Shown here: piece by piece, positions 1-64,000 of the stretch
How positions within the stretch are numbered: position 1 is the first letter of the stretch
Layout: each line of letters opens with the position of its first letter
NCBI GenBank assembly: GCA_009377795.1
Contig: WHTJ01000002.1
Coordinates: forward strand, 1-64,000
DNA: 64,000 nt
Direction of reading: 5' to 3'
From: Propionibacteriales bacterium
GTDB taxonomy: Bacteria > Actinomycetota > Actinomycetes > Propionibacteriales > Nocardioidaceae
Translations under genes and position numbers: made by a program
Notes under the pieces: model-generated
Seen by the model: the letters and a program-made list of their open reading frames with translations, nothing else
Database searches by the model: none
Told to the model about the DNA's origin: nothing

Positions 1-38
1 ATCTCGTTGACCTTCTCGGGAACTGGCGGCTTCGGCAC
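1..38 (-). CDS. 5' end of an unidentified gene, cut by the window edge
   Basis: A GTG start with GAGGAG about six bases upstream opens a minus-strand frame whose first residues read MPKPPVPEKVNE before the window ends. The strong ribosome site and the sensible proline-rich N-terminus support a real gene. Similar N-termini occur in F420/FMN-binding PPOX-class proteins, but twelve residues are far too few for a family call. It lies downstream of, and in the same direction as, the CMD gene that ends at position 108. Confidence 0.4.
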   Translation of the reverse strand, partial: MPKPPVPEKVNE

Positions 39-107
39 GTGTCACTCCTCGCTCGTCGGTTGCACAAGCAGAACGGTCGGCGGGTCCGGTCTATTTCGTC
101 GTACGCC

Positions 108-1088
108 CTAGACCTGGGTACTCAGCTCGGCGATGCCGTGCCGCCTCTCGGCGCGCGCGGTCGCGATCCGGCGTACCTGGTCGATGCTCTCCTCGCCCAC
201 GATCTCGTGCAACCTGCCCAGCTCGTCCAGCAGCATGACGATGTCGTCGATCGCCATCGGCATCAGATGAGGGTGTCCCGCGATGGCACACGACTGGAAC
301 ACCACCTCCAGGAGCTCGCGCGGCGTGGCACCGCGGCGGAGCGCGCCGCGCATGTGACGCCGTGACTGATGCGTCTCGCCGACCGCCAGACATCCGCCCA
401 CGACGCACAGCAGGCGGGTCCGGTCGTCCAGTACGCCGCGCGAGTACATCCCCTCGTACGTCGTCGCCAACCACAGCGACAAGAACTCGGGGTCGATCGC
501 GTCGAGCGTGGCGACCAGGTTGAGGTGATGACCCGGCCGGAGCCGCAGGCCCGTACTGATGCCGGTCCACCCGTACCGCGAGAGCAGATCCGGTAGCCGC
601 GGATCGTCCGCATCGGAGGACGACCAGGTCTTCCGCTCCTCCTCCAGGGACCGGTCCCGCGTGCTCGCATCCACCGGCAGCGATCGCTGCCGCACCTCGT
701 CCAGCCGTCCGGCGTCCTCCATCACCCGGGCGAACATCTCGGCGGCGTCGCTGACCGGCGACTCGGCGCCGTAGACGTAGCACTGCAGGATCACCTCAAG
801 CAGCTCGCGCGGATCCACATCCTCGTCGAGCCCGGCCTGCAACGTGTCCGCGAGGGCGGCCTGGTTGCCGGTCATCGTGTACTGGGCGGTCAGCACCAGC
901 AGCCGGGTGCGCAGGTCGAGCTGGTCGCGGGCGAACAACCTGCCGGTGTAGTTCAGCCAGACGTTGGTGAAATGCTTGTCCAGACTGTCAAAAAGCGCGA
1001 ACCGCTGGTCGAAGCTGCGTGGGCGTACGCGGCGCGCCGAGTCGTAGGCGCCCTCGTCGTACGGGCCATGTGCCTGATCATCGGTCAT
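108..1088 (-). CDS. Carboxymuconolactone decarboxylase (CMD) family protein, two CMD-like domains
   Basis: A protein of 326 residues with two CMD/AhpD-like helical repeats, about 50-130 and 195-300. Each holds the family pattern of a helix with LDxRTRLL followed by a PRELLEV helix. CMD proteins are decarboxylases, lactonases or peroxidase-like helpers in ring catabolism; no AhpD-type CxxC is visible, so a thiol-peroxidase role is unlikely. The ATG start has GGAGG seven bases upstream. It follows the alcohol dehydrogenase gene by 42 bases on the same strand and is probably co-transcribed with it from the divergent promoter region near 2.25 kb. The substrate is unknown. Confidence 0.85.
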   Translation of the reverse strand: MTDDQAHGPYDEGAYDSARRVRPRSFDQRFALFDSLDKHFTNVWLNYTGRLFARDQLDLRTRLLVLTAQYTMTGNQAALADTLQAGLDEDVDPRELLEVILQCYVYGAESPVSDAAEMFARVMEDAGRLDEVRQRSLPVDASTRDRSLEEERKTWSSSDADDPRLPDLLSRYGWTGISTGLRLRPGHHLNLVATLDAIDPEFLSLWLATTYEGMYSRGVLDDRTRLLCVVGGCLAVGETHQSRRHMRGALRRGATPRELLEVVFQSCAIAGHPHLMPMAIDDIVMLLDELGRLHEIVGEESIDQVRRIATARAERRHGIAELSTQV

Positions 1089-1130
1089 CGAACGTCCTCC
1101 AGGTAGTAGAGCCGGTCCCGCGGCGTGATC

Positions 1131-2135
1131 TCAGCCGACGTCGAGCAGTACCTTGATCAGGTCCGTACGCGTGTCGATCGCGGCGAATGCGGCCGCGCCG
1201 TCGTCCAGGGCGAACGTCGCGGACAACAACGGAGCGACCTGGATGTCTCCCGAGCTCACCAGGTCGATGCTCGCGGCGTAGTCGCGCAGCAGTGCCGCCC
1301 GCGAGCTCACCAGGTTGATCTCCTTGTAGTACAGCTCGTAGAACGGCAGCCGCCCCTCGGATTCCGCGATGGTGCCGTACTGGAGCACCGTCCCGCCGCC
1401 TCTGACCAGCTCGATTGACTTCGCCAAGGTCTCCACGGTGCCCGCGGACTCGACAACGACGTCGGCACCCCGCCCGTCCGTGAAGTCCTGCACCCGGGAC
1501 TCCGCCTCGTCCGGCGCGCAGGTGACGGTCGCCCCGAGCCTTTCCGCAAGGGCTCGCTTGGACTCCGACCGGGTGATGCCGACGACACGCGCGCCGCGGG
1601 CGCGCAACAGCTGGGCGTGCAGCAGGCCGCCGACCCCGAGGCCGATCACGGCGGCGACCTGTCCGGGGAACACATGGATAAGGCTCTGCGCGCGGACGCA
1701 TACCCCGAGAACCTGCAGGAGCCCGGCGTCCTCCAGCGGCACCCCGGACGAGATCGGCAGGAGCTGCTTCTCGTCCACCGCGACGTACTCGGCCAGTCCG
1801 CCGTCCATGTCGCGCCCGATCAGCCCGCCGTTCGGGCAGAGGTTGGCCCGGTCGGCCATGCACAGATGGCAATGGCCGCAGGAGACCGCTGGGTCGACCA
1901 GTACGCGGGCGCCCTCGGCGAACCGCCGCTCGGCGCCCGGCCGGACGACCCGTCCGACCACCTCATGGCCCAGCACCCGCGGGTACTCCACCGGGATATG
2001 GCCGGATCGGATACTGAGGTCGGTGCCGCAGATCCCGGCCTTCTCCACGGCGACGAGCGCACGCCGGTCGGGCGGCGGCTCGGGGATGTCGTCGACCTCG
2101 AGCGTGCCGACGCCGGTCAGGATCAGCGCACGCAT
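1131..2135 (-). CDS. Zinc-dependent alcohol dehydrogenase (MDR superfamily)
   Basis: A medium-chain dehydrogenase of 334 residues, the usual family length. The catalytic zinc site is visible as CGTD (about residue 36) and GHE (about 56). The structural zinc cysteines follow as CGHCHLC and C in NLCPNG (about 85-100). The Rossmann signature GLGVGG lies near 165. It should oxidise a secondary alcohol or polyol with NAD(P). It is the first gene of a leftward pair with the CMD gene. It faces the LeuA/HMGL-like gene across a 157-base gap that holds one copy of the shared operator, so it probably belongs to the same regulon. Confidence 0.88.
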   Translation of the reverse strand: MRALILTGVGTLEVDDIPEPPPDRRALVAVEKAGICGTDLSIRSGHIPVEYPRVLGHEVVGRVVRPGAERRFAEGARVLVDPAVSCGHCHLCMADRANLCPNGGLIGRDMDGGLAEYVAVDEKQLLPISSGVPLEDAGLLQVLGVCVRAQSLIHVFPGQVAAVIGLGVGGLLHAQLLRARGARVVGITRSESKRALAERLGATVTCAPDEAESRVQDFTDGRGADVVVESAGTVETLAKSIELVRGGGTVLQYGTIAESEGRLPFYELYYKEINLVSSRAALLRDYAASIDLVSSGDIQVAPLLSATFALDDGAAAFAAIDTRTDLIKVLLDVG

Positions 2136-2249
2136 CGGACCTCCTTCATTCTCCGGTCGAATCGCGCGGTTCGGCCGCTTCCTTCTCCCATTCCATCAGC
2201 GCGCGCCGCGCACACCTCCGTCGCTTCGACGCCCATCCACCGTACTGCA

Positions 2250-2266
2250 TGCATCATGTACGATGT
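2250..2266. promoter_or_regulatory. Putative GntR/FCD operator in the divergent promoter gap
   Basis: The site TGCATCATGTACGATGT fits the window-wide pattern RCATC-N6-GATGY with both half-sites intact. The embedded TACGAT could be the -10 box for the rightward gene at 2293. It lies in the gap between the divergent alcohol dehydrogenase and LeuA/HMGL-like genes and could control both. Confidence 0.6.
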
Positions 2267-2292
2267 CTGCGATCGATGACCAGAGGAGCACC

Positions 2293-3522
2293 ATGAGCGA
2301 CCAGCGGACGCCGTGGCACACCGACCAGTGGTTCACCTCGCCGTGGAACCACGACTCGGATGTCGCGGCCGACCTCCGGTTTCCGCAGCGCGTCGAGTTC
2401 CACGACGTGACGCTGAGGGACGGCGAACAACAGGCCGGCGTCGAGTTCTCCGCCGACGACAAGCTCCGCATCGCCGAAGCCCTCGCCGACGCCGGCGTCC
2501 AGCGGATCGAGGCCGGCCTGCCCGCGGTCTCGGCGGAGGACGAGAAGGCCGTCCGCAGGATCACGGCCGCCGGCCTCCCCTCCACCATCTACGCGTTCTC
2601 CCGGTGCATGCTGGACGACGTCAAGCGGGCGGTCGACTGCGGCGTCGCCGGAGTCGTCCTCGAGGTGCCATCGAGCCGCCACCTCATCGAGCTCGGCTAC
2701 CGATGGAGCGTCGAGCGGGCCGTCGAGCTCTCGGTGTCGGCGACCCGTTACGCCCACGAGCAGGGCCTCAGCGTTTCCTTCTTCCCGATCGACGCCACCC
2801 GGGCCAGCCTCGAGGACTACCTCGCCCTCGTCGGGCAGGTGGCGGACGAGGGCCACATGGACGCGCTCGTGCTCGTCGACACCTTCGGCGTACTGGCGCC
2901 ACAGGCCGTGCCGACCTTCGTGTCCCAGTCCCGCGAACGCTTCGACGTACCGCTCGAGACCCACTTCCACATGGACTACGGGCTCGGAGTCGCGAACACC
3001 CTCATCGCCGCGGCCAACGGAGCGGCCACCTTGCAGACCACGCTCGCCGCGCTCGGGGAGCGCGCGGGCAACACGCCGATGGAAGAGACCGTGATGGCGC
3101 TGCGGACCTTGTACGACGTGGACTGCGGCATCGACACCACCAAGCTGACCGCGATCTCCCGACTGGTCTGCGATCTCGCCGGTGTCGAGCAGCCCCCGAA
3201 CCGGCCGGTCACCGGGTCGCGGCTGTTCGACGTCGAGTCCGGCATCATCGCCACGTGGGTACGCAACGTGCGCGACGTCGACGTCACCGAGTGCGTGCCG
3301 TACGATCCACGGATGGTGGGACAGGATCTGCCCAGCGTCGTCCTCGGCAAGGGCAGCGGACTCGACAACGTCGCGGAGTACCTGGAGCGGCTCGACCTGA
3401 CCGCAACCGAGGACCAGCAGGCTGAACTGCTCAAGGCGGTCAAGTCGGCCTCCCTGGCCAAGCGCGACCTCCTGACCGAGGAGGAGTTCGGCGAGCTCGC
3501 CGAGTCTGTGGGGATCCGGTGA
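2293..3522 (+). CDS. DRE-TIM metallolyase, LeuA/HMG-CoA-lyase-like (copy 1)
   Basis: A protein of 409 residues from the isopropylmalate/homocitrate synthase and HMG-CoA lyase superfamily. It has the signature HDVTLRDGEQ (about 37-46), the metal-binding HFH (His224 and His226) and the synthase-type GERAGN motif near 256. The allosteric LeuA regulatory domain is absent. The start is the ATG with AGAGGAG five bases upstream; the frame is open further upstream but has no better site. A Claisen condensation or retro-aldol cleavage is expected, on an unknown substrate. A close paralogue lies at 43722-44954, sharing an N-terminal stretch beginning TPWHTDQWFTSPWNHD that is outside the catalytic core. 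It overlaps the next gene by one base (TGATG). Confidence 0.85.
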   Translation: MSDQRTPWHTDQWFTSPWNHDSDVAADLRFPQRVEFHDVTLRDGEQQAGVEFSADDKLRIAEALADAGVQRIEAGLPAVSAEDEKAVRRITAAGLPSTIYAFSRCMLDDVKRAVDCGVAGVVLEVPSSRHLIELGYRWSVERAVELSVSATRYAHEQGLSVSFFPIDATRASLEDYLALVGQVADEGHMDALVLVDTFGVLAPQAVPTFVSQSRERFDVPLETHFHMDYGLGVANTLIAAANGAATLQTTLAALGERAGNTPMEETVMALRTLYDVDCGIDTTKLTAISRLVCDLAGVEQPPNRPVTGSRLFDVESGIIATWVRNVRDVDVTECVPYDPRMVGQDLPSVVLGKGSGLDNVAEYLERLDLTATEDQQAELLKAVKSASLAKRDLLTEEEFGELAESVGIR

Positions 3523-4379
3523 TGTCTTCGGCGGGGGGCTATACCGACATCTCGTTCCACACCGCAGAGCACACGGCATGGATCACGATCCAGCGTCCGC
3601 ATGTCCGCAACGCGTTCCGGGAGAAGACCCTGGACGAGATCGCGGACGCGTTGTGGCGGGTACGTGAGGATCCGTCCCTCGCGTCGGTCGTGATCACCGG
3701 GGAGGGCGACAAGGCGTTCTCCGCCGGCGGCGACTTCGCGGCGATGATGCGGCTCAACCGGGCGAACGCCCACATGTGGAACGACCGGATGCTCAAGGTC
3801 GCGATGGCGATCCGGGGGTTGCCGGTCCCGGTGATCGCCATGGTCCACGGCGCCTGCGTCGGCGGGGGCAACGAGCTCGCGCTCTGGTGCGACCTGGTGA
3901 TCGCGGCGGACGACGCCTACTTCGGCCAGTCGGGTGCCCGGGTCGGCGCCTGCCCGACGGTCGGCGCGACGCAGTACCTTCCGCGGATCATCGGGGAGCG
4001 GCTGGCTCGGGACATGATCTTCCTGGCCCGGAGGTTCCCTGCGGACGAGGCGGAGCGCATCGGGCTGATCAACAAGGTCGTACCGAAGGCCGATCTGCAC
4101 AAGGAGACCGAGGCGTGGTGCCGGACCCTCGTCGGACACAGCGCCCAGACCCTGCGGGCGACGAAGAAGTCGATGAACTTCGAGTCCGACGAGCTGTACG
4201 CCTCGTGGCAGCACGGCATGGAGCTGCTTGCGCACATCTGGGGTACGGAGGAGTCGCTCGAAGGCATGCAGGCGTTCCTCGACAAGCGCGAGCCGGATTT
4301 TCAGCAGTTCCGCGAGCGGAACCGGGAGCGGGTGGCGGAGTACCTCACCGCCCAGGATCGAGATGATGTCCCGGACTGA
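3522..4379 (+). CDS. Enoyl-CoA hydratase/isomerase (crotonase) family, MenB/BadI-like
   Basis: A crotonase of 285 residues. The oxyanion-hole segments are FSAGGDF (about 70) and GACVGGGNE (about 115). The segment FGQSGARVG followed by YLPRIIGERLARDM resembles MenB and BadI more than ordinary enoyl-CoA hydratases. MenB closes and BadI opens a ring by (retro-)Dieckmann chemistry, so C-C bond cleavage of a beta-keto acyl-CoA is a plausible role, though this is inference. The ATG overlaps the stop of the LeuA/HMGL-like gene by one base, so translation is probably coupled. A GTG one codon upstream is a possible alternative start. Confidence 0.85.
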   Translation: MSSAGGYTDISFHTAEHTAWITIQRPHVRNAFREKTLDEIADALWRVREDPSLASVVITGEGDKAFSAGGDFAAMMRLNRANAHMWNDRMLKVAMAIRGLPVPVIAMVHGACVGGGNELALWCDLVIAADDAYFGQSGARVGACPTVGATQYLPRIIGERLARDMIFLARRFPADEAERIGLINKVVPKADLHKETEAWCRTLVGHSAQTLRATKKSMNFESDELYASWQHGMELLAHIWGTEESLEGMQAFLDKREPDFQQFRERNRERVAEYLTAQDRDDVPD

Positions 4380-4472
4380 GTCGGACGAGCATCCGAACCG
4401 TTCGGGTGGGCCGTAGGTGGCCATTGGCGAGGCGGGCGGGCGGTCGTTTCCCCTCGACCGCGGTGACCGCAC

Positions 4473-5783
4473 ATGACGACGCTGCTGGGCTGGCTGGCGG
4501 TGGTCGCCCTCATCGTCGGCAACGCGCTGTTCGTGGCCTCGGAGTTCTCCCTGACCTCGGTCGACCGCGCACGGGTCAAGCGGATGGCCGCGACGGACGA
4601 CCGGCGTGCCGCGCGGGTCCTCGCGGCCACGCGTGAGCTCTCCTTCCATCTGTCCGGCGCCCAGCTGGGGATCACGGTCTGTTCACTCCTCCTGGGCTTC
4701 GTGGCCGAGCCCGTGGTCGCCTCGGCGCTGCACCCGCTGTTCGACGAGCTGGGCCTACCGGACCGGGGCACCGAGGCGCTGGCGATCGGGATGGCCCTAC
4801 TGCTCGCGACCATCGCCCAGATGCTGTTCGGCGAGCTGGTACCGCAGAACCTGGCGATCTCCCGTCCACTGCGGACGGCGCTGGCGATCGCTCCGTTCCA
4901 GCGTGGCTTCTCCCGGCTGCTCCGGCCGGTGATCGCGCTGTTCAACGGCACCGCGAACGCGATCGTCCGTGCGCTGGGGACCGAGCCGCAGGAGGAGCTG
5001 CGCGCGGCCCGTACGCCGGACGAGCTGTCGTCCCTGATCGGCGCCTCGGCCGAGGAGGGCACGCTCCCGTCCGAGGTCGCCGCGCTGCTCCGGCGCACGC
5101 TGACGTTCGGCGACAAGACGGCCGGGGACGTCATGACACCGAGGGTGCAGGTCGTGTCCCTGGGCGAACGCCAGACCGCCGCCGAGCTGCTGGAGGTGGC
5201 CCGCCAGTCCGGGCACTCCCGGTTCCCGGTGCATCGCGGGCAGATGGACGAGGTGGTCGGCGCCGTACACGTCAAACACGCCTTCGCCGTACCACAGGCC
5301 GAGCGCGCGAACACGTCGCTCAAGCAGCTGATGATCGAGCCGGAGCGGCTTCCGGAGTCGCTGCGCTGCGACGACCTGCTGACCGCGCTGCGCGCCCGCG
5401 GGCTGCAGATGGCGATCGTGGTCGACGAGTACGGCGGGACCGCCGGGCTGGTCACCGTCGAGGACCTGGTCGAGGAGCTGGTCGGACAGGTCCGTGACGA
5501 GCACGACCACTCCGAGGAGCTGGACGTCATCATGCTCTCCGACGGCAGCTGGTCGGTGTCCGGCCAGCTGCGGTGCGACGAGATGCCGCACCGTCTGGGC
5601 TTCGACCCGCCGCCCGGGCCGTACGACACGCTGGCCGGGCTGGTGCTGAGCCGGTACGGCGAGATCCCGAGCGGCGGCGAGACGATCACGATCGGCGGAT
5701 GGCGGTTCATCGTGGCCCAGATGGATCGGCGGCGGATCGACCGGGTCGAGGTCAGCCCTCCGTTGAGGGGAGACACGGGATGA
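4473..5783 (+). CDS. CNNM/CorC-type membrane protein (DUF21, CBS pair, CorC_HlyC)
   Basis: A protein of 436 residues. An N-terminal DUF21/CNNM membrane domain (about 1-200, with hydrophobic segments near 1-25, 60-85, 95-115 and 125-150) is followed by two CBS motifs (about 215-335). A C-terminal CorC_HlyC domain (about 350-430) completes it. Family members are linked to magnesium or cobalt efflux. It overlaps the next DUF21 gene by four bases (ATGA). The pair looks like housekeeping genes embedded in the catabolic island; 93 bases separate it from the crotonase gene. Confidence 0.9.
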   Translation: MTTLLGWLAVVALIVGNALFVASEFSLTSVDRARVKRMAATDDRRAARVLAATRELSFHLSGAQLGITVCSLLLGFVAEPVVASALHPLFDELGLPDRGTEALAIGMALLLATIAQMLFGELVPQNLAISRPLRTALAIAPFQRGFSRLLRPVIALFNGTANAIVRALGTEPQEELRAARTPDELSSLIGASAEEGTLPSEVAALLRRTLTFGDKTAGDVMTPRVQVVSLGERQTAAELLEVARQSGHSRFPVHRGQMDEVVGAVHVKHAFAVPQAERANTSLKQLMIEPERLPESLRCDDLLTALRARGLQMAIVVDEYGGTAGLVTVEDLVEELVGQVRDEHDHSEELDVIMLSDGSWSVSGQLRCDEMPHRLGFDPPPGPYDTLAGLVLSRYGEIPSGGETITIGGWRFIVAQMDRRRIDRVEVSPPLRGDTG

Positions 5784-6820
5784 GCCTGCTGCTCGTGGTC
5801 CTTCTCCTTGCCGGCAACGCGTTCTTCGTCGGCTCTCAGTTCGCGCTGATCGCCGCCCGCCGCGACCAGATCGAGCCGCTCGCCCGATCCGGGCATCGCG
5901 CGGCCCGAGTGACGCTTCGCCAGATGCGGCAGCTGTCGTGGATGCTGGCCGGGTCGCAGTTCGGCATCGCCGCCTGCTCGCTCGGGCTCGGCGCAGTCGC
6001 CGAACCGGCCTTCGCCCACCTGCTGGAGGGTGCGTTCGAGGCGCTGGCCCTGCCTGAGGCTCTGCTGCACCCGGTGGCGTTCGTCGTCGCGCTGGCGCTG
6101 GTGTCGTACGCCCACATGGTCGTCGGCGAGATGGTGCCGAAGAACCTCGCCCTCGCCGTACCCCTCAGAGCGGCGCTGCTGCTCGGCCCGCTCATCGCCG
6201 CCTGGGTGCGCGTGAACCGGCCCCTGCTGTTCACCATCAACTCCGCGGCCAACGGCATCCTCCGGCTGTTCCGGGTGGAGCCGAAGGACGAGCTGGCCGC
6301 GACGTACACGCCGTCGGAGCTGGCCGACCTGATCGCCGAGTCCGTGGCCGAGGGCCTGCTGGATCCGATCGACGAGCAGCGGCTGACCCGCGCGCTTCGT
6401 CTGGACCAGCACACCGCCCGGACCCTCACCATCCCGTTGGACGAGCTGGTCACCCTCGATCCGGGCAGCACGGTGCGCGAGCTGGAGGATCTGGTCGCGG
6501 GCACGGGCTACTCCCGGTTCCCGGTACGCGCGACCGACCAGTCCGGACGGGACGAGCTGATCGGCTACGTGCACGCGAAGGACCTGCTGGACCTGCACGA
6601 GACGCAGTACGACGCCCCGGTACCGGCCCGGCTGGTCCGGCCGATGGTCACCATCGACGCCGAGCTCCCGCTCACCAGGTCGTTCACCGCCCTCCAGCGG
6701 GCGGACCGCCACCTGGGCCGGGTCACCGAGAACGGCCGGACTCTGGGCGTGGTCGCGCTGGAGGACGTGCTCGAGGAGCTGGTCGGCGAGATCCAGGACG
6801 CCAGCCACACCAACGGCTAG
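5780..6820 (+). CDS. CNNM/CorC-type membrane protein, shorter partner without CorC_HlyC
   Basis: A protein of 346 residues with the DUF21 membrane domain (about 1-190) and a CBS pair (about 205-340). It stops before a CorC_HlyC domain would begin. The start is the ATG that overlaps the TGA of the previous gene. The frame extends upstream without any better start. Tandem DUF21 genes with one long and one short member are common in actinobacteria, and the two products may form a heteromer. The function in ion transport is inferred from family only. Confidence 0.88.
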   Translation: MSLLLVVLLLAGNAFFVGSQFALIAARRDQIEPLARSGHRAARVTLRQMRQLSWMLAGSQFGIAACSLGLGAVAEPAFAHLLEGAFEALALPEALLHPVAFVVALALVSYAHMVVGEMVPKNLALAVPLRAALLLGPLIAAWVRVNRPLLFTINSAANGILRLFRVEPKDELAATYTPSELADLIAESVAEGLLDPIDEQRLTRALRLDQHTARTLTIPLDELVTLDPGSTVRELEDLVAGTGYSRFPVRATDQSGRDELIGYVHAKDLLDLHETQYDAPVPARLVRPMVTIDAELPLTRSFTALQRADRHLGRVTENGRTLGVVALEDVLEELVGEIQDASHTNG

Positions 6821-6832
6821 CCGTACCGATCG

Positions 6833-9190
6833 TCAAATGTCCGCGGTCTCCGGGCCGGCGTCGCGGTCGCCACCACGGATGGGCAGCGAGGCGAAGGCGT
6901 CGGGCGGCTCCCGCCACACGTCCGGCGACTCTCCCCGGCGGGCCGCCTCGATCGCCCGCCACACCCGGTCCGGTGTGCACGGCATGTCGATGTGGCGTAC
7001 GCCGAGGTGACGGACGGCGTCGATGACCGCGTTCTGTACGGCCGGCGTCGATCCGACGGTCGCTGACTCGCCGATTCCCTTCGCGCCCAGCGGATTCAGT
7101 GGCGTGGGTGTCTCCGTGTTCGAGACCTCCAGCCACGGCACGTCGACCGCCGACGGGAGCGCGTAGTCGGCGAACGTCGACGTCATCGGCGTGCCGTCCC
7201 CGTCGTACACGAACTCCTCCCACAGCGCCTGTGCGATGCCCTGCGCCGCGCCGCCGTGCTGCTGGCCGGCGACGATCAGCGGGTTGATCACCCGGCCGCA
7301 GTCGTCGACCGCGACGTGGCGAACGGGGGTGACCCGGCCGGTCTCGGTGTCCACCTCGACCGCCGAGACGTGGGCGCCGAACGGGAAGGTGGCGCCGTCC
7401 TGGGTGGCGCTCAGCCCGGACCGCAGCGGGATGTCGTGCTCATGCGCGTACGCCGCGACCTCCGCCCAGCGCACCGACGCATCCGGCACTCCGGCGACGT
7501 GGAACGAACCGTCGCCGAGCACGACGTCGTCCGGCGCCGCCTCGAGCAGGTCCGCCGCGACGTCCCGAGCCTGCTCGAGTACCGCGTCGGCGGCGGTCGC
7601 GACGGCGCTGCCGCCGAGCTGGAGGGAGCGGGAGCCACCGGTGCCGCCTCCGGAGGGAACGCGGTCGGTGTCCGACTGGACGTACGAGATGGACTCGATC
7701 GGCAGCCCGAGCCGGTCGGCGACGATCATCGAGAACGAGGTGGCGTGACCCTGGCCATGCGCCGACGTACCCGACATCGCGGTGGCGGTGGCGTCCGGAT
7801 GGATCTCGACGAAGCCGTACTCCTGGGGTCGGACGCCGCCGGTGATCTCGGCGTAGACGGCGACTCCGATGCCCAGCTGGCGGACGTCGCCACGCTCCCG
7901 TCGGCGCCGCTGCTCGGCGCGCTGCTCGTCGTATCCGACGACGCGCAGGGCCTCCCGCAACGGCAGGTCGTAGTCGCCGCTGTCGTACGTCGCTCCGGTC
8001 CGCGTCTTGTACGGGAACGCGTCCGGCGGGATCAGGTTGCGCCGGCGCAGCGCGACCGGATCGATGTCGAGCTCGTCCGCGGCGAGGTCCATCATCCGCT
8101 CGAGCAGGGCGGTCGCCTCGGGGCGGCCGGCGCCCCGGAACGCGCCGACCGGCGACGTGTTGGTGAGCGCCGCGATGCTCCCGTACGACAGCGCGGGGAT
8201 GTGGTAGACGCCCTGCGCCATGGTGCGGGTTGACCTGAGCACGAATGCGCCGCCGAACCCGGCGTACGCGCCGCAGTCGCCGATCAGCCGCAAGCGCATG
8301 CCGCCGATCGTGCCGTCCTTGCGGAGGCCGAGCTCGGCGTACTGCACCTGACCCCGGCCGTGCATCGACAGCATCGCCTCGCTGCGCGTCTCGGTCCACT
8401 TCACCGGCCGGCCAAGACGCCGAGCTGCGCCGATGACGGCGATGTGCTCCGTGGGGAGCCCCGGCTTGCCTCCGAACGCGCCGCCGACGTGGGGCGTGAC
8501 GACCCGTACGTCCTCGGGTGCCAGGTCGAACGCCCGGGTGATCATCGAGCGGGCCAGGTGCGGCATCTGGGACGAGATGTGCACGGTGAGCCGGTCGCCG
8601 GGTTCGACGAGTACGGCGTTGCCCTCGATCGGCGCGACCGCGACCCGCTGGTTCTCCATGCGGGCTCGGACGACGTGGTCGGCACCGGCGAACGGGTCGA
8701 CGCTCGGGTCGTCCCGTTCGCCGGCGGCGATGTTGCTGCCCAGGTCCTCGAACTGCAGGGGGGCGCCGGGCTCGAGCGCGGCGTCGGGGTCCGTGACGAC
8801 GGGCAGCGGTTCGAAATCGACGTCGACGAGCTCCAGCGCGTCGGCCGCGACCGCCGCGCTGGTGGCGATCACGACCGCGACCTGCTCGCCGACGAAGCGG
8901 ACGCGGTCGGTCGCGAGCGGAGGCCGCCGGCAGGCGTCGTTGACCGGCACGAACCCGCCGGACGGAGCGAGGTCGAGGTCGGCGGCGGTGTAGACGGCGA
9001 CGACGCCGGGCAGCTCGCGGGCCGCGCCGGCGTCGATCGCCGTGATGCGCGCGTGCGGGAACGTCGAACGGACGAACGCCGCGTGCAACACGTCGGGGAC
9101 CTGGTGGTTGTCGACGAACGTTCCGCGCCCGCGTACGAGATCAGGGTCTTCGACGCGGCGGACGGATGTTCCGAGTATTGATCCGGGCAC
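6833..9190 (-). CDS. Molybdopterin-binding hydroxylase large subunit (xanthine/CO dehydrogenase family, form II)
   Basis: A full-length large subunit of 785 residues. It starts with the usual GTSVRRVEDPDLVRGRGTF and carries AFRGAGR near 348, which marks the form II/xanthine dehydrogenase-like clade rather than true CO dehydrogenase (AYRCSFR). The active-site glutamate lies in GAKGIGE near 704. These enzymes hydroxylate heterocycles or oxidise aldehydes and need an FAD subunit and a [2Fe-2S] subunit, neither of which is encoded anywhere in this window. It lies 13 bases downstream of a Gfo/Idh/MocA gene and is probably the last gene of that leftward operon. Confidence 0.9.
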   Translation of the reverse strand: MPGSILGTSVRRVEDPDLVRGRGTFVDNHQVPDVLHAAFVRSTFPHARITAIDAGAARELPGVVAVYTAADLDLAPSGGFVPVNDACRRPPLATDRVRFVGEQVAVVIATSAAVAADALELVDVDFEPLPVVTDPDAALEPGAPLQFEDLGSNIAAGERDDPSVDPFAGADHVVRARMENQRVAVAPIEGNAVLVEPGDRLTVHISSQMPHLARSMITRAFDLAPEDVRVVTPHVGGAFGGKPGLPTEHIAVIGAARRLGRPVKWTETRSEAMLSMHGRGQVQYAELGLRKDGTIGGMRLRLIGDCGAYAGFGGAFVLRSTRTMAQGVYHIPALSYGSIAALTNTSPVGAFRGAGRPEATALLERMMDLAADELDIDPVALRRRNLIPPDAFPYKTRTGATYDSGDYDLPLREALRVVGYDEQRAEQRRRRERGDVRQLGIGVAVYAEITGGVRPQEYGFVEIHPDATATAMSGTSAHGQGHATSFSMIVADRLGLPIESISYVQSDTDRVPSGGGTGGSRSLQLGGSAVATAADAVLEQARDVAADLLEAAPDDVVLGDGSFHVAGVPDASVRWAEVAAYAHEHDIPLRSGLSATQDGATFPFGAHVSAVEVDTETGRVTPVRHVAVDDCGRVINPLIVAGQQHGGAAQGIAQALWEEFVYDGDGTPMTSTFADYALPSAVDVPWLEVSNTETPTPLNPLGAKGIGESATVGSTPAVQNAVIDAVRHLGVRHIDMPCTPDRVWRAIEAARRGESPDVWREPPDAFASLPIRGGDRDAGPETADI

Positions 9191-9203
9191 GAGCGCAGGC
9201 TAC

Positions 9204-10274
9204 CTACACCGTACCGGCGACCAGAGCCGGCTCCTCCTCGTCCCGGCTCAACGGCAGGTCGACCGGCGCGTTGCGCTCGGCCGACAGGTCCGCGGCCAGG
9301 TAGACCTCCATGGCCTGCCGGGCCTCCCGGGGTCTCACGAGTACGTCGCGGTCGAACACCACCGCGTCGAGGAAATACAGCGTCTCCTGCTCCATCGGCC
9401 CGGCGTACACATGACGGACCTGCTCGCCGGGCATCGTGGACAGCGGGAGCGTCATGCCCTCCGACATGGTGTTGAGCACGATGTCGCGGTGACTGTCGTC
9501 GAGCAGCAGCGCACCCTCGGTCCCCACTATCTCCATCCAGGTCGTGGAAAAGTTCGGATACCCGGGTGGCAGGATCCATCCCGCGGCGACGGTCAGGACC
9601 ACGCCGCTGTCCATCGTGACGACGATCGACATGCAGTCCGACGTACCGTACTTCTCCTTCATCACCCGCTCGACGGCCTGCGCGTAGACGCGTACCGGAC
9701 GGGCCGGCTGCAGGCACCACAGCAGGAAGTCGATGTCGTGCGTGGCCTCCATGGCCGCCGGAGACAGCACGATCCGACCGCCGATCTTGTCGCCGAGCCT
9801 GCGGGTGATGTGCCGGCTGATCAGCGCACTCACGGGTTCGCCGAGCGTGCCGTCCTCGATGCTTCGCTTCACCATCGCCTGCTTGGTGTTGAACCGCTGC
9901 GAGTACCCGACGGTGAACTTCACGCCTTGCCGCTCGGCGAGCTCGATGAGCTCGTCGCCCTCCTCGAGGGTGAGCGCGAGCGGCTTCTCGAGCAGCACGT
10001 GCTTGCCGGCCTCGAGGGCCGCCTTGGCCATCGGGTAGTGCGTCGTCTCCGGGGTGGCGGAGATCATCAGCGCGTCGATGCGGTCGTCGGCCACCAGGTC
10101 GTGGTAGTCCGTCGTCGCGGTGACGGCGCCGGTCTGCTCGGCGAGCTCCTTCAGGCGTATGCGGTCGATCTCCGCCAGATGTACGCCGGCGACCAGGGGG
10201 CTGGACGCCGCCGTCTGCGCGCGGATGCCGCCGCACCAGCCCGTACCGATGATTCCGACGTCGATCTTCTCCAT
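9204..10274 (-). CDS. Gfo/Idh/MocA family NAD(P)-dependent oxidoreductase
   Basis: A protein of 356 residues with an N-terminal Rossmann fold (VGIIGTGWCGG near residue 5) and the family motif LLEKPLA (about 95), whose lysine contacts substrate. The C-terminal alpha/beta domain has the usual length. The start has AAGGAG six bases upstream. Family members oxidise or epimerise sugars, inositols and related polyols. It is the middle gene of a three-gene leftward unit with a second Gfo/Idh/MocA gene and the molybdopterin large subunit. It is one of five such genes in the window. Confidence 0.88.
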   Translation of the reverse strand: MEKIDVGIIGTGWCGGIRAQTAASSPLVAGVHLAEIDRIRLKELAEQTGAVTATTDYHDLVADDRIDALMISATPETTHYPMAKAALEAGKHVLLEKPLALTLEEGDELIELAERQGVKFTVGYSQRFNTKQAMVKRSIEDGTLGEPVSALISRHITRRLGDKIGGRIVLSPAAMEATHDIDFLLWCLQPARPVRVYAQAVERVMKEKYGTSDCMSIVVTMDSGVVLTVAAGWILPPGYPNFSTTWMEIVGTEGALLLDDSHRDIVLNTMSEGMTLPLSTMPGEQVRHVYAGPMEQETLYFLDAVVFDRDVLVRPREARQAMEVYLAADLSAERNAPVDLPLSRDEEEPALVAGTV

Positions 10275-10332
10275 GCGAATCTCCTTCGTGCCTTGCCAAA
10301 CCGGTCTGTGTCGTTCTATGGCGGCCAGTCGT

Positions 10333-11448
10333 TCACAGCAGCGGCGGAACCGTGACCGGCTCCACTTTCACCGGCTGCCTGGATGCCGATGCATTCTCCA
10401 TCGCCAGCGCCACCTCCAGGGCGAGGCGTGCCTCCTCCGGTGTCGTGAGCTGCAACTCCGAGCCGGTCGACAGATGGTCGAGCCAGGCCCGGGTCTCGTC
10501 CGCGATCGGCCCGAACATTCGCCCCAGTGCCCAGTCTCCCGACGAGGTCGTGCCGAGGTAGGCCATCTTGGCATTGCGGTCCGGGACGTACGGATGGTCG
10601 ACGCCGCGGTCGGTGAAGAGGACGTTCTGCCGGTTGTCCTCGTCCAGCAGCAGCGTCCCCTCCGTACCCACGACCTCGACCCGGATCCCCTGACCCATGG
10701 TCGGGAACTCGGCCGGCAGCGCGTAGCAGATGGTGAACGACACCACGGCCCCGTCGGCGTACCGGACCACCGCACCGGTGAGGTCGTCCGGGCCGTCCGG
10801 GCCCACCCGGTCGCGGAGCACGGTCCCGTGCCCGGCGGCGTACACCTCGACCGGCGGGTTGCCGTTCATGTACCAGCCCAGCACGTCCAGCCAGTACGTG
10901 AGCACGTCGACGATCGGGCTGACATCGGCGCGTTCGAGGATCGCGAACGCCTGCGCCCGCGAGTTGAACACCCGGACCGCTCCCCCGATCGGCGTGCCCA
11001 GCTTGCCCTCGTCGATGTACCGCTTGCCGAGGAACACCTTGCGCCGATAGCGCTGACTGTAGCCGATCCGCAGCAGGGCCCCCTGCTCGTACGCCGCGGC
11101 GATCATCGCGTCGGCGTCCTCCCGCGTCGTGGCGAGCGGCTTCTCCACCAGCACCGACCGCCCGGCGCGGAGGGCGGCGATCGCCGGACGCGCGTGATCC
11201 GGCTCGGGCGTCGACACGATCACGGTGTCGACCCGCTCGTCGTGCACGATCTCTTCCCAGGAACCCGTCGCGACCTGGGCGTCCACGCTCCCGGCGAGCG
11301 CCCGCGCCCTCGTCTCGTCGATGTCCGCGACCGCGAGGTGCTCCACGGCGGGATGCTCAGACGCCAGCCGGGCTCGGTGTGTCCCCATCCGCCCGGAACC
11401 GACGATCGCCACCCCGAGCCGCCTCCGCTCGTACGGGGCCTCACCCAT
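10333..11448 (-). CDS. Gfo/Idh/MocA family NAD(P)-dependent oxidoreductase
   Basis: A protein of 371 residues. It has the Rossmann signature VAIVGSGRMG near residue 10 and VEKPLATT near 100. The ATG start has AGGAGGAG upstream and is preferred to a GTG nine codons earlier. It is the first gene of the leftward unit; 58 bases separate it from the next Gfo/Idh/MocA gene. The region upstream holds an operator-like site facing the GntR/FCD gene. The substrate is unknown. Confidence 0.86.
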   Translation of the reverse strand: MGEAPYERRRLGVAIVGSGRMGTHRARLASEHPAVEHLAVADIDETRARALAGSVDAQVATGSWEEIVHDERVDTVIVSTPEPDHARPAIAALRAGRSVLVEKPLATTREDADAMIAAAYEQGALLRIGYSQRYRRKVFLGKRYIDEGKLGTPIGGAVRVFNSRAQAFAILERADVSPIVDVLTYWLDVLGWYMNGNPPVEVYAAGHGTVLRDRVGPDGPDDLTGAVVRYADGAVVSFTICYALPAEFPTMGQGIRVEVVGTEGTLLLDEDNRQNVLFTDRGVDHPYVPDRNAKMAYLGTTSSGDWALGRMFGPIADETRAWLDHLSTGSELQLTTPEEARLALEVALAMENASASRQPVKVEPVTVPPLL

Positions 11449-11518
11449 CGAGGGCTCCTCCTGCCGGGTCGTCACCGTGGCCGGCCCGGACGCGGAAAAC
11501 CCCGCGCCGGACTAAAAT

Positions 11519-11534
11519 GTATCCTACAATATGT
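11519..11534. promoter_or_regulatory. Putative GntR/FCD operator (variant copy)
   Basis: Read on the minus strand the site is ACATATTGTAGGATAC, a weaker match to RCATC-N6-GATGY that contains a possible -10 box TAGGAT for the leftward Gfo/Idh/MocA gene. It lies about 90 bases upstream of the GntR/FCD gene, so it could also mediate autoregulation. Confidence 0.45.
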
Positions 11535-11611
11535 AGACGAGCCCGACGGACCTCCGGACACGCCGTGCGGAACGTCACGCCGATGTAGCTGGGTTGTCAT
11601 GATCGGGGAGA

Positions 11612-11617
11612 TATAGT
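11612..11617 (+). promoter_or_regulatory. Probable -10 box of a leaderless GntR/FCD transcript
   Basis: TATAGT ends five bases before the ATG of the regulator gene, which places the transcription start at or next to the start codon. No well-spaced Shine-Dalgarno site is present; the GGGGAG at 11605-11610 is twelve bases away. No clear -35 box is visible. Leaderless mRNAs are common in actinobacteria. Confidence 0.4.
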
Positions 11618-11622
11618 GGCTT

Positions 11623-12327
11623 ATGGAAGCTATCAAGTTGGGTCGCAAACGTTCTGAGGAGCAGCGGGTCGTGAGTCTGGCTATCGGCGAAGACGAACGC
11701 CGTACGGCGCATCAACTCGTGCGCGACACGTTGCGGCAGGCGATCCTGACCGGGCAGATCTCTGGCGGCGAGCGCCTCGTCCAGGCCGAGCTCGCCCAGC
11801 AGATGCGGGTCAGCACGACGCCGGTACGCGAGGCCCTCCGAGACCTCGCGGCCGAGGGCCTGATCCGGCTGGACGCGCACCGCGGCGCCATCGTGCACAG
11901 CCCGAGCCAGTCCGAGCTCGAGGAGATCTACCGGCTGCGCCAGCTGCTCGAGCCGGAGATCATGGAGCGCGCGATCGCGCACATCACCGACGAGCAGCTG
12001 GAGGAGGCCACGCGCATCCTCCAACGCGCGGACCAGGAAGAGGACCCGACCACCTGGATCGACCTCAACCGGCAGTTCCACCGGCTCTTCACCCGGGCGA
12101 CGCACTCCACCCGGCTGGCGGCGATCGTCGAGTCCCTCCAAGACAGCGCCACGCTGTACATCCTGGTCGCGCTCACCCGCGGCACCCGCAGCACCGACGA
12201 GGCCAACGCGCAGCACTGGCAGCTCCTCGAGGCGGTGCGCGCCCGCGACGTGCAGGCCGCCCGCAAAGTGATGCTCGCGCACATCCACCAGACCGTGGAC
12301 GCGCAGCCCGACCTCCCGGAACGTTGA
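11623..12327 (+). CDS. GntR-family transcriptional regulator, FadR subfamily (FCD domain)
   Basis: A regulator of 234 residues. The winged helix (about 28-95) has the GntR pattern with VSTTPVREALRDLAAEGLI as the recognition region. The all-helical FCD ligand domain (about 105-225) has metal-site candidates Asp and His in DLNRQFH and further histidines in NAQHW and AHIHQT. FCD regulators usually bind an organic acid and are often displaced from DNA by it. It is the only transcription factor recognised in the window. It is flanked by two copies of the recurring operator, including the perfect one immediately downstream, so it is the likely regulator of the catabolic units. Confidence 0.93.
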   Translation: MEAIKLGRKRSEEQRVVSLAIGEDERRTAHQLVRDTLRQAILTGQISGGERLVQAELAQQMRVSTTPVREALRDLAAEGLIRLDAHRGAIVHSPSQSELEEIYRLRQLLEPEIMERAIAHITDEQLEEATRILQRADQEEDPTTWIDLNRQFHRLFTRATHSTRLAAIVESLQDSATLYILVALTRGTRSTDEANAQHWQLLEAVRARDVQAARKVMLAHIHQTVDAQPDLPER

Positions 12328-12354
12328 CAATAGCCACTCTGCATCATGTAGGAT
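12324..12354 (+). promoter_or_regulatory. Probable promoter TTGACA-N19-TAGGAT for the D-2-hydroxyacid dehydrogenase unit
   Basis: A consensus -35 box TTGACA (12324-12329) overlaps the stop codon of the GntR/FCD gene. TAGGAT (12349-12354) fits a -10 box with a 19-base spacer, which is slightly long. The -10 lies inside the perfect inverted repeat, so bound regulator would block RNA polymerase. Confidence 0.5.
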
Positions 12355-12363
12355 GCAGAGTGG
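12334..12363. promoter_or_regulatory. Perfect 12-bp inverted repeat, best operator copy
   Basis: The arms CCACTCTGCATC (12334-12345) and GATGCAGAGTGG (12352-12363) are exactly complementary around ATGTAG. The core GCATC-ATGTAG-GATGC is the best match to the site found at other promoters here. No T-run follows, so a terminator function is less likely than an operator. Confidence 0.7.
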
Positions 12364-12390
12364 TGCGGCAGTCGGCACCGGGAAAGGTGA

Positions 12391-13344
12391 GTGCGAGTGG
12401 CGCGTTACCGGATCGTGGTGACCGATCAGGTGTTCCCCTCGGTGGAGACCGAACGCCGCCTGCTCGCCGAAATCGACGCCGAGCTCGAGGTTGCCTCCGG
12501 CGACCGGGATGAGGTCCTGGCCAAGGCCGAGGACGCCGACGCCCTGCTGAACACCTACTTCCCCGTCGACGCCGACGCGATGAGCCGGCTGCACAAGTGC
12601 CGGATCATCGCGCGCTACGGAATCGGCGTCGACAACATCGACCTCGACGCCGCGCGCGGTCGCGACATTGTCGTCACCAACGTCCCCGACTACTGCGTCG
12701 AGGAGGTCGCGGCGCACGCCGTGGCGATGACCCTGTCCCTGCTTCGCCGCATCCCCGAGGGCCAGGCCGTCCTCGACCGGGGCGGGTGGGGTATCGCCGA
12801 CCTCCGTCCGATCAAGCGGCTGTCGGAGACCGTGGTGGGTGTCGTCGGCCTCGGACGCATCGGGCGGGACGTCGCCAAGCTGCTCGGCGGGTTCGGTGCC
12901 CGGGTGGTCGGCCACGATCCGTTCGTCACCGAGCTGCCGGGTGTGGAGAAGGTCGACGAGATCGACGAGCTGCTGGGCATGTCCGACGCGGTCACGCTGC
13001 ATTGCCCGTTGCTGCCCGAGACCAGGGGGCTGATGAACGCCGAGCGGCTGGCTCGCATGCCGTCGCACGCCGTACTCGTCAACACCTCGCGCGGACCGCT
13101 GGTCGTACTCGACGACCTGCTCGACGCGCTCCGCCAGGGCGTCATCCGTGGCGCGGCCCTCGACGTGTTCGACCTTGAGCCGGTGGATGCCACCCGGCTC
13201 AAGGACGTACCGGGTCTGCTGGCGACCCCGCACATGGCCTTCTACTCCGAAGCTGCGCTCAACGAGTCGCAGAACAAGGCGACTCAGCAGATCATCAAGG
13301 TGCTTCATGGACAGCCGGCCGACTACCAGGTCAACGCCGGCTGA
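12391..13344 (+). CDS. D-2-hydroxyacid dehydrogenase (NAD-dependent)
   Basis: A protein of 317 residues. The NAD-binding GLGRIG lies near 153 and the family segments NTSRGPLV and DVFDLEP follow. The catalytic histidine is in PHMAFYSE near 281. It should interconvert a 2-keto acid and a D-2-hydroxy acid. The GTG at 12391 has GGAAAGG upstream; a second GTG two codons later is equally possible. It is followed after 97 bases by an amidohydrolase gene. In the same frame, 21 sense codons follow its TGA before the next stop, ending in SEQIIRDIGLYHD, which may be a decayed C-terminus. Confidence 0.88.
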   Translation: MRVARYRIVVTDQVFPSVETERRLLAEIDAELEVASGDRDEVLAKAEDADALLNTYFPVDADAMSRLHKCRIIARYGIGVDNIDLDAARGRDIVVTNVPDYCVEEVAAHAVAMTLSLLRRIPEGQAVLDRGGWGIADLRPIKRLSETVVGVVGLGRIGRDVAKLLGGFGARVVGHDPFVTELPGVEKVDEIDELLGMSDAVTLHCPLLPETRGLMNAERLARMPSHAVLVNTSRGPLVVLDDLLDALRQGVIRGAALDVFDLEPVDATRLKDVPGLLATPHMAFYSEAALNESQNKATQQIIKVLHGQPADYQVNAG

Positions 13345-13355
13345 GCTCGACACCG

Positions 13356-13371
13356 CGAGCCGGACGGCTCG
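13356..13371. other. Short GC-rich inverted repeat
   Basis: CGAGCCG and CGGCTCG pair perfectly around GA just after the D-2-hydroxyacid dehydrogenase gene. No T-run follows. It could weakly pause transcription before the amidohydrolase gene or be chance in GC-rich DNA. Confidence 0.25.
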
Positions 13372-13441
13372 GAGCAGATCATCCGGGACATCGGCCTCTA
13401 CCACGACTGATCGCAGCTCCTGACGAACGATTGGAGAGGGT

Positions 13442-14518
13442 ATGTCCCAGCCTGCTTCCGGTACGTCCTCGGACCGGGTCGTCGCCATCGACGTACACGC
13501 CCACGTCATCCCGCCGTGCGTACCCGCGCCGGACTCACCGTGGGGCTGGCAGGGCAACCCGGTCACCAGGCACGCCGACGGCCAGCTGGAGATCACCACG
13601 AACGTCGGCCGGATGCCGATCGGATGGACCGAGGAGTCCGAGGACGTCGACCTGCGGCTGCGGCACATGGACAAGGCCGGGGTGGACATGCAGGTCATCT
13701 CCCTGATGCCGACGCTGTGGATGTACGGCGTCGACGGTCACGACTCGGAGGCCGCCGCACGACAGTCCAACGACGACCTGATCCGCGTCGCGGAGGAGCA
13801 TCCGTCGAGGTTCCGGGTCTTCGCCCATCTCCCGCTGGACCGCCCGGAGGCGGCCATCGCCGAGCTCGAACGGGTCATGTCGCACGATCTGGTGGTCGGT
13901 GCGGCCGTCGGAACGAACGTGGCCGGCAAGAACTGGGACGAGCCCGAACTCCAGCCGGTGCTGGACACCGCCGACCGGTTGGGGGCGCTGCTGTTCTTCC
14001 ACCCGATGGCGGTCCGCTTCCAGCCGCACATGCGCCGGTATCACCTGCGCAACCTCATCGGCAATCCCGCGGAGACCACGCTCGCGATCGCCGATCTGGT
14101 GTTCGGCGGGGCGCTCGACCGGCTACCGGGCCTGCGGATGGTGTTCGCGCACGGAGGCGGGTACGCGTGCTTCGCGGCCGGCCGCTTCGACCACGGGCAC
14201 CGGGTGCGTACCGAGGCGCGCGAGCACATCCAGATCCTCCCCTCGGAGGCCCTGACCCGGTTGTACTTCGACAACCTCCTGCACAGCGATCACGCGACCC
14301 GTTTCCTGGTCGACACCGTGGGGTCGAGCCGGGTCGTGCTGGGCACCGACTACCCGGCGGACATGGGGCCCACCGACCCGGTGTACCCGCTCCTGAACTC
14401 GCCGGTCTTCGACGAGACCGAGAAGCGGGCGATCCTCGGCGAGAACCTCCTCGGGCTTCTCGGCCTCGACCGCGCCGACGTCGGCGCGGTCGCGCGTACC
14501 GCGGAGAGCGGCGGCTAG
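13442..14518 (+). CDS. Amidohydrolase-2 family metal-dependent hydrolase/decarboxylase
   Basis: A TIM-barrel protein of 358 residues related to ACMSD and gamma-resorcylate decarboxylase. The metal motif is DVHAHVIPP (about 17-25), a later His lies in FAHGGGY (near 238), and the conserved Asp is in GTDYPADMG near 303. Members decarboxylate or hydrate oxygenated aromatic or ring-opened acids. GGAGAGGG lies just upstream of the ATG. A homologue lies on the opposite strand, convergent, only a few bases downstream. The two share FAHGGG, LRRLYFD/LTRLYFD-type and GTDYPADMG segments, so they look like an old duplication. Confidence 0.88.
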   Translation: MSQPASGTSSDRVVAIDVHAHVIPPCVPAPDSPWGWQGNPVTRHADGQLEITTNVGRMPIGWTEESEDVDLRLRHMDKAGVDMQVISLMPTLWMYGVDGHDSEAAARQSNDDLIRVAEEHPSRFRVFAHLPLDRPEAAIAELERVMSHDLVVGAAVGTNVAGKNWDEPELQPVLDTADRLGALLFFHPMAVRFQPHMRRYHLRNLIGNPAETTLAIADLVFGGALDRLPGLRMVFAHGGGYACFAAGRFDHGHRVRTEAREHIQILPSEALTRLYFDNLLHSDHATRFLVDTVGSSRVVLGTDYPADMGPTDPVYPLLNSPVFDETEKRAILGENLLGLLGLDRADVGAVARTAESGG

Positions 14519-14523
14519 GGCCC

Positions 14524-15543
14524 TCAACTCGCGGGACGCAGCGTGTCGCGGCGGAGCAGCCTGGCGACGTTGTCCCGCAGTACGCCGTTCTTCTCCTGCT
14601 CGGACAGGCCCTCGCACGACGAGATCCAGTCGACCGGTCGCTCCTGGCCCATGTCGGCCGGATAGTCGGTGCCCAGCACGACCTGGTCCGCGCCCACCGT
14701 GTCGATGACGTACCGCAGGGCTCCCGCGCTGTGCGTCAAGGAGTCGAAATAGAGCCGCCTGAGGTACTCGGACGGCAGCAGCTCCGGATACTCGCGAGCC
14801 TCGGGCCGGACGGCGTACCCATGGTCGAACCGGCCGACGTCGGCGCACGCGAACCCGCCACCGTGGGCGAAGACCAGCTTGATGTCGGGAACCTCGTCGA
14901 GCACGCCGCCGAAGATCAGTGAGCCGATGGCGACCGTGGTCTCGAACGGGTTCCCGATGAAGTTGCGCATGTGGTAGCGCGGCAGTGCCGCCTCGACCCG
15001 GGACCCGGCGGGATGGACGAACAGCATCGCGCCGAGCTCCTCCGCGGCACGCAGGACCGGCAGAAGGGTCGGCGAGTCCCAGTTCTCCCCGTTGACGTGC
15101 GTACCCACCGCGGCCCCGACAAGTCCGAGCTCGTTGACCGCCCGGTCGAGCTCGTCGACGGAGGCGGACACGTCCTGCAGCGGCAGGGTCGCGAGGCCGC
15201 GGTAGCGCTCCGGCCAGCTGGTCGTCCAGTCCCGCAGCTCGTCGTTGACCTCGTGCGCGGCCGGGATCGCCTCCTCGGCGTCGAGGTAGTAACGAAACAG
15301 CGGCGGCGTCACGGACACGACCTGGACGTCGACCCCGGCGTCCGTGAACGTCGCCAGCCGGTCCTCCGGCCCGTTCCAGTACTCCGCGCTCCCGAGCCCG
15401 ACCCGGTAGTCGCCGGTCACCAGCACCGGAGTCCCCCGCGCGCTCCGCTCCACTCGCGTGCCGTGCCACGGCTGCCCGGTGGTGGCGGCGTGGATCGCGC
15501 CCAACGGCAGGAAATGCGCATGCACATCGACGACGGGGTCCAC
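14524..15543 (-). CDS. Amidohydrolase-2 family metal-dependent hydrolase/decarboxylase
   Basis: A protein of 339 residues if started at the GTG preceded by AGGAGG; an ATG 18 codons upstream at 15597 lacks a ribosome site. The product begins with DPVVDVHAHFLP, which aligns with the N-terminus of its neighbour and supports this start. The FAHGGGF and GTDYPADMG segments are present. It is convergent with the amidohydrolase at 13442-14518 and diverges from the Tct operon across a gap with an operator-like site. The substrate is unknown; decarboxylation or C-C hydrolysis is likely from family. Confidence 0.87.
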   Translation of the reverse strand: MDPVVDVHAHFLPLGAIHAATTGQPWHGTRVERSARGTPVLVTGDYRVGLGSAEYWNGPEDRLATFTDAGVDVQVVSVTPPLFRYYLDAEEAIPAAHEVNDELRDWTTSWPERYRGLATLPLQDVSASVDELDRAVNELGLVGAAVGTHVNGENWDSPTLLPVLRAAEELGAMLFVHPAGSRVEAALPRYHMRNFIGNPFETTVAIGSLIFGGVLDEVPDIKLVFAHGGGFACADVGRFDHGYAVRPEAREYPELLPSEYLRRLYFDSLTHSAGALRYVIDTVGADQVVLGTDYPADMGQERPVDWISSCEGLSEQEKNGVLRDNVARLLRRDTLRPAS

Positions 15544-15620
15544 ACGTCCTCCTCTGCGATCCGATCCCCCGGATCGGCCCGGTCTTGTGACGGCCATCAC
15601 CGGCCGCTATGATGATCCAC

Positions 15621-15642
15621 TGTATATGAAACATCATATGCA
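15621..15642. promoter_or_regulatory. Putative GntR/FCD operator between amidohydrolase and Tct operon
   Basis: ATATGA-AACA-TCATAT is an exact inverted repeat, and nearly complementary bases extend it outwards (TGT against GCA). It contains ACATCATATGC, a half-match to the shared RCATC-ATRTA core. It lies in the divergent gap and could serve both directions. Confidence 0.45.
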
Positions 15643-15675
15643 ACCTGCAGCGGAGAACACAGAGGCGCCGGTGCG

Positions 15676-16788
15676 ATGAGAACCAGAACAGGACTCCTCG
15701 CGGCAGCGATGACCGCCGCGATCGTCGCCGCGGGCTGCGTGGCGCAAGAGGACGACCCCCCAGCGGAAGACACCTCCGCGGCCGCGGAGGACTGGGAGCC
15801 GGAACTCGTCGACGGCGAACTCCAGCCGCTCCCGGACGGATTCCCCGATGACGACATCACCCTCGTCAATGTCGACGTCGCGGGCTCCAGGGACGGCATC
15901 TACGCCCGGGACCTGCAGCGGATTCTCGAGGACATCTCACCGGTGGACATCACGGTCTCCGACGAACCGGCGACCCAGGGCGGCACCGTCTACGCCATGG
16001 CCGACGTCACGACCCGCCCCGGCGGGACCGAGGGCTACTACCCGATCATCTCGTCGATGCCGGGGACGTCGACCGACTTCCTCATCGAACCCATCGAGGA
16101 CGACCTCGGGCTGACCCTGGAGGACATCACGTTCCTCATCTCCACCGAGGTCCACCCGTACGTCATCGCACAGCGTGCCGACGCACCCTGGGGTCAGAGC
16201 TTCGAGAAGTTCGTCGAGTACGGGCAGGAGAATCCCGGAGACCTGCGGTACATCTCCCACGGCGTCGGCTCCGGTCAGGACCTCGCCATGGAGTGGATGC
16301 TGAGCGAGCTCGGCATCGAGGTCCAGAAGATCCCCGGCGAGGACTCCGTCCAGGAGGTGGCCGCGGTCGCGGCCGGTGAAGGCGACTTCACGATGAACCG
16401 CCCGGACGACATCTCCCCGGTCGAGCAGGACGGCAGGATCGAGTCGATCTTCTTCAGCAGCGAGGAGGTTCCGGAGGCGTGGGCGGACATCCCCGGTGTG
16501 GCGTCGGCGAAGGACTACGAGAAGTTCGGCCTGCCGGACGCCTCCTGGGGCGTCGTGCTCGGGTTCATGCTGCCGGCCGAGGTGCCGGACCTGCACGAGC
16601 GGTGGCTGTACGCCCTGTTCGAGGCCGCGACCGAGACCGAGCAGTACCAGCAGCGCGGCGAGACCGTACCGGCGCTCCAGCTCCAGCTCCTCTCCACGCA
16701 GGAGGCCACCGACGTCGCCCACGACGCGTATGACTTCGCCGGGCCGATCGTCCGCGAGGCCGGTCTGGGCGCAGAAGAGAACGAGTGA
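15676..16788 (+). CDS. tctC: Tripartite tricarboxylate transporter substrate-binding lipoprotein (TctC-like)
   Basis: A protein of 370 residues with a lipoprotein signal peptide (hydrophobic stretch 7-19, lipobox AAGC, Cys21) and an acidic linker. A periplasmic-binding-type domain follows. Position at the head of a TctB-TctA pair identifies it as the receptor of a secondary tripartite carboxylate importer. It is more diverged from standard TctC than the second copy at 31840-32970. It should be anchored outside the membrane and set the ligand range of the system. It is the first gene of a nine-gene operon that continues into CoA metabolism. Confidence 0.8.
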   Translation: MRTRTGLLAAAMTAAIVAAGCVAQEDDPPAEDTSAAAEDWEPELVDGELQPLPDGFPDDDITLVNVDVAGSRDGIYARDLQRILEDISPVDITVSDEPATQGGTVYAMADVTTRPGGTEGYYPIISSMPGTSTDFLIEPIEDDLGLTLEDITFLISTEVHPYVIAQRADAPWGQSFEKFVEYGQENPGDLRYISHGVGSGQDLAMEWMLSELGIEVQKIPGEDSVQEVAAVAAGEGDFTMNRPDDISPVEQDGRIESIFFSSEEVPEAWADIPGVASAKDYEKFGLPDASWGVVLGFMLPAEVPDLHERWLYALFEAATETEQYQQRGETVPALQLQLLSTQEATDVAHDAYDFAGPIVREAGLGAEENE

Positions 16789-17402
16789 ACGCCTTCATGG
16801 CCCACCGGAGCTCCGAGGAGGTGTCGCACCGCTGGGAGCCGACCGATCCCGGCGAACCACCCGTCGAACGGATCGCGATGGTGGACCGTCGCATCGACAT
16901 CGCGCTCGCGGCGGCGCTCGCAGCACTCGGCGTCGCGCTGATCGTGCTCTCCGGCGACATCCGGGCCGGCAGCATCCCCGACCCGATCGGCGCCGGTGGC
17001 ATGCCGCGCGCGCTCGGAGCGTTCATGGTCGTCGCCGGCGTGGTGCTGATCGCACGCCGGCTGGTCTCCTGGCGCCGAAACCCCGGACACCTCGTACCGG
17101 CGGACGGCGGCACGGGCGACGAGCCCGACTACCCCTCCTCGGCCGTCCGTGCGTTCGGCATGCTCGCGGCCGCCTGGGGATGGGCGATGCTGATCCCGCT
17201 GGTCGGCTACCTGACCTCGTCGTTCCTGCTCGCGGTCGTCGGCATCGCGTCCATGAAAGTACGGTCTCCGTGGAAGCTCATCGTGGTACCGGCCCTCTTC
17301 GCGGCCATCACCTGGCTGTTGTTCAACCGGCTGTTCGGCATCCCGTTCCCGGCCGGGCCGATCGAGCAGCTGGGTGAGGAGTACATCCCGAGCCTGGAGT
17401 GA
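16785..17402 (+). CDS. tctB: Tripartite tricarboxylate transporter small membrane subunit (TctB-like)
   Basis: A protein of 205 residues with four hydrophobic segments (about 35-55, 65-85, 118-140 and 150-185), the TctB plan. The GTG start overlaps the stop of the receptor gene (GTGA). The first 30 residues are polar, so translation may begin a few codons later at an internal ATG. The protein is required with TctA for carboxylate uptake driven by proton or sodium gradients. Confidence 0.85.
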   Translation: MNAFMAHRSSEEVSHRWEPTDPGEPPVERIAMVDRRIDIALAAALAALGVALIVLSGDIRAGSIPDPIGAGGMPRALGAFMVVAGVVLIARRLVSWRRNPGHLVPADGGTGDEPDYPSSAVRAFGMLAAAWGWAMLIPLVGYLTSSFLLAVVGIASMKVRSPWKLIVVPALFAAITWLLFNRLFGIPFPAGPIEQLGEEYIPSLE

Positions 17403-17459
17403 TCCCGTTTCCGCACGCCGCCGGGTAGTCCTGACGTAGAAGACAGATGGGGACACTGA

Positions 17460-18995
17460 ATGCTAGGACAGGGGCTCACCTCCCTCGCCGAGGGTTTTCA
17501 GCTGCTGACCGACCCGATCGTCTTGGTCATGATCTTCGCCGGTGTGGTTTGGGGCTGCATCTGCGGAGTCCTGCCGGGGACGGGCTCCGGAGTGGCGCTG
17601 GGTGTCGCCGTACCCGTCACCTTCACCCTCGAACCGGTACCCGCGGTGGCGTTCCTGGTCACGATCAGCGTCGCGGTCTCCTACGCCAACGGCCTGCCGG
17701 CGACGGTGCTCGGCATCCCGAACGCCCCGCCCAGCGTGTTCACCGCCATCGAGGGGTACGCGCTGACCAAGCAGGGCAAGGGCGGACTGGCGATCGCGCA
17801 CAACTGGTTCTCGTGCGTCACCGGGCAACTCATGAGCATCCCGTTCTTCGTGGTGCTGATCGTCCCGCTGTCGACCCTGAGCTACAGCTTCCTCGCGCCC
17901 GAGATGTTCGCCCTGTACTGCCTGGGCATGGCCGCGCTGGTCAGCCTGACCGGCAAGAACATCCTGAAGGGGTTCGCCGCCGCGGCGGTCGGGTTCAGTA
18001 TCGCCTTCATCGGACCGGATCCGGTGAGCAACGTCCCGCGCTTCGACTTCGACGTTCCCGAGCTACGCGTGGGGCTCGAGATCATCCCCGTCGTACTCGG
18101 ATTCGTCACGGTGAGCGAGATCATCCGCGGGATGCGCCAGGTGTACAGCTGGGACGAGCTCGTCGGGCCGGCGGGCATGGTCACCAAGTTCCCCGGATTC
18201 GGTGTCCTCCGGAAGTCGTTGCGCCCGATCTTCACCGGAAGCATCATCGGCACCCTCGTCGGCGCGATCCCCGGCCTCAGCGGGACCGCGGCGGCCGTCA
18301 TGTCGTACAACCAGGCGAAGCTGACCTCCAAGACACCGGAGCAGTTCGGCAAGGGCAGCGTGGAGGGGATCTCCAGCAACGAGTCCGCACAGAACGCCTC
18401 GCAGGCCGGCGAGATGGTGCCGACGCTCGGTCTGGGAATTCCGGGCAGCGACTCGATGGTCCTCGTGCTCGGCGCCCTCCTCCTCCAGGGGTTCGTGCCC
18501 GGGCCGCGGCTGATCACCGAGTCCCCCGAGCTCCTGTACGCCACGGTCGCCGGACTCCTGGGGACTGTGTTCTACCTCTTCCTGATCGGCTGGCCGACCG
18601 CGAAGCTCGTGCTCCAGGTGTCCCGGGTGGACCGGCGGATAGTCCTGCCCCTCGCGCTACTCATGACGCTGGTCGGCGTGTACTCGCTGCGCCGCTCGGT
18701 GTTCGACGTGTTCGTCCTGCTGATCTGCGGCGTGATCGGTTACTTCATGCTTCGCTACGGCTACTCGATCCAGGCCGCCGGCGTCGCGGTGATCCTCGCC
18801 GGCGGGTTCGAGTCCAACCTGCGGCAGGGGCTGTTGTTGGAGGACTCCAGTCTGATCGGGTTCGCCACCCGGCCCTGGACGGCGGTCATCCTGTCCGCCG
18901 CGCTCGCGCTGATCGTGTACGGGACCATGGCGACGGTGAGGCTGGTACGACGGGAACGGCGGCTGGCCGAGAGCGGCCAGCTGCCGGTTGGGTGA
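17460..18995 (+). CDS. tctA: Tripartite tricarboxylate transporter large membrane subunit (TctA-like)
   Basis: A protein of 511 residues with about eleven hydrophobic segments. It holds the two inverted family motifs: CGVLPGTGSG near 40 and GAIPGLSGTAAAVMSYNQAK near 275. The related GLGIPGSDSMVL lies near 325. It forms the transport channel. The gap to the TctB gene is 57 bases and to the next alcohol dehydrogenase gene 22 bases. The order receptor-small-large is one usual for the family. The downstream CoA-transferase suggests the imported acid is activated to a CoA thioester. Confidence 0.92.
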   Translation: MLGQGLTSLAEGFQLLTDPIVLVMIFAGVVWGCICGVLPGTGSGVALGVAVPVTFTLEPVPAVAFLVTISVAVSYANGLPATVLGIPNAPPSVFTAIEGYALTKQGKGGLAIAHNWFSCVTGQLMSIPFFVVLIVPLSTLSYSFLAPEMFALYCLGMAALVSLTGKNILKGFAAAAVGFSIAFIGPDPVSNVPRFDFDVPELRVGLEIIPVVLGFVTVSEIIRGMRQVYSWDELVGPAGMVTKFPGFGVLRKSLRPIFTGSIIGTLVGAIPGLSGTAAAVMSYNQAKLTSKTPEQFGKGSVEGISSNESAQNASQAGEMVPTLGLGIPGSDSMVLVLGALLLQGFVPGPRLITESPELLYATVAGLLGTVFYLFLIGWPTAKLVLQVSRVDRRIVLPLALLMTLVGVYSLRRSVFDVFVLLICGVIGYFMLRYGYSIQAAGVAVILAGGFESNLRQGLLLEDSSLIGFATRPWTAVILSAALALIVYGTMATVRLVRRERRLAESGQLPVG

Positions 18996-19017
18996 CCGAC
19001 TGATGAGGAGTTCGACT

Positions 19018-20052
19018 ATGCGCGTCGCGATTCTGTCCGCGCCCGGGACCGTGGAGATGGCGACCTGGGACAAGCCGCTCGCCGGCGCCGGCGAGCTCGT
19101 CGTCCAGGTCGAGGCCACCTCGATCTGCGGCTCCGACGTGAGCGCATACCGTGGCGTTCATCCGCGGATCTTCCCGCCCAGCGTCCTGGGCCATGAGTGT
19201 GCCGGTGTCGTGGCCGAGGTCGGCGACGGTGTGCCGGGCGACCTGATCGGCACCAGGGTGTGCGTGGAGCCCAACATCTGCTGCGGTACGTGCCGATATT
19301 GCGTTGCAGGGTTGCCGAACATCTGCCCCGATTACCGCGTGCTGGGCGAGAGCACCGAGCTGCCGGGCGGGCTCGCGGAGTACGTCGTCGTACCGGCGAA
19401 CCAGATCTACGAGCTGCCGTCGTCCCTCTCGCCGGAGGAGGGCGCGCTCGTACAGCCACTCGCGATCTCCTACGAGGGCGCGGTCGAGCGTGCCCGCGTA
19501 CGGGAGAACGAACGGGTGATGATCCTCGGCGCCGGCCCCGTGGGTCTCGGGGCAATGCTCCTGAGCCGCCTTCAGGGCGCCGAGGTGCTCGTCCTGGATC
19601 TCGTCGACTACCGGCTCGAGAAGGCCAGGGAGCTCGGTGCGGAGAAGGCGATGCGAGCGGACGACCCCGCGCTCGACTCGGTGGTGCTGGACTGGACCGA
19701 CGGGTACGGCGTCGACGCGGCGATCGAGGCTGTGGGAGGAGCGCAGTCCGACACTGTGGCGACGGCGCAGCGACTGACGGCTCCACGCGGGCGGATAGTC
19801 GTGCTCGGATCGTTCAAGCAGAAGACGCTTCCGTTTGCCGTTGCGGACTTGAAGAACCGCGAGCAGTCGCTGATCGGCTCGCAGGGTCACCCGCGCACGT
19901 TCACGCCGGTCATCGACCTGATCGCGCACGGGTCGCTGCGACCACACCAGCTGGTCTCCCATACCGTCGGCCTCGACGACCTGCCGGACGCGTTCCGGAT
20001 GCTCGACGAGCGATCCGACGGCGTGATGAAGGTCGTGGTCAAGCAGGCATGA
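19018..20052 (+). CDS. Zinc-dependent alcohol dehydrogenase (MDR superfamily)
   Basis: A protein of 344 residues. The catalytic zinc residues are in CGSDV (about 38) and GHE (about 60). The structural zinc cysteines are in CCGTCRYCVAG and NIC (about 90-105). The NAD(P) motif GAGPVG lies near 170. GAGGAG seven bases before the ATG fixes the start over an in-frame ATG five codons earlier. It overlaps the CoA-transferase gene by four bases. It probably oxidises an alcohol group on the imported compound or an intermediate. Confidence 0.88.
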   Translation: MRVAILSAPGTVEMATWDKPLAGAGELVVQVEATSICGSDVSAYRGVHPRIFPPSVLGHECAGVVAEVGDGVPGDLIGTRVCVEPNICCGTCRYCVAGLPNICPDYRVLGESTELPGGLAEYVVVPANQIYELPSSLSPEEGALVQPLAISYEGAVERARVRENERVMILGAGPVGLGAMLLSRLQGAEVLVLDLVDYRLEKARELGAEKAMRADDPALDSVVLDWTDGYGVDAAIEAVGGAQSDTVATAQRLTAPRGRIVVLGSFKQKTLPFAVADLKNREQSLIGSQGHPRTFTPVIDLIAHGSLRPHQLVSHTVGLDDLPDAFRMLDERSDGVMKVVVKQA

Positions 20053-21266
20053 GCACACAACCACCGCTGGACGGCGTCCGCGTCGTCGACTTCTCCCGCG
20101 TGCTCGCGGGACCGTACTGCACAATGAACCTCGGTGATCTCGGCGCCGACGTCGTCAAGGTCGAACGTCCGGACGTCGGGGACGACCTGCGGTCGTGGGG
20201 CCCGCCGTTCGCCGAGAGCGGCGAGAGCACGTACTTCATGTCGGTCAACCGCAACAAGCGCAGTCTCGTGGCCGATCTCCGGTCCGAGGAGGGGCTCGCG
20301 CTGGCGCGCGAGCTGGTCGCCGGCGCGGACGTCGTGGTGGAGAACTTCCGGCCGGGGGTGATGGACTCGCTGGGTCTCGGGTACGACGACGCGTCCGCTG
20401 GGAACCCCGGCCTGGTGTATTGCTCGATCACCGGGTTCGGCGACACCGGGCCGTTACGGACACAGCCCGGATACGACGTGATCCTGCAGGCCATGACCGG
20501 GCTGATGAGCGTCACCGGCGAACCGGACGGCGACCCGATGCGGGTCGGAGTCGCGATCATCGACATCGCCACCGGTTTGTACGCGTTGTCCGGGATCCTC
20601 GCCGCTCTGCACGCCCGCGAGCGCGACGGTCGCGGCCAACGGCTGGACCTCTCACTGCTGTCCACCGGCATCGCCAGCCTGCCCAACCACACGGCTGGCT
20701 ACCTGGTGGCGGGTGCGGAGCCGGGACGACTCGGCAACCAGCATCCCAACGTCGCGCCGTACGGCGTCTTCTCCGCCGCCGACGGCGATCTGGTGCTGGC
20801 CTGCGGAACCGACCAGCAGTGGAGCTCGCTCTGCGCGCTGATGGGGCATCCCGAAGCAGGGTCCGACGAGCGCTTCCGGGACAACCGGGGCCGGGTAGTA
20901 CGGCGGGACGAGGTACAGGCCCTGCTGGAGGAGTGGTTCAGCACGGAGAGTACGGCGTCCCTGGCCGCCCGGCTGACCGAGGCCGGGATCCCCGCCGCTC
21001 CCATCCAGTCCGTACCCGCCGCCGTGAGCCACGAGCAGGTGGATGCGGCCGGCCTCCTGGCGGACTTCACCGACCAGGACGGCGCCGCCACCCGGCTGGT
21101 CGGCAACCCGCTGACCATGTCGGCGGCCGATCTCGGCGTACGCCGGCCACCGCCGCGACTCGGCGAGCACACCACCGAGGTCGCACTGGACCTCGGGTGG
21201 AGCGCGCATCGGATCGCACAGGCGGTCGCGATCGGGGCGCTGCAGGAGTCCCGCACCCGATCTTGA
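20049..21266 (+). CDS. Class III CoA-transferase (CaiB/BaiF/Frc family)
   Basis: A protein of 405 residues. It opens with the family start LDGVRVVDFSRVLAGPYC and contains ENFRPGVMDSLGLGY (about 98-112). The likely catalytic aspartate is in VAIIDIATG near 175. The family transfers CoA between acids through an aspartyl-CoA anhydride, so this enzyme probably activates the imported carboxylate. The start is the ATG overlapping the previous stop (ATGA). It precedes the CMD, acyl-CoA dehydrogenase and MaoC genes in the same operon. Confidence 0.92.
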   Translation: MSTQPPLDGVRVVDFSRVLAGPYCTMNLGDLGADVVKVERPDVGDDLRSWGPPFAESGESTYFMSVNRNKRSLVADLRSEEGLALARELVAGADVVVENFRPGVMDSLGLGYDDASAGNPGLVYCSITGFGDTGPLRTQPGYDVILQAMTGLMSVTGEPDGDPMRVGVAIIDIATGLYALSGILAALHARERDGRGQRLDLSLLSTGIASLPNHTAGYLVAGAEPGRLGNQHPNVAPYGVFSAADGDLVLACGTDQQWSSLCALMGHPEAGSDERFRDNRGRVVRRDEVQALLEEWFSTESTASLAARLTEAGIPAAPIQSVPAAVSHEQVDAAGLLADFTDQDGAATRLVGNPLTMSAADLGVRRPPPRLGEHTTEVALDLGWSAHRIAQAVAIGALQESRTRS

Positions 21267-21307
21267 CCGCGGAAAATGCTAGCCCCACCAACGAAAAGGA
21301 GACCGGC

Positions 21308-21751
21308 GTGGCCACGGACAGCGAGAAGAAGGAATACCTCGAGCACATGGTCGAGCAGCGCGGATACGTGCTCGAGTCGCACAAACTGCTCGCCGAACAC
21401 GACCTCGACGCGCTGAAGGCGCTCAACGGGGTGGCGACGGCCTGCTACCTCGAGGAGCGGCTGCTCGACGACCGCACGAAGGAACTCCTGTTCATCGTCA
21501 GCATGACCGCGCTCAAGCTTCCCAAGCGCGCGATCCAGAACCACATCAAGCTCGCGCTCGACCTCGGGATCACGCCACAGGAGATCCTCGAAGCGATCGA
21601 GATCCTCCTGCCCGAGGCCGGCGTGCCGACGCTCTCGCACGGTCTCGAGGCCTGGGCCGAGGTCGTGGGAGCCGAGCCGTTCGCGCTGGAGATCGAGACC
21701 TACGAGGGCGGGCCGGTCGAGCAGGGGAGGCGACCGTGGACTTCAGGCTGA
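21308..21751 (+). CDS. Carboxymuconolactone decarboxylase family protein, single domain
   Basis: A protein of 147 residues with one CMD domain. LLDDRTKELLFIVSMTA (about 57-73) and ITPQEILEAIEILLPEAG (about 95-112) are the family helices. AAGGAG precedes the GTG start. It lies between the CoA-transferase and acyl-CoA dehydrogenase genes and overlaps the latter by 16 bases. No CxxC is present. It may act on a ring-opened or lactone intermediate of the same pathway. Confidence 0.85.
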   Translation: MATDSEKKEYLEHMVEQRGYVLESHKLLAEHDLDALKALNGVATACYLEERLLDDRTKELLFIVSMTALKLPKRAIQNHIKLALDLGITPQEILEAIEILLPEAGVPTLSHGLEAWAEVVGAEPFALEIETYEGGPVEQGRRPWTSG

Positions 21752-22878
21752 CGCCCGAGCAGGAGGCCTTCCGCGACACCGTCCGGACCCTCTGCGACCG
21801 CGAGATCAGCCGCGAGTACGTCAGGGAGTGCGACCGCGAGCACCGTCCGCCGACCGAGGCGTTCCAGGCGATCGCGAAGCAGGGCTGGCTCGGCATCAAC
21901 ATCCCCGAGGAGTACGGCGGCTCCGGTGCCGGCGCCACCGAGGTCGCGATCCTGCTGGAGGAGGTCGGCAAGAGCTACCTCGACCTCGCGTTCTGGCTGT
22001 TCCGCCTGGTCACGTACGGCGGATTCGCGGTCGGCCGCGACGGCACTCCCGAGCAGCGGCGCCGCTTTCTGTCGAACGTCGCCACCGGCGAGTGGTCGAT
22101 CTGCTTCGCGCTCACCGAACCGGACTCCGGGTCCGACGCCGCCTCCATCAGCACGTCGGCCGTACGGGACGGCGACGACTACGTCCTCAACGGGCAGAAG
22201 GTCTTCACCTCCGGGTTCAAGGTCAGCGACTACGTCCTGGTCGCCACCCGGACGAGCCGGGCCGACGACCGCCACCACGGGATCACCAACCTCCTGGTCG
22301 ACACGAAGTCCCCCGGCCTACGGTCCGCTCCTCTGGAGACCCTCGGCCACTGGTCGCTCGGGACGACGATGCTGCACTTCGACGACGTCCGCGTCCCCGC
22401 CGAGAACGTGCTCGGCAAACCCGACGAGGGCTGGAGCGGCCTGAACGCCTACCTGAACTACGAGCGCCTCTCGCTCTCCGCGGCCCGCACCGGCGCCGCG
22501 CAGGCCGCGATGCAGGACGCACTGGAGTACGCGAAGACCCGGCAGCAGTTCGGCCGTCCGATCGGCAAGTTCCAGGCGGTCAGCCACAAGCTGGCCGACA
22601 TGGCGGTGATGGTGGACCTGTCCAAGCTTCTGGTCATGCAGTACACCTGGCGTTTCGAGCAGGGTCTGGCGACTCCGAAGGACGCCGCCGTACTCAAGCT
22701 CTACTCGTGCGAGGCCTACAAGCAGGTCGCCGACCTCGGCCTGCAGGTTCTCGGGGGGTACGGATACACCATGGAGTACGACCTGCAACGGCATTTCCGC
22801 GAGTCACGTCTGGGAACGATCGGCGCCGGCACGTCGGAGATCCAGCGCAACATCATCGCGAAGAGCCTGGGGCTGTGA
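21736..22878 (+). CDS. Acyl-CoA dehydrogenase (FAD-dependent)
   Basis: A full-length enzyme of 380 residues. It contains the flavin-proximal FALTEPDSGSDA (about 128-139), TRQQFGRPIGKFQ (about 263-275) and GTSEIQRNIIAKSLGL at the C-terminus. The usual short-chain catalytic Glu before GTSEIQ is replaced (IGAGTS). Glu243 in NYERL matches the alternative base position used by isovaleryl- and long-chain-type enzymes. It should oxidise an acyl-CoA to the enoyl-CoA, handing electrons to ETF. The start is a GTG with GGGGAGG upstream. Confidence 0.92.
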   Translation: MDFRLTPEQEAFRDTVRTLCDREISREYVRECDREHRPPTEAFQAIAKQGWLGINIPEEYGGSGAGATEVAILLEEVGKSYLDLAFWLFRLVTYGGFAVGRDGTPEQRRRFLSNVATGEWSICFALTEPDSGSDAASISTSAVRDGDDYVLNGQKVFTSGFKVSDYVLVATRTSRADDRHHGITNLLVDTKSPGLRSAPLETLGHWSLGTTMLHFDDVRVPAENVLGKPDEGWSGLNAYLNYERLSLSAARTGAAQAAMQDALEYAKTRQQFGRPIGKFQAVSHKLADMAVMVDLSKLLVMQYTWRFEQGLATPKDAAVLKLYSCEAYKQVADLGLQVLGGYGYTMEYDLQRHFRESRLGTIGAGTSEIQRNIIAKSLGL

Positions 22879-22882
22879 CGGC

Positions 22883-23371
22883 ATGAACACGCTGCTCACC
22901 GACGCCACCCGGGAATGGGCCAACCGCAGCTACCCAGTCCACTACGTCGCCGTCACGGCGGGCGATATCCGCAGATTCGCTTACGCCACAGGCGAAACCG
23001 ACCCGATTCACTTCGACCGCGAGGCGGCCCGCGCCGCCGGTTTCCCGGACGTCGTGGCGCCGCCGATGTTCTACGTCTTCCTGCGCGTACAGCCGTACCA
23101 TCTGCGCCCGCGTGCCGAGCTCGAGCCGGACGGCAGCCCCGCCGAGGACATCCCCCCGGTCGCGATCAAGGGCGCGATGGCCGGCGAGACCGTTCTGGAG
23201 ATCGACGGGTGCTTCGTCGCCGGCGACGAGGTGGCCTGCCACAAGAGCCTGCTCGACGCGACCGAGAAGACCGGTCGCAGCGGTCCGTTGTTGTTCTTGA
23301 CGTTCGAGTATCGGTACGACGTCGGGGACCGAACCGTCGTACTCGAGAAGTTCACCAGGATCCTGAGGTAG
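22883..23371 (+). CDS. MaoC-like hotdog dehydratase, N-terminal-type subunit (FAS1-like dehydratase domain)
   Basis: A protein of 162 residues with a hotdog fold. The hydratase-type segment ATGETDPIHFDREAARAAGFPDVVAPPMF (abridged here) spans about 33-62: the catalytic Asp/His pair is in DPIHFD. It probably pairs with the second hotdog protein encoded next to form an (R)-enoyl-CoA hydratase, as in HadAB-like and mesaconyl-CoA-type systems. Four bases separate it from the acyl-CoA dehydrogenase gene, which would supply its substrate. Confidence 0.85.
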   Translation: MNTLLTDATREWANRSYPVHYVAVTAGDIRRFAYATGETDPIHFDREAARAAGFPDVVAPPMFYVFLRVQPYHLRPRAELEPDGSPAEDIPPVAIKGAMAGETVLEIDGCFVAGDEVACHKSLLDATEKTGRSGPLLFLTFEYRYDVGDRTVVLEKFTRILR

Positions 23372-23376
23372 CCGCG

Positions 23377-23817
23377 ATGACCGCATCCGACGCGATCCGG
23401 GAAGGCGACGTGCTCCGCGAGGTCGTACGTACGCCCGATGCGGTGGACCTCTTCCAGTTCAGCGCGGCCATCTGGCTCACCCATCGGATCCACTACGACA
23501 GTCCGTACACGACGGAGGTCGAGAATCATCCGGCGATGCCGGTGCAGGGTCCGCTCCAGGCTGTCTATCTCGCCCAGTTGGTACGGCGGGACCTCGAGCG
23601 ACGGCGTCCCTCGTGCCTGGTGCAGGTCCGTCGTTACCGCTTCCGGCACACCGCCCCGGCGTACGTCGACCAGACCCTCCGCTGTCAAGGCACGGTGACG
23701 GAGGTCGACGGCGACCGGGTCACCTGCGAGGTGTGGGCCGAAGTCGACGGGCGCCAGACCACGGTCGGCCAGGTCGAGGTCGTCCTCCGGGAGAACGGCT
23801 CCGGGACGGCAGGTTGA
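23377..23817 (+). CDS. Hotdog-fold protein, second MaoC-like subunit
   Basis: A protein of 146 residues with a hotdog pattern, including HPAMPVQGPLQAVYLAQLV (about 48-66) around the central helix. The Asp-His hydratase dyad is not visible, so it probably serves as the structural or acyl-binding partner of the preceding protein. It begins five bases after that gene with an ATG and ends the nine-gene operon. A convergent GlcG/HbpS-like gene ends 17 bases further on. Confidence 0.8.
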   Translation: MTASDAIREGDVLREVVRTPDAVDLFQFSAAIWLTHRIHYDSPYTTEVENHPAMPVQGPLQAVYLAQLVRRDLERRRPSCLVQVRRYRFRHTAPAYVDQTLRCQGTVTEVDGDRVTCEVWAEVDGRQTTVGQVEVVLRENGSGTAG

Positions 23818-23834
23818 GCTCCGTCCGCCGGCCG

Positions 23835-24281
23835 TCAGATCGCGACCAGGCCCACGGCCGCGATCGCGCGCAGCGCGCACGTCTCGTCCCGGTCCGACGT
23901 GTCGCCGCTGATGCCTATCGCGCCGCACAACCGGCGGTCCTGGTCGCCCACGAGCAGTCCGCCAGGTGCCGGAACCGCGCGCCCGCCGGTGACCCCGGTC
24001 AGGGCGGACACGAAGTGCGGGTTCGCCTGCGCGCGATTGGCGAGCTCGCGGGTGTCGAACCCCATCCCGAGCGCGATCCAGGCCTTGCTCATCGCGATCT
24101 CGGGTCGGGCGATGCCCGAGCCGTCCTGACGCGCCAGGGCGACCAGATGCCCGCCGGGGTCGAGCACCGCGACGGTCAGCGGGTCGCATTCGATCTCGGC
24201 GCCGTGCGCCAGGGCCGCCTCGGTCAGTCGGGTGGCCTGGTCCAGGGAGAGGGCTTCGCCGGTGGTTCTCACGAATGACAT
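23835..24281 (-). CDS. GlcG/HbpS family protein
   Basis: A small protein of 148 residues covering the whole GlcG/HbpS domain. Typical elements are VAVLDPGGHLVALARQDG (about 40-57) and GLLVGDQDRRLCGAIGISG (about 108-126). Some members bind haem or corrinoid; others accompany glycolate and diol catabolism without a settled role. The ATG lies immediately next to the operator with no Shine-Dalgarno site, so a leaderless transcript is likely; a second ATG one codon upstream exists. It faces the OsmC gene. Confidence 0.85.
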   Translation of the reverse strand: MSFVRTTGEALSLDQATRLTEAALAHGAEIECDPLTVAVLDPGGHLVALARQDGSGIARPEIAMSKAWIALGMGFDTRELANRAQANPHFVSALTGVTGGRAVPAPGGLLVGDQDRRLCGAIGISGDTSDRDETCALRAIAAVGLVAI

Positions 24282-24283
24282 CA

Positions 24284-24300
24284 TGCATCATGTACGTTCG
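24284..24300. promoter_or_regulatory. Putative GntR/FCD operator touching the GlcG/HbpS-like start codon
   Basis: TGCATCATGTACGTTCG carries a perfect left half GCATC-ATGTAC and a degenerate right half. It abuts the start of the leftward gene and lies about 60 bases ahead of the rightward OsmC gene. Confidence 0.55.
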
Positions 24301-24361
24301 TTTCCACAACGGGTAGTCTTAAGATGACGGCGCGCGAAATGGCAAAGAGAGGACGGCCTAC

Positions 24362-24919
24362 ATGCTGAAGTTCGCACCGCACTTGAAGGAGAACGTCGAG
24401 CGCCGGCGTCAGGACCTCGCCGCGTCTCCCTCCAGGACCGGCGTGATGTCGGTACGCACCTGGATGCTCGGCGACCAGCGATCCCGCGGAGACCTCAACG
24501 GCCATCAGGCCGAGTCCGACGAGGACACCACGTACGGCGGCTCGGACGCCGCGCCGCGACCGCTGGCGTACCTGCTCGCCGCCCTGGGGTTCTGCGAGCA
24601 GACCATGATCTCGCGCTGGGCATCGGATCGGGAGCTGCAGCTCGAGGACGTACAGATCGAGACGAAGGGCTACTGGGACCGCAAGGGCGGCCACGTCGAG
24701 GGGTTCGAGCCGACCGGATTCGGGCGGTTCACCGTGCGAGTGGAGGTGCAGAGCCCCGAGGACGCGGACACGATTCGGGAGATGATGGAGAACGTCGAAC
24801 GGCAGTGCTACGTCGTCAACACGTTCAAGCGCTGCGCACGCGTCGAGCACACCCTCATCCACAACGGCGACGAGATCATGGCGACCGTGGTCGGCGAGTC
24901 ACCCTCGGACGCACCCTAG
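24362..24919 (+). CDS. OsmC family protein
   Basis: A protein of 185 residues with an OsmC fold. The two conserved cysteines are visible in GFCEQTM (about 79) and ERQCYVVNTFKR (about 148), spaced as in OsmC/Ohr hydroperoxide reductases. It may protect against organic hydroperoxides or act on a pathway thiol. The ATG follows GAGAGGA at a slightly long spacing. It stands alone, divergent from the GlcG/HbpS-like gene, and shares the operator region with it. Confidence 0.85.
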   Translation: MLKFAPHLKENVERRRQDLAASPSRTGVMSVRTWMLGDQRSRGDLNGHQAESDEDTTYGGSDAAPRPLAYLLAALGFCEQTMISRWASDRELQLEDVQIETKGYWDRKGGHVEGFEPTGFGRFTVRVEVQSPEDADTIREMMENVERQCYVVNTFKRCARVEHTLIHNGDEIMATVVGESPSDAP

Positions 24920-25110
24920 TCAGTCGCGCTACCCAACGGAGCATAGGCCCCGCTCCTTCATCGCATCACATCTCGCCAGCCAAGCACTCTTCACTCACCA
25001 CGCCGCTCTTTGCTCGCCGGGTCACCGGCCGGCGTCCGAAATGCTGCGTATGTGGCACGGTTGAGCGAGCAGATAACGGACCAGCGAGCGAAGACGACGC
25101 GGCGGTCTTG

Positions 25111-25124
25111 GTTATGTGCATAAC
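25111..25124. repeat. 14-base palindrome
   Basis: GTTATG-TG-CATAAC is an exact inverted repeat in the gene-poor stretch. It resembles a protein-binding site, but no intact gene follows it closely and it does not match the RCATC-N6-GATGY operator. Confidence 0.3.
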
Positions 25125-25187
25125 GGTGCCGGCTCGTGCAGACGAGAGTCGGACATTGTCGCAATCTCGCTGCGAAGGGCCCACGCC

Positions 25188-25204
25188 CTCGCGCCGAGAT
25201 TGCA
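25188..25204 (-). repeat. Inverted copy of the TGCAATCTCGGCGCGAG repeat
   Basis: The plus strand reads CTCGCGCCGAGATTGCA, the exact reverse complement of the unit found three times downstream. A degenerate direct copy lies at about 25161-25177. Confidence 0.6.
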
Positions 25205-25402
25205 CATCTGGTCGCCGAGGAGTGCGCCGACATCGACCCGACCACGATCGAGCCGGACTAGAACGGGGAGACGCTCCACCTTCACGAAACCGTCGCCACC
25301 TACCTGACCGGATGGAGCAACAAGAAGTCAAATCTCAAACCCAGTCAGGCACGCGACGCCGGACGTACCCTAGTCGCTCGCGCCGAGGAAAACGGCCAGT
25401 TC

Positions 25403-25482
25403 TGCAATCTCGGCGCGAGGGAGCGGCGGGTTCTGCAATCTCGGCGCAAGGAAAACGGCCAGATGTGCAATCTCGGCGCGAG
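25403..25482 (+). repeat. Three direct copies of TGCAATCTCGGCGCGAG
   Basis: Copies lie at 25403-25419, 25434-25450 (one change) and 25466-25482. The first and third are embedded in a longer shared block beginning GAAAACGGCCAG and ending AGCGGCGGGT. The segment CTCG-GCG-CGAG inside each unit can form a small hairpin. The block ends at the stop codon of the CinA gene. Confidence 0.65.
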
Positions 25483-25493
25483 AGAGCGGCGGG

Positions 25494-26804
25494 TCACGGG
25501 CCGGACGACAGCAGCCGGCGTCGCAGTGACTCGAGGGCGAACGCGGCCGCGCGGGTCTGCACGAGGTCGCGGTCGCCGTTGATGTACGTCTCGTCGGCGT
25601 GGATCTCGTCTCCGGGTCCCGCGATCGCCCAGATCGCCGTACCCTCCGGTGGGCCGCCGGGCGCGACGTCGCCGGGCGCGACGCCGACGGTCGCGACCGC
25701 GAGATCGACCCCGAACCGTTCGCGAGCGCCGCGCGCCAGCGCGACCGCGACCTCCTCCTCCGCCACGAGACCTCGACCACCCAGCGGCCCGAGGTCCAGA
25801 CCGAGCTCGGTCACCGCGGTCTCCGCGGCGTACACCACGACCCCACCGCGCAAGTAGTCCGCCGCGCCGGGAGCAGAGGACAGCGCGGCGCTGACCCGAC
25901 CCGCGGTGCACGACTCCGCGGTCGCGATGGTCCATCCCCGAGCGCGCAGCAGATGCGCGATCTCGTCCTCGAGCCTGCGCTCGTCCACGCTCGTGACCGC
26001 GTCGCCGAGGCTGCCGGCCGCCTCCTCCACGACCGCCGTCGCCCGCTTGCGCGCATCCAGGGGTGTCGGTCCGGTCGCGGTGACCCGTACCTGCACCTCG
26101 CCCGCCTTGGCGAGGAAGCCGAGCTCGATCCCGTGCTCCGGATCGGACGGCTTCGCGGAGGCCGCCTCGAGCCGGTCCGTGATCTCGGTGAGCGCCTCCC
26201 CGATCCACGACTCCCCCGCGCCGGCGACGTGCAGCGTTCTCGTCACCCGGGCCTGCCCACCGGCGCGCTCGACGAGGTCGGGAAGCACATCGCGCTCCGC
26301 GGTGCCCTTGTACTCCCATGGCACGCCCGGCAGCGCATGAACCGTCACCCGGCGCCCGGCACGCTCGGCACGCTCGGCAGACGGAGCATCGAGGACGAAA
26401 CCGGCGGCCGAGCCGAGCGGCTCATGAATCCGCGCACCGATCGGTACGTCCGCCTGCCGGAGCGCCCCGGACGGCATGGGGCGGTCCAGCCGGCGGTACA
26501 CGTCCTCCAGATGCGCCACCAGCTCCTTGCGGCGTTCGAGGCCGACGCCGGCGAAGTCCGCGATCGCATACCTGGTGAGGTCGTCGGAGGTGGGACCGAG
26601 ACCGCCGCTCACGATGAGCACGTCCGCCCGGTCGGCCAGCCATCGTAGGGCGTCCACGATCGCGTCGTGGTCGTCGCCCACCAGCAGCTCGGCGACGACC
26701 CGGCACCCGCTCTCCATCACCCGGCGCGCCATCCAGGCGGCGTTGGTGTCGATGATCTCCCCGGCGACCAGCTCGGACCCCACCGAGCACATCGCCACCC
26801 TCAT
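25494..26804 (-). CDS. cinA: CinA family protein (MoCF-like domain plus nicotinamide-nucleotide amidase domain)
   Basis: A protein of 436 residues. The N-terminal MoCF_biosynth/CinA domain (about 1-175) begins VAMCSVGSELVAGEIIDTNA and has VSGGLGPTSDDLTR. The C-terminal PncC-type deamidase domain (about 275-430) has the signature AESCTAGRVSAAL with the catalytic serine. CinA recycles NMN to nicotinic acid mononucleotide, and the N-terminal domain can act as an ADP-ribose pyrophosphatase. The ATG overlaps the stop of the Gfo/Idh/MocA gene (ATGA). It is the last gene of a leftward seven-gene run headed by the second Tct transporter, an unusual place for it. Confidence 0.92.
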   Translation of the reverse strand: MRVAMCSVGSELVAGEIIDTNAAWMARRVMESGCRVVAELLVGDDHDAIVDALRWLADRADVLIVSGGLGPTSDDLTRYAIADFAGVGLERRKELVAHLEDVYRRLDRPMPSGALRQADVPIGARIHEPLGSAAGFVLDAPSAERAERAGRRVTVHALPGVPWEYKGTAERDVLPDLVERAGGQARVTRTLHVAGAGESWIGEALTEITDRLEAASAKPSDPEHGIELGFLAKAGEVQVRVTATGPTPLDARKRATAVVEEAAGSLGDAVTSVDERRLEDEIAHLLRARGWTIATAESCTAGRVSAALSSAPGAADYLRGGVVVYAAETAVTELGLDLGPLGGRGLVAEEEVAVALARGARERFGVDLAVATVGVAPGDVAPGGPPEGTAIWAIAGPGDEIHADETYINGDRDLVQTRAAAFALESLRRRLLSSGP

Positions 26805-27943
26805 AGGCCGAGACCGTCGCGCAGGGCCTGCGGGTCCGGCGGCAGCTTGACCGGCTCGCCGGTCTTGACCGACAGGTCCATCGCCATGGTGATCAGCAGG
26901 TTGCGGTGACCGTCCTGCGCAGTGGCGTGCTGGGTGTCGCGTCCCGAGACCAGCCGGTTGTACCAGTCGTTCGTCTCCTCCCGCATCGGTCCCCACAGCC
27001 CGTACTCCCCGTGGTCTCCCGGCGGGTAGCTGCCCACGAAGTCGACGTACCGCGGCTGTGCCGCCTCGAACCCCTTCGGCCGGTACCCGGGCCCCTGCGG
27101 GGTCTCGGACGCGACCAGCACGTCGCGGTGCGTGTCCTCGATGTCGAGTACGCCGGTCTCGCCGACGACCCCAATCTCCAGCCCGTACACCGCGCCGGGC
27201 CAGGTGATCGGCAACGCCCAGCTGATGTTCATGCTCCACAGCGTCCCGTCGGCGAGCGTGAAGATCGCGAGCGTGTTGTCCTTCGTACCGAGCTCGCCGA
27301 GGACCTTGTCGCCGGCCCTGGCGTACACCTCCACCGGCTCCTTGCCCTCGATGCCCTCGAGCAGCCACAGGCACACGTCGAGACTGTGCGTTCCGGAGAC
27401 CACCATCGGCGTGAGCGTCGCCCGCTGGTCGGTGCGCTCCAGGGTCGCGAGCGGCACCATGCGGTTCATGAACGCCCGGGTGACCACCGTGGTCACGTCC
27501 CCGATCGCGCCGTCCTGAATGCGCTGTCGGGCCGTGATGAACCTGCGGCGGAACCGCTGGGTGTAACCCACGACCGCGTCGATGCCGTTGTCCTCGATCG
27601 CACGGAGTACCTCGGCGGACTGGATCGGATCGGTGGCCAGCGGCTTCTCGATGAACAGCTTGTGACCGTGCTCGACGCTGGCCAGGATCGGGTCGACGTG
27701 CCAGTTCTCGTCGGTGGCCACGATGACCGCGTCGACCTCCGGCCGGGCGAGCAGGGCGCGGAAGTCACCGGTCGCGAAATCCGCTTCGGTGTCGCGCGCC
27801 AGGTTGTTCATCACCTCGGCGTCGATGTCGCAGACCCCGAGCCAGCCGACGGCGGGATGCTCGCGGGCCAGCTCGGCGCGAATCCGCCCGATCGTCCCGC
27901 TGCCGATGACGGCCAGTCCGAACTTGTCGTTCTCCACGTTCAC
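26801..27943 (-). CDS. Gfo/Idh/MocA family NAD(P)-dependent oxidoreductase
   Basis: A protein of 380 residues with Rossmann signature AVIGSGTIG near residue 12 and FIEKPLATD near 97. The GTG start has GAGGAG five to six bases upstream. It lies between the enolase-superfamily gene and CinA with tiny gaps, so all are probably one transcript. An acid-sugar or polyol substrate would fit the neighbouring enolase-superfamily enzyme, but the sequence does not prove it. Confidence 0.88.
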   Translation of the reverse strand: MNVENDKFGLAVIGSGTIGRIRAELAREHPAVGWLGVCDIDAEVMNNLARDTEADFATGDFRALLARPEVDAVIVATDENWHVDPILASVEHGHKLFIEKPLATDPIQSAEVLRAIEDNGIDAVVGYTQRFRRRFITARQRIQDGAIGDVTTVVTRAFMNRMVPLATLERTDQRATLTPMVVSGTHSLDVCLWLLEGIEGKEPVEVYARAGDKVLGELGTKDNTLAIFTLADGTLWSMNISWALPITWPGAVYGLEIGVVGETGVLDIEDTHRDVLVASETPQGPGYRPKGFEAAQPRYVDFVGSYPPGDHGEYGLWGPMREETNDWYNRLVSGRDTQHATAQDGHRNLLITMAMDLSVKTGEPVKLPPDPQALRDGLGL

Positions 27944-27961
27944 TCTCCTCTGTTCACCGGT

Positions 27962-29077
27962 TTACTCGCTGATATCGAGCGCCTCGACGGCGGCTCGGTC
28001 GACTTCGACACCGAGACCGGGCGAGTCGACGGCTTCCAGATGCAGTTGGCCGTCCTTCACCTCGAGCGGTTCGGCGACCACGTCGGTACGGCTGAAGTGC
28101 GGCGTGATCGCCGTGCCCAGCGGCAGCTCGGGGGCCGCCGCGGCCACGTGCAGGAGTGCCGCGGACCCGATGCTGCTGTCCCCGCACATCCCGGCGAGGA
28201 ACGGCTGCACGCCGGCGAGGTGGCACAGGTCGAGCAGCGCCCGGGCTCCCTCGATCCCACCCGCCTTCAGCAGCTTCACGACGACGCCGCCCGGCGTCGT
28301 ACCGGCGGTCAGGGCCGACAGCAGCTGCGCCGGGTCGTACACGCTCTCGTCCGCGGCCACGACCACACCCGGCGTCGCGCTGAGCTGCGCCAGCCCCGCG
28401 AGATCCCACCGAGACACCGGCTGCTCGATCACGCCGACGCCCAGCTCCGGCGCGTGCCGGGCGAAGGCAGCCGCCTGCGCGCGTCCCCACGCCTGGTTCG
28501 CGTCGACGTAGATCCGGGTGTGTGGCCCGGCCGCCTCGCGTACCCGCTCGACGGCGCGCAGGTCCGCGGCCACGTCGTCCCGGCCGACCTTGAGCTTCAG
28601 AATCCGAAAGCCCGCGTCCGTCGCCACCTGCGCGTCGTGGGCGTCCTGGTCGTCGTCGAAGTGGCCGAGGTGGTAGACGACGGGTACGGCGGTACGGCGG
28701 GCGCCGCCGAGCAGCCGGTGAAGCGGTACGCCGAGCATGCGACCGCGCAGATCCCACAGTGCCATCGACAGCGCGCACCGGGCACCGATCAACCCGCCGA
28801 GCCGTCCGCCGATCTCGGGCAGCGACGCGGCCACCGCCTCCGCGTCCCGGCCGAGCACGGACTCGGCGGCCGTCCGCTCGACCGCCGCGCGCGCCGACGC
28901 CGGGGTCTCGCCGGTGAACGTGATGTTGAGCGGCGCCTCACCCCAGCCCTCCACGCCGTCGGCGCGCAGGTTCACGAGCAGCAGCCTGGACGCCGTGGTG
29001 GTCTTGTTCGACGTGCTGAAGACCGTGGTCAGCGGGATCTCCACGTTGTAGACCCGGACCTCGGAGATCGTGGGCAT
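27962..29077 (-). CDS. Enolase-superfamily enzyme, mandelate racemase/muconate lactonizing group
   Basis: A protein of 371 residues. The barrel has the KxK motif in LKLKVG (near 165) and the metal ligands Asp in VDANQAW, Glu in IEQP and Asp/Glu in ADES. A lysine in VVKLLKAGG opposes KxK, the arrangement of the muconate lactonizing subgroup. Such enzymes cycloisomerise, dehydrate or racemise carboxylates. The ATG with GAGG upstream is preferred to a GTG four codons earlier. It is followed after 18 bases by the Gfo/Idh/MocA gene. Confidence 0.9.
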   Translation of the reverse strand: MPTISEVRVYNVEIPLTTVFSTSNKTTTASRLLLVNLRADGVEGWGEAPLNITFTGETPASARAAVERTAAESVLGRDAEAVAASLPEIGGRLGGLIGARCALSMALWDLRGRMLGVPLHRLLGGARRTAVPVVYHLGHFDDDQDAHDAQVATDAGFRILKLKVGRDDVAADLRAVERVREAAGPHTRIYVDANQAWGRAQAAAFARHAPELGVGVIEQPVSRWDLAGLAQLSATPGVVVAADESVYDPAQLLSALTAGTTPGGVVVKLLKAGGIEGARALLDLCHLAGVQPFLAGMCGDSSIGSAALLHVAAAAPELPLGTAITPHFSRTDVVAEPLEVKDGQLHLEAVDSPGLGVEVDRAAVEALDISE

Positions 29078-29104
29078 CGCGTTCCTCACCTCGCGTTCAG
29101 CGCT

Positions 29105-29752
29105 CTAGGACGCGACCTGCTCGCGCTCGGCGATCTCGACCATCGTGCGCACGTAGGCCAGCACCTTCTCCTCGGGTACGCGCGCGCTGCGCCGGATCAG
29201 GTTGACCTCCTGGTGCGGCTCGAGCTCGAGATGGAGCGAGTCGTGGACCCGGTTCAGCATGTTGAACATCGCGCTCAGCCAGGTCAGCTCCACGATCTCG
29301 TCGTCGTCGAACCACTGCCGCAGCGCCTCGAAGGCCTCGTTGTCCCGATCGGCGGTGTTCCCCGTGACCGCCTCGGCCCAGCGCACCACGGCCTTGTCCC
29401 GATCGCTCAGCACGTCCGACCCGGCGTAGTCCCCGTCGAGGACCTCGATCTCTGCCATCGTGATTCCCGTTGCCTGCCCGAGGGACGTGTTGTGCGTGAC
29501 GCAGTACTCGCACGCGTTCGTGAGCGAGGTCTTCAATACGACCAGTTCCTTCGTCCGCCCGTCCAAGCGACCGCCGGCGCCTTCTCTTTGCAGGGAGGCA
29601 AGAAACGGCAGCATCCACATGGCGACCTTCGGCACCCGGCCGTAGACGCGCATCGAGTTCGGAACCCGGCCGATCAGCTCGGTGCAGCCGTCCCAGAACG
29701 CCTTGGTGAGCTCGTCGGCCTCGTCGTCGGTGAGGAGGGGCACTCGCGTCAT
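29105..29752 (-). CDS. Carboxymuconolactone decarboxylase/AhpD-like protein with CxxC
   Basis: A protein of 215 residues. The AhpD-type redox motif is NACEYCVTHNTSLG near 90-103 (CxxC followed by His), absent from the other two CMD proteins in the window. This suggests thiol-dependent peroxidase or disulfide chemistry rather than lactone decarboxylation. AAGGA precedes the ATG. It lies 76 bases downstream of the TctB-like gene in the leftward operon, and one repeat copy sits in that gap. Confidence 0.87.
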   Translation of the reverse strand: MTRVPLLTDDEADELTKAFWDGCTELIGRVPNSMRVYGRVPKVAMWMLPFLASLQREGAGGRLDGRTKELVVLKTSLTNACEYCVTHNTSLGQATGITMAEIEVLDGDYAGSDVLSDRDKAVVRWAEAVTGNTADRDNEAFEALRQWFDDDEIVELTWLSAMFNMLNRVHDSLHLELEPHQEVNLIRRSARVPEEKVLAYVRTMVEIAEREQVAS

Positions 29753-29802
29753 CGTCAGATCCTTCCTGTCGGCGGTCGGCGGTCGGCGGAAACGGCCAGA
29801 AG

Positions 29803-29819
29803 TGCAATCTCGGCGCGAT
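29803..29819 (+). repeat. Isolated copy of the TGCAATCTCGGCGCGAG repeat
   Basis: TGCAATCTCGGCGCGAT, preceded by GAAACGGCCAG as in the 25.4 kb cluster, lies between the TctB-like and CMD genes. Its presence within an operon suggests a mobile or recombinogenic origin. Confidence 0.6.
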
Positions 29820-29828
29820 ATGTCGTGG

Positions 29829-30344
29829 TCACAGGAGCTCATGGCCGATCTCGAAGTACGCCGGCGGCACCTGGAGGTCGAGCTGTCCGATCATGAGATA
29901 TACGGCGATCGGGACCGCCAGGCCGACGACTGCGACTCCCGGCCAGGTCCACCGCGCCTCCAGCCGGATGAACGCAACGACGAACACCGTCGCCGCGACG
30001 AAGACACCGGCCAGGTTCAGCAGGACGATGAAGCCGGCGAACCACGCCAGGTAGCGCAGCGCCAGGAGCAGCCCCCGGGCGCCCATCTCGCGGACCAGGG
30101 AGTCGACGTCGATTCCACGCAGGGAGATCGGACGCCCCTTCGCGAAGCCGGCCAGGTCGATGCTCATCTGGACCGCCGTACCCACCACGATGATCCCGGC
30201 CGCCGCGAGCGGGAAGTACGCCGCACGCGGCCGGAAGGTCAACGCCTCGAGGAACGCCCAGGCCCCGATCAGGAGCACGAGCACGTTGAGCGTCAGGCGG
30301 GCGATCTCCCACAACCGGACCTGCGTCGGCGCCGTATCGCTCAC
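29829..30344 (-). CDS. tctB: Tripartite tricarboxylate transporter small membrane subunit (TctB-like), second system
   Basis: A protein of 171 residues with four hydrophobic segments (about 12-30, 38-58, 90-125 and 135-155), the TctB layout. The GTG start overlaps the stop of the TctA-like gene (GTGA). Gene order here is receptor, large subunit, small subunit, unlike the first system, so the two systems are not a simple recent duplication. Confidence 0.82.
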   Translation of the reverse strand: MSDTAPTQVRLWEIARLTLNVLVLLIGAWAFLEALTFRPRAAYFPLAAAGIIVVGTAVQMSIDLAGFAKGRPISLRGIDVDSLVREMGARGLLLALRYLAWFAGFIVLLNLAGVFVAATVFVVAFIRLEARWTWPGVAVVGLAVPIAVYLMIGQLDLQVPPAYFEIGHELL

Positions 30345-31843
30345 TGGCCGTCCACCCCCGTGAGCTGCGCTTGCTGCTCCCGCCGGCCGCGCACCTGTCG
30401 CATCAGCTCGACGACGAAGCCGAGCACGATCAGGGCGCCGATCACCAAGACGCCCGGGCGACCCAGCCAGTCCATGCCGTACCGGCTGATCGAGAGGTGC
30501 AGGTAGCGCTCCGCGGGTTCGGCCAGCACGAACCCGACGATGAACGGGGCCCGCGGCCACCCGACCTGCTTCCACCACCAGCCCGCCGTGCCGAGAACGA
30601 ACAGGACGGCGATGTCGCCCCAGTGGTGCGAGGACTGGTATGCGGCGTACGTGATGACCACGAACAGGCACGGGACCAGGACCTTGGGCGGGACCGTCGT
30701 GATCCGGGCGATCTGCCGGGTGAGCAAGAAGCACGCCGCCGCGCCGAAGCAGTTCGCCATCGCGTACGTCCAGACGACGGACAGGGTGAGCGGGAGCTGC
30801 TCGTCGATCATGTCGGGACCGGCTTTTACGCCGAGCAGGAGCAGACCGCCGAGCAGAACCGCCGTGGTCGGGCTGCCGGGGATGCCGAACAGCAGGGTGG
30901 GGACGAGCGCACCCGCCGTGACCGCGTTGTTCGCGCTCTCCGGCGCGACGACCCCGCGAATGTCACCGGAGCCGAATTTCGAGGACCCCTTCACGGTCTG
31001 CCTGGCCATGCCGTACGCGAACCAGTCCGCCACCGCGCCGCCGAGGCCGGGCACGACCCCGGTGAAGTTGCCGAGCACGGACGATCGCGCGATCAGGAAC
31101 TTGTTGCGCAGGGCGTCGCGTACCCCGTCCAGGCGCCGGCCGAGGAGCCGGACCTTTCCCGCGATCGGCCGGTCCTCGATCAGCAGGTCGAGCATCTCCG
31201 GAACGGCGAAGAGGGCCAGTGCGACCAGGACGATCGACAGCCCGCCGAACAGATAGAGCACGTCGAACGTGTAGCGGTACTCGGCGGTCGCGGGCGCGGC
31301 GCCGATCGCGCCCGCCAGCAGCCCGAGCGCACCCACCACAAGACCGGGAATGGGCTGACCGGCCGTGAGCAGGGCGACCAGGCAGAGGCCCAGGAGCGAG
31401 AGCATGAACAGCTCCGGCGATCCGACCGCGAGCACCAGCGGCCGGATGATGACCAGCGTGGCGAGCAGGACGGCGGCACCGATCAGGCCGCCCGCCAGAG
31501 AGGAGGTGAACGCCGCACCGAGTGCGCGCTCGGCCTGCCCCTGCCGGGCCAGCGGGTAGCCGTCCAGGATGGTCGCCTGCGCGCCCGCGGAGCCGGGGAC
31601 GCCGAGCAAGACCGAGGGAAAGGTGTCCGCGGTGCTGATCACCGCTGCCATTCCCATCAGCAGGGCGAGCCCCGAATAGGCGTCCATGCCGAAGATGAAC
31701 GGCAGCAGCAACGACATCCCGGTGACGCCGCCCAACCCGGGTATGACACCGACGATGAGGCCGACCATGGTGCCGAAGAGCACCCAACCGACGTGCTCCA
31801 GACTCAGGACCTGCGTCAGGGCCTCACCGGCGGCATCGATCAC
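30341..31843 (-). CDS. tctA: Tripartite tricarboxylate transporter large membrane subunit (TctA-like), second system
   Basis: A protein of 500 residues with about eleven membrane segments. It holds GVIPGLGGVTGMSLLLPF near 33-50 and GVVPGLGGAVADWFAYGMA near 265, the paired TctA motifs, plus FGIPGSPTTAVLLGG near 320. The GTG start overlaps the receptor stop and its own stop overlaps the TctB start, so the three genes are translationally coupled. Confidence 0.92.
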   Translation of the reverse strand: MIDAAGEALTQVLSLEHVGWVLFGTMVGLIVGVIPGLGGVTGMSLLLPFIFGMDAYSGLALLMGMAAVISTADTFPSVLLGVPGSAGAQATILDGYPLARQGQAERALGAAFTSSLAGGLIGAAVLLATLVIIRPLVLAVGSPELFMLSLLGLCLVALLTAGQPIPGLVVGALGLLAGAIGAAPATAEYRYTFDVLYLFGGLSIVLVALALFAVPEMLDLLIEDRPIAGKVRLLGRRLDGVRDALRNKFLIARSSVLGNFTGVVPGLGGAVADWFAYGMARQTVKGSSKFGSGDIRGVVAPESANNAVTAGALVPTLLFGIPGSPTTAVLLGGLLLLGVKAGPDMIDEQLPLTLSVVWTYAMANCFGAAACFLLTRQIARITTVPPKVLVPCLFVVITYAAYQSSHHWGDIAVLFVLGTAGWWWKQVGWPRAPFIVGFVLAEPAERYLHLSISRYGMDWLGRPGVLVIGALIVLGFVVELMRQVRGRREQQAQLTGVDGQ

Positions 31844-32970
31844 TGCGTGAACTCATCGGGGTAGTTCTCCTGTACGAAGTTCTGGATCCACTCGACGGAC
31901 TCGTCTGGGATATCCTGGACGGTCTGCTGCGCCTGATCGAGCGCCTCCGGCTCGTAGATCGGCTCGGCGGGGCTCAGCTCCTGCCAGCCCTCGACGTAGT
32001 CCGAGTTCTCGATCGCGTCGGAAAGCCCGGAGCGGAGCGTGGCCACCGCGTCCGGCGGCGCGTCCGGGTGCATGGTCATCGAGTGCGCCACGTGGATGAC
32101 CGCCATGACGTCCTGGAACGCCTCCCACGCCGGGCCGCTCGGCGGCTCGCCGTAGATCATCTCGTGCGCCTCGTCCACCGTCGGCGTGTCCGGAAGCAGG
32201 GGGTCGCGCTCGAAGGTCCCGTCCTCCTGGAGGAAGCCGAAGGCGACCAGCGGGATCGCCTCGCCCTTCTCCTCCATCTGCTGGTTCTGGTTCCACACGA
32301 CGTTCGTGGTGGCGTCGAAGTTCGTCTCGCCCTGCTGGAACGCGAGCACGGTGTCGCCGGTGCCGCCGTACCCCCAGATCTCCTGCATGTCCTCCCGTAC
32401 GCCGAGCACCTCCAGGGCGAGGACGAACATGAGATCTGTCGAGATCGGCGAAACGCCACCCTTGACCAGCTCGCCGGCATGCTCGGGGAGGTCCTCGACG
32501 GTCTCGATCCCGGTGTCCGGGTGGACGTAGAACATGCCGGTGTACGGGAACGCCGCGATCGGGGTGAGCTCCGCGACGTCGTACTGCACCGCCGACTCGC
32601 CCACCAGCCACGGCATGGTCGTCGTGAAGGCGGAGAGGAAGATCGTGTAGCCGTCCGGCGACATCTCGTTGAAGTAGCGGTTGCCGCCGCCGATGCCGCC
32701 GGCGGACTCGTCGTGCTCGACCTGCACATCAGGGTTGCCGGGCACGAACTCGTTGATGTACGGCGAGTTGAACTGCGCCGTCGCGTCGGCGCCGCCACCG
32801 GGGGCGGCCGGCACCAGGATGGTGACCGTCTCGCCGTCGTAGAAGTCGGAGCTGGCCTCGCCACCCCCCTCCTCGGCCGACGTCCCGCCGCCGTCGTCCT
32901 GAGCACACCCGGTGATGACCAGAGCCATGGCCAAGCTGAGTAGCAGTGGGGACGTCGGTCGGGCTCGCAT
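31840..32970 (-). CDS. tctC: Tripartite tricarboxylate transporter substrate-binding lipoprotein (TctC-like), second system
   Basis: A protein of 376 residues with a lipoprotein signal (hydrophobic 9-20, lipobox ITGC, Cys22) and a glycine/glutamate-rich linker. The TctC domain contains the family segment PAAPGGGADATAQ (about 52-64), which contributes to the ligand carboxylate pocket. AGGAAGGGG lies eight bases before the ATG. It heads the leftward seven-gene run, with a well-matched operator 47 bases upstream. Confidence 0.92.
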   Translation of the reverse strand: MRARPTSPLLLSLAMALVITGCAQDDGGGTSAEEGGGEASSDFYDGETVTILVPAAPGGGADATAQFNSPYINEFVPGNPDVQVEHDESAGGIGGGNRYFNEMSPDGYTIFLSAFTTTMPWLVGESAVQYDVAELTPIAAFPYTGMFYVHPDTGIETVEDLPEHAGELVKGGVSPISTDLMFVLALEVLGVREDMQEIWGYGGTGDTVLAFQQGETNFDATTNVVWNQNQQMEEKGEAIPLVAFGFLQEDGTFERDPLLPDTPTVDEAHEMIYGEPPSGPAWEAFQDVMAVIHVAHSMTMHPDAPPDAVATLRSGLSDAIENSDYVEGWQELSPAEPIYEPEALDQAQQTVQDIPDESVEWIQNFVQENYPDEFTQ

Positions 32971-33016
32971 ATCTCGGCCCCTTCCTGATGAGGCTGGCAC
33001 CCGCTTCCCGAATTCT

Positions 33017-33033
33017 TACATCATATAGGATGC
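33017..33033. promoter_or_regulatory. Putative GntR/FCD operator ahead of the second Tct system
   Basis: TACATCATATAGGATGC has both half-sites (ACATC and GATGC) of the shared pattern. On the minus strand it contains TATGAT, a good -10 for the Tct genes; on the plus strand TAGGAT could serve the DctP-like gene. Confidence 0.62.
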
Positions 33034-33112
33034 CGATTGCACGTCAAGGGAGAGCTGTCCTGCGGTACGTGCGCTTGCGCGCACGGTGTGCATGACACGT
33101 CGAAGGAGACCC

Positions 33113-34036
33113 ATGACCGGACCCGTCCATGTACGTCTCGGCGGCTACGCGCCCGCCGACAGCACCCACGGCCAGGCTCTGGACCGCATCGCCGCCGGCC
33201 TCCGCGCGGGTCTCGGCGACCGGGTCAAGGTCGAGATCGAGCACAACATCCTCGACCGCGGCCGCCCGGCACAGGCCCTGCTCTCGGAGGTCGAGTCGGG
33301 CGCCACCACGGCGTGTTTCTTCTCCACCAGCTACCTCGCCGACCGGGTACCGGATCTCGCGATCCTGGACCTCCCGTACGTCTTCGGCTCGCTCGGGCAC
33401 GCGCACGCCTGCCTCGACGGCGACCTCGGTACGCGGCTGTCCGAGCGGACCCGGGCCGCGACCGGCCTGCTCCCACTCGGCTACTGGGACAACGGGTTCC
33501 GCCACCTCAGCAACGCGCACCGCGAGGTCCGCACACCGGCCGACTGCCGTGGGCTCCGCGTCCGGCTACAGCCGAACTGGGCGCACGAACGCCTGTTCCG
33601 CGAGCTCGGCGCCGAGCCGGTGCCGAACGACCTCAGCGCCGGGATCCGCATGCTGCGCTCCGGCGAGCTCGATGCGCAGGAGAACCCGCTGGCGAACTTC
33701 GTGGCGTACGGCGTGCACGAGCTGCATCCGCACCTCACCTTCACCGGTCACGCGTACGGCGCGCGCGGCGTCTACGCGAGCGCCCGGCAGCTCGCCACGT
33801 GGCCTGACTCCGACCTCGAGGTGCTGCACGAGTCCGTCGCCACGGCGATCGCTCAGCAGCGGTCGGCGGCCGCGGCCAAGGAGGCCGAGCTCGAGACCTG
33901 GCTCACCGCTCGCGGCACCCGCCTGCTCCGGCTCGGCGAGGAGGAGTACGCCGGCTTCCGGACCGCCGCCGCACCGGTCCTGGAAGAGGCCGCCTTGCGG
34001 CTCGGCGAGGAACCGTTCGCGCTGATCGAGACCTGA
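33113..34036 (+). CDS. DctP-family (TRAP-type) solute-binding protein without a signal peptide
   Basis: A protein of 307 residues covering the DctP domain from its first strand (HVRLGGYAPADSTHG) to its last helix. The family features DLPYVFGSLGHAHACLDG (about 83-100), the Arg in LRVRLQPN (about 145-152) that would bind a ligand carboxylate, and SGELDAQENPLANF (about 183-196) are present. No hydrophobic leader exists at the chosen ATG (AAGGAG upstream) or at an ATG nine codons earlier. No DctQ or DctM gene is in the window. It is therefore predicted to be cytoplasmic. It precedes a hydroxyisobutyrate-dehydrogenase-like gene by 13 bases. Confidence 0.82.
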   Translation: MTGPVHVRLGGYAPADSTHGQALDRIAAGLRAGLGDRVKVEIEHNILDRGRPAQALLSEVESGATTACFFSTSYLADRVPDLAILDLPYVFGSLGHAHACLDGDLGTRLSERTRAATGLLPLGYWDNGFRHLSNAHREVRTPADCRGLRVRLQPNWAHERLFRELGAEPVPNDLSAGIRMLRSGELDAQENPLANFVAYGVHELHPHLTFTGHAYGARGVYASARQLATWPDSDLEVLHESVATAIAQQRSAAAAKEAELETWLTARGTRLLRLGEEEYAGFRTAAAPVLEEAALRLGEEPFALIET

Positions 34037-34049
34037 GCCGGAGGCCGAG

Positions 34050-34982
34050 ATGGACAAACCGCGAGTCGGCGCCGTCGGGGTCGGGCTGCTCGGCTCGGCC
34101 CTGACCGGAACGCTGCTGCAGGAGGGTTACGAGGTACGGGCCTACGACCCCGACCCGAAACGGGTGCGCGAGCACGAGGATCGCGGCGGCCGGGGTGCGT
34201 CCTCGGTCCGCTCCGCGGTCGAGGGAGCCGACATCGTCCTGCTCGCCCTCCCGACCGGCGCGATCGTTCGTGAGGTCTGCCTGGGAGACGACGGAATCGC
34301 GGATTCCGCGACACCCGGCACCCTCGTCGTCGACGCGACGACGGCCCGCCCCGACGACTCGATCGAGACCGGCCAGGCCCTCGCCGAGCGCGGGATCCCG
34401 TTCCTCGACGCCAGCGTCAGCGGCTCCAGCGCGATGGCCTGGGAGCGGGACATCGTGTTCCTGGTCGGCGGGGACGACGGCGACGTCGCGCGAGCTCGCC
34501 CGATGCTGGCGTCCATGGCCCGGGCGGTGCATCACGTCGGACCGCCGGGCGCGGGCGCGCGGACAAAGCTGATCGTGAACCTCGCGCTCGGGATCCACCG
34601 GCTGGCGCTCGCGGAGGCGCTCACGTTCGGGGAGCAGTACGGCATGGATCTCGGGCGGCTGCTGGACGTGCTGAAGGACAGCGCGGCGTACAGCAGGGCG
34701 ATGGACGGTTGGGGCGACCGCATGGTGACCGGCGACCACGGTACGCCGAGGTCCCGGATCCGCCAGCACGCCAAGGACGTGCGACTCATGCTGGACGAGG
34801 GTGCCGCGAGCGGAGCACCGATGCTGCTGACGTCGACGATGGCGCAGGTGCTGCAGGTCGCGCAGCAACAGGGGCTCGGGGACGCGGACAACTCCGCGGT
34901 GATGGAGGTGCTGCGCCGGCTCGCCGGCCGTAGGAAGGGCTGGCTGGGTGCTAGGCGGAGCCGGCGACGTCAGCCTCGGTGA
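34050..34982 (+). CDS. 3-Hydroxyisobutyrate dehydrogenase-like NAD(P)-dependent oxidoreductase
   Basis: A beta-hydroxyacid dehydrogenase of 310 residues. The dinucleotide motif is VGAVGVGLLGSAL near 6, the substrate motif lies in DASVSGSSAMAWE (about 125-137), and the catalytic lysine is in GARTKLIVNLALG near 173. The C-terminus is basic and runs 32 bases into the convergent monooxygenase-like gene. It should oxidise a 3-hydroxy acid or reduce a tartronate-semialdehyde-like compound. It is co-directional with the DctP-like gene. Confidence 0.87.
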   Translation: MDKPRVGAVGVGLLGSALTGTLLQEGYEVRAYDPDPKRVREHEDRGGRGASSVRSAVEGADIVLLALPTGAIVREVCLGDDGIADSATPGTLVVDATTARPDDSIETGQALAERGIPFLDASVSGSSAMAWERDIVFLVGGDDGDVARARPMLASMARAVHHVGPPGAGARTKLIVNLALGIHRLALAEALTFGEQYGMDLGRLLDVLKDSAAYSRAMDGWGDRMVTGDHGTPRSRIRQHAKDVRLMLDEGAASGAPMLLTSTMAQVLQVAQQQGLGDADNSAVMEVLRRLAGRRKGWLGARRSRRRQPR

Positions 34983-35262
34983 GGACCGCGACCTCGATCG
35001 GCGACTCGAGCAGGTCGGCCACGTTCGCGCGGTAGGCCTTGTAGTAGTCGGCCGCGCGATGGGCCTCCAACGCGGCGGCGTCGGTGTACCGCTCGAACAG
35101 ATGGAACCGGACGGCGTCCTCACCGGACTGGTAAAGGTCGTACACCTCGCATCCCGACTCGCGCCGGGTGTTCTCGACCATGACATCGAGCTCGGCGCGC
35201 AGTGCGTCGACCTTGTCCGGACGAGGAGAGAAGCTGGCGAATACCACCGCTGGAGCGGCCAT
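34951..35262 (-). CDS. ABM-superfamily protein (putative quinol monooxygenase)
   Basis: A protein of 103 residues with the dimeric alpha/beta-barrel ABM pattern: a first strand VVFASFSPRPDKVDALRAEL, then ESGCEVYDLYQ near 40 and FHLFERYTDAAALEAHR near 55. Relatives include YgiN-type quinol monooxygenases and anthrone oxygenases. GGAGG precedes the ATG. It is a single leftward gene that diverges from the Ldh-2 operon, and its 3' end overlaps the end of the dehydrogenase gene. Confidence 0.85.
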   Translation of the reverse strand: MAAPAVVFASFSPRPDKVDALRAELDVMVENTRRESGCEVYDLYQSGEDAVRFHLFERYTDAAALEAHRAADYYKAYRANVADLLESPIEVAVLTEADVAGSA

Positions 35263-35264
35263 AC

Positions 35265-35311
35265 TTGTACCTCCCGTAGTAGGGCCACATATAATACATC
35301 AGACCAGATGT
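35265..35311 (+). promoter_or_regulatory. Promoter TTGTAC-N19-TATAAT followed by a GntR/FCD operator
   Basis: TATAAT (35290-35295) is a consensus -10 for the rightward Ldh-2 operon, with TTGTAC (35265-35270) as a possible -35. The operator ACATC-AGACCA-GATGT (35296-35311) begins directly after it and has two perfect half-sites with an unrelated spacer. On the minus strand TATTAT can serve the ABM gene. Confidence 0.6.
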
Positions 35312-35348
35312 CGGACCCGGTGCCCGGCATCGCGAGGACGGAGGGCTA

Positions 35349-36407
35349 ATGGCGAACCGCTATCCGGTATCGGCCCTGCAGGCGTTCACCACGACCGTCC
35401 TCGAACAGTACGCCGTACCGCCGGCCGACGCCCGCACGACGGCCACCCGGATGCTGGACGCCGACCTGCGCGGCATGAGCGGTCACGGCGTCCTCCGGCT
35501 CCCCGGATACGCCCGCCGGCTGCGAAGCGGCGGCTACAACCTCAAACCGGACGTGCGGATCGTCCGCGAGTCCCCGGTCAGCGCGCTGGTCGACGGCGAC
35601 AACGGTCTCGGACAGGTCGTCATGACCAAGGCCGCGTCCATCGCGATCGAGAAGGCGGGCCAGAGCGGTCTGGCCTGGGTCGGCGTACGCCGGTCGAACC
35701 ACGCCGGGGCCGGCGGGGTGTACGCCGCCATGCCGCTCGCGCACGACATGATCGGCCTCTACATGGCGATCGGCAACGCCAACCACATGCCGCCGTGGGG
35801 CGGTGTGGACATGCTCCTGAGCACCAACCCGATCGCGGTCGCGATCCCGGCCGGCGACGAGCCGGCGTTCGTGCTCGACATGGCCACGACGCAGGCCTCG
35901 TACGGCCGAATCAAGGTCGCCGCGGATCGCGGCGAGACCATGCCCGAGGGCTGGATGGTCGACCGCCGCGGCCACCCGCTGACCGACCCGAACCGCGCCG
36001 ACGAGGGCTTCCTCATACCGATCGGCGGTTACAAGGGGTACGGGCTGAACCTCGTGATCGGCGCCCTCGCCGGACTGCTCAACGGCGCCGCGCTCGGCAG
36101 CGCGGTCATCGACTTCAACCGCGACTTCGAGACCCCCACCAACACCGGGCAGACGATCGTCGTCGTACGCCCCGACCTGTTCCAGCCGATCGAGGAGTTC
36201 AAAGCCGCCATGGACCGGCACATTCGCGAGCTCAAGTCCTCCACCCCGATGGAGGGTCATCCGGCGCTGCGCGTGCCCGGCGACCAGGCCCCGCAGCGGA
36301 CCGCCGAGATGCGCGAGAACGGCGTACCGCTCGCCGAGGCGACGGTCCGGAGGCTCGCGGGCCTCGCGGACGAGCTCGCCATCACCGACCACCCGTTCCG
36401 GTCATGA
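35349..36407 (+). CDS. Ldh-2 family NAD(P)-dependent oxidoreductase (malate/lactate-dehydrogenase-like)
   Basis: A protein of 352 residues of the second malate/L-lactate dehydrogenase family, which includes ureidoglycolate, sulfolactate and 2,3-diketogulonate enzymes. The conserved histidine is in GMSGHGVLRLPGY near 40, with VRRSNHAGAGGVYA near 118 and STNPIAVAIPAGD near 160. The ATG has GGAGGG upstream. It is the first gene of an operon that contains a second Ldh-2 enzyme, and it overlaps the next gene by four bases. Confidence 0.88.
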   Translation: MANRYPVSALQAFTTTVLEQYAVPPADARTTATRMLDADLRGMSGHGVLRLPGYARRLRSGGYNLKPDVRIVRESPVSALVDGDNGLGQVVMTKAASIAIEKAGQSGLAWVGVRRSNHAGAGGVYAAMPLAHDMIGLYMAIGNANHMPPWGGVDMLLSTNPIAVAIPAGDEPAFVLDMATTQASYGRIKVAADRGETMPEGWMVDRRGHPLTDPNRADEGFLIPIGGYKGYGLNLVIGALAGLLNGAALGSAVIDFNRDFETPTNTGQTIVVVRPDLFQPIEEFKAAMDRHIRELKSSTPMEGHPALRVPGDQAPQRTAEMRENGVPLAEATVRRLAGLADELAITDHPFRS

Positions 36408-36922
36408 ACGCCCAGAGCACGCACGACCTACGGCCGGGTACGCGAGCCGGCCTAGCCACGTTCGGACGAGTCCTCGTCGCCCGCCTGGGCCCGGGCGAGG
36501 ACGTGCTGCCCGCGATGGAGCGCCTGTTGCTGGACGCCGGCCTCACCAGCGGCGTGATCCTCAGCGGGGTGGCCAGCCTGCACCACGCGTCGGTACGCAA
36601 CATCACCCGGTTCCCCGACCAGTGGCCGATCCGGGACGACATGCGCAAGAAGTCGACCATCCCCGGACCTCTCGAAATCCTTGCCATGCAAGGCAATATC
36701 GCACCCAAGCCCGATGGCGGGATAATCATCCACTGCCACGTCGAGTTCTCCGTCGGCACACCCGCAGCCGTCACCTATGGAGGTCATTTGATCGAGGACA
36801 CCATCGTCGGCACGACCTGCGAGGTCTATGTCGCCGAGCTCTCCGGTCTCGACGTACGCCGGGAGCACGACGACGACACCCAGACGCTCGAGATCACGAT
36901 GAGCCCACGGCTTCCGCGGTGA
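36404..36922 (+). CDS. PPC/DUF296-domain protein
   Basis: A protein of 172 residues with a single PPC (PCC) domain. The family metal-site pattern appears as IIIHCHVEFSV near 123-133 and YGGHLIEDTIVGTTCEVYVAEL near 140-161. Stand-alone bacterial PPC proteins are trimers of unsettled function; plant members carry AT-hooks, absent here. The start is the ATG overlapping the previous stop. Its place between dehydrogenases suggests an enzymatic or metal-related role, not general DNA binding. Confidence 0.82.
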   Translation: MNAQSTHDLRPGTRAGLATFGRVLVARLGPGEDVLPAMERLLLDAGLTSGVILSGVASLHHASVRNITRFPDQWPIRDDMRKKSTIPGPLEILAMQGNIAPKPDGGIIIHCHVEFSVGTPAAVTYGGHLIEDTIVGTTCEVYVAELSGLDVRREHDDDTQTLEITMSPRLPR

Positions 36923-36956
36923 CGCGAGAGCCACCAACGATGAGGGAGGCACCCCA

Positions 36957-37736
36957 ATGCCAACCGTAGACATAGTCATCGACGGCTACCCCCTTCGCGC
37001 AAACCAGGGCGTGATGGGATTCTGCTCGGCACTGCTGATCGAGGGAGAGAAGCGGACCCTCGTGGACGTCGGCCATGTCGGACGACGCCCCGCCCTGCTG
37101 GAGGCACTGGAAGCCCGCGGGCTGACACCCAAGGACATCGACGTCACCGTGATGACGCACGCGCACTGGGACCACGCGCAGAACTTCGACCTGTTCGACC
37201 ATGCGCCGCTGCTCATCCACAACTGGGAACGCAAGTACGCCCACAAGCCGCACATCAACGACTGGGCGACCCCGCAGTGGACCGGCGCGATGATCGAGAC
37301 CCAGTCGAACATCACCGAGGTCGACGAGGGTTACGAGATCGAGCCCGGCGTGAGCCTGATCCACACCCCTGGCCACTCGCCCGGCTGCCTCTCGGTGCTC
37401 GTCGAGACAGACGACGGCGTCGCCGCGATCACCGGCGACGTCCTGCACTACGCCACGGTGGCGCTCACCAAGACCAACCCGCTCGTCTTCTGGGACGAGA
37501 AGCTCGCCCGTACGAGCATCGAGCGGATCCTCTCCGAGTCCGACCTGATCTACCCCGGCCACGACCGTCCGTTCCGCCTGGTCGGCGACAAGATCGAGTA
37601 CCAGCAGCCCATGCGCATCGACCTCCAGGGCCTCGACCCGGACGACCCGGGCGTGGTGTGGCATCGCGGGCCGTGGGACGCCTGGGTCATGCCGGGAATC
37701 GAGGAGCAGAAGCTGGACGACGGGCCGGCGGGCTGA
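36957..37736 (+). CDS. Metallo-beta-lactamase-fold hydrolase
   Basis: A protein of 259 residues. The metal ligands are complete: HAHWDH (about 63-68), His in TPGHSPG (about 139), Asp in ITGDVLH (about 161) and His in YPGHD (about 201). The layout matches quorum-lactonase and glyoxalase II-like enzymes, so a lactone, ester or thioester substrate is likely. GGGAGG lies before the ATG. It sits between the PPC gene and the isopropylmalate-dehydrogenase-like gene. Confidence 0.9.
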   Translation: MPTVDIVIDGYPLRANQGVMGFCSALLIEGEKRTLVDVGHVGRRPALLEALEARGLTPKDIDVTVMTHAHWDHAQNFDLFDHAPLLIHNWERKYAHKPHINDWATPQWTGAMIETQSNITEVDEGYEIEPGVSLIHTPGHSPGCLSVLVETDDGVAAITGDVLHYATVALTKTNPLVFWDEKLARTSIERILSESDLIYPGHDRPFRLVGDKIEYQQPMRIDLQGLDPDDPGVVWHRGPWDAWVMPGIEEQKLDDGPAG

Positions 37737-37741
37737 GCCCG

Positions 37742-38776
37742 ATGCGGTCCGGTGGCATCGCGGTCTGCGTCATCCCCGGCGACGGCATCGGACCCGAGGT
37801 CACCGCGTGCGCCTGCCGGGTGCTGGCCGGGTTGGAGAAGACCCCCGGTGGGCCGTCCTTCGACTTCGACCTGCACCCGGCGGGGCACGGAACGTACGTC
37901 GAGACCGGCGATGCCTTCCCGCACGCCACGCTGGAGGCGGCGAGGCGCGCCGACGGCGTGCTCGTCGGGGCGATGGACGTCGCCCAGATGCCGGCCGGGA
38001 CGCCGTCACCGTTGCAGCTGCTGCGCCAGCGACTCGGGGTGGCGGCCAGCATTCGGCGGTCCCGGACATACCCCGGCATGGCCGCCCCGCTGGGCGAGCT
38101 GGACACCCTCGTGGTCCGCGAGGTCACGGAGGGGCTCTACTCCGGCATCGAGTACAAGACCGGCGAGGACGCCGCGTGCGCCGTGCGCCTGATCACCAAG
38201 GAGGCGTCCGCCGGTGCCGCCCGGGTCGCCTTCCAGGCGGCCGCGCGACGCTCCCGGAAGGTGACCGCGGTGCACAAGCTCGGCGCGCTCAAGATCACCG
38301 ACTCGGTTTTCCTCAATGCTGCTGAGGAAATCGGCGAGGAGTTCCCCGAGGTGACCTTCGAGACCAAGAACGTCGACGCATGTGCTTTCGAGATGGTGCG
38401 TGAGCCGGAGGAGTTCGACGTCATCCTGGCGACCAACGCGTTCGGGGACATCCTGTCCGACGTGGCCGCCGGTCTCACCGGCGGTCTGGGCCTGGCGCCG
38501 TCCGGCTGCGTCGGTCCGCGGTGGTCCTACTTCGAGCCGGTGCACGGCAGCGCCCCCGACATCGCGGGGCAGGGAATCGCGAACCCGCTGGCCACGATCC
38601 TGAGCGCCGCGCTGCTGCTCCACCATCTCGGTGAGAAGACGTCCGCGCTCGCGATCGAGCGGGCCGTCGCCGACGTGCTCGCCGCGGGAGCACCGCGTAC
38701 GCCGGATCTGGGCGGCGACGCCACCAGCACAGAGATCACCGACGCGGTCATCCAGGCGATGACCGCTCAGAGCTGA
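37742..38776 (+). CDS. Isopropylmalate/isocitrate/tartrate dehydrogenase-family enzyme
   Basis: A beta-decarboxylating dehydrogenase of 344 residues. It begins VCVIPGDGIGPEVT, has a catalytic Tyr/Lys region in VVREVTEGLYSGIEY near 127-141 and KLGALKITDSVF near 180, and carries the family signature NAFGDILSDVAAGLTGG near 228-244. Next to two hydroxyacid dehydrogenases it may oxidise and decarboxylate a malate-type acid. Together with the LeuA/HMGL-like enzymes it recalls 2-keto acid chain elongation, but no aconitase-type gene is present. Confidence 0.9.
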   Translation: MRSGGIAVCVIPGDGIGPEVTACACRVLAGLEKTPGGPSFDFDLHPAGHGTYVETGDAFPHATLEAARRADGVLVGAMDVAQMPAGTPSPLQLLRQRLGVAASIRRSRTYPGMAAPLGELDTLVVREVTEGLYSGIEYKTGEDAACAVRLITKEASAGAARVAFQAAARRSRKVTAVHKLGALKITDSVFLNAAEEIGEEFPEVTFETKNVDACAFEMVREPEEFDVILATNAFGDILSDVAAGLTGGLGLAPSGCVGPRWSYFEPVHGSAPDIAGQGIANPLATILSAALLLHHLGEKTSALAIERAVADVLAAGAPRTPDLGGDATSTEITDAVIQAMTAQS

Positions 38777-38799
38777 GAACCGAGAGGACGTGTTGCGGA

Positions 38800-39843
38800 G
38801 TGCCCGTCATAGGAGCCGAGAACCTGCAGGAGCTGATCACCCGGATCTTCGTCGCGGCCGGGACGCCGTCCGCCCGCGCCGAAGCGGTCAGCGAGCACCT
38901 GGTGGCGGCCAACCTCGCGGGCCACGACTCGCACGGCGTGATCCGGGTCCCGGGTTACGTCGGGCTGATCGAGAGCGGGCACATCGTCCCCGACGCTCCG
39001 ATCGAGGTCCAGCGGGAGAGCGACTGCACGGCGGTGGTGGACGGCAACTGGGGCCTGGGGTTCGTGGTCACCAACCACGCGGTCGACCTCGCGGTGGACA
39101 AGGCACGCGCCAGCGGGGTCTGCGCGGTCGCCGTACGCCGTCAGAGCCATATGGGCAGGCTGGGCTGGTACAGCGCGCGGGCCGCGAAGCAGGGCATGAT
39201 CGCGTTCGTCACCGCCGACTCCGGCCGCGCACCGAAGGTGGTCGCACCGCTCGGGGGCCGGGAACGCCGGCTCGGCACGAACCCGCTGTCGTTCGCCGTA
39301 CCGTCCGACCTCGACGGCCCGGTCGTGCTCGACATGGCGACCTCCGCGGTCGCACAGGGCAAGGTGCGGGTCGCCAAGGCGCGCGGCCAGCAGCTGCCGT
39401 CGGACTGCATCGTCGACGACGAGGGCAAGACCACCTCCGACCCCGAGGCGCTCGGCGAGAACGAGGGCGGCGCGCTGCTGCCGTTCGGCGGCGACCAGAT
39501 GCACAAGGGGTACGGGCTCTCGTTCATGGTGGAGGTCTTCGCCGGACTCCTGACCGGAATCGGCTTCAGCCACGATCCCGGCGGGTTCACGAACGACGGC
39601 GCCTTCGTCGCGGTCTTCTCGGTCGACCGGTTCCAGGAGTACGGAGCGTTCAAGAAGAACATGGCCGACTTCGTCGAGTACCTGAAGGAGACCGAGCTCG
39701 CCGACGGGTTCTCCGAGATCCTCTATCCCGGTGAGGTCGAGCACCGCGCCGAGCTGGATCGCCGTACCCACGGCATCAAGATCGAGGACACCACCTGGAA
39801 CCGGCTGACCGAGACCGCGGACCGGCTCGGCGTCGCCGTGTGA
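38800..39843 (+). CDS. Ldh-2 family NAD(P)-dependent oxidoreductase (second copy)
   Basis: A protein of 347 residues. The family histidine is in GHDSHGVIRVPGY near 45, with VRRQSHMGRLGWYSA near 113 and GTNPLSFAVPSD near 162. It is a diverged paralogue of the enzyme at 35349-36407 in the same operon, so the pair may handle two stereoisomers or successive hydroxy acids. It starts at a GTG and is followed by a lactate-permease gene. Confidence 0.87.
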   Translation: MPVIGAENLQELITRIFVAAGTPSARAEAVSEHLVAANLAGHDSHGVIRVPGYVGLIESGHIVPDAPIEVQRESDCTAVVDGNWGLGFVVTNHAVDLAVDKARASGVCAVAVRRQSHMGRLGWYSARAAKQGMIAFVTADSGRAPKVVAPLGGRERRLGTNPLSFAVPSDLDGPVVLDMATSAVAQGKVRVAKARGQQLPSDCIVDDEGKTTSDPEALGENEGGALLPFGGDQMHKGYGLSFMVEVFAGLLTGIGFSHDPGGFTNDGAFVAVFSVDRFQEYGAFKKNMADFVEYLKETELADGFSEILYPGEVEHRAELDRRTHGIKIEDTTWNRLTETADRLGVAV

Positions 39844-39886
39844 GCATGTTGCAGACTATCTCCAGCCAGGAACGGAAGGAGCACAC

Positions 39887-39937
39887 GTGAGGAGGAGTCC
39901 ACCTCGCCGGCGCCCCTTCGTGCGCCCGGCTCCGTGA
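39887..39937 (+). CDS. Possible 16-residue leader peptide coupled to the lactate permease
   Basis: A GTG with GGAAGGAG at a good distance opens a 17-codon frame, MRRSPPRRRPFVRPAP. Its TGA overlaps the GTG start of the permease (GTGA). The permease itself lacks a ribosome site, so coupled translation through this Arg/Pro-rich leader is an attractive reading. The alternative is that the permease start is misplaced or that a frameshift joins the two frames. Confidence 0.4.
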   Translation: MRRSPPRRRPFVRPAP

Positions 39938-41511
39938 CCGAGTTGCCGACGGGCGCCGGGTACGTCGCCGCCGCCGTCCTGCCGGTCGGGCTCCTCCTTG
40001 CCGTCGTGGCGCTCGGGCGGGTGTCCAGCCTGGTCGCCGGCCTGCTGTCCCTTCTCGCCGCGCTGGCGCTTTCCGCGCTCATCTTCCGGGCCGACGCCTC
40101 GGTGCTGGGGATCGCGATGGCCAAGGGCGTGTGGCGCGGCCTGTGGATCGTCGGCGTCCTCGCGCCGGCGCTGCTGATCTACCGGCTGTCACAACGCGCC
40201 GGTGTCGAGCGCCTGGGTGAGGCAATGACGCTGCTCGTGCCACGAAACCGGGAGAAGCTGCTGCTGGTCGCCTGGGTGTTCCCGTCGTTCATCCAGGGCG
40301 TGGCCGGGTTTGGCGCTCCGATCGCGCTGACCGCGCCGCTGCTGGTGGCGCTCGGCTGGTCGCCGGTCCGCGCCGTGGCGTACCCGCTGGTCGGTTACCA
40401 CTGGTCGGTGACGTTCGGCTCGATGGGAGCGTCGTACTACATAGCGAGGTTGACCACCGGCATCGACGCGCAGACCGGCGCCTGGTTCACGCTGTGGGCC
40501 GCGGTCATGCTGGCGGTGAACTGCCTGGTCGCCGGGTGCCTGGTGCTCCTGATGGACGGCGGGTTGCGGGCGGTACGCGAGGGGATGCGCGCGCTGCTGA
40601 TCGTCGGCCCGGTCATGGGCGCGGTGCTGGTCGGCGTGACCAGCCTGGTTCCTGCGGTCGGGACGCTGACGGCCGGCGCCGCGGGCATGGTGGTCATGGT
40701 CGCGCTGGCGTCCCGCGACCGGATGCGCGCCCGGACGGCGAACGCGGAGGCGGGCAACCCCGGCGGCCGGCTCTCCGCCGAGCACGTGTGGGTGTTCGCG
40801 CCGTACGCCGCCCTGATGACCATGGTGCTCGCGATCTTCACCTGGCCACCGGTCCGGGCGTGGACGGAGGATCACCTGCTGATCGCGCCGTCGCTCCCGG
40901 CCACCGAGACCGGCTACGGCTGGTCGAACGAGGCGGACGAGCGGTTCAACCCGATCGCGATCGCCAGCCATCCGGGCACATACATCCTGCTCGCGGCCGT
41001 CGCCGGGTACCTCCTCTACCGCCGCTCGTCGCTCGTCGAGCCCGGCAGCTGGGCACCGATCGCCCGGGCGTGGCTGCGGTCGATCCCGCGGTCCGCGGCT
41101 CCGGTGCTCATGCTCACCAGCCTCGCCGCCGTGCTGGTCGACTCCGGCATGATGGCCACCTTCGCGGTCGGGGCGTCCGAGGCGATGGGCACTTCGTACG
41201 CGCTGTTGGTGCCGGTCGTGGGAGCGCTCGGCACGTTCGTCACCGGTTCGACGCTGACCTCCAACGCGCTCTTCGGACCGCTCCAGCACCAGGTCGCCAC
41301 CCGCCTGGATCTCGACACCGCGGTCTTCCTCGGTGCCCAGACGGCCGGTGGCAACGTCGGGAACGCCATCGCACCGGTGGGGATCCACGTGGGCGCGGCC
41401 GCCGTGGACGCGGAGAAGCGCACGTCGGAGATCCTGCGTACGACGGCGACCCCCGTACTGGTGCTACTCGCGGTCCTCGTCACCATCACGTACGTCGCCG
41501 GGACCGCGTGA
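39934..41511 (+). CDS. lctP: L-lactate permease family transporter (LctP/LldP)
   Basis: A protein of 525 residues with about thirteen hydrophobic segments, slightly shorter than the usual 550. Family motifs include FPSFIQGVAGFGAPIALTAP near 112-131, YHWSVTFGSMG near 152, and GSTLTSNALFGPLQ near 440, with QTAGGNVGNAIAP near 468. It should import lactate, glycolate or a similar 2-hydroxy acid with protons. It ends the operon of hydroxyacid dehydrogenases, which supports such a substrate. Its end overlaps the convergent D-2-hydroxyacid dehydrogenase gene by 48 bases. Confidence 0.9.
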   Translation: MTELPTGAGYVAAAVLPVGLLLAVVALGRVSSLVAGLLSLLAALALSALIFRADASVLGIAMAKGVWRGLWIVGVLAPALLIYRLSQRAGVERLGEAMTLLVPRNREKLLLVAWVFPSFIQGVAGFGAPIALTAPLLVALGWSPVRAVAYPLVGYHWSVTFGSMGASYYIARLTTGIDAQTGAWFTLWAAVMLAVNCLVAGCLVLLMDGGLRAVREGMRALLIVGPVMGAVLVGVTSLVPAVGTLTAGAAGMVVMVALASRDRMRARTANAEAGNPGGRLSAEHVWVFAPYAALMTMVLAIFTWPPVRAWTEDHLLIAPSLPATETGYGWSNEADERFNPIAIASHPGTYILLAAVAGYLLYRRSSLVEPGSWAPIARAWLRSIPRSAAPVLMLTSLAAVLVDSGMMATFAVGASEAMGTSYALLVPVVGALGTFVTGSTLTSNALFGPLQHQVATRLDLDTAVFLGAQTAGGNVGNAIAPVGIHVGAAAVDAEKRTSEILRTTATPVLVLLAVLVTITYVAGTA

Positions 41512-42477
41512 CAGCGCCTCCGGATTGAGCGCGTCGATCGGGCTCCCCTCCACCCATGCGCGGAGTATCTCGCCATAGCCGGTGAAGAAGTCCTCGTACG
41601 TCGTGTCGAGGACGTAACCGACGTGTGGCGTCAGCACGGTGCCGGAGTCGAGAGCGAGCAGCGGGTCGTCCGTGGGGATGGGCTCGGTCTCGAACACGTC
41701 GAGCGCGGCGCCTGCGATCCGCCGTTCGGCAAGCGCGTCCGCGAGTGCGCTCGTGTCGATGATGGGCGCCCGCGAGGTGTTGACCAGGTACGCGGTCGGC
41801 TTCATCAGCCCGAGCAGGGATGCGCCGAGCAGTCCCTTGGTCCGGTCGCTCAGCCGAAGGTGTATCGACACGAAGTCGGACTCCCGGACGCACTCCTCCA
41901 GACCGACCCTTCGAGCGCCCGCCTCCTCCGCCCGTTCGTCGGTGAGGCGCTCGCTCCAGGCCAGGACGCGCATCCCGAAGACCTGGGCGATCGACGCCAC
42001 CCGGCCGCCGATCTTTCCCAGGCCCAGAAGGCCGATCGTCTTGCCGCTGAGGCTTATCCCGACCGTCCCGCCCCACTCCCCCGAGCGGAGCCCGCGTTCC
42101 TGCTGCGGTATCCCGCGTGCCAGGGACAGCATGAGACCGAAGGTCAGCTCCGCCACGCTGTCCGACATCCGGGGCGACGGTACGGAGCACACCGCCACAC
42201 CCTGCTGCGTCGCCGCGTCCATGTCGATCGAGGCGTTCCGCCCGCCGCTGCTCACCAGCAGCCTCAGGTTGGGCAGCCGGGTCAGCACCTCCGCGGGCAG
42301 CGGGGTCCGCTCCCGCATCACCATCACTGCGTCGAACGGCCGAAGTCGCTCCACGAGCTCCTGCTCGTCTGGGACGTGGTCGCGGAAGACCGTCACGTCA
42401 ACGGAGGCCGGTAGGTCGTTCCAGGCCAGGAACCGGGCGGCGGCGTCCTCCCAGTCATCGAGGATGGCAACCTGCAC
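41464..42477 (-). CDS. D-2-hydroxyacid dehydrogenase (NAD-dependent)
   Basis: A protein of 337 residues. The NAD motif is LLGLGKIGGRVA near 148, followed by VNTSRAPIIDTSAL near 235 and DVFETEPIP near 263. The catalytic histidine is in TPHVGY near 287. It is only distantly similar to the enzyme at 12391-13344. It is the last gene of a leftward unit with the LVIVD protein and the second LeuA/HMGL-like enzyme. Its final sixteen codons overlap the lactate permease gene on the other strand. Confidence 0.88.
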   Translation of the reverse strand: MQVAILDDWEDAAARFLAWNDLPASVDVTVFRDHVPDEQELVERLRPFDAVMVMRERTPLPAEVLTRLPNLRLLVSSGGRNASIDMDAATQQGVAVCSVPSPRMSDSVAELTFGLMLSLARGIPQQERGLRSGEWGGTVGISLSGKTIGLLGLGKIGGRVASIAQVFGMRVLAWSERLTDERAEEAGARRVGLEECVRESDFVSIHLRLSDRTKGLLGASLLGLMKPTAYLVNTSRAPIIDTSALADALAERRIAGAALDVFETEPIPTDDPLLALDSGTVLTPHVGYVLDTTYEDFFTGYGEILRAWVEGSPIDALNPEALSRGPGDVRDGDEDRE

Positions 42478-42504
42478 AGCACCCGCCTCCTTCTCTCGTC
42501 GCGA

Positions 42505-43683
42505 CTAGGCGTTGTCCAGCTCGAAGATATAGAGCCCACCGGCGAACCGGTCACTCACGTATATCAGGCCGTCCTCGTCGACAGTCAGGTCGTTCAGCTG
42601 GATGGCCGGATGCCCGGCGGGTGCCTTCGGCACGTAGTACGCGATCTCGCGAGGGTCGTGCTCATCGGTCACGTCGAACACCCGGAGCCCGGCGTTGAAC
42701 CAGGTCACGTGTACGAGGTGGGAGCTCTGCCACGACCCCGGCCGCATCTCGTGCACGTTGTGCGGCCCGAACCTTCCACCGTGACTACAAAAATCCCCCG
42801 GCGGCGTAGGAAGGCGCGAGACCACAGTGGGGTTCTTCTCGTCGCTGATGTCGACGAGGCGGGCCCGGAACTCGATGCCCTTGCAGTCGTCCACTGTGCA
42901 CTCGTCGGTGACCACCAGCAGGTCACGGCCGGGGATCGGGTGCCCGGTGTGCGTGCAGCGGCTCGGACCGTCCACGCTGTCGAGGTCGAGCAGGGATACG
43001 AGCGTGGGCGCGGTCGGATCGGAGATGTCGAGGATCACGAGCCCGGCGTCCCACATACCGCCGTACAGCCGGTCCCCGCGCGGGATGCCGTGGTGGAACT
43101 TCACCGTACGGTCGTCGCCCCAGGAACGACTCGCCCGCTCGCCTTGGTGCATGCCCTCGTACCACCAGCGACCCACCTCGACCGGCCGCGCAGGGTCGCT
43201 GAAGTCGACCACCATCAGGAACTGGTCGTCGACGTCGCTGGCCCCGCCGGCGACGTAGGCGTACGGCGCGGACCAGTAGGTCATCCGGTGTACGCCTTTC
43301 CCGCCGCACGCCCAGTACCCGATCTCGCGGGGATTCCGCGGATCGCCCACGTCGTACACGCTGAGCCCGGCCGCCCACGGCCGGACGGCACTGCCCCCGA
43401 GGCCGGGCGGCAGCCGCTCGCGGTTCACCAGCAGCACGTCGTCCACGATCTGCACCTTGTGGGAGTGCGTGTTGGGCGGCGCCGGGATCCGGCCGACCAG
43501 GCGGGGGTCCTCGGGATCGCGTACGTCGACGATCGAAGTGCCGGTGTTGCCCATGTGGCTGAAGAAGGCGTACCCGCGATGCAGGTTGATGTGCATGCCG
43601 TCGCCGGCCCCGTCGAGGTCGCAGTGCCCGACGAGCCGCAGGTTCCAGCTGTCAGCCTCCCGATGATGCCGTTGAGCCTTCAT
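42505..43683 (-). CDS. LVIVD-repeat beta-propeller-like protein
   Basis: A protein of 392 residues built of repeats of the type SIVDVRDPEDPRLVG, LSVYDVGDPRNPREIGYW, LVILDISDPTAPTLVS and LRVFDVTDEHDPREIAYY, the LVIVD repeat. It contains several conserved His/Cys pairs (CTHTGHPI, DFCSHGG), which may hold a metal. No signal peptide is seen, so it is probably cytoplasmic. It may be a propeller lyase or isomerase or a scaffold. It sits directly behind the LeuA/HMGL-like gene (38-base gap). Confidence 0.82.
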   Translation of the reverse strand: MKAQRHHREADSWNLRLVGHCDLDGAGDGMHINLHRGYAFFSHMGNTGTSIVDVRDPEDPRLVGRIPAPPNTHSHKVQIVDDVLLVNRERLPPGLGGSAVRPWAAGLSVYDVGDPRNPREIGYWACGGKGVHRMTYWSAPYAYVAGGASDVDDQFLMVVDFSDPARPVEVGRWWYEGMHQGERASRSWGDDRTVKFHHGIPRGDRLYGGMWDAGLVILDISDPTAPTLVSLLDLDSVDGPSRCTHTGHPIPGRDLLVVTDECTVDDCKGIEFRARLVDISDEKNPTVVSRLPTPPGDFCSHGGRFGPHNVHEMRPGSWQSSHLVHVTWFNAGLRVFDVTDEHDPREIAYYVPKAPAGHPAIQLNDLTVDEDGLIYVSDRFAGGLYIFELDNA

Positions 43684-43721
43684 TGCCTCACTCCCGTCGC
43701 CGGCGGACCGCGCCGCGCCGC

Positions 43722-44954
43722 TTACGAGTCGCCGATCACAGAGCGGGCGAGCTCGGCGAACTCCTCCTTGGTCAGCAACCCCTTCTTCGCCAGCGAGGCG
43801 CTCTTGACCTGTTGTAGCAGCTCGGCCTGCTGCTCGGCGGTGACCGTGAGGCCGTGCTGCTCGAGATGGTCGGTGATGTTGTCCACTCCGCTTCCCTTGC
43901 CGAGCACGATGCGGGGCGGATCCTGGCCGACCATCCGCGGGTCGTACGGCACGCACTCGGTGAGGTCGACGTCGCGTACGTTGCGCACCCAGGTCGCGAT
44001 GATGCCGGACTCGACGTCGAACAGCTGCGGTCCGGTGACCGGGCGGTTCGGCGGTTGCTCGACGCCGGCCAGGTCGCACACCAGCCGGCTCAGCGCGGTC
44101 AGCTTGGTGGTGTCGATGCCGGGGTCGACGCCGTACAGCGTCTTCAGGGCAAGGGCGGTCTCCTCCATGGGGACATTTCCGGCACGCTCGCCCACACCGG
44201 CGACGGTGGTCTGCAGCGTGCGCGCGCCACAGGCCGCGGCGATCAGGGTGTTGGCCACACCGAGGCCGTAGTCCATGTGGAAGTGCGTCTCCAGGGGTAC
44301 GTCGAACCGGGCCTTGGAGAATTCGACGAACTTCGACACGGCCTGCGGAGCGAGGACGCCGAAGGTGTCGACCAGCACGAGCGCGTCCATGTGCCCGTCG
44401 GTCGCGACCCTCTCCACCAGGTTGAGGTACTCCTCCAGGCCGGCCCGGGTCGCGTCGATCGGGAAGAAGGACACGTCCAGACCGTGGTCATGCGCGAGCC
44501 CGGTCGCCTCGGTCGAGAGCTCGATGGCGCGCTCCACACTCCAGCGGTAGCCGAGCTCGATCAGATGGCGGCTCGACGGCACCTCGAGGATGACACCGTC
44601 CACGCCGCAATCGGCCGCGAGCTTGACGTCGTCGGCCATGCACCGGGAGAAGGCGTACACCTTCGACGGCAGGCCGGCCGACGCGATCATCCGGAGCGCC
44701 TTCTCGTCCTCCGCCGATACCGCGGGCAGGCCGGCCTCGATCCGCTGGACCCCGGCGTCGGCCAGGCCCTCGGCGATGCGCATCTTGTCGCTCGCGTTGA
44801 ACACGATCCCGGCCTGTTGCTCGCCGTCGCGCAGGGTCACGTCATGGAATTCGATGTCCTCGGGTATCCGTACGTCGGCGGTCACGTCGGCGTCGTGGTT
44901 CCACGGCGAGGTGAACCACTGATCGGTGTGCCAGGGGGTCGGTTGTTCGGGCAT
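43722..44954 (-). CDS. DRE-TIM metallolyase, LeuA/HMG-CoA-lyase-like (copy 2)
   Basis: A protein of 410 residues, about three quarters identical by eye to the product at 2293-3522. The signature HDVTLRDGEQ, the metal motif HFHMDYG and GERAGN are all conserved, as is the N-terminal TPWHTDQWFTSPWNHD. Differences are spread evenly, so this is an older duplication under selection. The regulatory domain of LeuA is absent. It heads a leftward unit with the LVIVD protein and a D-2-hydroxyacid dehydrogenase and has an operator-like site upstream. Confidence 0.87.
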   Translation of the reverse strand: MPEQPTPWHTDQWFTSPWNHDADVTADVRIPEDIEFHDVTLRDGEQQAGIVFNASDKMRIAEGLADAGVQRIEAGLPAVSAEDEKALRMIASAGLPSKVYAFSRCMADDVKLAADCGVDGVILEVPSSRHLIELGYRWSVERAIELSTEATGLAHDHGLDVSFFPIDATRAGLEEYLNLVERVATDGHMDALVLVDTFGVLAPQAVSKFVEFSKARFDVPLETHFHMDYGLGVANTLIAAACGARTLQTTVAGVGERAGNVPMEETALALKTLYGVDPGIDTTKLTALSRLVCDLAGVEQPPNRPVTGPQLFDVESGIIATWVRNVRDVDLTECVPYDPRMVGQDPPRIVLGKGSGVDNITDHLEQHGLTVTAEQQAELLQQVKSASLAKKGLLTKEEFAELARSVIGDS

Positions 44955-44972
44955 CGGGACTACCCCATTCTG

Positions 44973-44990
44973 GATACGTTATATGATACA
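44973..44990. promoter_or_regulatory. Putative GntR/FCD operator ahead of LeuA/HMGL-like copy 2
   Basis: On the minus strand the site reads TGTATC-ATATAA-CGTATC, keeping the TATC-ATATA core of the shared pattern but with a weak right half. It includes possible -10 boxes (TATCAT) about 20-30 bases from the start codon. Confidence 0.42.
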
Positions 44991-45034
44991 TACGACAGCA
45001 TACCCCTCTTGTCGCGCCAGGGCGAGGGCGGGGT

Positions 45035-46027
45035 CTAGCGGCGCGAGCGGACCTCGTCCAGGTCGATCATCCGGCCGGTCTCGGCGCTCTCCATGACGGC
45101 TTCGAGCACCGCCACCACCTCCAGGGCCTCCGCGCCGCCGACCTCGGGAGTCTTGCCGGTGCGCACGCACTCGGCGAACTCCACCAGCTCGTCCCGGATG
45201 GTGTCGAGGGTCTCGACCGGCTCCTCGTGGCGTTCCTTCTCACCGACGTCCTGCCGGTAGAAGCGCTCCCCGTCGCTCTCGTTCCACGCCGCCGCCCTGG
45301 TACCGAACGCCACGGTCTTCGCGACGTCGGGGATGACCGTCGTCGTCGCGACGAAGCCGACCGGTCCGGACTCGAACTCGAGCAGGATGCTCGTCTCCTC
45401 GTCCAGCGTGCCGACCGCGGCGATCTGCTTGCTGAACGCGGCGAGCCGCGCCGGCCGCCCGACCAGGTAGATGAGGTTGTCGACCATGTGCACACCGAGG
45501 CCCGTCATGCCGCCGCCCGGACTCTCGGCACGGTCGGCGCGCCAGCCCGTACGCGGGTTCAGCCCCTTGGGATGCGAGAGGTTGGCCTCGACGTGGTGGA
45601 TGACGCCGAGCGCGCCGGTGTCCACCAGCTCCTTCAGCCGTCGGTTGGCCGGCTGCCGGCGCCGGTTGTGGCCCACCTGGAGTACGACGTCCGCCTTCTC
45701 CGTCGCGGCGATCGCGCGCTTGGCGTCCGCGACGTCGAGGGTGAACGGCTTCTCCACGAAGACGTGCTTCCCGGCCTCGGCCGCTCGTACCGTGTGTTCC
45801 CCGTGCATCGAGTGCGGCGTCGCGAGCATGATCGCGTCGACCTCCGGATCCTCGAGCACCTCCTCGAAGGAGGCCGCAGCCCGGCAGCCGTGCTCCTCGG
45901 CGAACTTGAGCCTGCGGTCGCTCGGCGAGAAGCAGCTCACCAGCTCCAGGCCGGCCGCGCGCGCGGCGTCGGCGAGCACACCTCCCCACCATCCGAGACC
46001 GACCGATGCGACCCGAACGGGTTCCAT
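45035..46027 (-). CDS. Gfo/Idh/MocA family NAD(P)-dependent oxidoreductase
   Basis: A protein of 330 residues with Rossmann motif ASVGLGWWGG near 7 and FVEKPFTLD near 93. The HMVDNL segment near 178 carries the family's catalytic-histidine region. GGAGGG before the ATG sets the start. It follows the alpha/beta hydrolase gene by 57 bases on the same strand and is probably co-transcribed with it. Confidence 0.87.
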   Translation of the reverse strand: MEPVRVASVGLGWWGGVLADAARAAGLELVSCFSPSDRRLKFAEEHGCRAAASFEEVLEDPEVDAIMLATPHSMHGEHTVRAAEAGKHVFVEKPFTLDVADAKRAIAATEKADVVLQVGHNRRRQPANRRLKELVDTGALGVIHHVEANLSHPKGLNPRTGWRADRAESPGGGMTGLGVHMVDNLIYLVGRPARLAAFSKQIAAVGTLDEETSILLEFESGPVGFVATTTVIPDVAKTVAFGTRAAAWNESDGERFYRQDVGEKERHEEPVETLDTIRDELVEFAECVRTGKTPEVGGAEALEVVAVLEAVMESAETGRMIDLDEVRSRR

Positions 46028-46044
46028 GCGTCCCTCCATGAATT

Positions 46045-46070
46045 GGTTTTCTTGTACGGACTGCAAAACC
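46045..46070. repeat. Inverted repeat between hydrolase and dehydrogenase genes
   Basis: GGTTTT (46045-46050) and AAAACC (46065-46070) are complementary around a 14-base loop. In the transcribed direction it could form a hairpin between the alpha/beta hydrolase and Gfo/Idh/MocA genes. It is less stable than a typical actinobacterial terminator. Confidence 0.3.
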
Positions 46071-46084
46071 CCCGGCGTGTGGGC

Positions 46085-47317
46085 CTAGGACCCGAACCAT
46101 TGACGGCGCTTGGACACCCGCGGATCGTTCGGGCTGATGCTCGCGGGCTCGATGTACAGCGTCTCGCCCGGCGAGTCGATGGGCTTGCCGTCCAGGCGCT
46201 CGCGAAGCCAGTCGGCGGCCATCGAATGATGGTCGGCGTACCACTGGTTCGCGTCCGAGCCCCTGACGTTCGCGCCGTGATGCTGGTCGGCGAACACCCA
46301 CAGCTGCGCCGGAGCCCGGATGAGGTCGAACAGCTCGTACACCTCGTCGATCGGGCTGCGCGGGTCGTACTCCCCGACCGTCGCCAGGGTCGGAGCCGTG
46401 ATGCGCGGCAGCAGGTCCTCCAGGCCCATCCCGGCCATGAACTCGTCCAGCTCGGCCTCGGTACCGAGCCCGGTCAGGAATGCGAACAGCTGCTTGTACC
46501 GTGGCGACTCCTCCTCGAACAGGTGGTACTTGTCGCAGATGGACGCCCACACCATCGCCGAGGCAGCGATCCGGTCGTCGGTGGCGGCGAACCGGGCGCC
46601 CCAGTACGAGCCGAAGCTCAGGGAGTACAGCCCGACCTTGCTCTCGTCGACGTCCGGGCGCTCGACGAGCTGGGTGAGCGCCGTACTCGCCGCGTGCTCG
46701 TAGTTGTCCTGCGTGATCTTGATGCCGCGAAGGTTCGACTCGCCCTGGCCCGGGCCGTCGAACACGAAGAGGTGCATCCCGCGCTGGTTCGCGAAGTTGT
46801 ACAGCGGATGCGGGACCATCTCCTTGGTCATGTCGCATCCCGGGATGAAGAAGATCAGCGGCGCCGGCCCGTCGACGGGCGCCAGGTGGAGGTTGCCTGA
46901 GACGACGGTGCCCTCCCACGGGACGTCGACGTGCTCGATCGTCGTGGGGCTGAGCCGGCGGATCTCGTCGTAGCACCGCAGGACGCTGCCGTGGAGGTAC
47001 TTCTTCTCCGCGTTGACCGCGAACACGGTGTGCTGCGCGTTGGCGTAGGCGACCGCGGCGTCGAAGTAGAACTCGATCGCGGTCACGTCGTGCCCTGCGT
47101 CGGCCTCGGCCTTGGCGATCTGCTCCAGCTTCTGGGCCTTCTTCCCCAGGTGCTTGCTGATCATCGCGTGCATCTTCACGCTCTCGGGGATCTTCCCCCG
47201 GCCCGCGTGCTGGAAGTGGAAGACCCGGCCGGTGTCCTTCACCGCGCGGTCGTAGTTCCACTGCTGGCCGTCGCGGCGAAGCCGCAGTCGACGGTGGGAC
47301 GCGTCGCTGTCCGCCAT
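46085..47317 (-). CDS. Alpha/beta hydrolase, FrsA/2,6-dihydroxypseudooxynicotine hydrolase-like
   Basis: A protein of 410 residues. A helical N-terminal region (about 20-125) precedes the alpha/beta-hydrolase fold (about 135-385). The nucleophile serine is in GLYSLSFGSYWG near 228-239, the Asp in VGEYDPRSP near 325, and the His in DQHHGAN near 353. The N-terminal helical domain is typical of C-C bond hydrolases that cleave 1-aryl ketones by retro-Claisen chemistry and of FrsA esterases. The start is the ATG with GAGGGAGAG upstream. It faces the amidohydrolase operon across an operator-like site. Confidence 0.85.
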   Translation of the reverse strand: MADSDASHRRLRLRRDGQQWNYDRAVKDTGRVFHFQHAGRGKIPESVKMHAMISKHLGKKAQKLEQIAKAEADAGHDVTAIEFYFDAAVAYANAQHTVFAVNAEKKYLHGSVLRCYDEIRRLSPTTIEHVDVPWEGTVVSGNLHLAPVDGPAPLIFFIPGCDMTKEMVPHPLYNFANQRGMHLFVFDGPGQGESNLRGIKITQDNYEHAASTALTQLVERPDVDESKVGLYSLSFGSYWGARFAATDDRIAASAMVWASICDKYHLFEEESPRYKQLFAFLTGLGTEAELDEFMAGMGLEDLLPRITAPTLATVGEYDPRSPIDEVYELFDLIRAPAQLWVFADQHHGANVRGSDANQWYADHHSMAADWLRERLDGKPIDSPGETLYIEPASISPNDPRVSKRRQWFGS

Positions 47318-47398
47318 GCTGTCGTCTCTCCCTCTTCGCTGTGGTCGACGAGCCCGCCGATGATCTTTGACGGATCCTCGCCGGAGGGCTCTAACACA

Positions 47399-47418
47399 AT
47401 CTATACTATGTATGAGAT
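47399..47418. promoter_or_regulatory. Putative promoter/operator between hydrolase and amidohydrolase units
   Basis: TATACT (47402-47407) is a good -10 for the rightward amidohydrolase gene. It lies in a near-palindrome, ATCTATAC-TAT-GTATGAGAT, with exact ATAC/GTAT inner arms. Similarity to RCATC-N6-GATGY is weak, so membership of the regulon is uncertain. Confidence 0.4.
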
Positions 47419-47433
47419 CGGAAGGGATGACGT

Positions 47434-48600
47434 GTGATGGTACAGAGCCCACCGGAGACGTCGCCGAGAACGGACAGCCGACGCACCGCTCGCAGCCGTA
47501 CCGGGCCGATCGTCGACTGCGACATGCACAACTACATGAGCTGGACGTCGTCCGGCCTCTCTCGCGGGGGCGTGCTGGCCGACTACCTCCCGGACCGGTG
47601 GCGCGACTACTACACGACTTTCGGCATGCGTACGCCGAACTCCATCGCGTTCTTCCCGACCAGGCCGCGCAACATGGCCGCCCGGGACGACACCTGGCCG
47701 GAGGACGGACCGCCCGGCAGCGACCTCGGGCTGATGCGCGAGCAGCACCTCGACCTCTGGGGCATCAGCGCCGGGATCCTCAACCCGATCGACCAGATCC
47801 TCATGGGGAGCCAGTTCCCGTACTACAGCGCCGCGCTCACCTCGGCGCTCAACAACTGGACCCTGGAACAGTGGCTGGAACCCGAGCCCCGGCTGTACGC
47901 GTCCATCTGTGTGCCCTACGAGGACGCCGAACTCGCGGCGGCCGAGATCCACCGGCTGGCCGACCACCCGCGGTTCGTGCAGGTGCTGATGAACGCGCGG
48001 ACCCGTGAGCCGCTCGGCTCCCGGAAGTACTGGAAGATCTACGAGGCCGCCGCCGAGCACGACATCCCGCTCTCCATCCACGTCGGCGGCGCCGGCGGCA
48101 ACCCGATCACCGGCGCGGGCTTCCCGTCGTACTACATCGAGGATCACTCCGGCTACCCGCAGGTCTACCAGGCGCACGTGATCAGCCTCGTGTGCGAGGG
48201 CGTGTTCGAGGAGTTCCCGACGCTGCGGTGGGTGATGCAGGAGGGCGGATTCGCGTGGATACCGTGGCTGTGCTGGAGGCTCGACCGGGCGTGGCATCTG
48301 CTCGGCACCGAGGTCCCGCACCTCAAGGAGCTCCCGTCGACGTACGTCAAGCGGCACTTCTGGTACACCACGCAGCCGATCGAGGAGCCGGAGCGGCCGG
48401 GCCAGTTCGCGGAGCTGCTGGGCCAGCTCGAGGAGCTCCAGGTCGTCGACCGCCTGCTGTTCTCCACCGACTACCCGCACTGGGACTTCGACGCGCCGGA
48501 CCGCGCTCTGCCTCGCGAAATGCCCAAGGAGACAAGGCATAAGGTGCTCGCCGGAAATGCAGCGGCACTCTACGGCCTCGAGATCGACGATGTCCTCTGA
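47434..48600 (+). CDS. Amidohydrolase-2 family protein (DxDxH-type)
   Basis: A protein of 388 residues. The metal motif is VDCDMHNYM near 28, in which Asp replaces the first His of the usual HxH. Later features are SIHVGGAGG near 212, a His in YQAHVISLVCEG near 247, and FSTDYPHWDFD near 347. A C-terminal NAAALYGL is typical of the family. GAAGGG favours this GTG, while an ATG one codon later is equally possible. It overlaps the next gene by eleven bases. The function is probably hydrolysis or decarboxylation of a ring or acyl carboxylate. Confidence 0.87.
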   Translation: MMVQSPPETSPRTDSRRTARSRTGPIVDCDMHNYMSWTSSGLSRGGVLADYLPDRWRDYYTTFGMRTPNSIAFFPTRPRNMAARDDTWPEDGPPGSDLGLMREQHLDLWGISAGILNPIDQILMGSQFPYYSAALTSALNNWTLEQWLEPEPRLYASICVPYEDAELAAAEIHRLADHPRFVQVLMNARTREPLGSRKYWKIYEAAAEHDIPLSIHVGGAGGNPITGAGFPSYYIEDHSGYPQVYQAHVISLVCEGVFEEFPTLRWVMQEGGFAWIPWLCWRLDRAWHLLGTEVPHLKELPSTYVKRHFWYTTQPIEEPERPGQFAELLGQLEELQVVDRLLFSTDYPHWDFDAPDRALPREMPKETRHKVLAGNAAALYGLEIDDVL

Positions 48601-49681
48601 CCACCACCACGGCGGGCCGCTGATCGACTGCGACGTACACCTGCCCACCCCGACCGTGGACCAGCTCGGCCCGTACCTCTCCGAGCACTGGCGTGAGTAC
48701 ATCGCGACTGCCGGGTTCAAGGGCTCCATGGCGGTCACGAGCACGCACCCGCCGGGCGCGCGCTCCAGCGGGCACGAGCGTCTCGACGGCGGCTTCGCGG
48801 AGGCCATGCGGAACGTACGCCGGCACTGCCTCGGAGAATCCGAGTCGGCCCGCGCCGTCGTCAGTGCGCACTATGGCGTGGAGACGATGGGGCCGCCCGA
48901 CTTCTCGACCGCACTGAGCCGGGCGGTCAACGACTGGATGCTCACCGCGTGCCGCGACACCGACGAGCGGCTGCTGGCCAGCATCAACGTACCGCCGCAG
49001 TACCCCGATCTCGCGGCCGAGGAGATCGACCGGCTGGCCGGCGACGACCGCGTCGTCCAGGTGTTCGTGCCTGCGCGCACGTCCAAGCCGTACGGCAACC
49101 GGATCTACTACCCACTGCTCGCGGCCGCCGAACGCAACGGCCTCCCGCTCGGCATCCACTTCGGCGGCATGAGCTGGAACCCGCCCACCGGAGTCGGCTG
49201 GCCCAGCTACTACATCGAGGAGTACGTCGGCATGGCGCACGTCATGCAGGCGCAGCTGTCTAGCCTGGTGTTCGAGGGCGCGTTCCAGCGGTTCCCCCGG
49301 CTGCGGGTCACGGTGCTCGAGGGCGGCTGGACCTGGCTGCCGTCGCTGATGTGGCGATTGGACAAGGAATGGAAGGGAATCCGGCGCGAGGTGCCATGGG
49401 TCGAGGAGCCGCCGTCGACGTACCTCCGCCGGCACGTGAAGCTGAGCATCCAGCCGATCGACGCACCGCCGGACGGCCCGGAGGTCATGACCACGATCGA
49501 CCAGATCGGCTCGGACGACGTACTCATGTACGCCTCCGACTTCCCGCATGAGCACCTCTCCGACCCCCTGGCACTGCTGGACCGGCTGGCGCCCGAGACC
49601 GCGTCCAAGGTGGCGTATGGCAACGCGGCCGCGTGCTACGGGGTGCCGAGCGCACCGGAGCCACAGGAGAGCGTCCGGTGA
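48590..49681 (+). CDS. Amidohydrolase-2 family protein (DxDxH-type)
   Basis: A protein of 363 residues and a paralogue of the preceding product. It has the same IDCDVHLPTPT motif near 12, GIHFGGMSWNPPTG near 187, SYYIEEYVGMAHVMQAQ near 205, and YASDFPHEHLSD near 311. The shared blocks in the same order show a tandem duplication. It overlaps both neighbours, by eleven bases upstream and four downstream. The two proteins may form a hetero-oligomer. Confidence 0.87.
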   Translation: MSSDHHHGGPLIDCDVHLPTPTVDQLGPYLSEHWREYIATAGFKGSMAVTSTHPPGARSSGHERLDGGFAEAMRNVRRHCLGESESARAVVSAHYGVETMGPPDFSTALSRAVNDWMLTACRDTDERLLASINVPPQYPDLAAEEIDRLAGDDRVVQVFVPARTSKPYGNRIYYPLLAAAERNGLPLGIHFGGMSWNPPTGVGWPSYYIEEYVGMAHVMQAQLSSLVFEGAFQRFPRLRVTVLEGGWTWLPSLMWRLDKEWKGIRREVPWVEEPPSTYLRRHVKLSIQPIDAPPDGPEVMTTIDQIGSDDVLMYASDFPHEHLSDPLALLDRLAPETASKVAYGNAAACYGVPSAPEPQESVR

Positions 49682-50112
49682 AACGGTACGTCGTCTGCCA
49701 GACCCACGAGCTGCCGCCGGGTACCCGGCGCATCGTCGACATCGACGGACGGTCGATCGGGGTGTTCAACGTGGACGGCGAGTACTACGCGCTGCGGAAC
49801 ACGTGCCCGCATCAAGGAGCTGCGTTGTGCACCGGATCGCTGCTGGGTGAGGTCCGCTCGCCGTGTCCGGGCGAGTACCGGTACGACGGCAGCCGCAAGC
49901 TGCTCCAGTGCCCCTGGCACGGGTGGGAGTTCGACCTGACCACCGGCCAGTCGTGGTTCGACCCCGCGCGCACCCGGGTGCGTCCGTACGACGTGACCGT
50001 CGAGTCCGGCCGGTCGATCGCGGCCGGGCGTGAAGGGGTGGTCCCCGGACCGTACGTCGCCGAGACCCTGCCGGTCACCGTGGACGATGACTACATCGTC
50101 GTCACACCGTAG
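49678..50112 (+). CDS. Rieske [2Fe-2S] ferredoxin-like protein
   Basis: A protein of 144 residues with both Rieske motifs: CPHQGA (about 41-46) and CPWHGWEFDLTTG (about 77-89). The stretch between the motifs is about 30 residues, longer than the 16-18 usual in ferredoxins, and includes SPCPGEYRYDG. The GTG overlaps the amidohydrolase stop (GTGA). No oxygenase alpha subunit or reductase is encoded nearby. It may support an oxygenase elsewhere or the adjacent enzymes. Confidence 0.88.
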   Translation: MKRYVVCQTHELPPGTRRIVDIDGRSIGVFNVDGEYYALRNTCPHQGAALCTGSLLGEVRSPCPGEYRYDGSRKLLQCPWHGWEFDLTTGQSWFDPARTRVRPYDVTVESGRSIAAGREGVVPGPYVAETLPVTVDDDYIVVTP

Positions 50113-50135
50113 GCATAGTGGGAAGGGAAACGCCG

Positions 50136-51095
50136 ATGTGGGCTTACCGGCTGGAGGGACCGCTGCGGTTTGCGCGGCACGAGATCGACGCACCGGATCC
50201 GGCGTCCCTCCGCCCCGGCGGGGTCTTGCTGCGCTTCCTGGCGGGCGGGATCTGTGGCAGCGACGTCCCGCGCTGCTGGGACGGTTCCGGCGGCGGCGAG
50301 GGCTCGGCGCCGTTCGGGTTCTCCCTGCACGAGATCGTCGGTGAGGTGGTCGCGTCCGAGTCCGACCTCCAGGTCGGCGAGCGGGTCGTCGGATGGGTGG
50401 ACGGCTCCGAGGGTCTGCGCGAGTACGTCGTGACCCCGGCGAACATGGTGCTCCCCATCGACTCGGACCTCGACGACGTGCACGCAATACCCCTCCAGCC
50501 GCTCGCCTGCGTGCTGTACGCGCTCTCCCGGCTCCCGGACATTCGCGGAGCGCGGGCCGCGGTCATCGGTCTCGGCCCGATCGGCCTGCTGTTCGCCCAC
50601 GCCCTCAAGGACGGCGGCGCCGCCCACGTCCATGGGGTCGACGTCGTGGACCGCTCCGAAGTCGCGAGCACGTATGGCCTGGACGACTTCACGCAGCACA
50701 CCAGCCGTACCTGGTCACACACCCCCGGGCTGCGGGACTCCTTCGACCTGGTCGTCGAGGCGGTGGGGCACCAGGTCGGCACGCTGGACGACGGCATCAC
50801 GGCGGCCGCGCCCGGCGGGACGATCGTCTACTTCGGCAACCCGGACGAGCTCTACTACCCGATCCGGTTCGGCGAGATGATGGACAAGCACCTCACTCTC
50901 CAGACCGGGCGCACACCGGTCGGCGAACGGCGAGACGCGCTGCGCCTCGCCCAGAAGTACGTCGCGAGATACCCCGACCTGCCCGGCGAGTACGTCACCG
51001 ACGCACTCCCGGTCAGTGCGGCGCAGGCGGCGTACGAGACGGCGAGCCGGCCGGCACGGGGCCGGCTCAAGGTCGTCATCGACGGAACCGCCTGA
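50136..51095 (+). CDS. MDR-superfamily dehydrogenase lacking the structural zinc loop
   Basis: A protein of 319 residues. The catalytic-zinc residues are present in GGICGSDVP near 38 and SLHEIVGE near 65. The four-cysteine structural zinc loop seen in the other two MDR enzymes of the window is missing. The dinucleotide motif GLGPIGLL lies near 150. GGAAGGG lies before the ATG. It is the last gene of the amidohydrolase-Rieske operon and ends 17 bases from a convergent Gfo/Idh/MocA gene. Confidence 0.84.
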   Translation: MWAYRLEGPLRFARHEIDAPDPASLRPGGVLLRFLAGGICGSDVPRCWDGSGGGEGSAPFGFSLHEIVGEVVASESDLQVGERVVGWVDGSEGLREYVVTPANMVLPIDSDLDDVHAIPLQPLACVLYALSRLPDIRGARAAVIGLGPIGLLFAHALKDGGAAHVHGVDVVDRSEVASTYGLDDFTQHTSRTWSHTPGLRDSFDLVVEAVGHQVGTLDDGITAAAPGGTIVYFGNPDELYYPIRFGEMMDKHLTLQTGRTPVGERRDALRLAQKYVARYPDLPGEYVTDALPVSAAQAAYETASRPARGRLKVVIDGTA

Positions 51096-51112
51096 CCCCT
51101 CCTCGCGCCGGG

Positions 51113-52135
51113 TCATACCGCGATGCTCCGCTTCTCCCGGGCCGCCCGGTAGAGGGCATCGACCACCGCGACGTTGCGCAGCCCGTCCTCGCCGTCGCCG
51201 ATGAGCGGCGCGGTTCCGAGTACGGCGCGCGCGAACGCGTCGACCTCCGCGTCGTACGCCGACCGGTCCCCAACCACCAGCACCTCCGTACGGTCGCCCG
51301 CGTGGAGCACGACCTCGTCCCCGGCCGCGGACGCCAGAGCGGACCGTCCCTCCAGCCAGCCGTCCCGCCCGACCGCGACCCAGGTGCGCGGCACCCCACC
51401 CTGCACCTGATGCGACGAGATGGTCACGAGGGCGCCGTCCTCGAGCCGGCAGGTCGCGACGAAGACGTCGTCCAGCGGCAGCCGGTCGGCTTCCGCCGTG
51501 ACCTCGGCGATCCGTTGCCCAGAAAGGAATTCCGCCATGTCGATCGCGTGCGCCCCTTGGTTCAATAGCGTTCCGCCGCCGGCCAGCTCGGGATCGGAAC
51601 GCCACGTGCCGTACGGGAAGACGCCCTGGCCGGCACCGAACGGGATGTCGATGAACTCCAACCGCCCCCCGATCCGCCCCGCACGGATCGCGTCCCGCCC
51701 GGCCCGATTGGTCGCCTTGTGCCGCAGATGGAAGCCGACCCCGAGCCGGACACCGGCCTCCGCGGCCGCCGCGACCAGCTCGCGAGCATCCTCGACCGAA
51801 AGGGTCATCGGCTTCTCCACGAGGACATGCTTCCCGGCACGAATGGCCGCCACCGCATGCTCAGCATGCAGGGCGTTGGGGGTCGCGATGTAGACGGCAT
51901 CGACATCGCCGTCGGCCAGCATCGCCGGGTAGTCGTCGTACGCCGAGGCCGACCCGTCGGCTCCGTGCCGCCCGGCGAACTCCTCCGCGCGGCGCAGGTC
52001 GCGGCTGCAGACCGCGGCCAGGACGCTGTCCGGCTGGCCGGTTATCGACGGGGCGATCGCGATGTCGGCCAGCTTCCCGATGCCGTGAATCGCCCATCCG
52101 ACCGTCGGCGAGGAAGCATTGTCACGATGGGTCAT
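51113..52135 (-). CDS. Gfo/Idh/MocA family NAD(P)-dependent oxidoreductase
   Basis: A protein of 340 residues resembling the trans-dihydrodiol/xylose-dehydrogenase branch. It has the Rossmann region GWAIHGIGKLADI near 14 and LVEKPMTLS near 98. The segment LNQGAHAIDMAEFL near 180 carries the catalytic His/Asp of the family. GGGAGG precedes the ATG at nine bases. It is the last gene of a leftward unit with an SDR and a TIM-barrel protein. Confidence 0.88.
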   Translation of the reverse strand: MTHRDNASSPTVGWAIHGIGKLADIAIAPSITGQPDSVLAAVCSRDLRRAEEFAGRHGADGSASAYDDYPAMLADGDVDAVYIATPNALHAEHAVAAIRAGKHVLVEKPMTLSVEDARELVAAAAEAGVRLGVGFHLRHKATNRAGRDAIRAGRIGGRLEFIDIPFGAGQGVFPYGTWRSDPELAGGGTLLNQGAHAIDMAEFLSGQRIAEVTAEADRLPLDDVFVATCRLEDGALVTISSHQVQGGVPRTWVAVGRDGWLEGRSALASAAGDEVVLHAGDRTEVLVVGDRSAYDAEVDAFARAVLGTAPLIGDGEDGLRNVAVVDALYRAAREKRSIAV

Positions 52136-52181
52136 ATGCGCGAGACCTCCCGGTCGCAGTGCGGCCGAGCTGCCGCGCGGT

Positions 52182-52976
52182 TCAGATGACGCTGTAGCCC
52201 CCGTCCACGAGCAGATTGGCTCCGGTCATACTCCCACTGGCAGGCGAGGCCAGGAACAGTACTGCTCCCAGCAGGTCGGCGGGGACGAGATAGCGGCCGA
52301 TCAGCATCCGCGCCTGCGCATCGGCCTCTTCGCCGAGCAGTGCGTCCCGGATGCGGTCGGTGAGGACAGGGCCGGGAGAGAGGCAGTTGACGCGCACGCC
52401 CCACTCGGCGAAGTCGAGTGCCATCACCTTCGCCAGCATCTCGACCGCGGCCTTGGAGGTGCTGTACGCCGATCGTTTGGGCTTGGTCACCCGGCCGAGC
52501 TGTGAGCCGACGAGGGCGATCGAGCCGCCTCCGGTCTCACGCATGAGGCGGGCCGCGGCACGCGCCACCAGGAAGGTGCCCACGACGTTGACGTCGAGGG
52601 TATCCCGGAAGCGTTGTGCGGTGATCTCCTCGGAGTCGAGCTGCTCGGCGAGCGCGGCGCAGGTGATCACGAAATCGAGCGGGCCGTGCTCGCGGGCGAA
52701 GTCGCCGAGCGCCGTGGAGACCGCCACCTCGTCGCGAACGTCGCACACCGCGGCCTGCGTCCCTGTGACCTCCGGGGTCCAGCCGAGCAGCCGCTGCTCG
52801 TGCGCATCCATGGCGAGCACCCGTGCCCCGCGTTCGGCCAGCGCTGTTGCGAGGTGGCGCCCGATGCCCGAGGAAGCTCCTGTGACGACCACCTTCCTCC
52901 CGGCGACCGAGAACATCGGGTCGCCGTGGGTGTCTGCCGAGTCAGTCGGCGGCTGCCGGTCCATCTCCATCTCCAT
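52182..52976 (-). CDS. Short-chain dehydrogenase/reductase (classical SDR)
   Basis: A protein of 264 residues with all classical SDR features: TGASSGIG near 34-41, the Ser/Tyr/Lys set in LVGSQLG and AYSTSKAA near 175, and NCLSPGPV near 205. The start ATG has GAGG seven bases upstream; the second and third in-frame ATGs (residues 3 and 5) are possible. It follows the TIM-barrel gene by nine bases on the same strand and probably shares its transcript. Confidence 0.9.
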   Translation of the reverse strand: MEMEMDRQPPTDSADTHGDPMFSVAGRKVVVTGASSGIGRHLATALAERGARVLAMDAHEQRLLGWTPEVTGTQAAVCDVRDEVAVSTALGDFAREHGPLDFVITCAALAEQLDSEEITAQRFRDTLDVNVVGTFLVARAAARLMRETGGGSIALVGSQLGRVTKPKRSAYSTSKAAVEMLAKVMALDFAEWGVRVNCLSPGPVLTDRIRDALLGEEADAQARMLIGRYLVPADLLGAVLFLASPASGSMTGANLLVDGGYSVI

Positions 52977-52985
52977 CTTCGGTCC

Positions 52986-53849
52986 TCAGTCGGGTCGGCC
53001 GTTGAGGCTGACGAAGTCGCGCGCCGCTCGGTCGAGTAGACCGTCGAGTTCTTGGGGGCGCTGCTGGTAGAACACCTCATACTCCACAAGTCCCGGATAG
53101 CCGGCTGCGGACAGCGCGGTCAGCAGTCCGGCGACATCCGCATCACCCTTTGCCATGTCAGTACGTCGCGGCGGGTCCGCCCCGTCGGTCTGGACGCCGC
53201 AGACCTGCACGACGTACAGCTGTTCGGTGGCCGAGGCCACCGTGCCCGCAAGGTCGGCGTCCCACCAGGAGTGGAAGAAGTCGAGGGTGATTCCGCAGCC
53301 CGGCAGCGCGGCGGCGAGGGAGCGCGCGTGGGACAGCTGGTTGACGCAGCCTTTGTCGGTGAGCCCGAGCGGATGGATCGGCTCGAGTGAGAGCAGCACC
53401 CCAGCCGAGGAGGCCGTGCCGGCGAGCGAAGCCAGGGCATCCTCGACCCGGCTCCGCGCGTCCTCCAGGGGAAGAGGCCGCCCGCCTTCCCCGCGCGTGT
53501 GCTCGATGCCGCCGGGGATGACGTTCACCGGCGCGTCGACCGCCGCGGCGCACTCGAGCAGCCTCGCGTCCAGGTCCGCCTGCGCCGCGGCTCGTCGGGG
53601 ATCCGCATGCAGAAAGTAGCCGGCGCTGTTCAGAGAGGTGCACGTCAGGTTGTGCGTGGACAGAAGCCGTCGAAGCTCCTCGGGTTCGCGATCCTCGACG
53701 GCGGCCGCGGTCAACGCGATTCCACCGATACCCCGGTGGGCCAGGAGCTCACAGAACGTCTCGAGGCTGCAGGCGGGCGGCGCCGCATAGTAACTGACGG
53801 CCAGGCGGCGGAGGGTCTCAAGTTCGGTCACGGCCCCTCGTCTCGGCAC
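52986..53849 (-). CDS. Sugar-phosphate isomerase/epimerase-like TIM-barrel protein
   Basis: A protein of 287 residues of the AP-endonuclease-2/xylose-isomerase-like family. Likely metal ligands are Glu in LLSLEPIHPLG near 152, Asp/His in TLDFFHSWWD near 187, and Glu in LVEYEVF near 258. Sugar, inositol or hydroxypyruvate isomerisation is typical. The long form starts at a GTG without a good ribosome site; a GTG six codons later with GAGGGG close by may be the real start. It is the first gene of the leftward unit. Confidence 0.84.
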   Translation of the reverse strand: MPRRGAVTELETLRRLAVSYYAAPPACSLETFCELLAHRGIGGIALTAAAVEDREPEELRRLLSTHNLTCTSLNSAGYFLHADPRRAAAQADLDARLLECAAAVDAPVNVIPGGIEHTRGEGGRPLPLEDARSRVEDALASLAGTASSAGVLLSLEPIHPLGLTDKGCVNQLSHARSLAAALPGCGITLDFFHSWWDADLAGTVASATEQLYVVQVCGVQTDGADPPRRTDMAKGDADVAGLLTALSAAGYPGLVEYEVFYQQRPQELDGLLDRAARDFVSLNGRPD

Positions 53850-53975
53850 GGTGGGTATCGCGGTTCGCTCTTAATCCGTCTTGTTCTGATTGCGGCTTAG
53901 ATCCGGGCGATTTGAAACCCCCATGGCCCCCGATCTGTAACGCGGGCGTGATCTTCATGCCCCAAGATCCCTTCA

Positions 53976-54005
53976 TTGACTCCAATCAAACATATTCCAT
54001 ATGCT
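53976..54005 (+). promoter_or_regulatory. Probable promoter TTGACT-N18-TATGCT
   Basis: TTGACT (53976-53981) and TATGCT (54000-54005) form a good housekeeping-type promoter in a notably AT-rich patch. It points to the epimerase gene that begins the long rightward unit. The 238-base gap holds no gene I can support. Confidence 0.5.
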
Positions 54006-54087
54006 ATTGCCAACTCGGAGTAATCGGAGGTTCGTCCGTGCGACCAGCAGGGGGTTCGCCCGGTCATGACCACGCGGCGGCGGTGGA

Positions 54088-55068
54088 ATGAAGATCCTGG
54101 TGACAGGTGGCCTCGGTTTCGTCGGCGTACACGTAGCACGGCATCTGGCCGCCGCTGGTCACGATGTGACGGTTCTGGACAGGGAGACGCCACTGGCCGT
54201 GCATGAGGACTTCCTGGGCGATGTGCGGACCCGCGTGCAGATGGTGCAGGCCGACCTGGCCGATCCCGGCGACATGTGGGAGACGCGCCTCCCGGAGCTG
54301 GATGCGGTTGTACACGCTGCGGCCGTTACGCCGTTGGTCCCGGGGACCGAGCTCGACCTTGCCGGAGCTGCAGTGGCCGTCAACGTGGCGGGGACCGTTC
54401 GTGTTCTCGACCTTGCTCGACGACGCGGCATAGCGCGACTCGTCCACGTGAGCACAGGCAGCGTGTACGGCATCCCTGACGTCGAGCGGATCGACGAGGA
54501 TCGTCCGCTGGCTCCGGTCACGATCTACGGCATCACCAAGGCGGCCGCGGACCAGATGGCACAGCACTACGGCGAGGTCGGAGCGTGCGAAGTGGTCGTC
54601 GCACGGCTGGCCCAGCCCTACGGACCCATGGAGCGCACGACAGGCAGTCGCGCGGCACTGTCCCCGGTCCACGACTGGGCTGTCGCCGCCATTGCCGGGG
54701 ATCACCTGTGCTTCTCCGCCGGAGACCTTGACCTCGGTCGCGACTACGTCTACGTCGGCGACGTCGCTGACGCAGTTGCTCGGCTCGCCACCCAAGACCG
54801 GCTCGAGCATCGCGTTTACAACGTCAGCAACGGTGAACGTACGACGCTGCGTTCGGTGTTCGAACGGATAGTCGCGCGGGTCGGGGATACGGGTGTCGGC
54901 GACGGCCGAGTCAACCTCTCGTCCGCGATGGAACGTCCCGTGCTCTCCCCCGACCGGCTCCACCGCGACGCCGGCTGGAAGGCATCCACCGACTTGGATC
55001 AGGGAGTCGCGGCGACCGTCGCCTGGTTGCGGACCCTTCGGCCGTCGCCAGCACGGACACGGAACTGA
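54088..55068 (+). CDS. NAD-dependent epimerase/dehydratase (extended SDR)
   Basis: A protein of 326 residues. The dinucleotide motif is VTGGLGFVG at 5-13, with HAAAVTP near 77 and the catalytic Ser and Tyr-Lys in VSTGSVYG near 120 and YGITKAA near 147. RDYVYVGDVADA near 215 is typical of nucleotide-sugar and hydroxyacid/erythronate dehydrogenase-like members. It is the first gene of the rightward cluster that ends with the PuuE-like gene. Only ten bases separate it from the VOC gene. Confidence 0.88.
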   Translation: MKILVTGGLGFVGVHVARHLAAAGHDVTVLDRETPLAVHEDFLGDVRTRVQMVQADLADPGDMWETRLPELDAVVHAAAVTPLVPGTELDLAGAAVAVNVAGTVRVLDLARRRGIARLVHVSTGSVYGIPDVERIDEDRPLAPVTIYGITKAAADQMAQHYGEVGACEVVVARLAQPYGPMERTTGSRAALSPVHDWAVAAIAGDHLCFSAGDLDLGRDYVYVGDVADAVARLATQDRLEHRVYNVSNGERTTLRSVFERIVARVGDTGVGDGRVNLSSAMERPVLSPDRLHRDAGWKASTDLDQGVAATVAWLRTLRPSPARTRN

Positions 55069-55078
55069 CGGCACGACC

Positions 55079-55513
55079 ATGCGCATTCATCACATCGGCT
55101 GGGCCGTCTCGTCACTGGGCGAACACCATGACCACTTCGCCGGCCAACTTGGGCTTCCCTACGAGGGCGTCGAGAAGTTCCCCACGCTGAGCGTCGCGTT
55201 CTACGACGCCGGATCGTGCCTCATCGAACTACTCGAGGCCACCGACCCCTCGGACGACGTGGCTCACTTCGTCCGGCGCCGCGGTGAGGGGATCCACCAC
55301 CTGGCCTACGTCGTGGACGACGTCGCCGAGGCTCTGCGCGAGGCCGGCGTCCGTGGGCTGCGGCTGATCGACCATCGGCCACGGCCGGGTGCGCGCGGCA
55401 CACAGATCGGCTTCGTCGACCCGCAGCGTCCCGACGGCGTCCTCGTCGAGTACGTCCAGCTCCCGCCGGACCCCTCTCCCTTCTCCACGTCCGCCACGAA
55501 CGGAGAGATGTGA
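55079..55513 (+). CDS. VOC-family protein, methylmalonyl-CoA epimerase-like
   Basis: A protein of 144 residues with two glyoxalase/VOC half-modules. Candidate metal ligands are His5 in IHHIG, Glu in SCLIELLE near 49, His in GIHHLAYVVDD near 70, and Glu in GVLVEYVQ near 124. The pattern fits methylmalonyl-CoA epimerase and related isomerases or dioxygenases. Its stop overlaps the next GTG (GTGA). Context suggests it acts on the same substrate as the flanking epimerase and hydrolase. Confidence 0.85.
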   Translation: MRIHHIGWAVSSLGEHHDHFAGQLGLPYEGVEKFPTLSVAFYDAGSCLIELLEATDPSDDVAHFVRRRGEGIHHLAYVVDDVAEALREAGVRGLRLIDHRPRPGARGTQIGFVDPQRPDGVLVEYVQLPPDPSPFSTSATNGEM

Positions 55514-56184
55514 ACATGCCTGGTCCGCCCATCGTCCTGTCCACACTGCAGGAGAAGGTCGTGCCGTCACGTACCGCACTCGTGATCATCGACATGGTCA
55601 ACGACTTCGTCCACCCCGAAGGCAAGACTGCAGTCCGCGCCGGCCGCCAGGTACAGCACGCGCAGTCCGCGATCCCGCATCAGCAGCGGCTGCTCGAGGG
55701 GGCGCGTCGCGCGGGTGTCCCCGTGATACACGTCCAGCACACAACGCTTCCCGAGCACGCCAGCGACTCCGGGGCCTGGCTCGACGCCCGGTCACGCGCG
55801 ACCTACTCCGTGACCGACATCTGCATGGACGGTACGTGGGGCCAGGAGATCATCGACGACCTGAAGCCGGCGCCCGTAGAGACGGTGGTCAAGAAGTTCC
55901 GCTACAGCGGATTCGCCGGGACCAACCTCGACCTGGTGCTGCGGAGCATGAGACGCGAGAGCGTCATCTGCTGCGGTGTCTCCACCAACGTCTGCGTCGA
56001 GGCGACGGCCCGGGAGGCATTCAGCCTCGACTACTACGTCGTGATTCCGGAGGACGCGTGCGCGTCCTGGGACATGGAGTTGCACGCGAGCGCGCTCGCG
56101 ACGGCGGGCCACCGCTACGCGACCGTGTGCTCCTCCGACGCCGTACTCGAGATCTGGGGTGGTGGCGATGGATCTGTTGCTTGA
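55510..56184 (+). CDS. Isochorismatase-family cysteine hydrolase
   Basis: A protein of 224 residues. The catalytic triad is visible: Asp in LVIIDMVNDF near 28, Lys in VKKFRYSGF near 127, and Cys in GVSTNVCVEATAREA near 163. The cis-peptide region is CCGVSTN. Members hydrolyse amides such as biuret, ureidoacrylate, nicotinamide or N-carbamoyl compounds. The GTG with GGAG upstream is chosen; an ATG two codons later is possible. Its last codons overlap the SDR gene. Confidence 0.9.
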   Translation: MNMPGPPIVLSTLQEKVVPSRTALVIIDMVNDFVHPEGKTAVRAGRQVQHAQSAIPHQQRLLEGARRAGVPVIHVQHTTLPEHASDSGAWLDARSRATYSVTDICMDGTWGQEIIDDLKPAPVETVVKKFRYSGFAGTNLDLVLRSMRRESVICCGVSTNVCVEATAREAFSLDYYVVIPEDACASWDMELHASALATAGHRYATVCSSDAVLEIWGGGDGSVA

Positions 56185-56953
56185 TGACCACGTCATCCTG
56201 GTGACCGGAGCCACCTCCGGGATCGGCCGCTCGACGGCGCTGGAGCTGGCCGGTGAGGGTGCCCGCGTCGTCGCCGGCGGACGGGACGAGGAACGTCTCA
56301 CCCTGCTGCGCTCGGAACTCGACAGCATCGGCGCGGACCACCTGGTTGTGCCGGGCGACCTGACGACGGTCGAGGGCCTGGCGGCCTTCACAGCCGCTCC
56401 TCTGGAGCGACACGAACGGATCGACGGACTCGTCGCCACGGTCGGCTCGACGCCGCTCGGCGACTTCGACGCCGTCGACGACGAGGTCTGGCAGCTCGCC
56501 TTCACCGGGAAGCTGCTTGCCTCCGTGCGCGCTGTCCGCGCCGTGCTGCCTCACCTCAGACGGCGCGGCTCGGGCCGGATCCTCGTCGTCGCGGGCAACA
56601 CCGCGCACGCACCGGACCCGGCGATGCTGACCTCGGGCGCCATGAACGCGGCCCTGGTCAACCTCGTGGCTGCAACGGCGCAGCACATCGCCAGGGAGGG
56701 GCTGGGCATCAACTGCCTCAGTCCAGGTCCCACCAACACCGCCCGGTACGCCGGCATGCTCGCCGCGCTCATGCGCCGCGAGGGTGTCACCGAGGAGGCG
56801 GCGGCGGACACGATTCGGTCGGCAATCCCGGCCGGACGCGTGGCAGAACCCGACGAGGTGGCGAAACTCGCCGCACTGCTCGTCAGCCCGGTATCCGCTC
56901 ACATCAACGGCACCAACGTCGTCATGGACGGCGCACAGACCTGGATCAGCTGA
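56168..56953 (+). CDS. SDR-fold protein with altered catalytic Tyr/Lys
   Basis: A protein of 261 residues. The cofactor motif TGATSGIG near 12-19 and NCLSPGPTNT near 187 are standard. At the position of YxxxK the sequence is PAMLTSGAMNAALVNL near 158-172, so Thr and Met stand where Tyr and Lys are expected. It may use different chemistry or be non-catalytic. The ATG preceded by GGGGTGG is chosen; two GTG codons lie two and three codons upstream. It overlaps the isochorismatase-like gene. Confidence 0.83.
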   Translation: MDLLLDDHVILVTGATSGIGRSTALELAGEGARVVAGGRDEERLTLLRSELDSIGADHLVVPGDLTTVEGLAAFTAAPLERHERIDGLVATVGSTPLGDFDAVDDEVWQLAFTGKLLASVRAVRAVLPHLRRRGSGRILVVAGNTAHAPDPAMLTSGAMNAALVNLVAATAQHIAREGLGINCLSPGPTNTARYAGMLAALMRREGVTEEAAADTIRSAIPAGRVAEPDEVAKLAALLVSPVSAHINGTNVVMDGAQTWIS

Positions 56954-57002
56954 CCGGCTGTCCACCTCACGACCTGCCACATCTCCCTCAAGAGGAGTAG
57001 TC

Positions 57003-58226
57003 ATGCGTAAACCACGATCCAAGACCCTCGCTGCCGTCGTCGCGGGTGGGCTGATGCTCACCGGCTGCGCAGGAACGACCTCGTCCGGCTCGGACGACGC
57101 CGCCGGCGAGCGAGACAGCTCCGCCCCTCTGCACATCGGCGCGGTGCTGCCACTGTCCGGTGACGGCGCCTACTTCGGTGTCGCCGGTCGCAAGGGGATC
57201 GAGCTCGCCGTCGAGCAGGCGAACGCCGCGGGTGGCGTCAACGGCAAGGACATCAGGGTCACCTTCTCCGACAGCGTTTGCGAACCCTCCGGCGCCAAGC
57301 AGGCGGCCGAGAAGGTGATCAGCGACGGCGTCAACGCAATCATCGGCGACGAATGCTCGAGCGCGACCCTCGGCTTGATGCCGGTGCTGGAACAGGAAGG
57401 CGTCGCGACGATCACGCCCGGCTCGTCCGCACTGGCGATCACCGACCCCGGCAACGACTGGACGTTCCGGATCATGCCCAACGAGGTCATGCAGGGAGCC
57501 GACCTCGCTGAGAAAGCGGCCGACGAGCTCGGTGCGAAGACGGCGGTGATCCTGCACGAGAACACCGACGCCGGCATCGGCAACGCCGAGGTCTTCCAGA
57601 CCTTCTTCGAGGAGAGCGGCGGCGAGGTTCTCGACGTCATCGGCTTCGACCGCGAGGTTCAGGACTTCACTTCCGTCGCCACCCGGGTCGCGGCGCTGGG
57701 CGACGTGGACGTCATCCCGACGTACACCCTTGAGGGCCAAGGCGTGAACATCACCAACGCACTGGCCCAGGCCAACGTCACCAAGGGCGGCGGCGGCGAG
57801 GCAATCCAGCTCGGCACGATCTGGCTACCGCTCGGATTCGAGGACAAGGTTGCGGAAAACGCAGCGGAGGGCTACGTGCGGATCGTCCAGTTCGACCCGA
57901 ACGACCCCAACGACGCCGCCACGAGTTTCCTGGCCGACTTCCAGCAGAAGTATGACGAGATCCCCAACCACATTTCCGCCCATGCCTTCGACGCGGCGAA
58001 TGTGTGGATCGAGGCAGCCGAGAAGGCCGACAGCACCGACCCGACCGCCCTGCGTGACGCGCTGCTGGAGATCGAAGGCTTCACGGGAGTGACCGGCACC
58101 GTCACCTTCGAGGAGAACGACGTCGAGACGTGCTCGTGCCCGAACGAGCGGCAGAACATCGAGCTCGACACCATCCATTACATCGAGACCCAGCCCGGCG
58201 GCGACCTCAATTCGTTGGCCTGGTGA
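57003..58226 (+). CDS. livK: ABC transporter substrate-binding lipoprotein, branched-chain amino acid type (LivK-like)
   Basis: A protein of 407 residues with a lipoprotein signal (lipobox LTGC, Cys22). A type I periplasmic-binding fold begins HIGAVLPLSGDGAYFG and contains IIGDECSSATLG near 112-123. GAGGAG precedes the ATG. It is the ligand receptor for the LivHMGF-type importer encoded next. Ligands of this family range from amino acids to amides, urea and aromatic acids, so the name does not prove an amino-acid ligand. Confidence 0.93.
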   Translation: MRKPRSKTLAAVVAGGLMLTGCAGTTSSGSDDAAGERDSSAPLHIGAVLPLSGDGAYFGVAGRKGIELAVEQANAAGGVNGKDIRVTFSDSVCEPSGAKQAAEKVISDGVNAIIGDECSSATLGLMPVLEQEGVATITPGSSALAITDPGNDWTFRIMPNEVMQGADLAEKAADELGAKTAVILHENTDAGIGNAEVFQTFFEESGGEVLDVIGFDREVQDFTSVATRVAALGDVDVIPTYTLEGQGVNITNALAQANVTKGGGGEAIQLGTIWLPLGFEDKVAENAAEGYVRIVQFDPNDPNDAATSFLADFQQKYDEIPNHISAHAFDAANVWIEAAEKADSTDPTALRDALLEIEGFTGVTGTVTFEENDVETCSCPNERQNIELDTIHYIETQPGGDLNSLAW

Positions 58227-58269
58227 TCGTGGTGTCCGCTCCTGAAATCAATGCCCGAGGAGATAGTTA

Positions 58270-59148
58270 GTGACGCTGCTTCAACTGGTATTGAACGGTC
58301 TGGTCCAGGGCAGCCTCTACGTGATCGTCGCCCTCGGGCTGACGCTGATCTTCGGCGTGCTCGTCAAGATCAACTTCGCCCACGCGGAGTTCTTGATGCT
58401 GGCCGCATTCGCCGGTGTCGTCTCCATCGACACATTCAATCTGTCGTACGGCGTCTCAGTCTTGGTCGCCACGCTCGTGGGCGCGTCCCTCGGTGTGGCG
58501 ATCGAGTTTGGGATCTTCCGGCCTCTGCGCAAACGTAGAACCGACGAACTCAGGCCCCTCGTCGCGACGGTCGGTGTCTCGATTCTGCTGCAGAACCTTG
58601 CCTTGCTCTACTTCGGGCCAAATCCGCGGCAGTACCAGAGCCCGTACATGCAGAAGACGATCGAACTGGGTGAGCTCTACCTCAGCTACCAGCGGGCCAT
58701 CGTCTTCGTCGTCGCGGTGGCTGCGATCTGCGCACTCTTCGTGTTCCTGCGGAGGACGGCCCCGGGCCGGGCCATGCGAGCGGTTAGCCAGGACAGCGAT
58801 GCTGCCTCCCTGATGGGCATCAACGTCTCACGCATCGTTCTGATGACGTTCGTCATCGGTTCCGCCCTCGCCGGACTGGGTGGAGGCTTGCTCGGGCCAA
58901 TGCTGGTGATCGAGCCGACCGTGGGCGCGAACATCATCGTGCTCTCCTTCGCGATCGTTGTCATCGGTGGATTCGGGAACGTCAACGGCACCGTGATCGC
59001 CGGTCTCCTGGTCGGCATCATCGAGTCACTCGTCACGGGATACCTGGAGGCTGGACTCTCCAGCCTGGCGATCTTCGGAGTCCTGCTGTTGACGCTGGCC
59101 GTGCGACCGACTGGCCTGATCGCAGAGAGGGTGGAGCAGAATGTTTAG
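58270..59148 (+). CDS. livH: Branched-chain amino acid-type ABC permease (LivH-like)
   Basis: A protein of 292 residues with about eight membrane segments. The N-terminus LNGLVQGSLYVIVALGLTLIFG and the NFAHAEFLML segment near 36 are family hallmarks. GNVNGTVIAGLLVGIIES near 236 is the region that contacts the ATPase. GAGGAG lies upstream of the GTG. It overlaps the LivM-like gene by eight bases. Confidence 0.93.
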   Translation: MTLLQLVLNGLVQGSLYVIVALGLTLIFGVLVKINFAHAEFLMLAAFAGVVSIDTFNLSYGVSVLVATLVGASLGVAIEFGIFRPLRKRRTDELRPLVATVGVSILLQNLALLYFGPNPRQYQSPYMQKTIELGELYLSYQRAIVFVVAVAAICALFVFLRRTAPGRAMRAVSQDSDAASLMGINVSRIVLMTFVIGSALAGLGGGLLGPMLVIEPTVGANIIVLSFAIVVIGGFGNVNGTVIAGLLVGIIESLVTGYLEAGLSSLAIFGVLLLTLAVRPTGLIAERVEQNV

Positions 59149-60205
59149 CTCGCTCGCTCGCCAGCAGTGGGTGAGAAGCTCCTTACCGGTGCTGGTCGCC
59201 GCCGTGGTCATCATGACGGCACCTTCACTGGTCACTGGTTCCTTCTGGCAGCGCGTCATAATCCTCGCGCTGTTCAACGTCGTGCTCGCGATGTCGCTCA
59301 ACCTCGTGATCGGGTACACCGGCCTCCTCGCACTCGGGCACGGGGCGTTCCTCGGGATCGGCGCCTACACGTCGGCAGTGCTGACCACAACGTACGAGTG
59401 GGCCTTCTGGGCCGCGTTCTTCGTCGCCGGGATCACCGCCGCCGCATGCGGCCTTCTGCTGGCAGTCATCACACTGCGCCTGCGCGGCCACTATCTGGCG
59501 ATCGCCACGCTCGGCTTCGCGGTGATCGTCTATCAAGTGCTGATGAACTGGATCGACGTGACCCGGGGACCGCTTGGAATTCCGGGTATACCGACCCCAC
59601 CGAACATCCCGCTCGGTAACGGGACGGAGCTCGACTTCGGACTTCCCGCCGCCCACATCTATCTCGCCGGGGCATTCGCAATCGTCTGCTACGTCCTTAT
59701 CCGCAGGATCGTCAACTCACCGATGGGTGACGCGCTCAGGGCGGTGCGTGAGGACGAAATATCGGCCAAGTCACTGGGCATCAGGACCTTCGCCTGGAAG
59801 TGCTTCGCGTTCACGGTCGCCGCGTTCGCGGCGGGGCTGACGGGCTCTTTGTACGCCGGATACATGGGTATCCTCGAACCGTCTGCCTTTGTGCTGACAG
59901 TGTCCTTCACCCTGCTGGCGATGGTCATCGTCGGTGGCGCTGGAACCTTGGTCGGCCCCGTTATCGGGGCGCTGGTCCTCACGATCGTCCCGGAGGCGCT
60001 GCGTGAGGTCGGTCCCGAGTACCGCATGATCCTTTACGGGCTCGCGCTGACGCTGGTCGTCCTGTTCTTTCCACAGGGGCTGGTCGGCATCGGTGCCGCA
60101 CTGCGCTCCCGGTTCCGATCATCCTCGAGGAGCAAACCCGACGAGCCGCCTTCGGACAGCACAGGCACCGGATTCGCTAAGGAGGTTCCCGTTGACGCTT
60201 CTTGA
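59141..60205 (+). CDS. livM: Branched-chain amino acid-type ABC permease (LivM-like)
   Basis: A protein of 354 residues with about ten membrane segments. Family blocks are LNLVIGYTGLLALGHGAFLGIGAY near 52 (abridged motif: GHGAFLGIGAY), RGHYLAIATLGFAVI near 107 and GGAGTLVGPVIGAL near 265. A basic, polar tail of about 35 residues ends the protein. It forms the second half of the membrane channel. It overlaps the LivG-like gene by 14 bases. Confidence 0.93.
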   Translation: MFSSLARQQWVRSSLPVLVAAVVIMTAPSLVTGSFWQRVIILALFNVVLAMSLNLVIGYTGLLALGHGAFLGIGAYTSAVLTTTYEWAFWAAFFVAGITAAACGLLLAVITLRLRGHYLAIATLGFAVIVYQVLMNWIDVTRGPLGIPGIPTPPNIPLGNGTELDFGLPAAHIYLAGAFAIVCYVLIRRIVNSPMGDALRAVREDEISAKSLGIRTFAWKCFAFTVAAFAAGLTGSLYAGYMGILEPSAFVLTVSFTLLAMVIVGGAGTLVGPVIGALVLTIVPEALREVGPEYRMILYGLALTLVVLFFPQGLVGIGAALRSRFRSSSRSKPDEPPSDSTGTGFAKEVPVDAS

Positions 60206-60959
60206 GGTCACCAACGTAACGAAGAAGTTTGGTGGAGTGACCGCCATCGACGAGGTTTCGTTTCGGGCGGAAGCGGGACGGGTTCTGGCCCTGATTGGTC
60301 CCAACGGGGCTGGGAAGTCGACGATGTTCAACGTCATCAGCGGCAACTACGCTCCCACAAGCGGCACGCTCAGGTTCGATGACAGGGACGTCACGGGCGC
60401 CAACTCGGTGGCGATGAGCCGACTCGGAGTGTCGCGCACGTTCCAGAAAATTCGGCTGTTCAAGGCACTGTCCGTGATGGACAACGTCGTGATCGGCGCC
60501 CAGAGCTCGGCGCCCGTCGCACCATGGCGATTCTTCTTCGGTGGCGGCGCGGTCCGCGCGGCGGCCGCAGAAACCCGTAAGCATGCTCTCGAGATGCTCG
60601 ACCTGGTGGGGCTTGGTGACGTGGGTGACGTCCGTGCCGACACCCTTTCCTATGGGCAGCAGCGGATGCTGGAGATTGCCCGTGCGCTGGCGACCAAGCC
60701 CAGGCTCCTGCTCATCGACGAACCGGCGGCGGGGCTGAACCAAGCCGAGGCCGATGGCCTGGTACGCCGGCTGCGGCTGATCCGCGACCAGGGGATCACC
60801 CTCATGCTGGTCGAGCACAACATGGACCTGGTCATGGACATAGCAGAGGACATCGTGGTGATGAACTTCGGCAAGAAGATCGCCCAGGGTGCCCCGCGGG
60901 AGATCCAAGAGAACCCCGACGTGATCCGTGCGTACCTAGGTGAGGAGGCCATGGCATGA
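60192..60959 (+). CDS. livG: Branched-chain amino acid-type ABC transporter ATPase (LivG-like)
   Basis: A protein of 255 residues. The Walker A motif is GPNGAGKST near 37-45, the signature is LSYGQQRMLEIARAL near 154, and Walker B is LLLIDEP near 175. The start is a TTG with a perfect AAGGAGG six bases upstream, inside the end of the LivM-like gene. Earlier ATG or GTG codons in this frame would give a non-family extension. It is paired with the LivF-like ATPase. Confidence 0.93.
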   Translation: MTLLEVTNVTKKFGGVTAIDEVSFRAEAGRVLALIGPNGAGKSTMFNVISGNYAPTSGTLRFDDRDVTGANSVAMSRLGVSRTFQKIRLFKALSVMDNVVIGAQSSAPVAPWRFFFGGGAVRAAAAETRKHALEMLDLVGLGDVGDVRADTLSYGQQRMLEIARALATKPRLLLIDEPAAGLNQAEADGLVRRLRLIRDQGITLMLVEHNMDLVMDIAEDIVVMNFGKKIAQGAPREIQENPDVIRAYLGEEAMA

Positions 60960-61681
60960 CCCGACTACTCACCCTTGAAGGAGTGACGCTCGCCTACGGC
61001 AATGTGGTGGTCTGCGAGGACATCACCTTCCACGTGGACCATGGGGAGGTCGTCACGCTCATCGGCTCCAACGGGGCGGGGAAGACGACCACAATGTCCG
61101 CCGTCGCCGGGCTGCTCCCCACGCGGTCAGGACGCATCACGTTTGACGGCGTCGACATCACCTCGATGCCCCCACACCTGAGGGTCCGGCTCGGGCTCAG
61201 CCTGGTACCGGAGGGGCGGCACGTCTTCCCGTTCATGAGCGTCCGGGAGAACCTCCTACTCGGCGGCTTTCGCTTCAAGAGCAGCCCTAAGGAGGCCGCC
61301 TCCGCGGTCGCCGAGGTGCTGGACAGGTTTCCGGCGTTGGCCCGACGCGCCAACGCCAACGCGGGCACGCTCAGCGGTGGCGAGCAGCAGATGCTCGCCG
61401 TGGGACGGGCGACGATGTCTCGACCGAAACTGATCTGCCTCGACGAGCCCTCGATGGGCCTCGGGCCGCTGATCGTCGCAGAGATCTTCTCAATCATCAA
61501 CGAGATCAGCGCGCAGGGCACAACGGTTCTCTTCGTCGAGCAGAACGCGCAGTACGCACTGCGCACCGCCCATCGCGGGTACGTCTTACAGACCGGCAGA
61601 GTGATCGCGTCAGGTACGTCCGAGGAACTCCGGCATGACCAGAGAGTCAAGGACGCATACCTCGGAAAGGTACGAGCATGA
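60956..61681 (+). CDS. livF: Branched-chain amino acid-type ABC transporter ATPase (LivF-like)
   Basis: A protein of 241 residues. Walker A is GSNGAGKTTT near 38, the LivF-type LVPEGRHVFPFMSVRENL near 84-101 is present, and the signature LSGGEQQMLAVGRA near 138 precedes Walker B LICLDEPSMG near 158. The ATG overlaps the LivG stop (ATGA), and its own stop overlaps the deacetylase gene, linking that gene to the transporter. Confidence 0.93.
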   Translation: MTRLLTLEGVTLAYGNVVVCEDITFHVDHGEVVTLIGSNGAGKTTTMSAVAGLLPTRSGRITFDGVDITSMPPHLRVRLGLSLVPEGRHVFPFMSVRENLLLGGFRFKSSPKEAASAVAEVLDRFPALARRANANAGTLSGGEQQMLAVGRATMSRPKLICLDEPSMGLGPLIVAEIFSIINEISAQGTTVLFVEQNAQYALRTAHRGYVLQTGRVIASGTSEELRHDQRVKDAYLGKVRA

Positions 61682-62577
61682 GCAACTCCTCGCAGCAGCG
61701 CGCCGAGTCACCGGCCGCACCAAACGTAATCGGCTACGCGTTCTCGGGCGATCTCCCGGTACTGCCTGAACTGCGCGGCGGGCGTCTCGTCGTCTCGTTG
61801 GTGATCAACGTGGAGACGTGGCCGTTCGACCAGCCGATGCCACGCAAGCTCATCACGGCGCCGCACGGCACCGAGAACATCCCCGACGTGCCCAACTTCA
61901 GCTGGGTTGAGTACGGGATGCGTGTGGGGCTGCCGCGGATGCTGAGAGCGTTCGCCGACCGCAACCTTCCAGGGGGGATCAGCATGAATGCCGCGGTCGT
62001 CGACGACTATCCTCGCGCGTTCCAGGCATTGGTCGAGAGAGGCTGGGAGTTCATCGGGCACGGCGTCAGGCAGCAGTCACTGCACGCGGCGACCGATGAA
62101 GAGGATGTCGTGACCACATCCTTGTCCATGCTCGAGGAGCACACCGGCGTCCGGCCACGTGGGTGGCTGGGACCTGGGCTCCAGGAGACATTCCGCACTC
62201 CCGACATCCTCGCCGGTTGCGGGGTCGAGTACGTGCTCGACTGGTGTGTCGACGAGGTACCGACCGTGCTGACGACGAGCGGCAAGCCGCTGGTGGCGGT
62301 TCCGTACAATCTGGAGCTCAACGACAGCGTGGTATTCGCGGTTGAGCGCCAATCCGCTCGCGAGTGGTCGCATCGTGTCCGCGACACGCTCGACCTGCTC
62401 GCGCGGGAGGCTCAGGAATCTCCCCGCGTCCTCAGCCTCCCGCTACACCCACATCTCCTGGGCGTGCCGCATCGCTTCCAGTACCTGGTCGACGTGCTCG
62501 ATCTGCTGCTGGACCGCGAGGACACGGTCTTCGCTACACCGGCAGAGATCTGTGACTGGTTCCTCGGCAGTCAGTAA
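61678..62577 (+). CDS. Polysaccharide-deacetylase-fold hydrolase, PuuE-like
   Basis: A protein of 299 residues with a NodB-like barrel. The segments VSLVINVETW near 38, SMNAAVVDDYPRAFQALVERGWEFIGHG near 103-130 (abridged; key parts NAAVVDDYP and EFIGHG) and LSLPLHPHLLGVPHRF near 242 match the cofactor-independent allantoinase PuuE and related amidases more than chitin deacetylases. It overlaps the LivF-like gene by four bases and the convergent MmgE/PrpD gene by seven. The transporter and the isochorismatase-like gene suggest an amide or ureide substrate. Confidence 0.85.
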   Translation: MSNSSQQRAESPAAPNVIGYAFSGDLPVLPELRGGRLVVSLVINVETWPFDQPMPRKLITAPHGTENIPDVPNFSWVEYGMRVGLPRMLRAFADRNLPGGISMNAAVVDDYPRAFQALVERGWEFIGHGVRQQSLHAATDEEDVVTTSLSMLEEHTGVRPRGWLGPGLQETFRTPDILAGCGVEYVLDWCVDEVPTVLTTSGKPLVAVPYNLELNDSVVFAVERQSAREWSHRVRDTLDLLAREAQESPRVLSLPLHPHLLGVPHRFQYLVDVLDLLLDREDTVFATPAEICDWFLGSQ

Positions 62578-63926
62578 CCCGAGGGCACCGGCAGCCGGCG
62601 GAGGACGTGACTGAGGTCCCGTGTGGGGGCTCCCTCAAGCAAGGAGTCCAGTGCCCCGGACACCGCCTCGACCAGGTGAGGAGCGGTTACTGCTGCAAGG
62701 AGCGTCACGGTCTTCTCCCTGACGTCGTGGCCGGCCATAGGCAGCTTCGGATCGCCCTTCGCGTCGTCACGGATCGCGAGGAGGGTCCGTGACGGCGTGC
62801 GAACGACGACCCTGGCTCCCCACGACTCGGGATAGGCCGCCTCGATCTCGCGGTCGAGTCGCAGCTCGATGTGCGGGCGCAGGTGCACGATGTCGGGCCT
62901 GGACAGGGCTGGCTCGTCGAAGCAGGAGAGCGGCACGTTGCCGTCGATCAGAGCGCAGGCGAGCACGTGCTGGAGCGAGAACCGTGCTTGCCCTGTCGTC
63001 GTCGGGTGGACACGGTCGCAGAAGTCCAGCGCGTCGGTGTAGATGTGCGTGGTGGCCCCGGAGACGGGCTCACCGTCGAGCTGGCTGTGCAACTCGAGCG
63101 CCGCGTCAATGGAGGCGTGCGCGTGCCGGCAGCATGCCCATGGCTTCAACGACGAGTCATGGATCAGCCACCGGTCGGTCTGTGCGGCGACCAAAGCGGC
63201 CGGCACGCTGTCCGGCGCGGTGGCCGCGTAGAAGCCCCGCTCGCCCTCAAGTAGCCGTAGCGGAGCCGTCATACCCGCTGCGGCCAGCCGTGCTCCGGAG
63301 ATGCCTGACTCCGCGGCGCGGCCCGCGTGCGCCAGCTTGGCGCTCGCCGGCTCCATACGGACTTGCCAGAATCCGCCGGCCGTCGTGCCGGCGATTCCAA
63401 GGGCGTGCGCGGTAGCGGCGGGACCGAGACCCAATACCGACGCGACTGCTGCGGCTGCACCGAAGCCGCCGCAGGTCGACGTGGGGTGGAAGTAGTGGTA
63501 GTGCGCCGACCCCGCCGAGCGGCCAACCCGCGCGGCGGCTTCGTAGCCGCGTACGACTGCGTCGAGAAGGACTGTTCCGGATGCACCGGTTGCCTCGGCG
63601 GCGGCCAGGGCAGCGGCAATCACCACAGGTCCCGCGTGCAGCCTGGCTTGGCGATCGCTGGAATCGAGCTCGAGCGCGAGGGCGAGTGCCGCGTTGTGGA
63701 AGGCGGCCTGGGCCTCGCTCGTCTCGCCGCTGCCCACCGCGGTCGCGCCGGCACCGCGCTGCGAGCGGGTGAAGCCGAGCACCGCCTCCCCTTCCGGCCG
63801 ATGGGCGGCCGCGACCACCGCGCCCGTCCAGTCCTCCACGTGCGTCGCGGCGACCTCACGATCGCGGTCGTCGACCGAGCGGGCCAGGACCTCTGCTAGC
63901 TGCTCGGTCAGGCTCGGTGTTGCCAC
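62571..63926 (-). CDS. MmgE/PrpD family protein
   Basis: A protein of 451 residues, full length for the family. Typical segments are VVRGYEAAARVGRS near 123, YHYFHPTSTCGGFGAAAA near 142-159, KLAHAGRAAESGISGARLAAAG near 195 (shortened: HAGRAAESG) and SLKPWACCRHAHASIDA near 258. Members dehydrate 2-methylcitrate or isomerise and decarboxylate other acids such as cis-aconitate. The GTG start has AGGAG seven bases upstream. It converges on the PuuE-like gene and may belong with the gene cut at the window end. Confidence 0.9.
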   Translation of the reverse strand: MATPSLTEQLAEVLARSVDDRDREVAATHVEDWTGAVVAAAHRPEGEAVLGFTRSQRGAGATAVGSGETSEAQAAFHNAALALALELDSSDRQARLHAGPVVIAAALAAAEATGASGTVLLDAVVRGYEAAARVGRSAGSAHYHYFHPTSTCGGFGAAAAVASVLGLGPAATAHALGIAGTTAGGFWQVRMEPASAKLAHAGRAAESGISGARLAAAGMTAPLRLLEGERGFYAATAPDSVPAALVAAQTDRWLIHDSSLKPWACCRHAHASIDAALELHSQLDGEPVSGATTHIYTDALDFCDRVHPTTTGQARFSLQHVLACALIDGNVPLSCFDEPALSRPDIVHLRPHIELRLDREIEAAYPESWGARVVVRTPSRTLLAIRDDAKGDPKLPMAGHDVREKTVTLLAAVTAPHLVEAVSGALDSLLEGAPTRDLSHVLRRLPVPSGY

Positions 63927-63951
63927 AGTGATCTCCTCGGCGGGCGTGGGG

Positions 63952-64000
63952 TCAGGGACGGATGGCGCTGAACCGCCAGTCGAGTACCTCGCGGCGTGTC
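63952..64000 (-). CDS. 3' end of an unidentified gene, cut by the window edge
   Basis: A minus-strand frame open to the window edge ends RREVLDWRFSAIRP and stops 25 bases before the GTG of the MmgE/PrpD gene. The short same-strand gap suggests an operon. The fragment is too short for a family call, and chance cannot be excluded. Confidence 0.35.
   Translation of the reverse strand, partial: TRREVLDWRFSAIRP

Follow-up and report, generated by a model that had tools for sequence, protein, structure and literature searches.

We propose, with about even confidence, that the DctP-type protein P0001, encoded at 33113..34036 (+ strand) of the window (the whole analysed 64,000-nt stretch of Propionibacteriales DNA), represents a leaderless, DctQM-less monophyletic DctP subfamily whose members would reside in the cytoplasm and act, most likely as enzymes, on a hydroxy or oxo acid of a catabolic pathway. 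The absence of a leader, the separate clade, the lack of a partner permease, the kept carboxylate clamp, the altered lid and docking sites, the operon coupling and the operator are seen in the sequences themselves. Under the name DctP, proteins are treated in annotation and in models as receptors of importers; if the proposal is true, a whole cytoplasmic, TRAP-uncoupled clade is misannotated under this name. It would then illustrate clearly how a binding protein can become an enzyme or an acid handler inside the cell, with residues specific to the clade, and the gene context would narrow the substrate to hydroxy or oxo acids.

Protein fold, start site and the leaderless clade

The coordinates and the reading frame of the 307-aa ORF were verified. 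The initial annotation had assigned a full TRAP receptor fold with its ligand-binding Arg region to the protein, and this assignment was borne out by several analyses. PF03480 (DctP) was matched over residues 10-293 with 150.8 bits (cut-off 23.4) and was the sole family found in the Pfam search, which returned no match to PF03401 (TctC), NMT1/THI5 or MqnA/MqnD. Among the NCBIfam models, NF037995 scored above its cut-off and TIGR00787 under it (127.9 vs 175). The AlphaFold model reached a pLDDT of 95.6 (71 aligned sequences), and the best among the Foldseek matches listed were TRAP receptors with a TM of about 0.81-0.92. Residues R130, R151 and N191 were found with the published spacing.

The frame of P0001 opens at 33029, the first in-frame base past a stop codon, and the sole other in-frame upstream start, GTG at 33086, adds only nine Arg-rich residues (MCMTRRRRP). 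A hydrophobic segment, a signal peptide and a lipoprotein signal were absent at every start in a rule-based test (not SignalP). The claim that no plausible start carries a signal peptide was thus upheld, and no signal-bearing upstream start exists. The TctC-like receptor gene divergent from dctP (31840..33000, − strand; PF03401 sub-threshold, 20.8 vs 27) bears a lipoprotein signal (LVITGC; MRARPTSPLLLSLAMALVITGC) and served as a same-spot control for leader detection.

A search for leaderless homologues and their neighbourhoods, which had been suggested initially, revealed a conserved multi-phylum clade often coupled to catabolic genes. The genome scan, with one genome per species, yielded 77 loci. 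Proteins of L024-L077 and L100 (about 31-70% identity) were leaderless, and those of L078-L099 (about 33% identity and below) carried a leader where the N-terminus was visible. More than 50 further leaderless relatives were distributed among Actinomycetota, Chloroflexota, Nitrospinota, Tectimicrobiota, Rokuibacteriota and Pseudomonadota. By a stricter rule-based test, a signal-like N-terminus was recorded in 0/52 leaderless proteins tested versus 20/20 secreted relatives. The tree had 89 rows, and a branch with an SH-aLRT of 100 set the 54 leaderless ones apart, with a single change of label; a singleton pseudogene was ruled out by this clade. Nearest to the window were two Nitriliruptorales MAGs (L024 and L025). 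The distribution was patchy, with members in 2 of 396 sampled Actinomycetota genomes, the window's own included, and no high-scoring member in the other 57 relatives searched. When plasmids were searched for annotated clade members, every match had an identity of about 38% or lower and most covered part of the query, and no description of a leaderless DctP clade was found in a non-exhaustive literature search. The orphan, cytoplasmic state is supported as a property of a conserved multi-phylum clade, beyond a single odd gene.

Within about 8 kb in the fetched flanks, DctM was present at 1 of about 54 leaderless loci versus nearly all secreted loci; at that single locus (L076) it lies 2.7 kb away, together with its own DctQ. 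Two seed sequences of the DctM/DctQ models came from wrongly oriented loci, and the genes were found nonetheless. The median pI was 6.5 for leaderless versus 4.5 for secreted proteins, and the Cys content was 3.4 versus 0.5 per protein (one mis-oriented row among the secreted set in both comparisons). Cytoplasmic residence predicts both properties, which are indirect indications. It is highly probable that the protein of this clade is cytoplasmic and has a non-TRAP role.

Neighbouring genes, operator and TRAP components

The reported linkage to a hydroxyacid dehydrogenase was substantiated, as a gene of the HIBADH/tartronate-semialdehyde-reductase type (34050..34982, + strand) starts 13 nt downstream of dctP, in the same order as in L025, L031 and L110. 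Next to it lie an ABM small protein gene (PF03992 by Pfam; 34951..35262, − strand) and an Ldh_2 malate/lactate dehydrogenase gene (35349..36407, + strand), the product of which scored 530.9 bits against a family model built without it. The Ldh_2 family recurs adjoining leaderless dctP. ABM was rejected as a common operon component: PF03992 is also found directly after dctP in L072, but the proteins are mutually unmatched.

Across the operator, dctP faces a TctABC-like transporter, which comprises the TctC-like receptor and a TctA-type permease (30341..31843, − strand). The same strand carries a mandelate racemase/muconate cycloisomerase-like enzyme (27962..29089; named from sequence, not by a Pfam run), of a family common to L034, L037 and L063, and a Gfo/Idh/MocA oxidoreductase (26801..27943), of a family common to L025, L037, L040, L049 and others. 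The window and the leaderless loci have the HIBADH, Ldh_2 and Gfo/Idh families in common, and likewise the MR/MLE, CoA-transferase-like and CinA-like families (names from sequence). The window also holds a second TctC/TctA-type transporter set (15676-18995) and, at 61639-62574, a relative (210 bits) of a polysaccharide-deacetylase family that Burkholderiales loci carry downstream of their leaderless dctP.

Throughout the clade, leaderless dctP often overlaps or abuts same-strand catabolic genes (Ldh_2, HIBADH, cupin, VOC) and also TctC. The orders observed were Ldh_2-DctP-HIBADH (L025 and L110, both encoding the same DctP protein), hydrolase-DctP-HIBADH (L031), DctP-cupin-Ldh_2 (L037, L063), cupin-DctP-Ldh_2-TctCBA (L040), TctC-DctP-VOC-Ldh_2 (L069, L075) and TctC-DctP (L072, L074). 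Within about 8 kb, HIBADH (10/55), cupin (6/55), VOC (20/55), FAH (16/55) and TauD (17/55) were recorded at leaderless loci and each at 0/22 secreted loci, while Ldh_2 was found at 9 of 55 leaderless versus 3 of 22 secreted loci; these counts describe an association in the clade and no enrichment test, because the secreted control loci are few and differ in taxonomy. Some leaderless loci had no coupled neighbour. No regulator or kinase was consistently adjacent in the leaderless loci, with a GntR-like gene about 2 kb off in Nitrospinota loci only. In ten Burkholderiales loci (L041, L042, L051, L053, L054, L057, L058, L061, L065 and L077), leaderless dctP follows the end of a TauE/SafE-type permease gene at a distance of about 26-42 nt.

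A shared operator had also been described. An operator-like dyad, ATCATATAGGATG (33020..33032), lies between the divergent tctC-like and dctP genes, and the description proved accurate in that the 4.58-Mb assembly holds three exact copies of ATCATRTASGATG, at 2253, 12343 and 33020, and no other. With one mismatch allowed, four more copies were found in the assembly, two of them (72080 and 112322) on C23, the 126-kb contig of the window; the backwards control gave zero matches in the assembly. The copy at 12343-12355 sits in a longer dyad between a GntR-type regulator gene (11623..12327, + strand) and a D-2-hydroxyacid-dehydrogenase-like gene, and the copy at 2253 precedes an isopropylmalate/homocitrate-synthase-like gene. 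The GntR protein is a candidate regulator of the dctP/tct promoter, and the confinement of the exact copies to the window, together with the two near-copies on C23, suggests a putative local GntR regulon.

The initial annotation had found DctQ and DctM missing from the window, and the same was true of the whole of C23, on which the P0001 gene is the only TRAP component. The assembly contains several further DctP genes as well as 10 DctM and 7 DctQ places, all off C23, and every DctQ contig also bears DctP. The DctM on C111 was judged from sequence to be a fused permease behind a TAXI-like lipoprotein. Each DctM place is either closely accompanied by a DctP or TAXI receptor of its own or truncated at a contig end; the partners of the C182 and C150 matches are not visible, because both are truncated in this way. 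In the assembly search (exact or one mismatch), no contig with a DctM place gave an operator match, and DctQM genes elsewhere with matched regulation were sought in vain, as no DctQM contig carries the operator.

Cleft residues and related systems

Residues were compared between 22 leaderless representatives (mean identity 41%) and 29 secreted proteins, with positions mapped by alignment. The nearest receptors anchor the carboxylate via R152, R173 and N213, have an aromatic lid at 196 and bind the ligand hydroxyl through an acidic residue at 76 (4P47 numbering; PMC11668362). R130, R151 and N191 of P0001 align with this triad and were invariant in 22/22 leaderless proteins. The lid position 174 was occupied by V/L/I in 21/22 leaderless versus Y/F in 27/29 secreted proteins, position 173 by D/E in 22/22 versus P/A in 27/29, and position 205 by His in 22/22 versus Gln in 25/29. 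An acidic residue near position 51, present in 27/29 secreted proteins, was mostly lost in the leaderless ones, which were further marked by C68 (21/22) and G11-Y12 (22/22). The interaction of SiaP with SiaQM is disrupted when E172 of SiaP is replaced by Arg (PMC9352664); the equivalent position 176 was Glu in 28/29 secreted and 11/22 leaderless proteins, and Ala in the window protein. As the clamp is kept while the lid and docking sites are altered, the protein still looks carboxylate-binding, with a changed pocket and the docking constraint gone. H205, C68 and D/E173 are candidate ligand contacts placed by alignment.

The nearest receptors (4P9K/4PAK, 4XEQ, 7BBR, 4PDH, 4PDD and 4P47), whose reported ligands are largely erythronate or pantoate, share the fold (TM about 0.85-0.92), PF03480 and the R/R/N carboxylate clamp with P0001. 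Unlike those exported receptors, P0001 has no signal and no permease and has lost the aromatic lid, and its clade has gained D/E173 and H205 with a relaxed docking Glu. MqnA/MqnD and THI5/NMT1 are cytoplasmic enzymes with a periplasmic-binding-protein fold. They resemble P0001 in having a receptor-type fold inside the cell but belong to other families, and thus provide a precedent rather than a family-level relative. Dihydroxyphthalate decarboxylase, considered as another leaderless enzyme precedent with a binding-protein fold, was confirmed neither by the literature search nor by plasmid annotation and was set aside. At L046, another receptor-type protein that lacks a signal sequence (7572-8489; PF09084, NMT1/THI5, 45 bits) is encoded about 0.5 kb downstream of leaderless dctP.

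The characterised TRAP receptors SiaP and IseP (PMC4646407, PMC9352664, PMC11668362) have the same Arg-carboxylate clamp and two-domain closing cleft, but P0001 is about 19-22% identical to them in the fold search and differs at the SiaP E172 position. Orphan TctC/Bug receptors of TTT systems (PMC5812351) also lack an adjacent permease, but they are periplasmic TctC proteins, whereas P0001 is a leaderless DctP. According to a part of PMC9602780, SBP Pfam profiles also catch cytosolic single-domain proteins with an alternative function; P0001 is likewise an SBP domain predicted to be cytosolic, and that part of the source names no DctP clade or function.

Possible roles in acid catabolism

We suggest that the acid would enter via another transporter (of the TctABC type in the window), that the cytoplasmic DctP protein would close on an intermediate of the hydroxy- or oxo-carboxylate type, and that this acid would be transformed in the cleft, for example by isomerisation, dehydration or decarboxylation, beside the Ldh_2 and HIBADH dehydrogenases. 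An enzymatic role is tentatively favoured by the uniform cleft remodelling with new polar residues and by the coupling to dehydrogenases, and other binding-protein-fold enzymes are known in the cytoplasm. One conserved reaction fits imperfectly, however, because the neighbouring enzymes differ between clades, and the clamp does not single out an enzyme, because a pure binding protein would keep it too. It is put forward tentatively, at somewhat below even confidence, that a TRAP receptor was recruited to the cytoplasm as a new organic-acid catabolism enzyme family of several phyla, relying on the clamp with D/E173, H205, Y12 and C68.

The earlier interpretation as an intracellular acid sensor, buffer or carrier was partly supported: the protein appears cytoplasmic, orphan and unusual for its family, and the three roles are conjectural. 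A dedicated sensor is disfavoured because no regulator or kinase is consistently adjacent; a sensor paired with a regulator was rejected, the GntR-like gene being limited to the Nitrospinota loci. A cytoplasmic non-catalytic binder, which would buffer or channel an acid that is unstable or toxic on its way between the transporter and the dehydrogenases, or signal its level to another protein, is possible, if doubtful. The intact high-affinity clamp, the unmodified receptor fold and the adjoining transporter genes (TctC in L069, L072 and L074; TauE in the ten Burkholderiales loci) are consistent with it, but the same lack of an adjacent regulator or kinase counts against it, and the lid and nearby residues were changed alike clade-wide, beyond the needs of mere relocation. 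Given the tight catabolic coupling and the remodelled, highly conserved cleft, an enzyme appears at least as likely as a sensor, buffer or carrier.

It is improbable that P0001 is a standard TRAP receptor which is exported by a non-classical route or works with DctQM genes from another part of the genome. Its partners could be sought among the 10 DctM and 7 DctQ places of the genome, and orphan receptors with a permease located elsewhere are precedented in the TTT family (PMC5812351). This explanation is opposed by the 0/52 signals, the high Cys content, the neutral pI and the loss of the docking Glu, and by the DctM places themselves, which have their own DctP or TAXI receptor or are contig-cut and share no contig with an operator match. 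Leader loss does happen in single genes, and a secreted receptor decaying after chance leader loss, or an error in start-site annotation, was considered on this general ground, no result here indicating it. Either is very improbable, since the leaderless start is conserved across phyla, the reading frames are intact and an in-frame stop lies ahead of the start.
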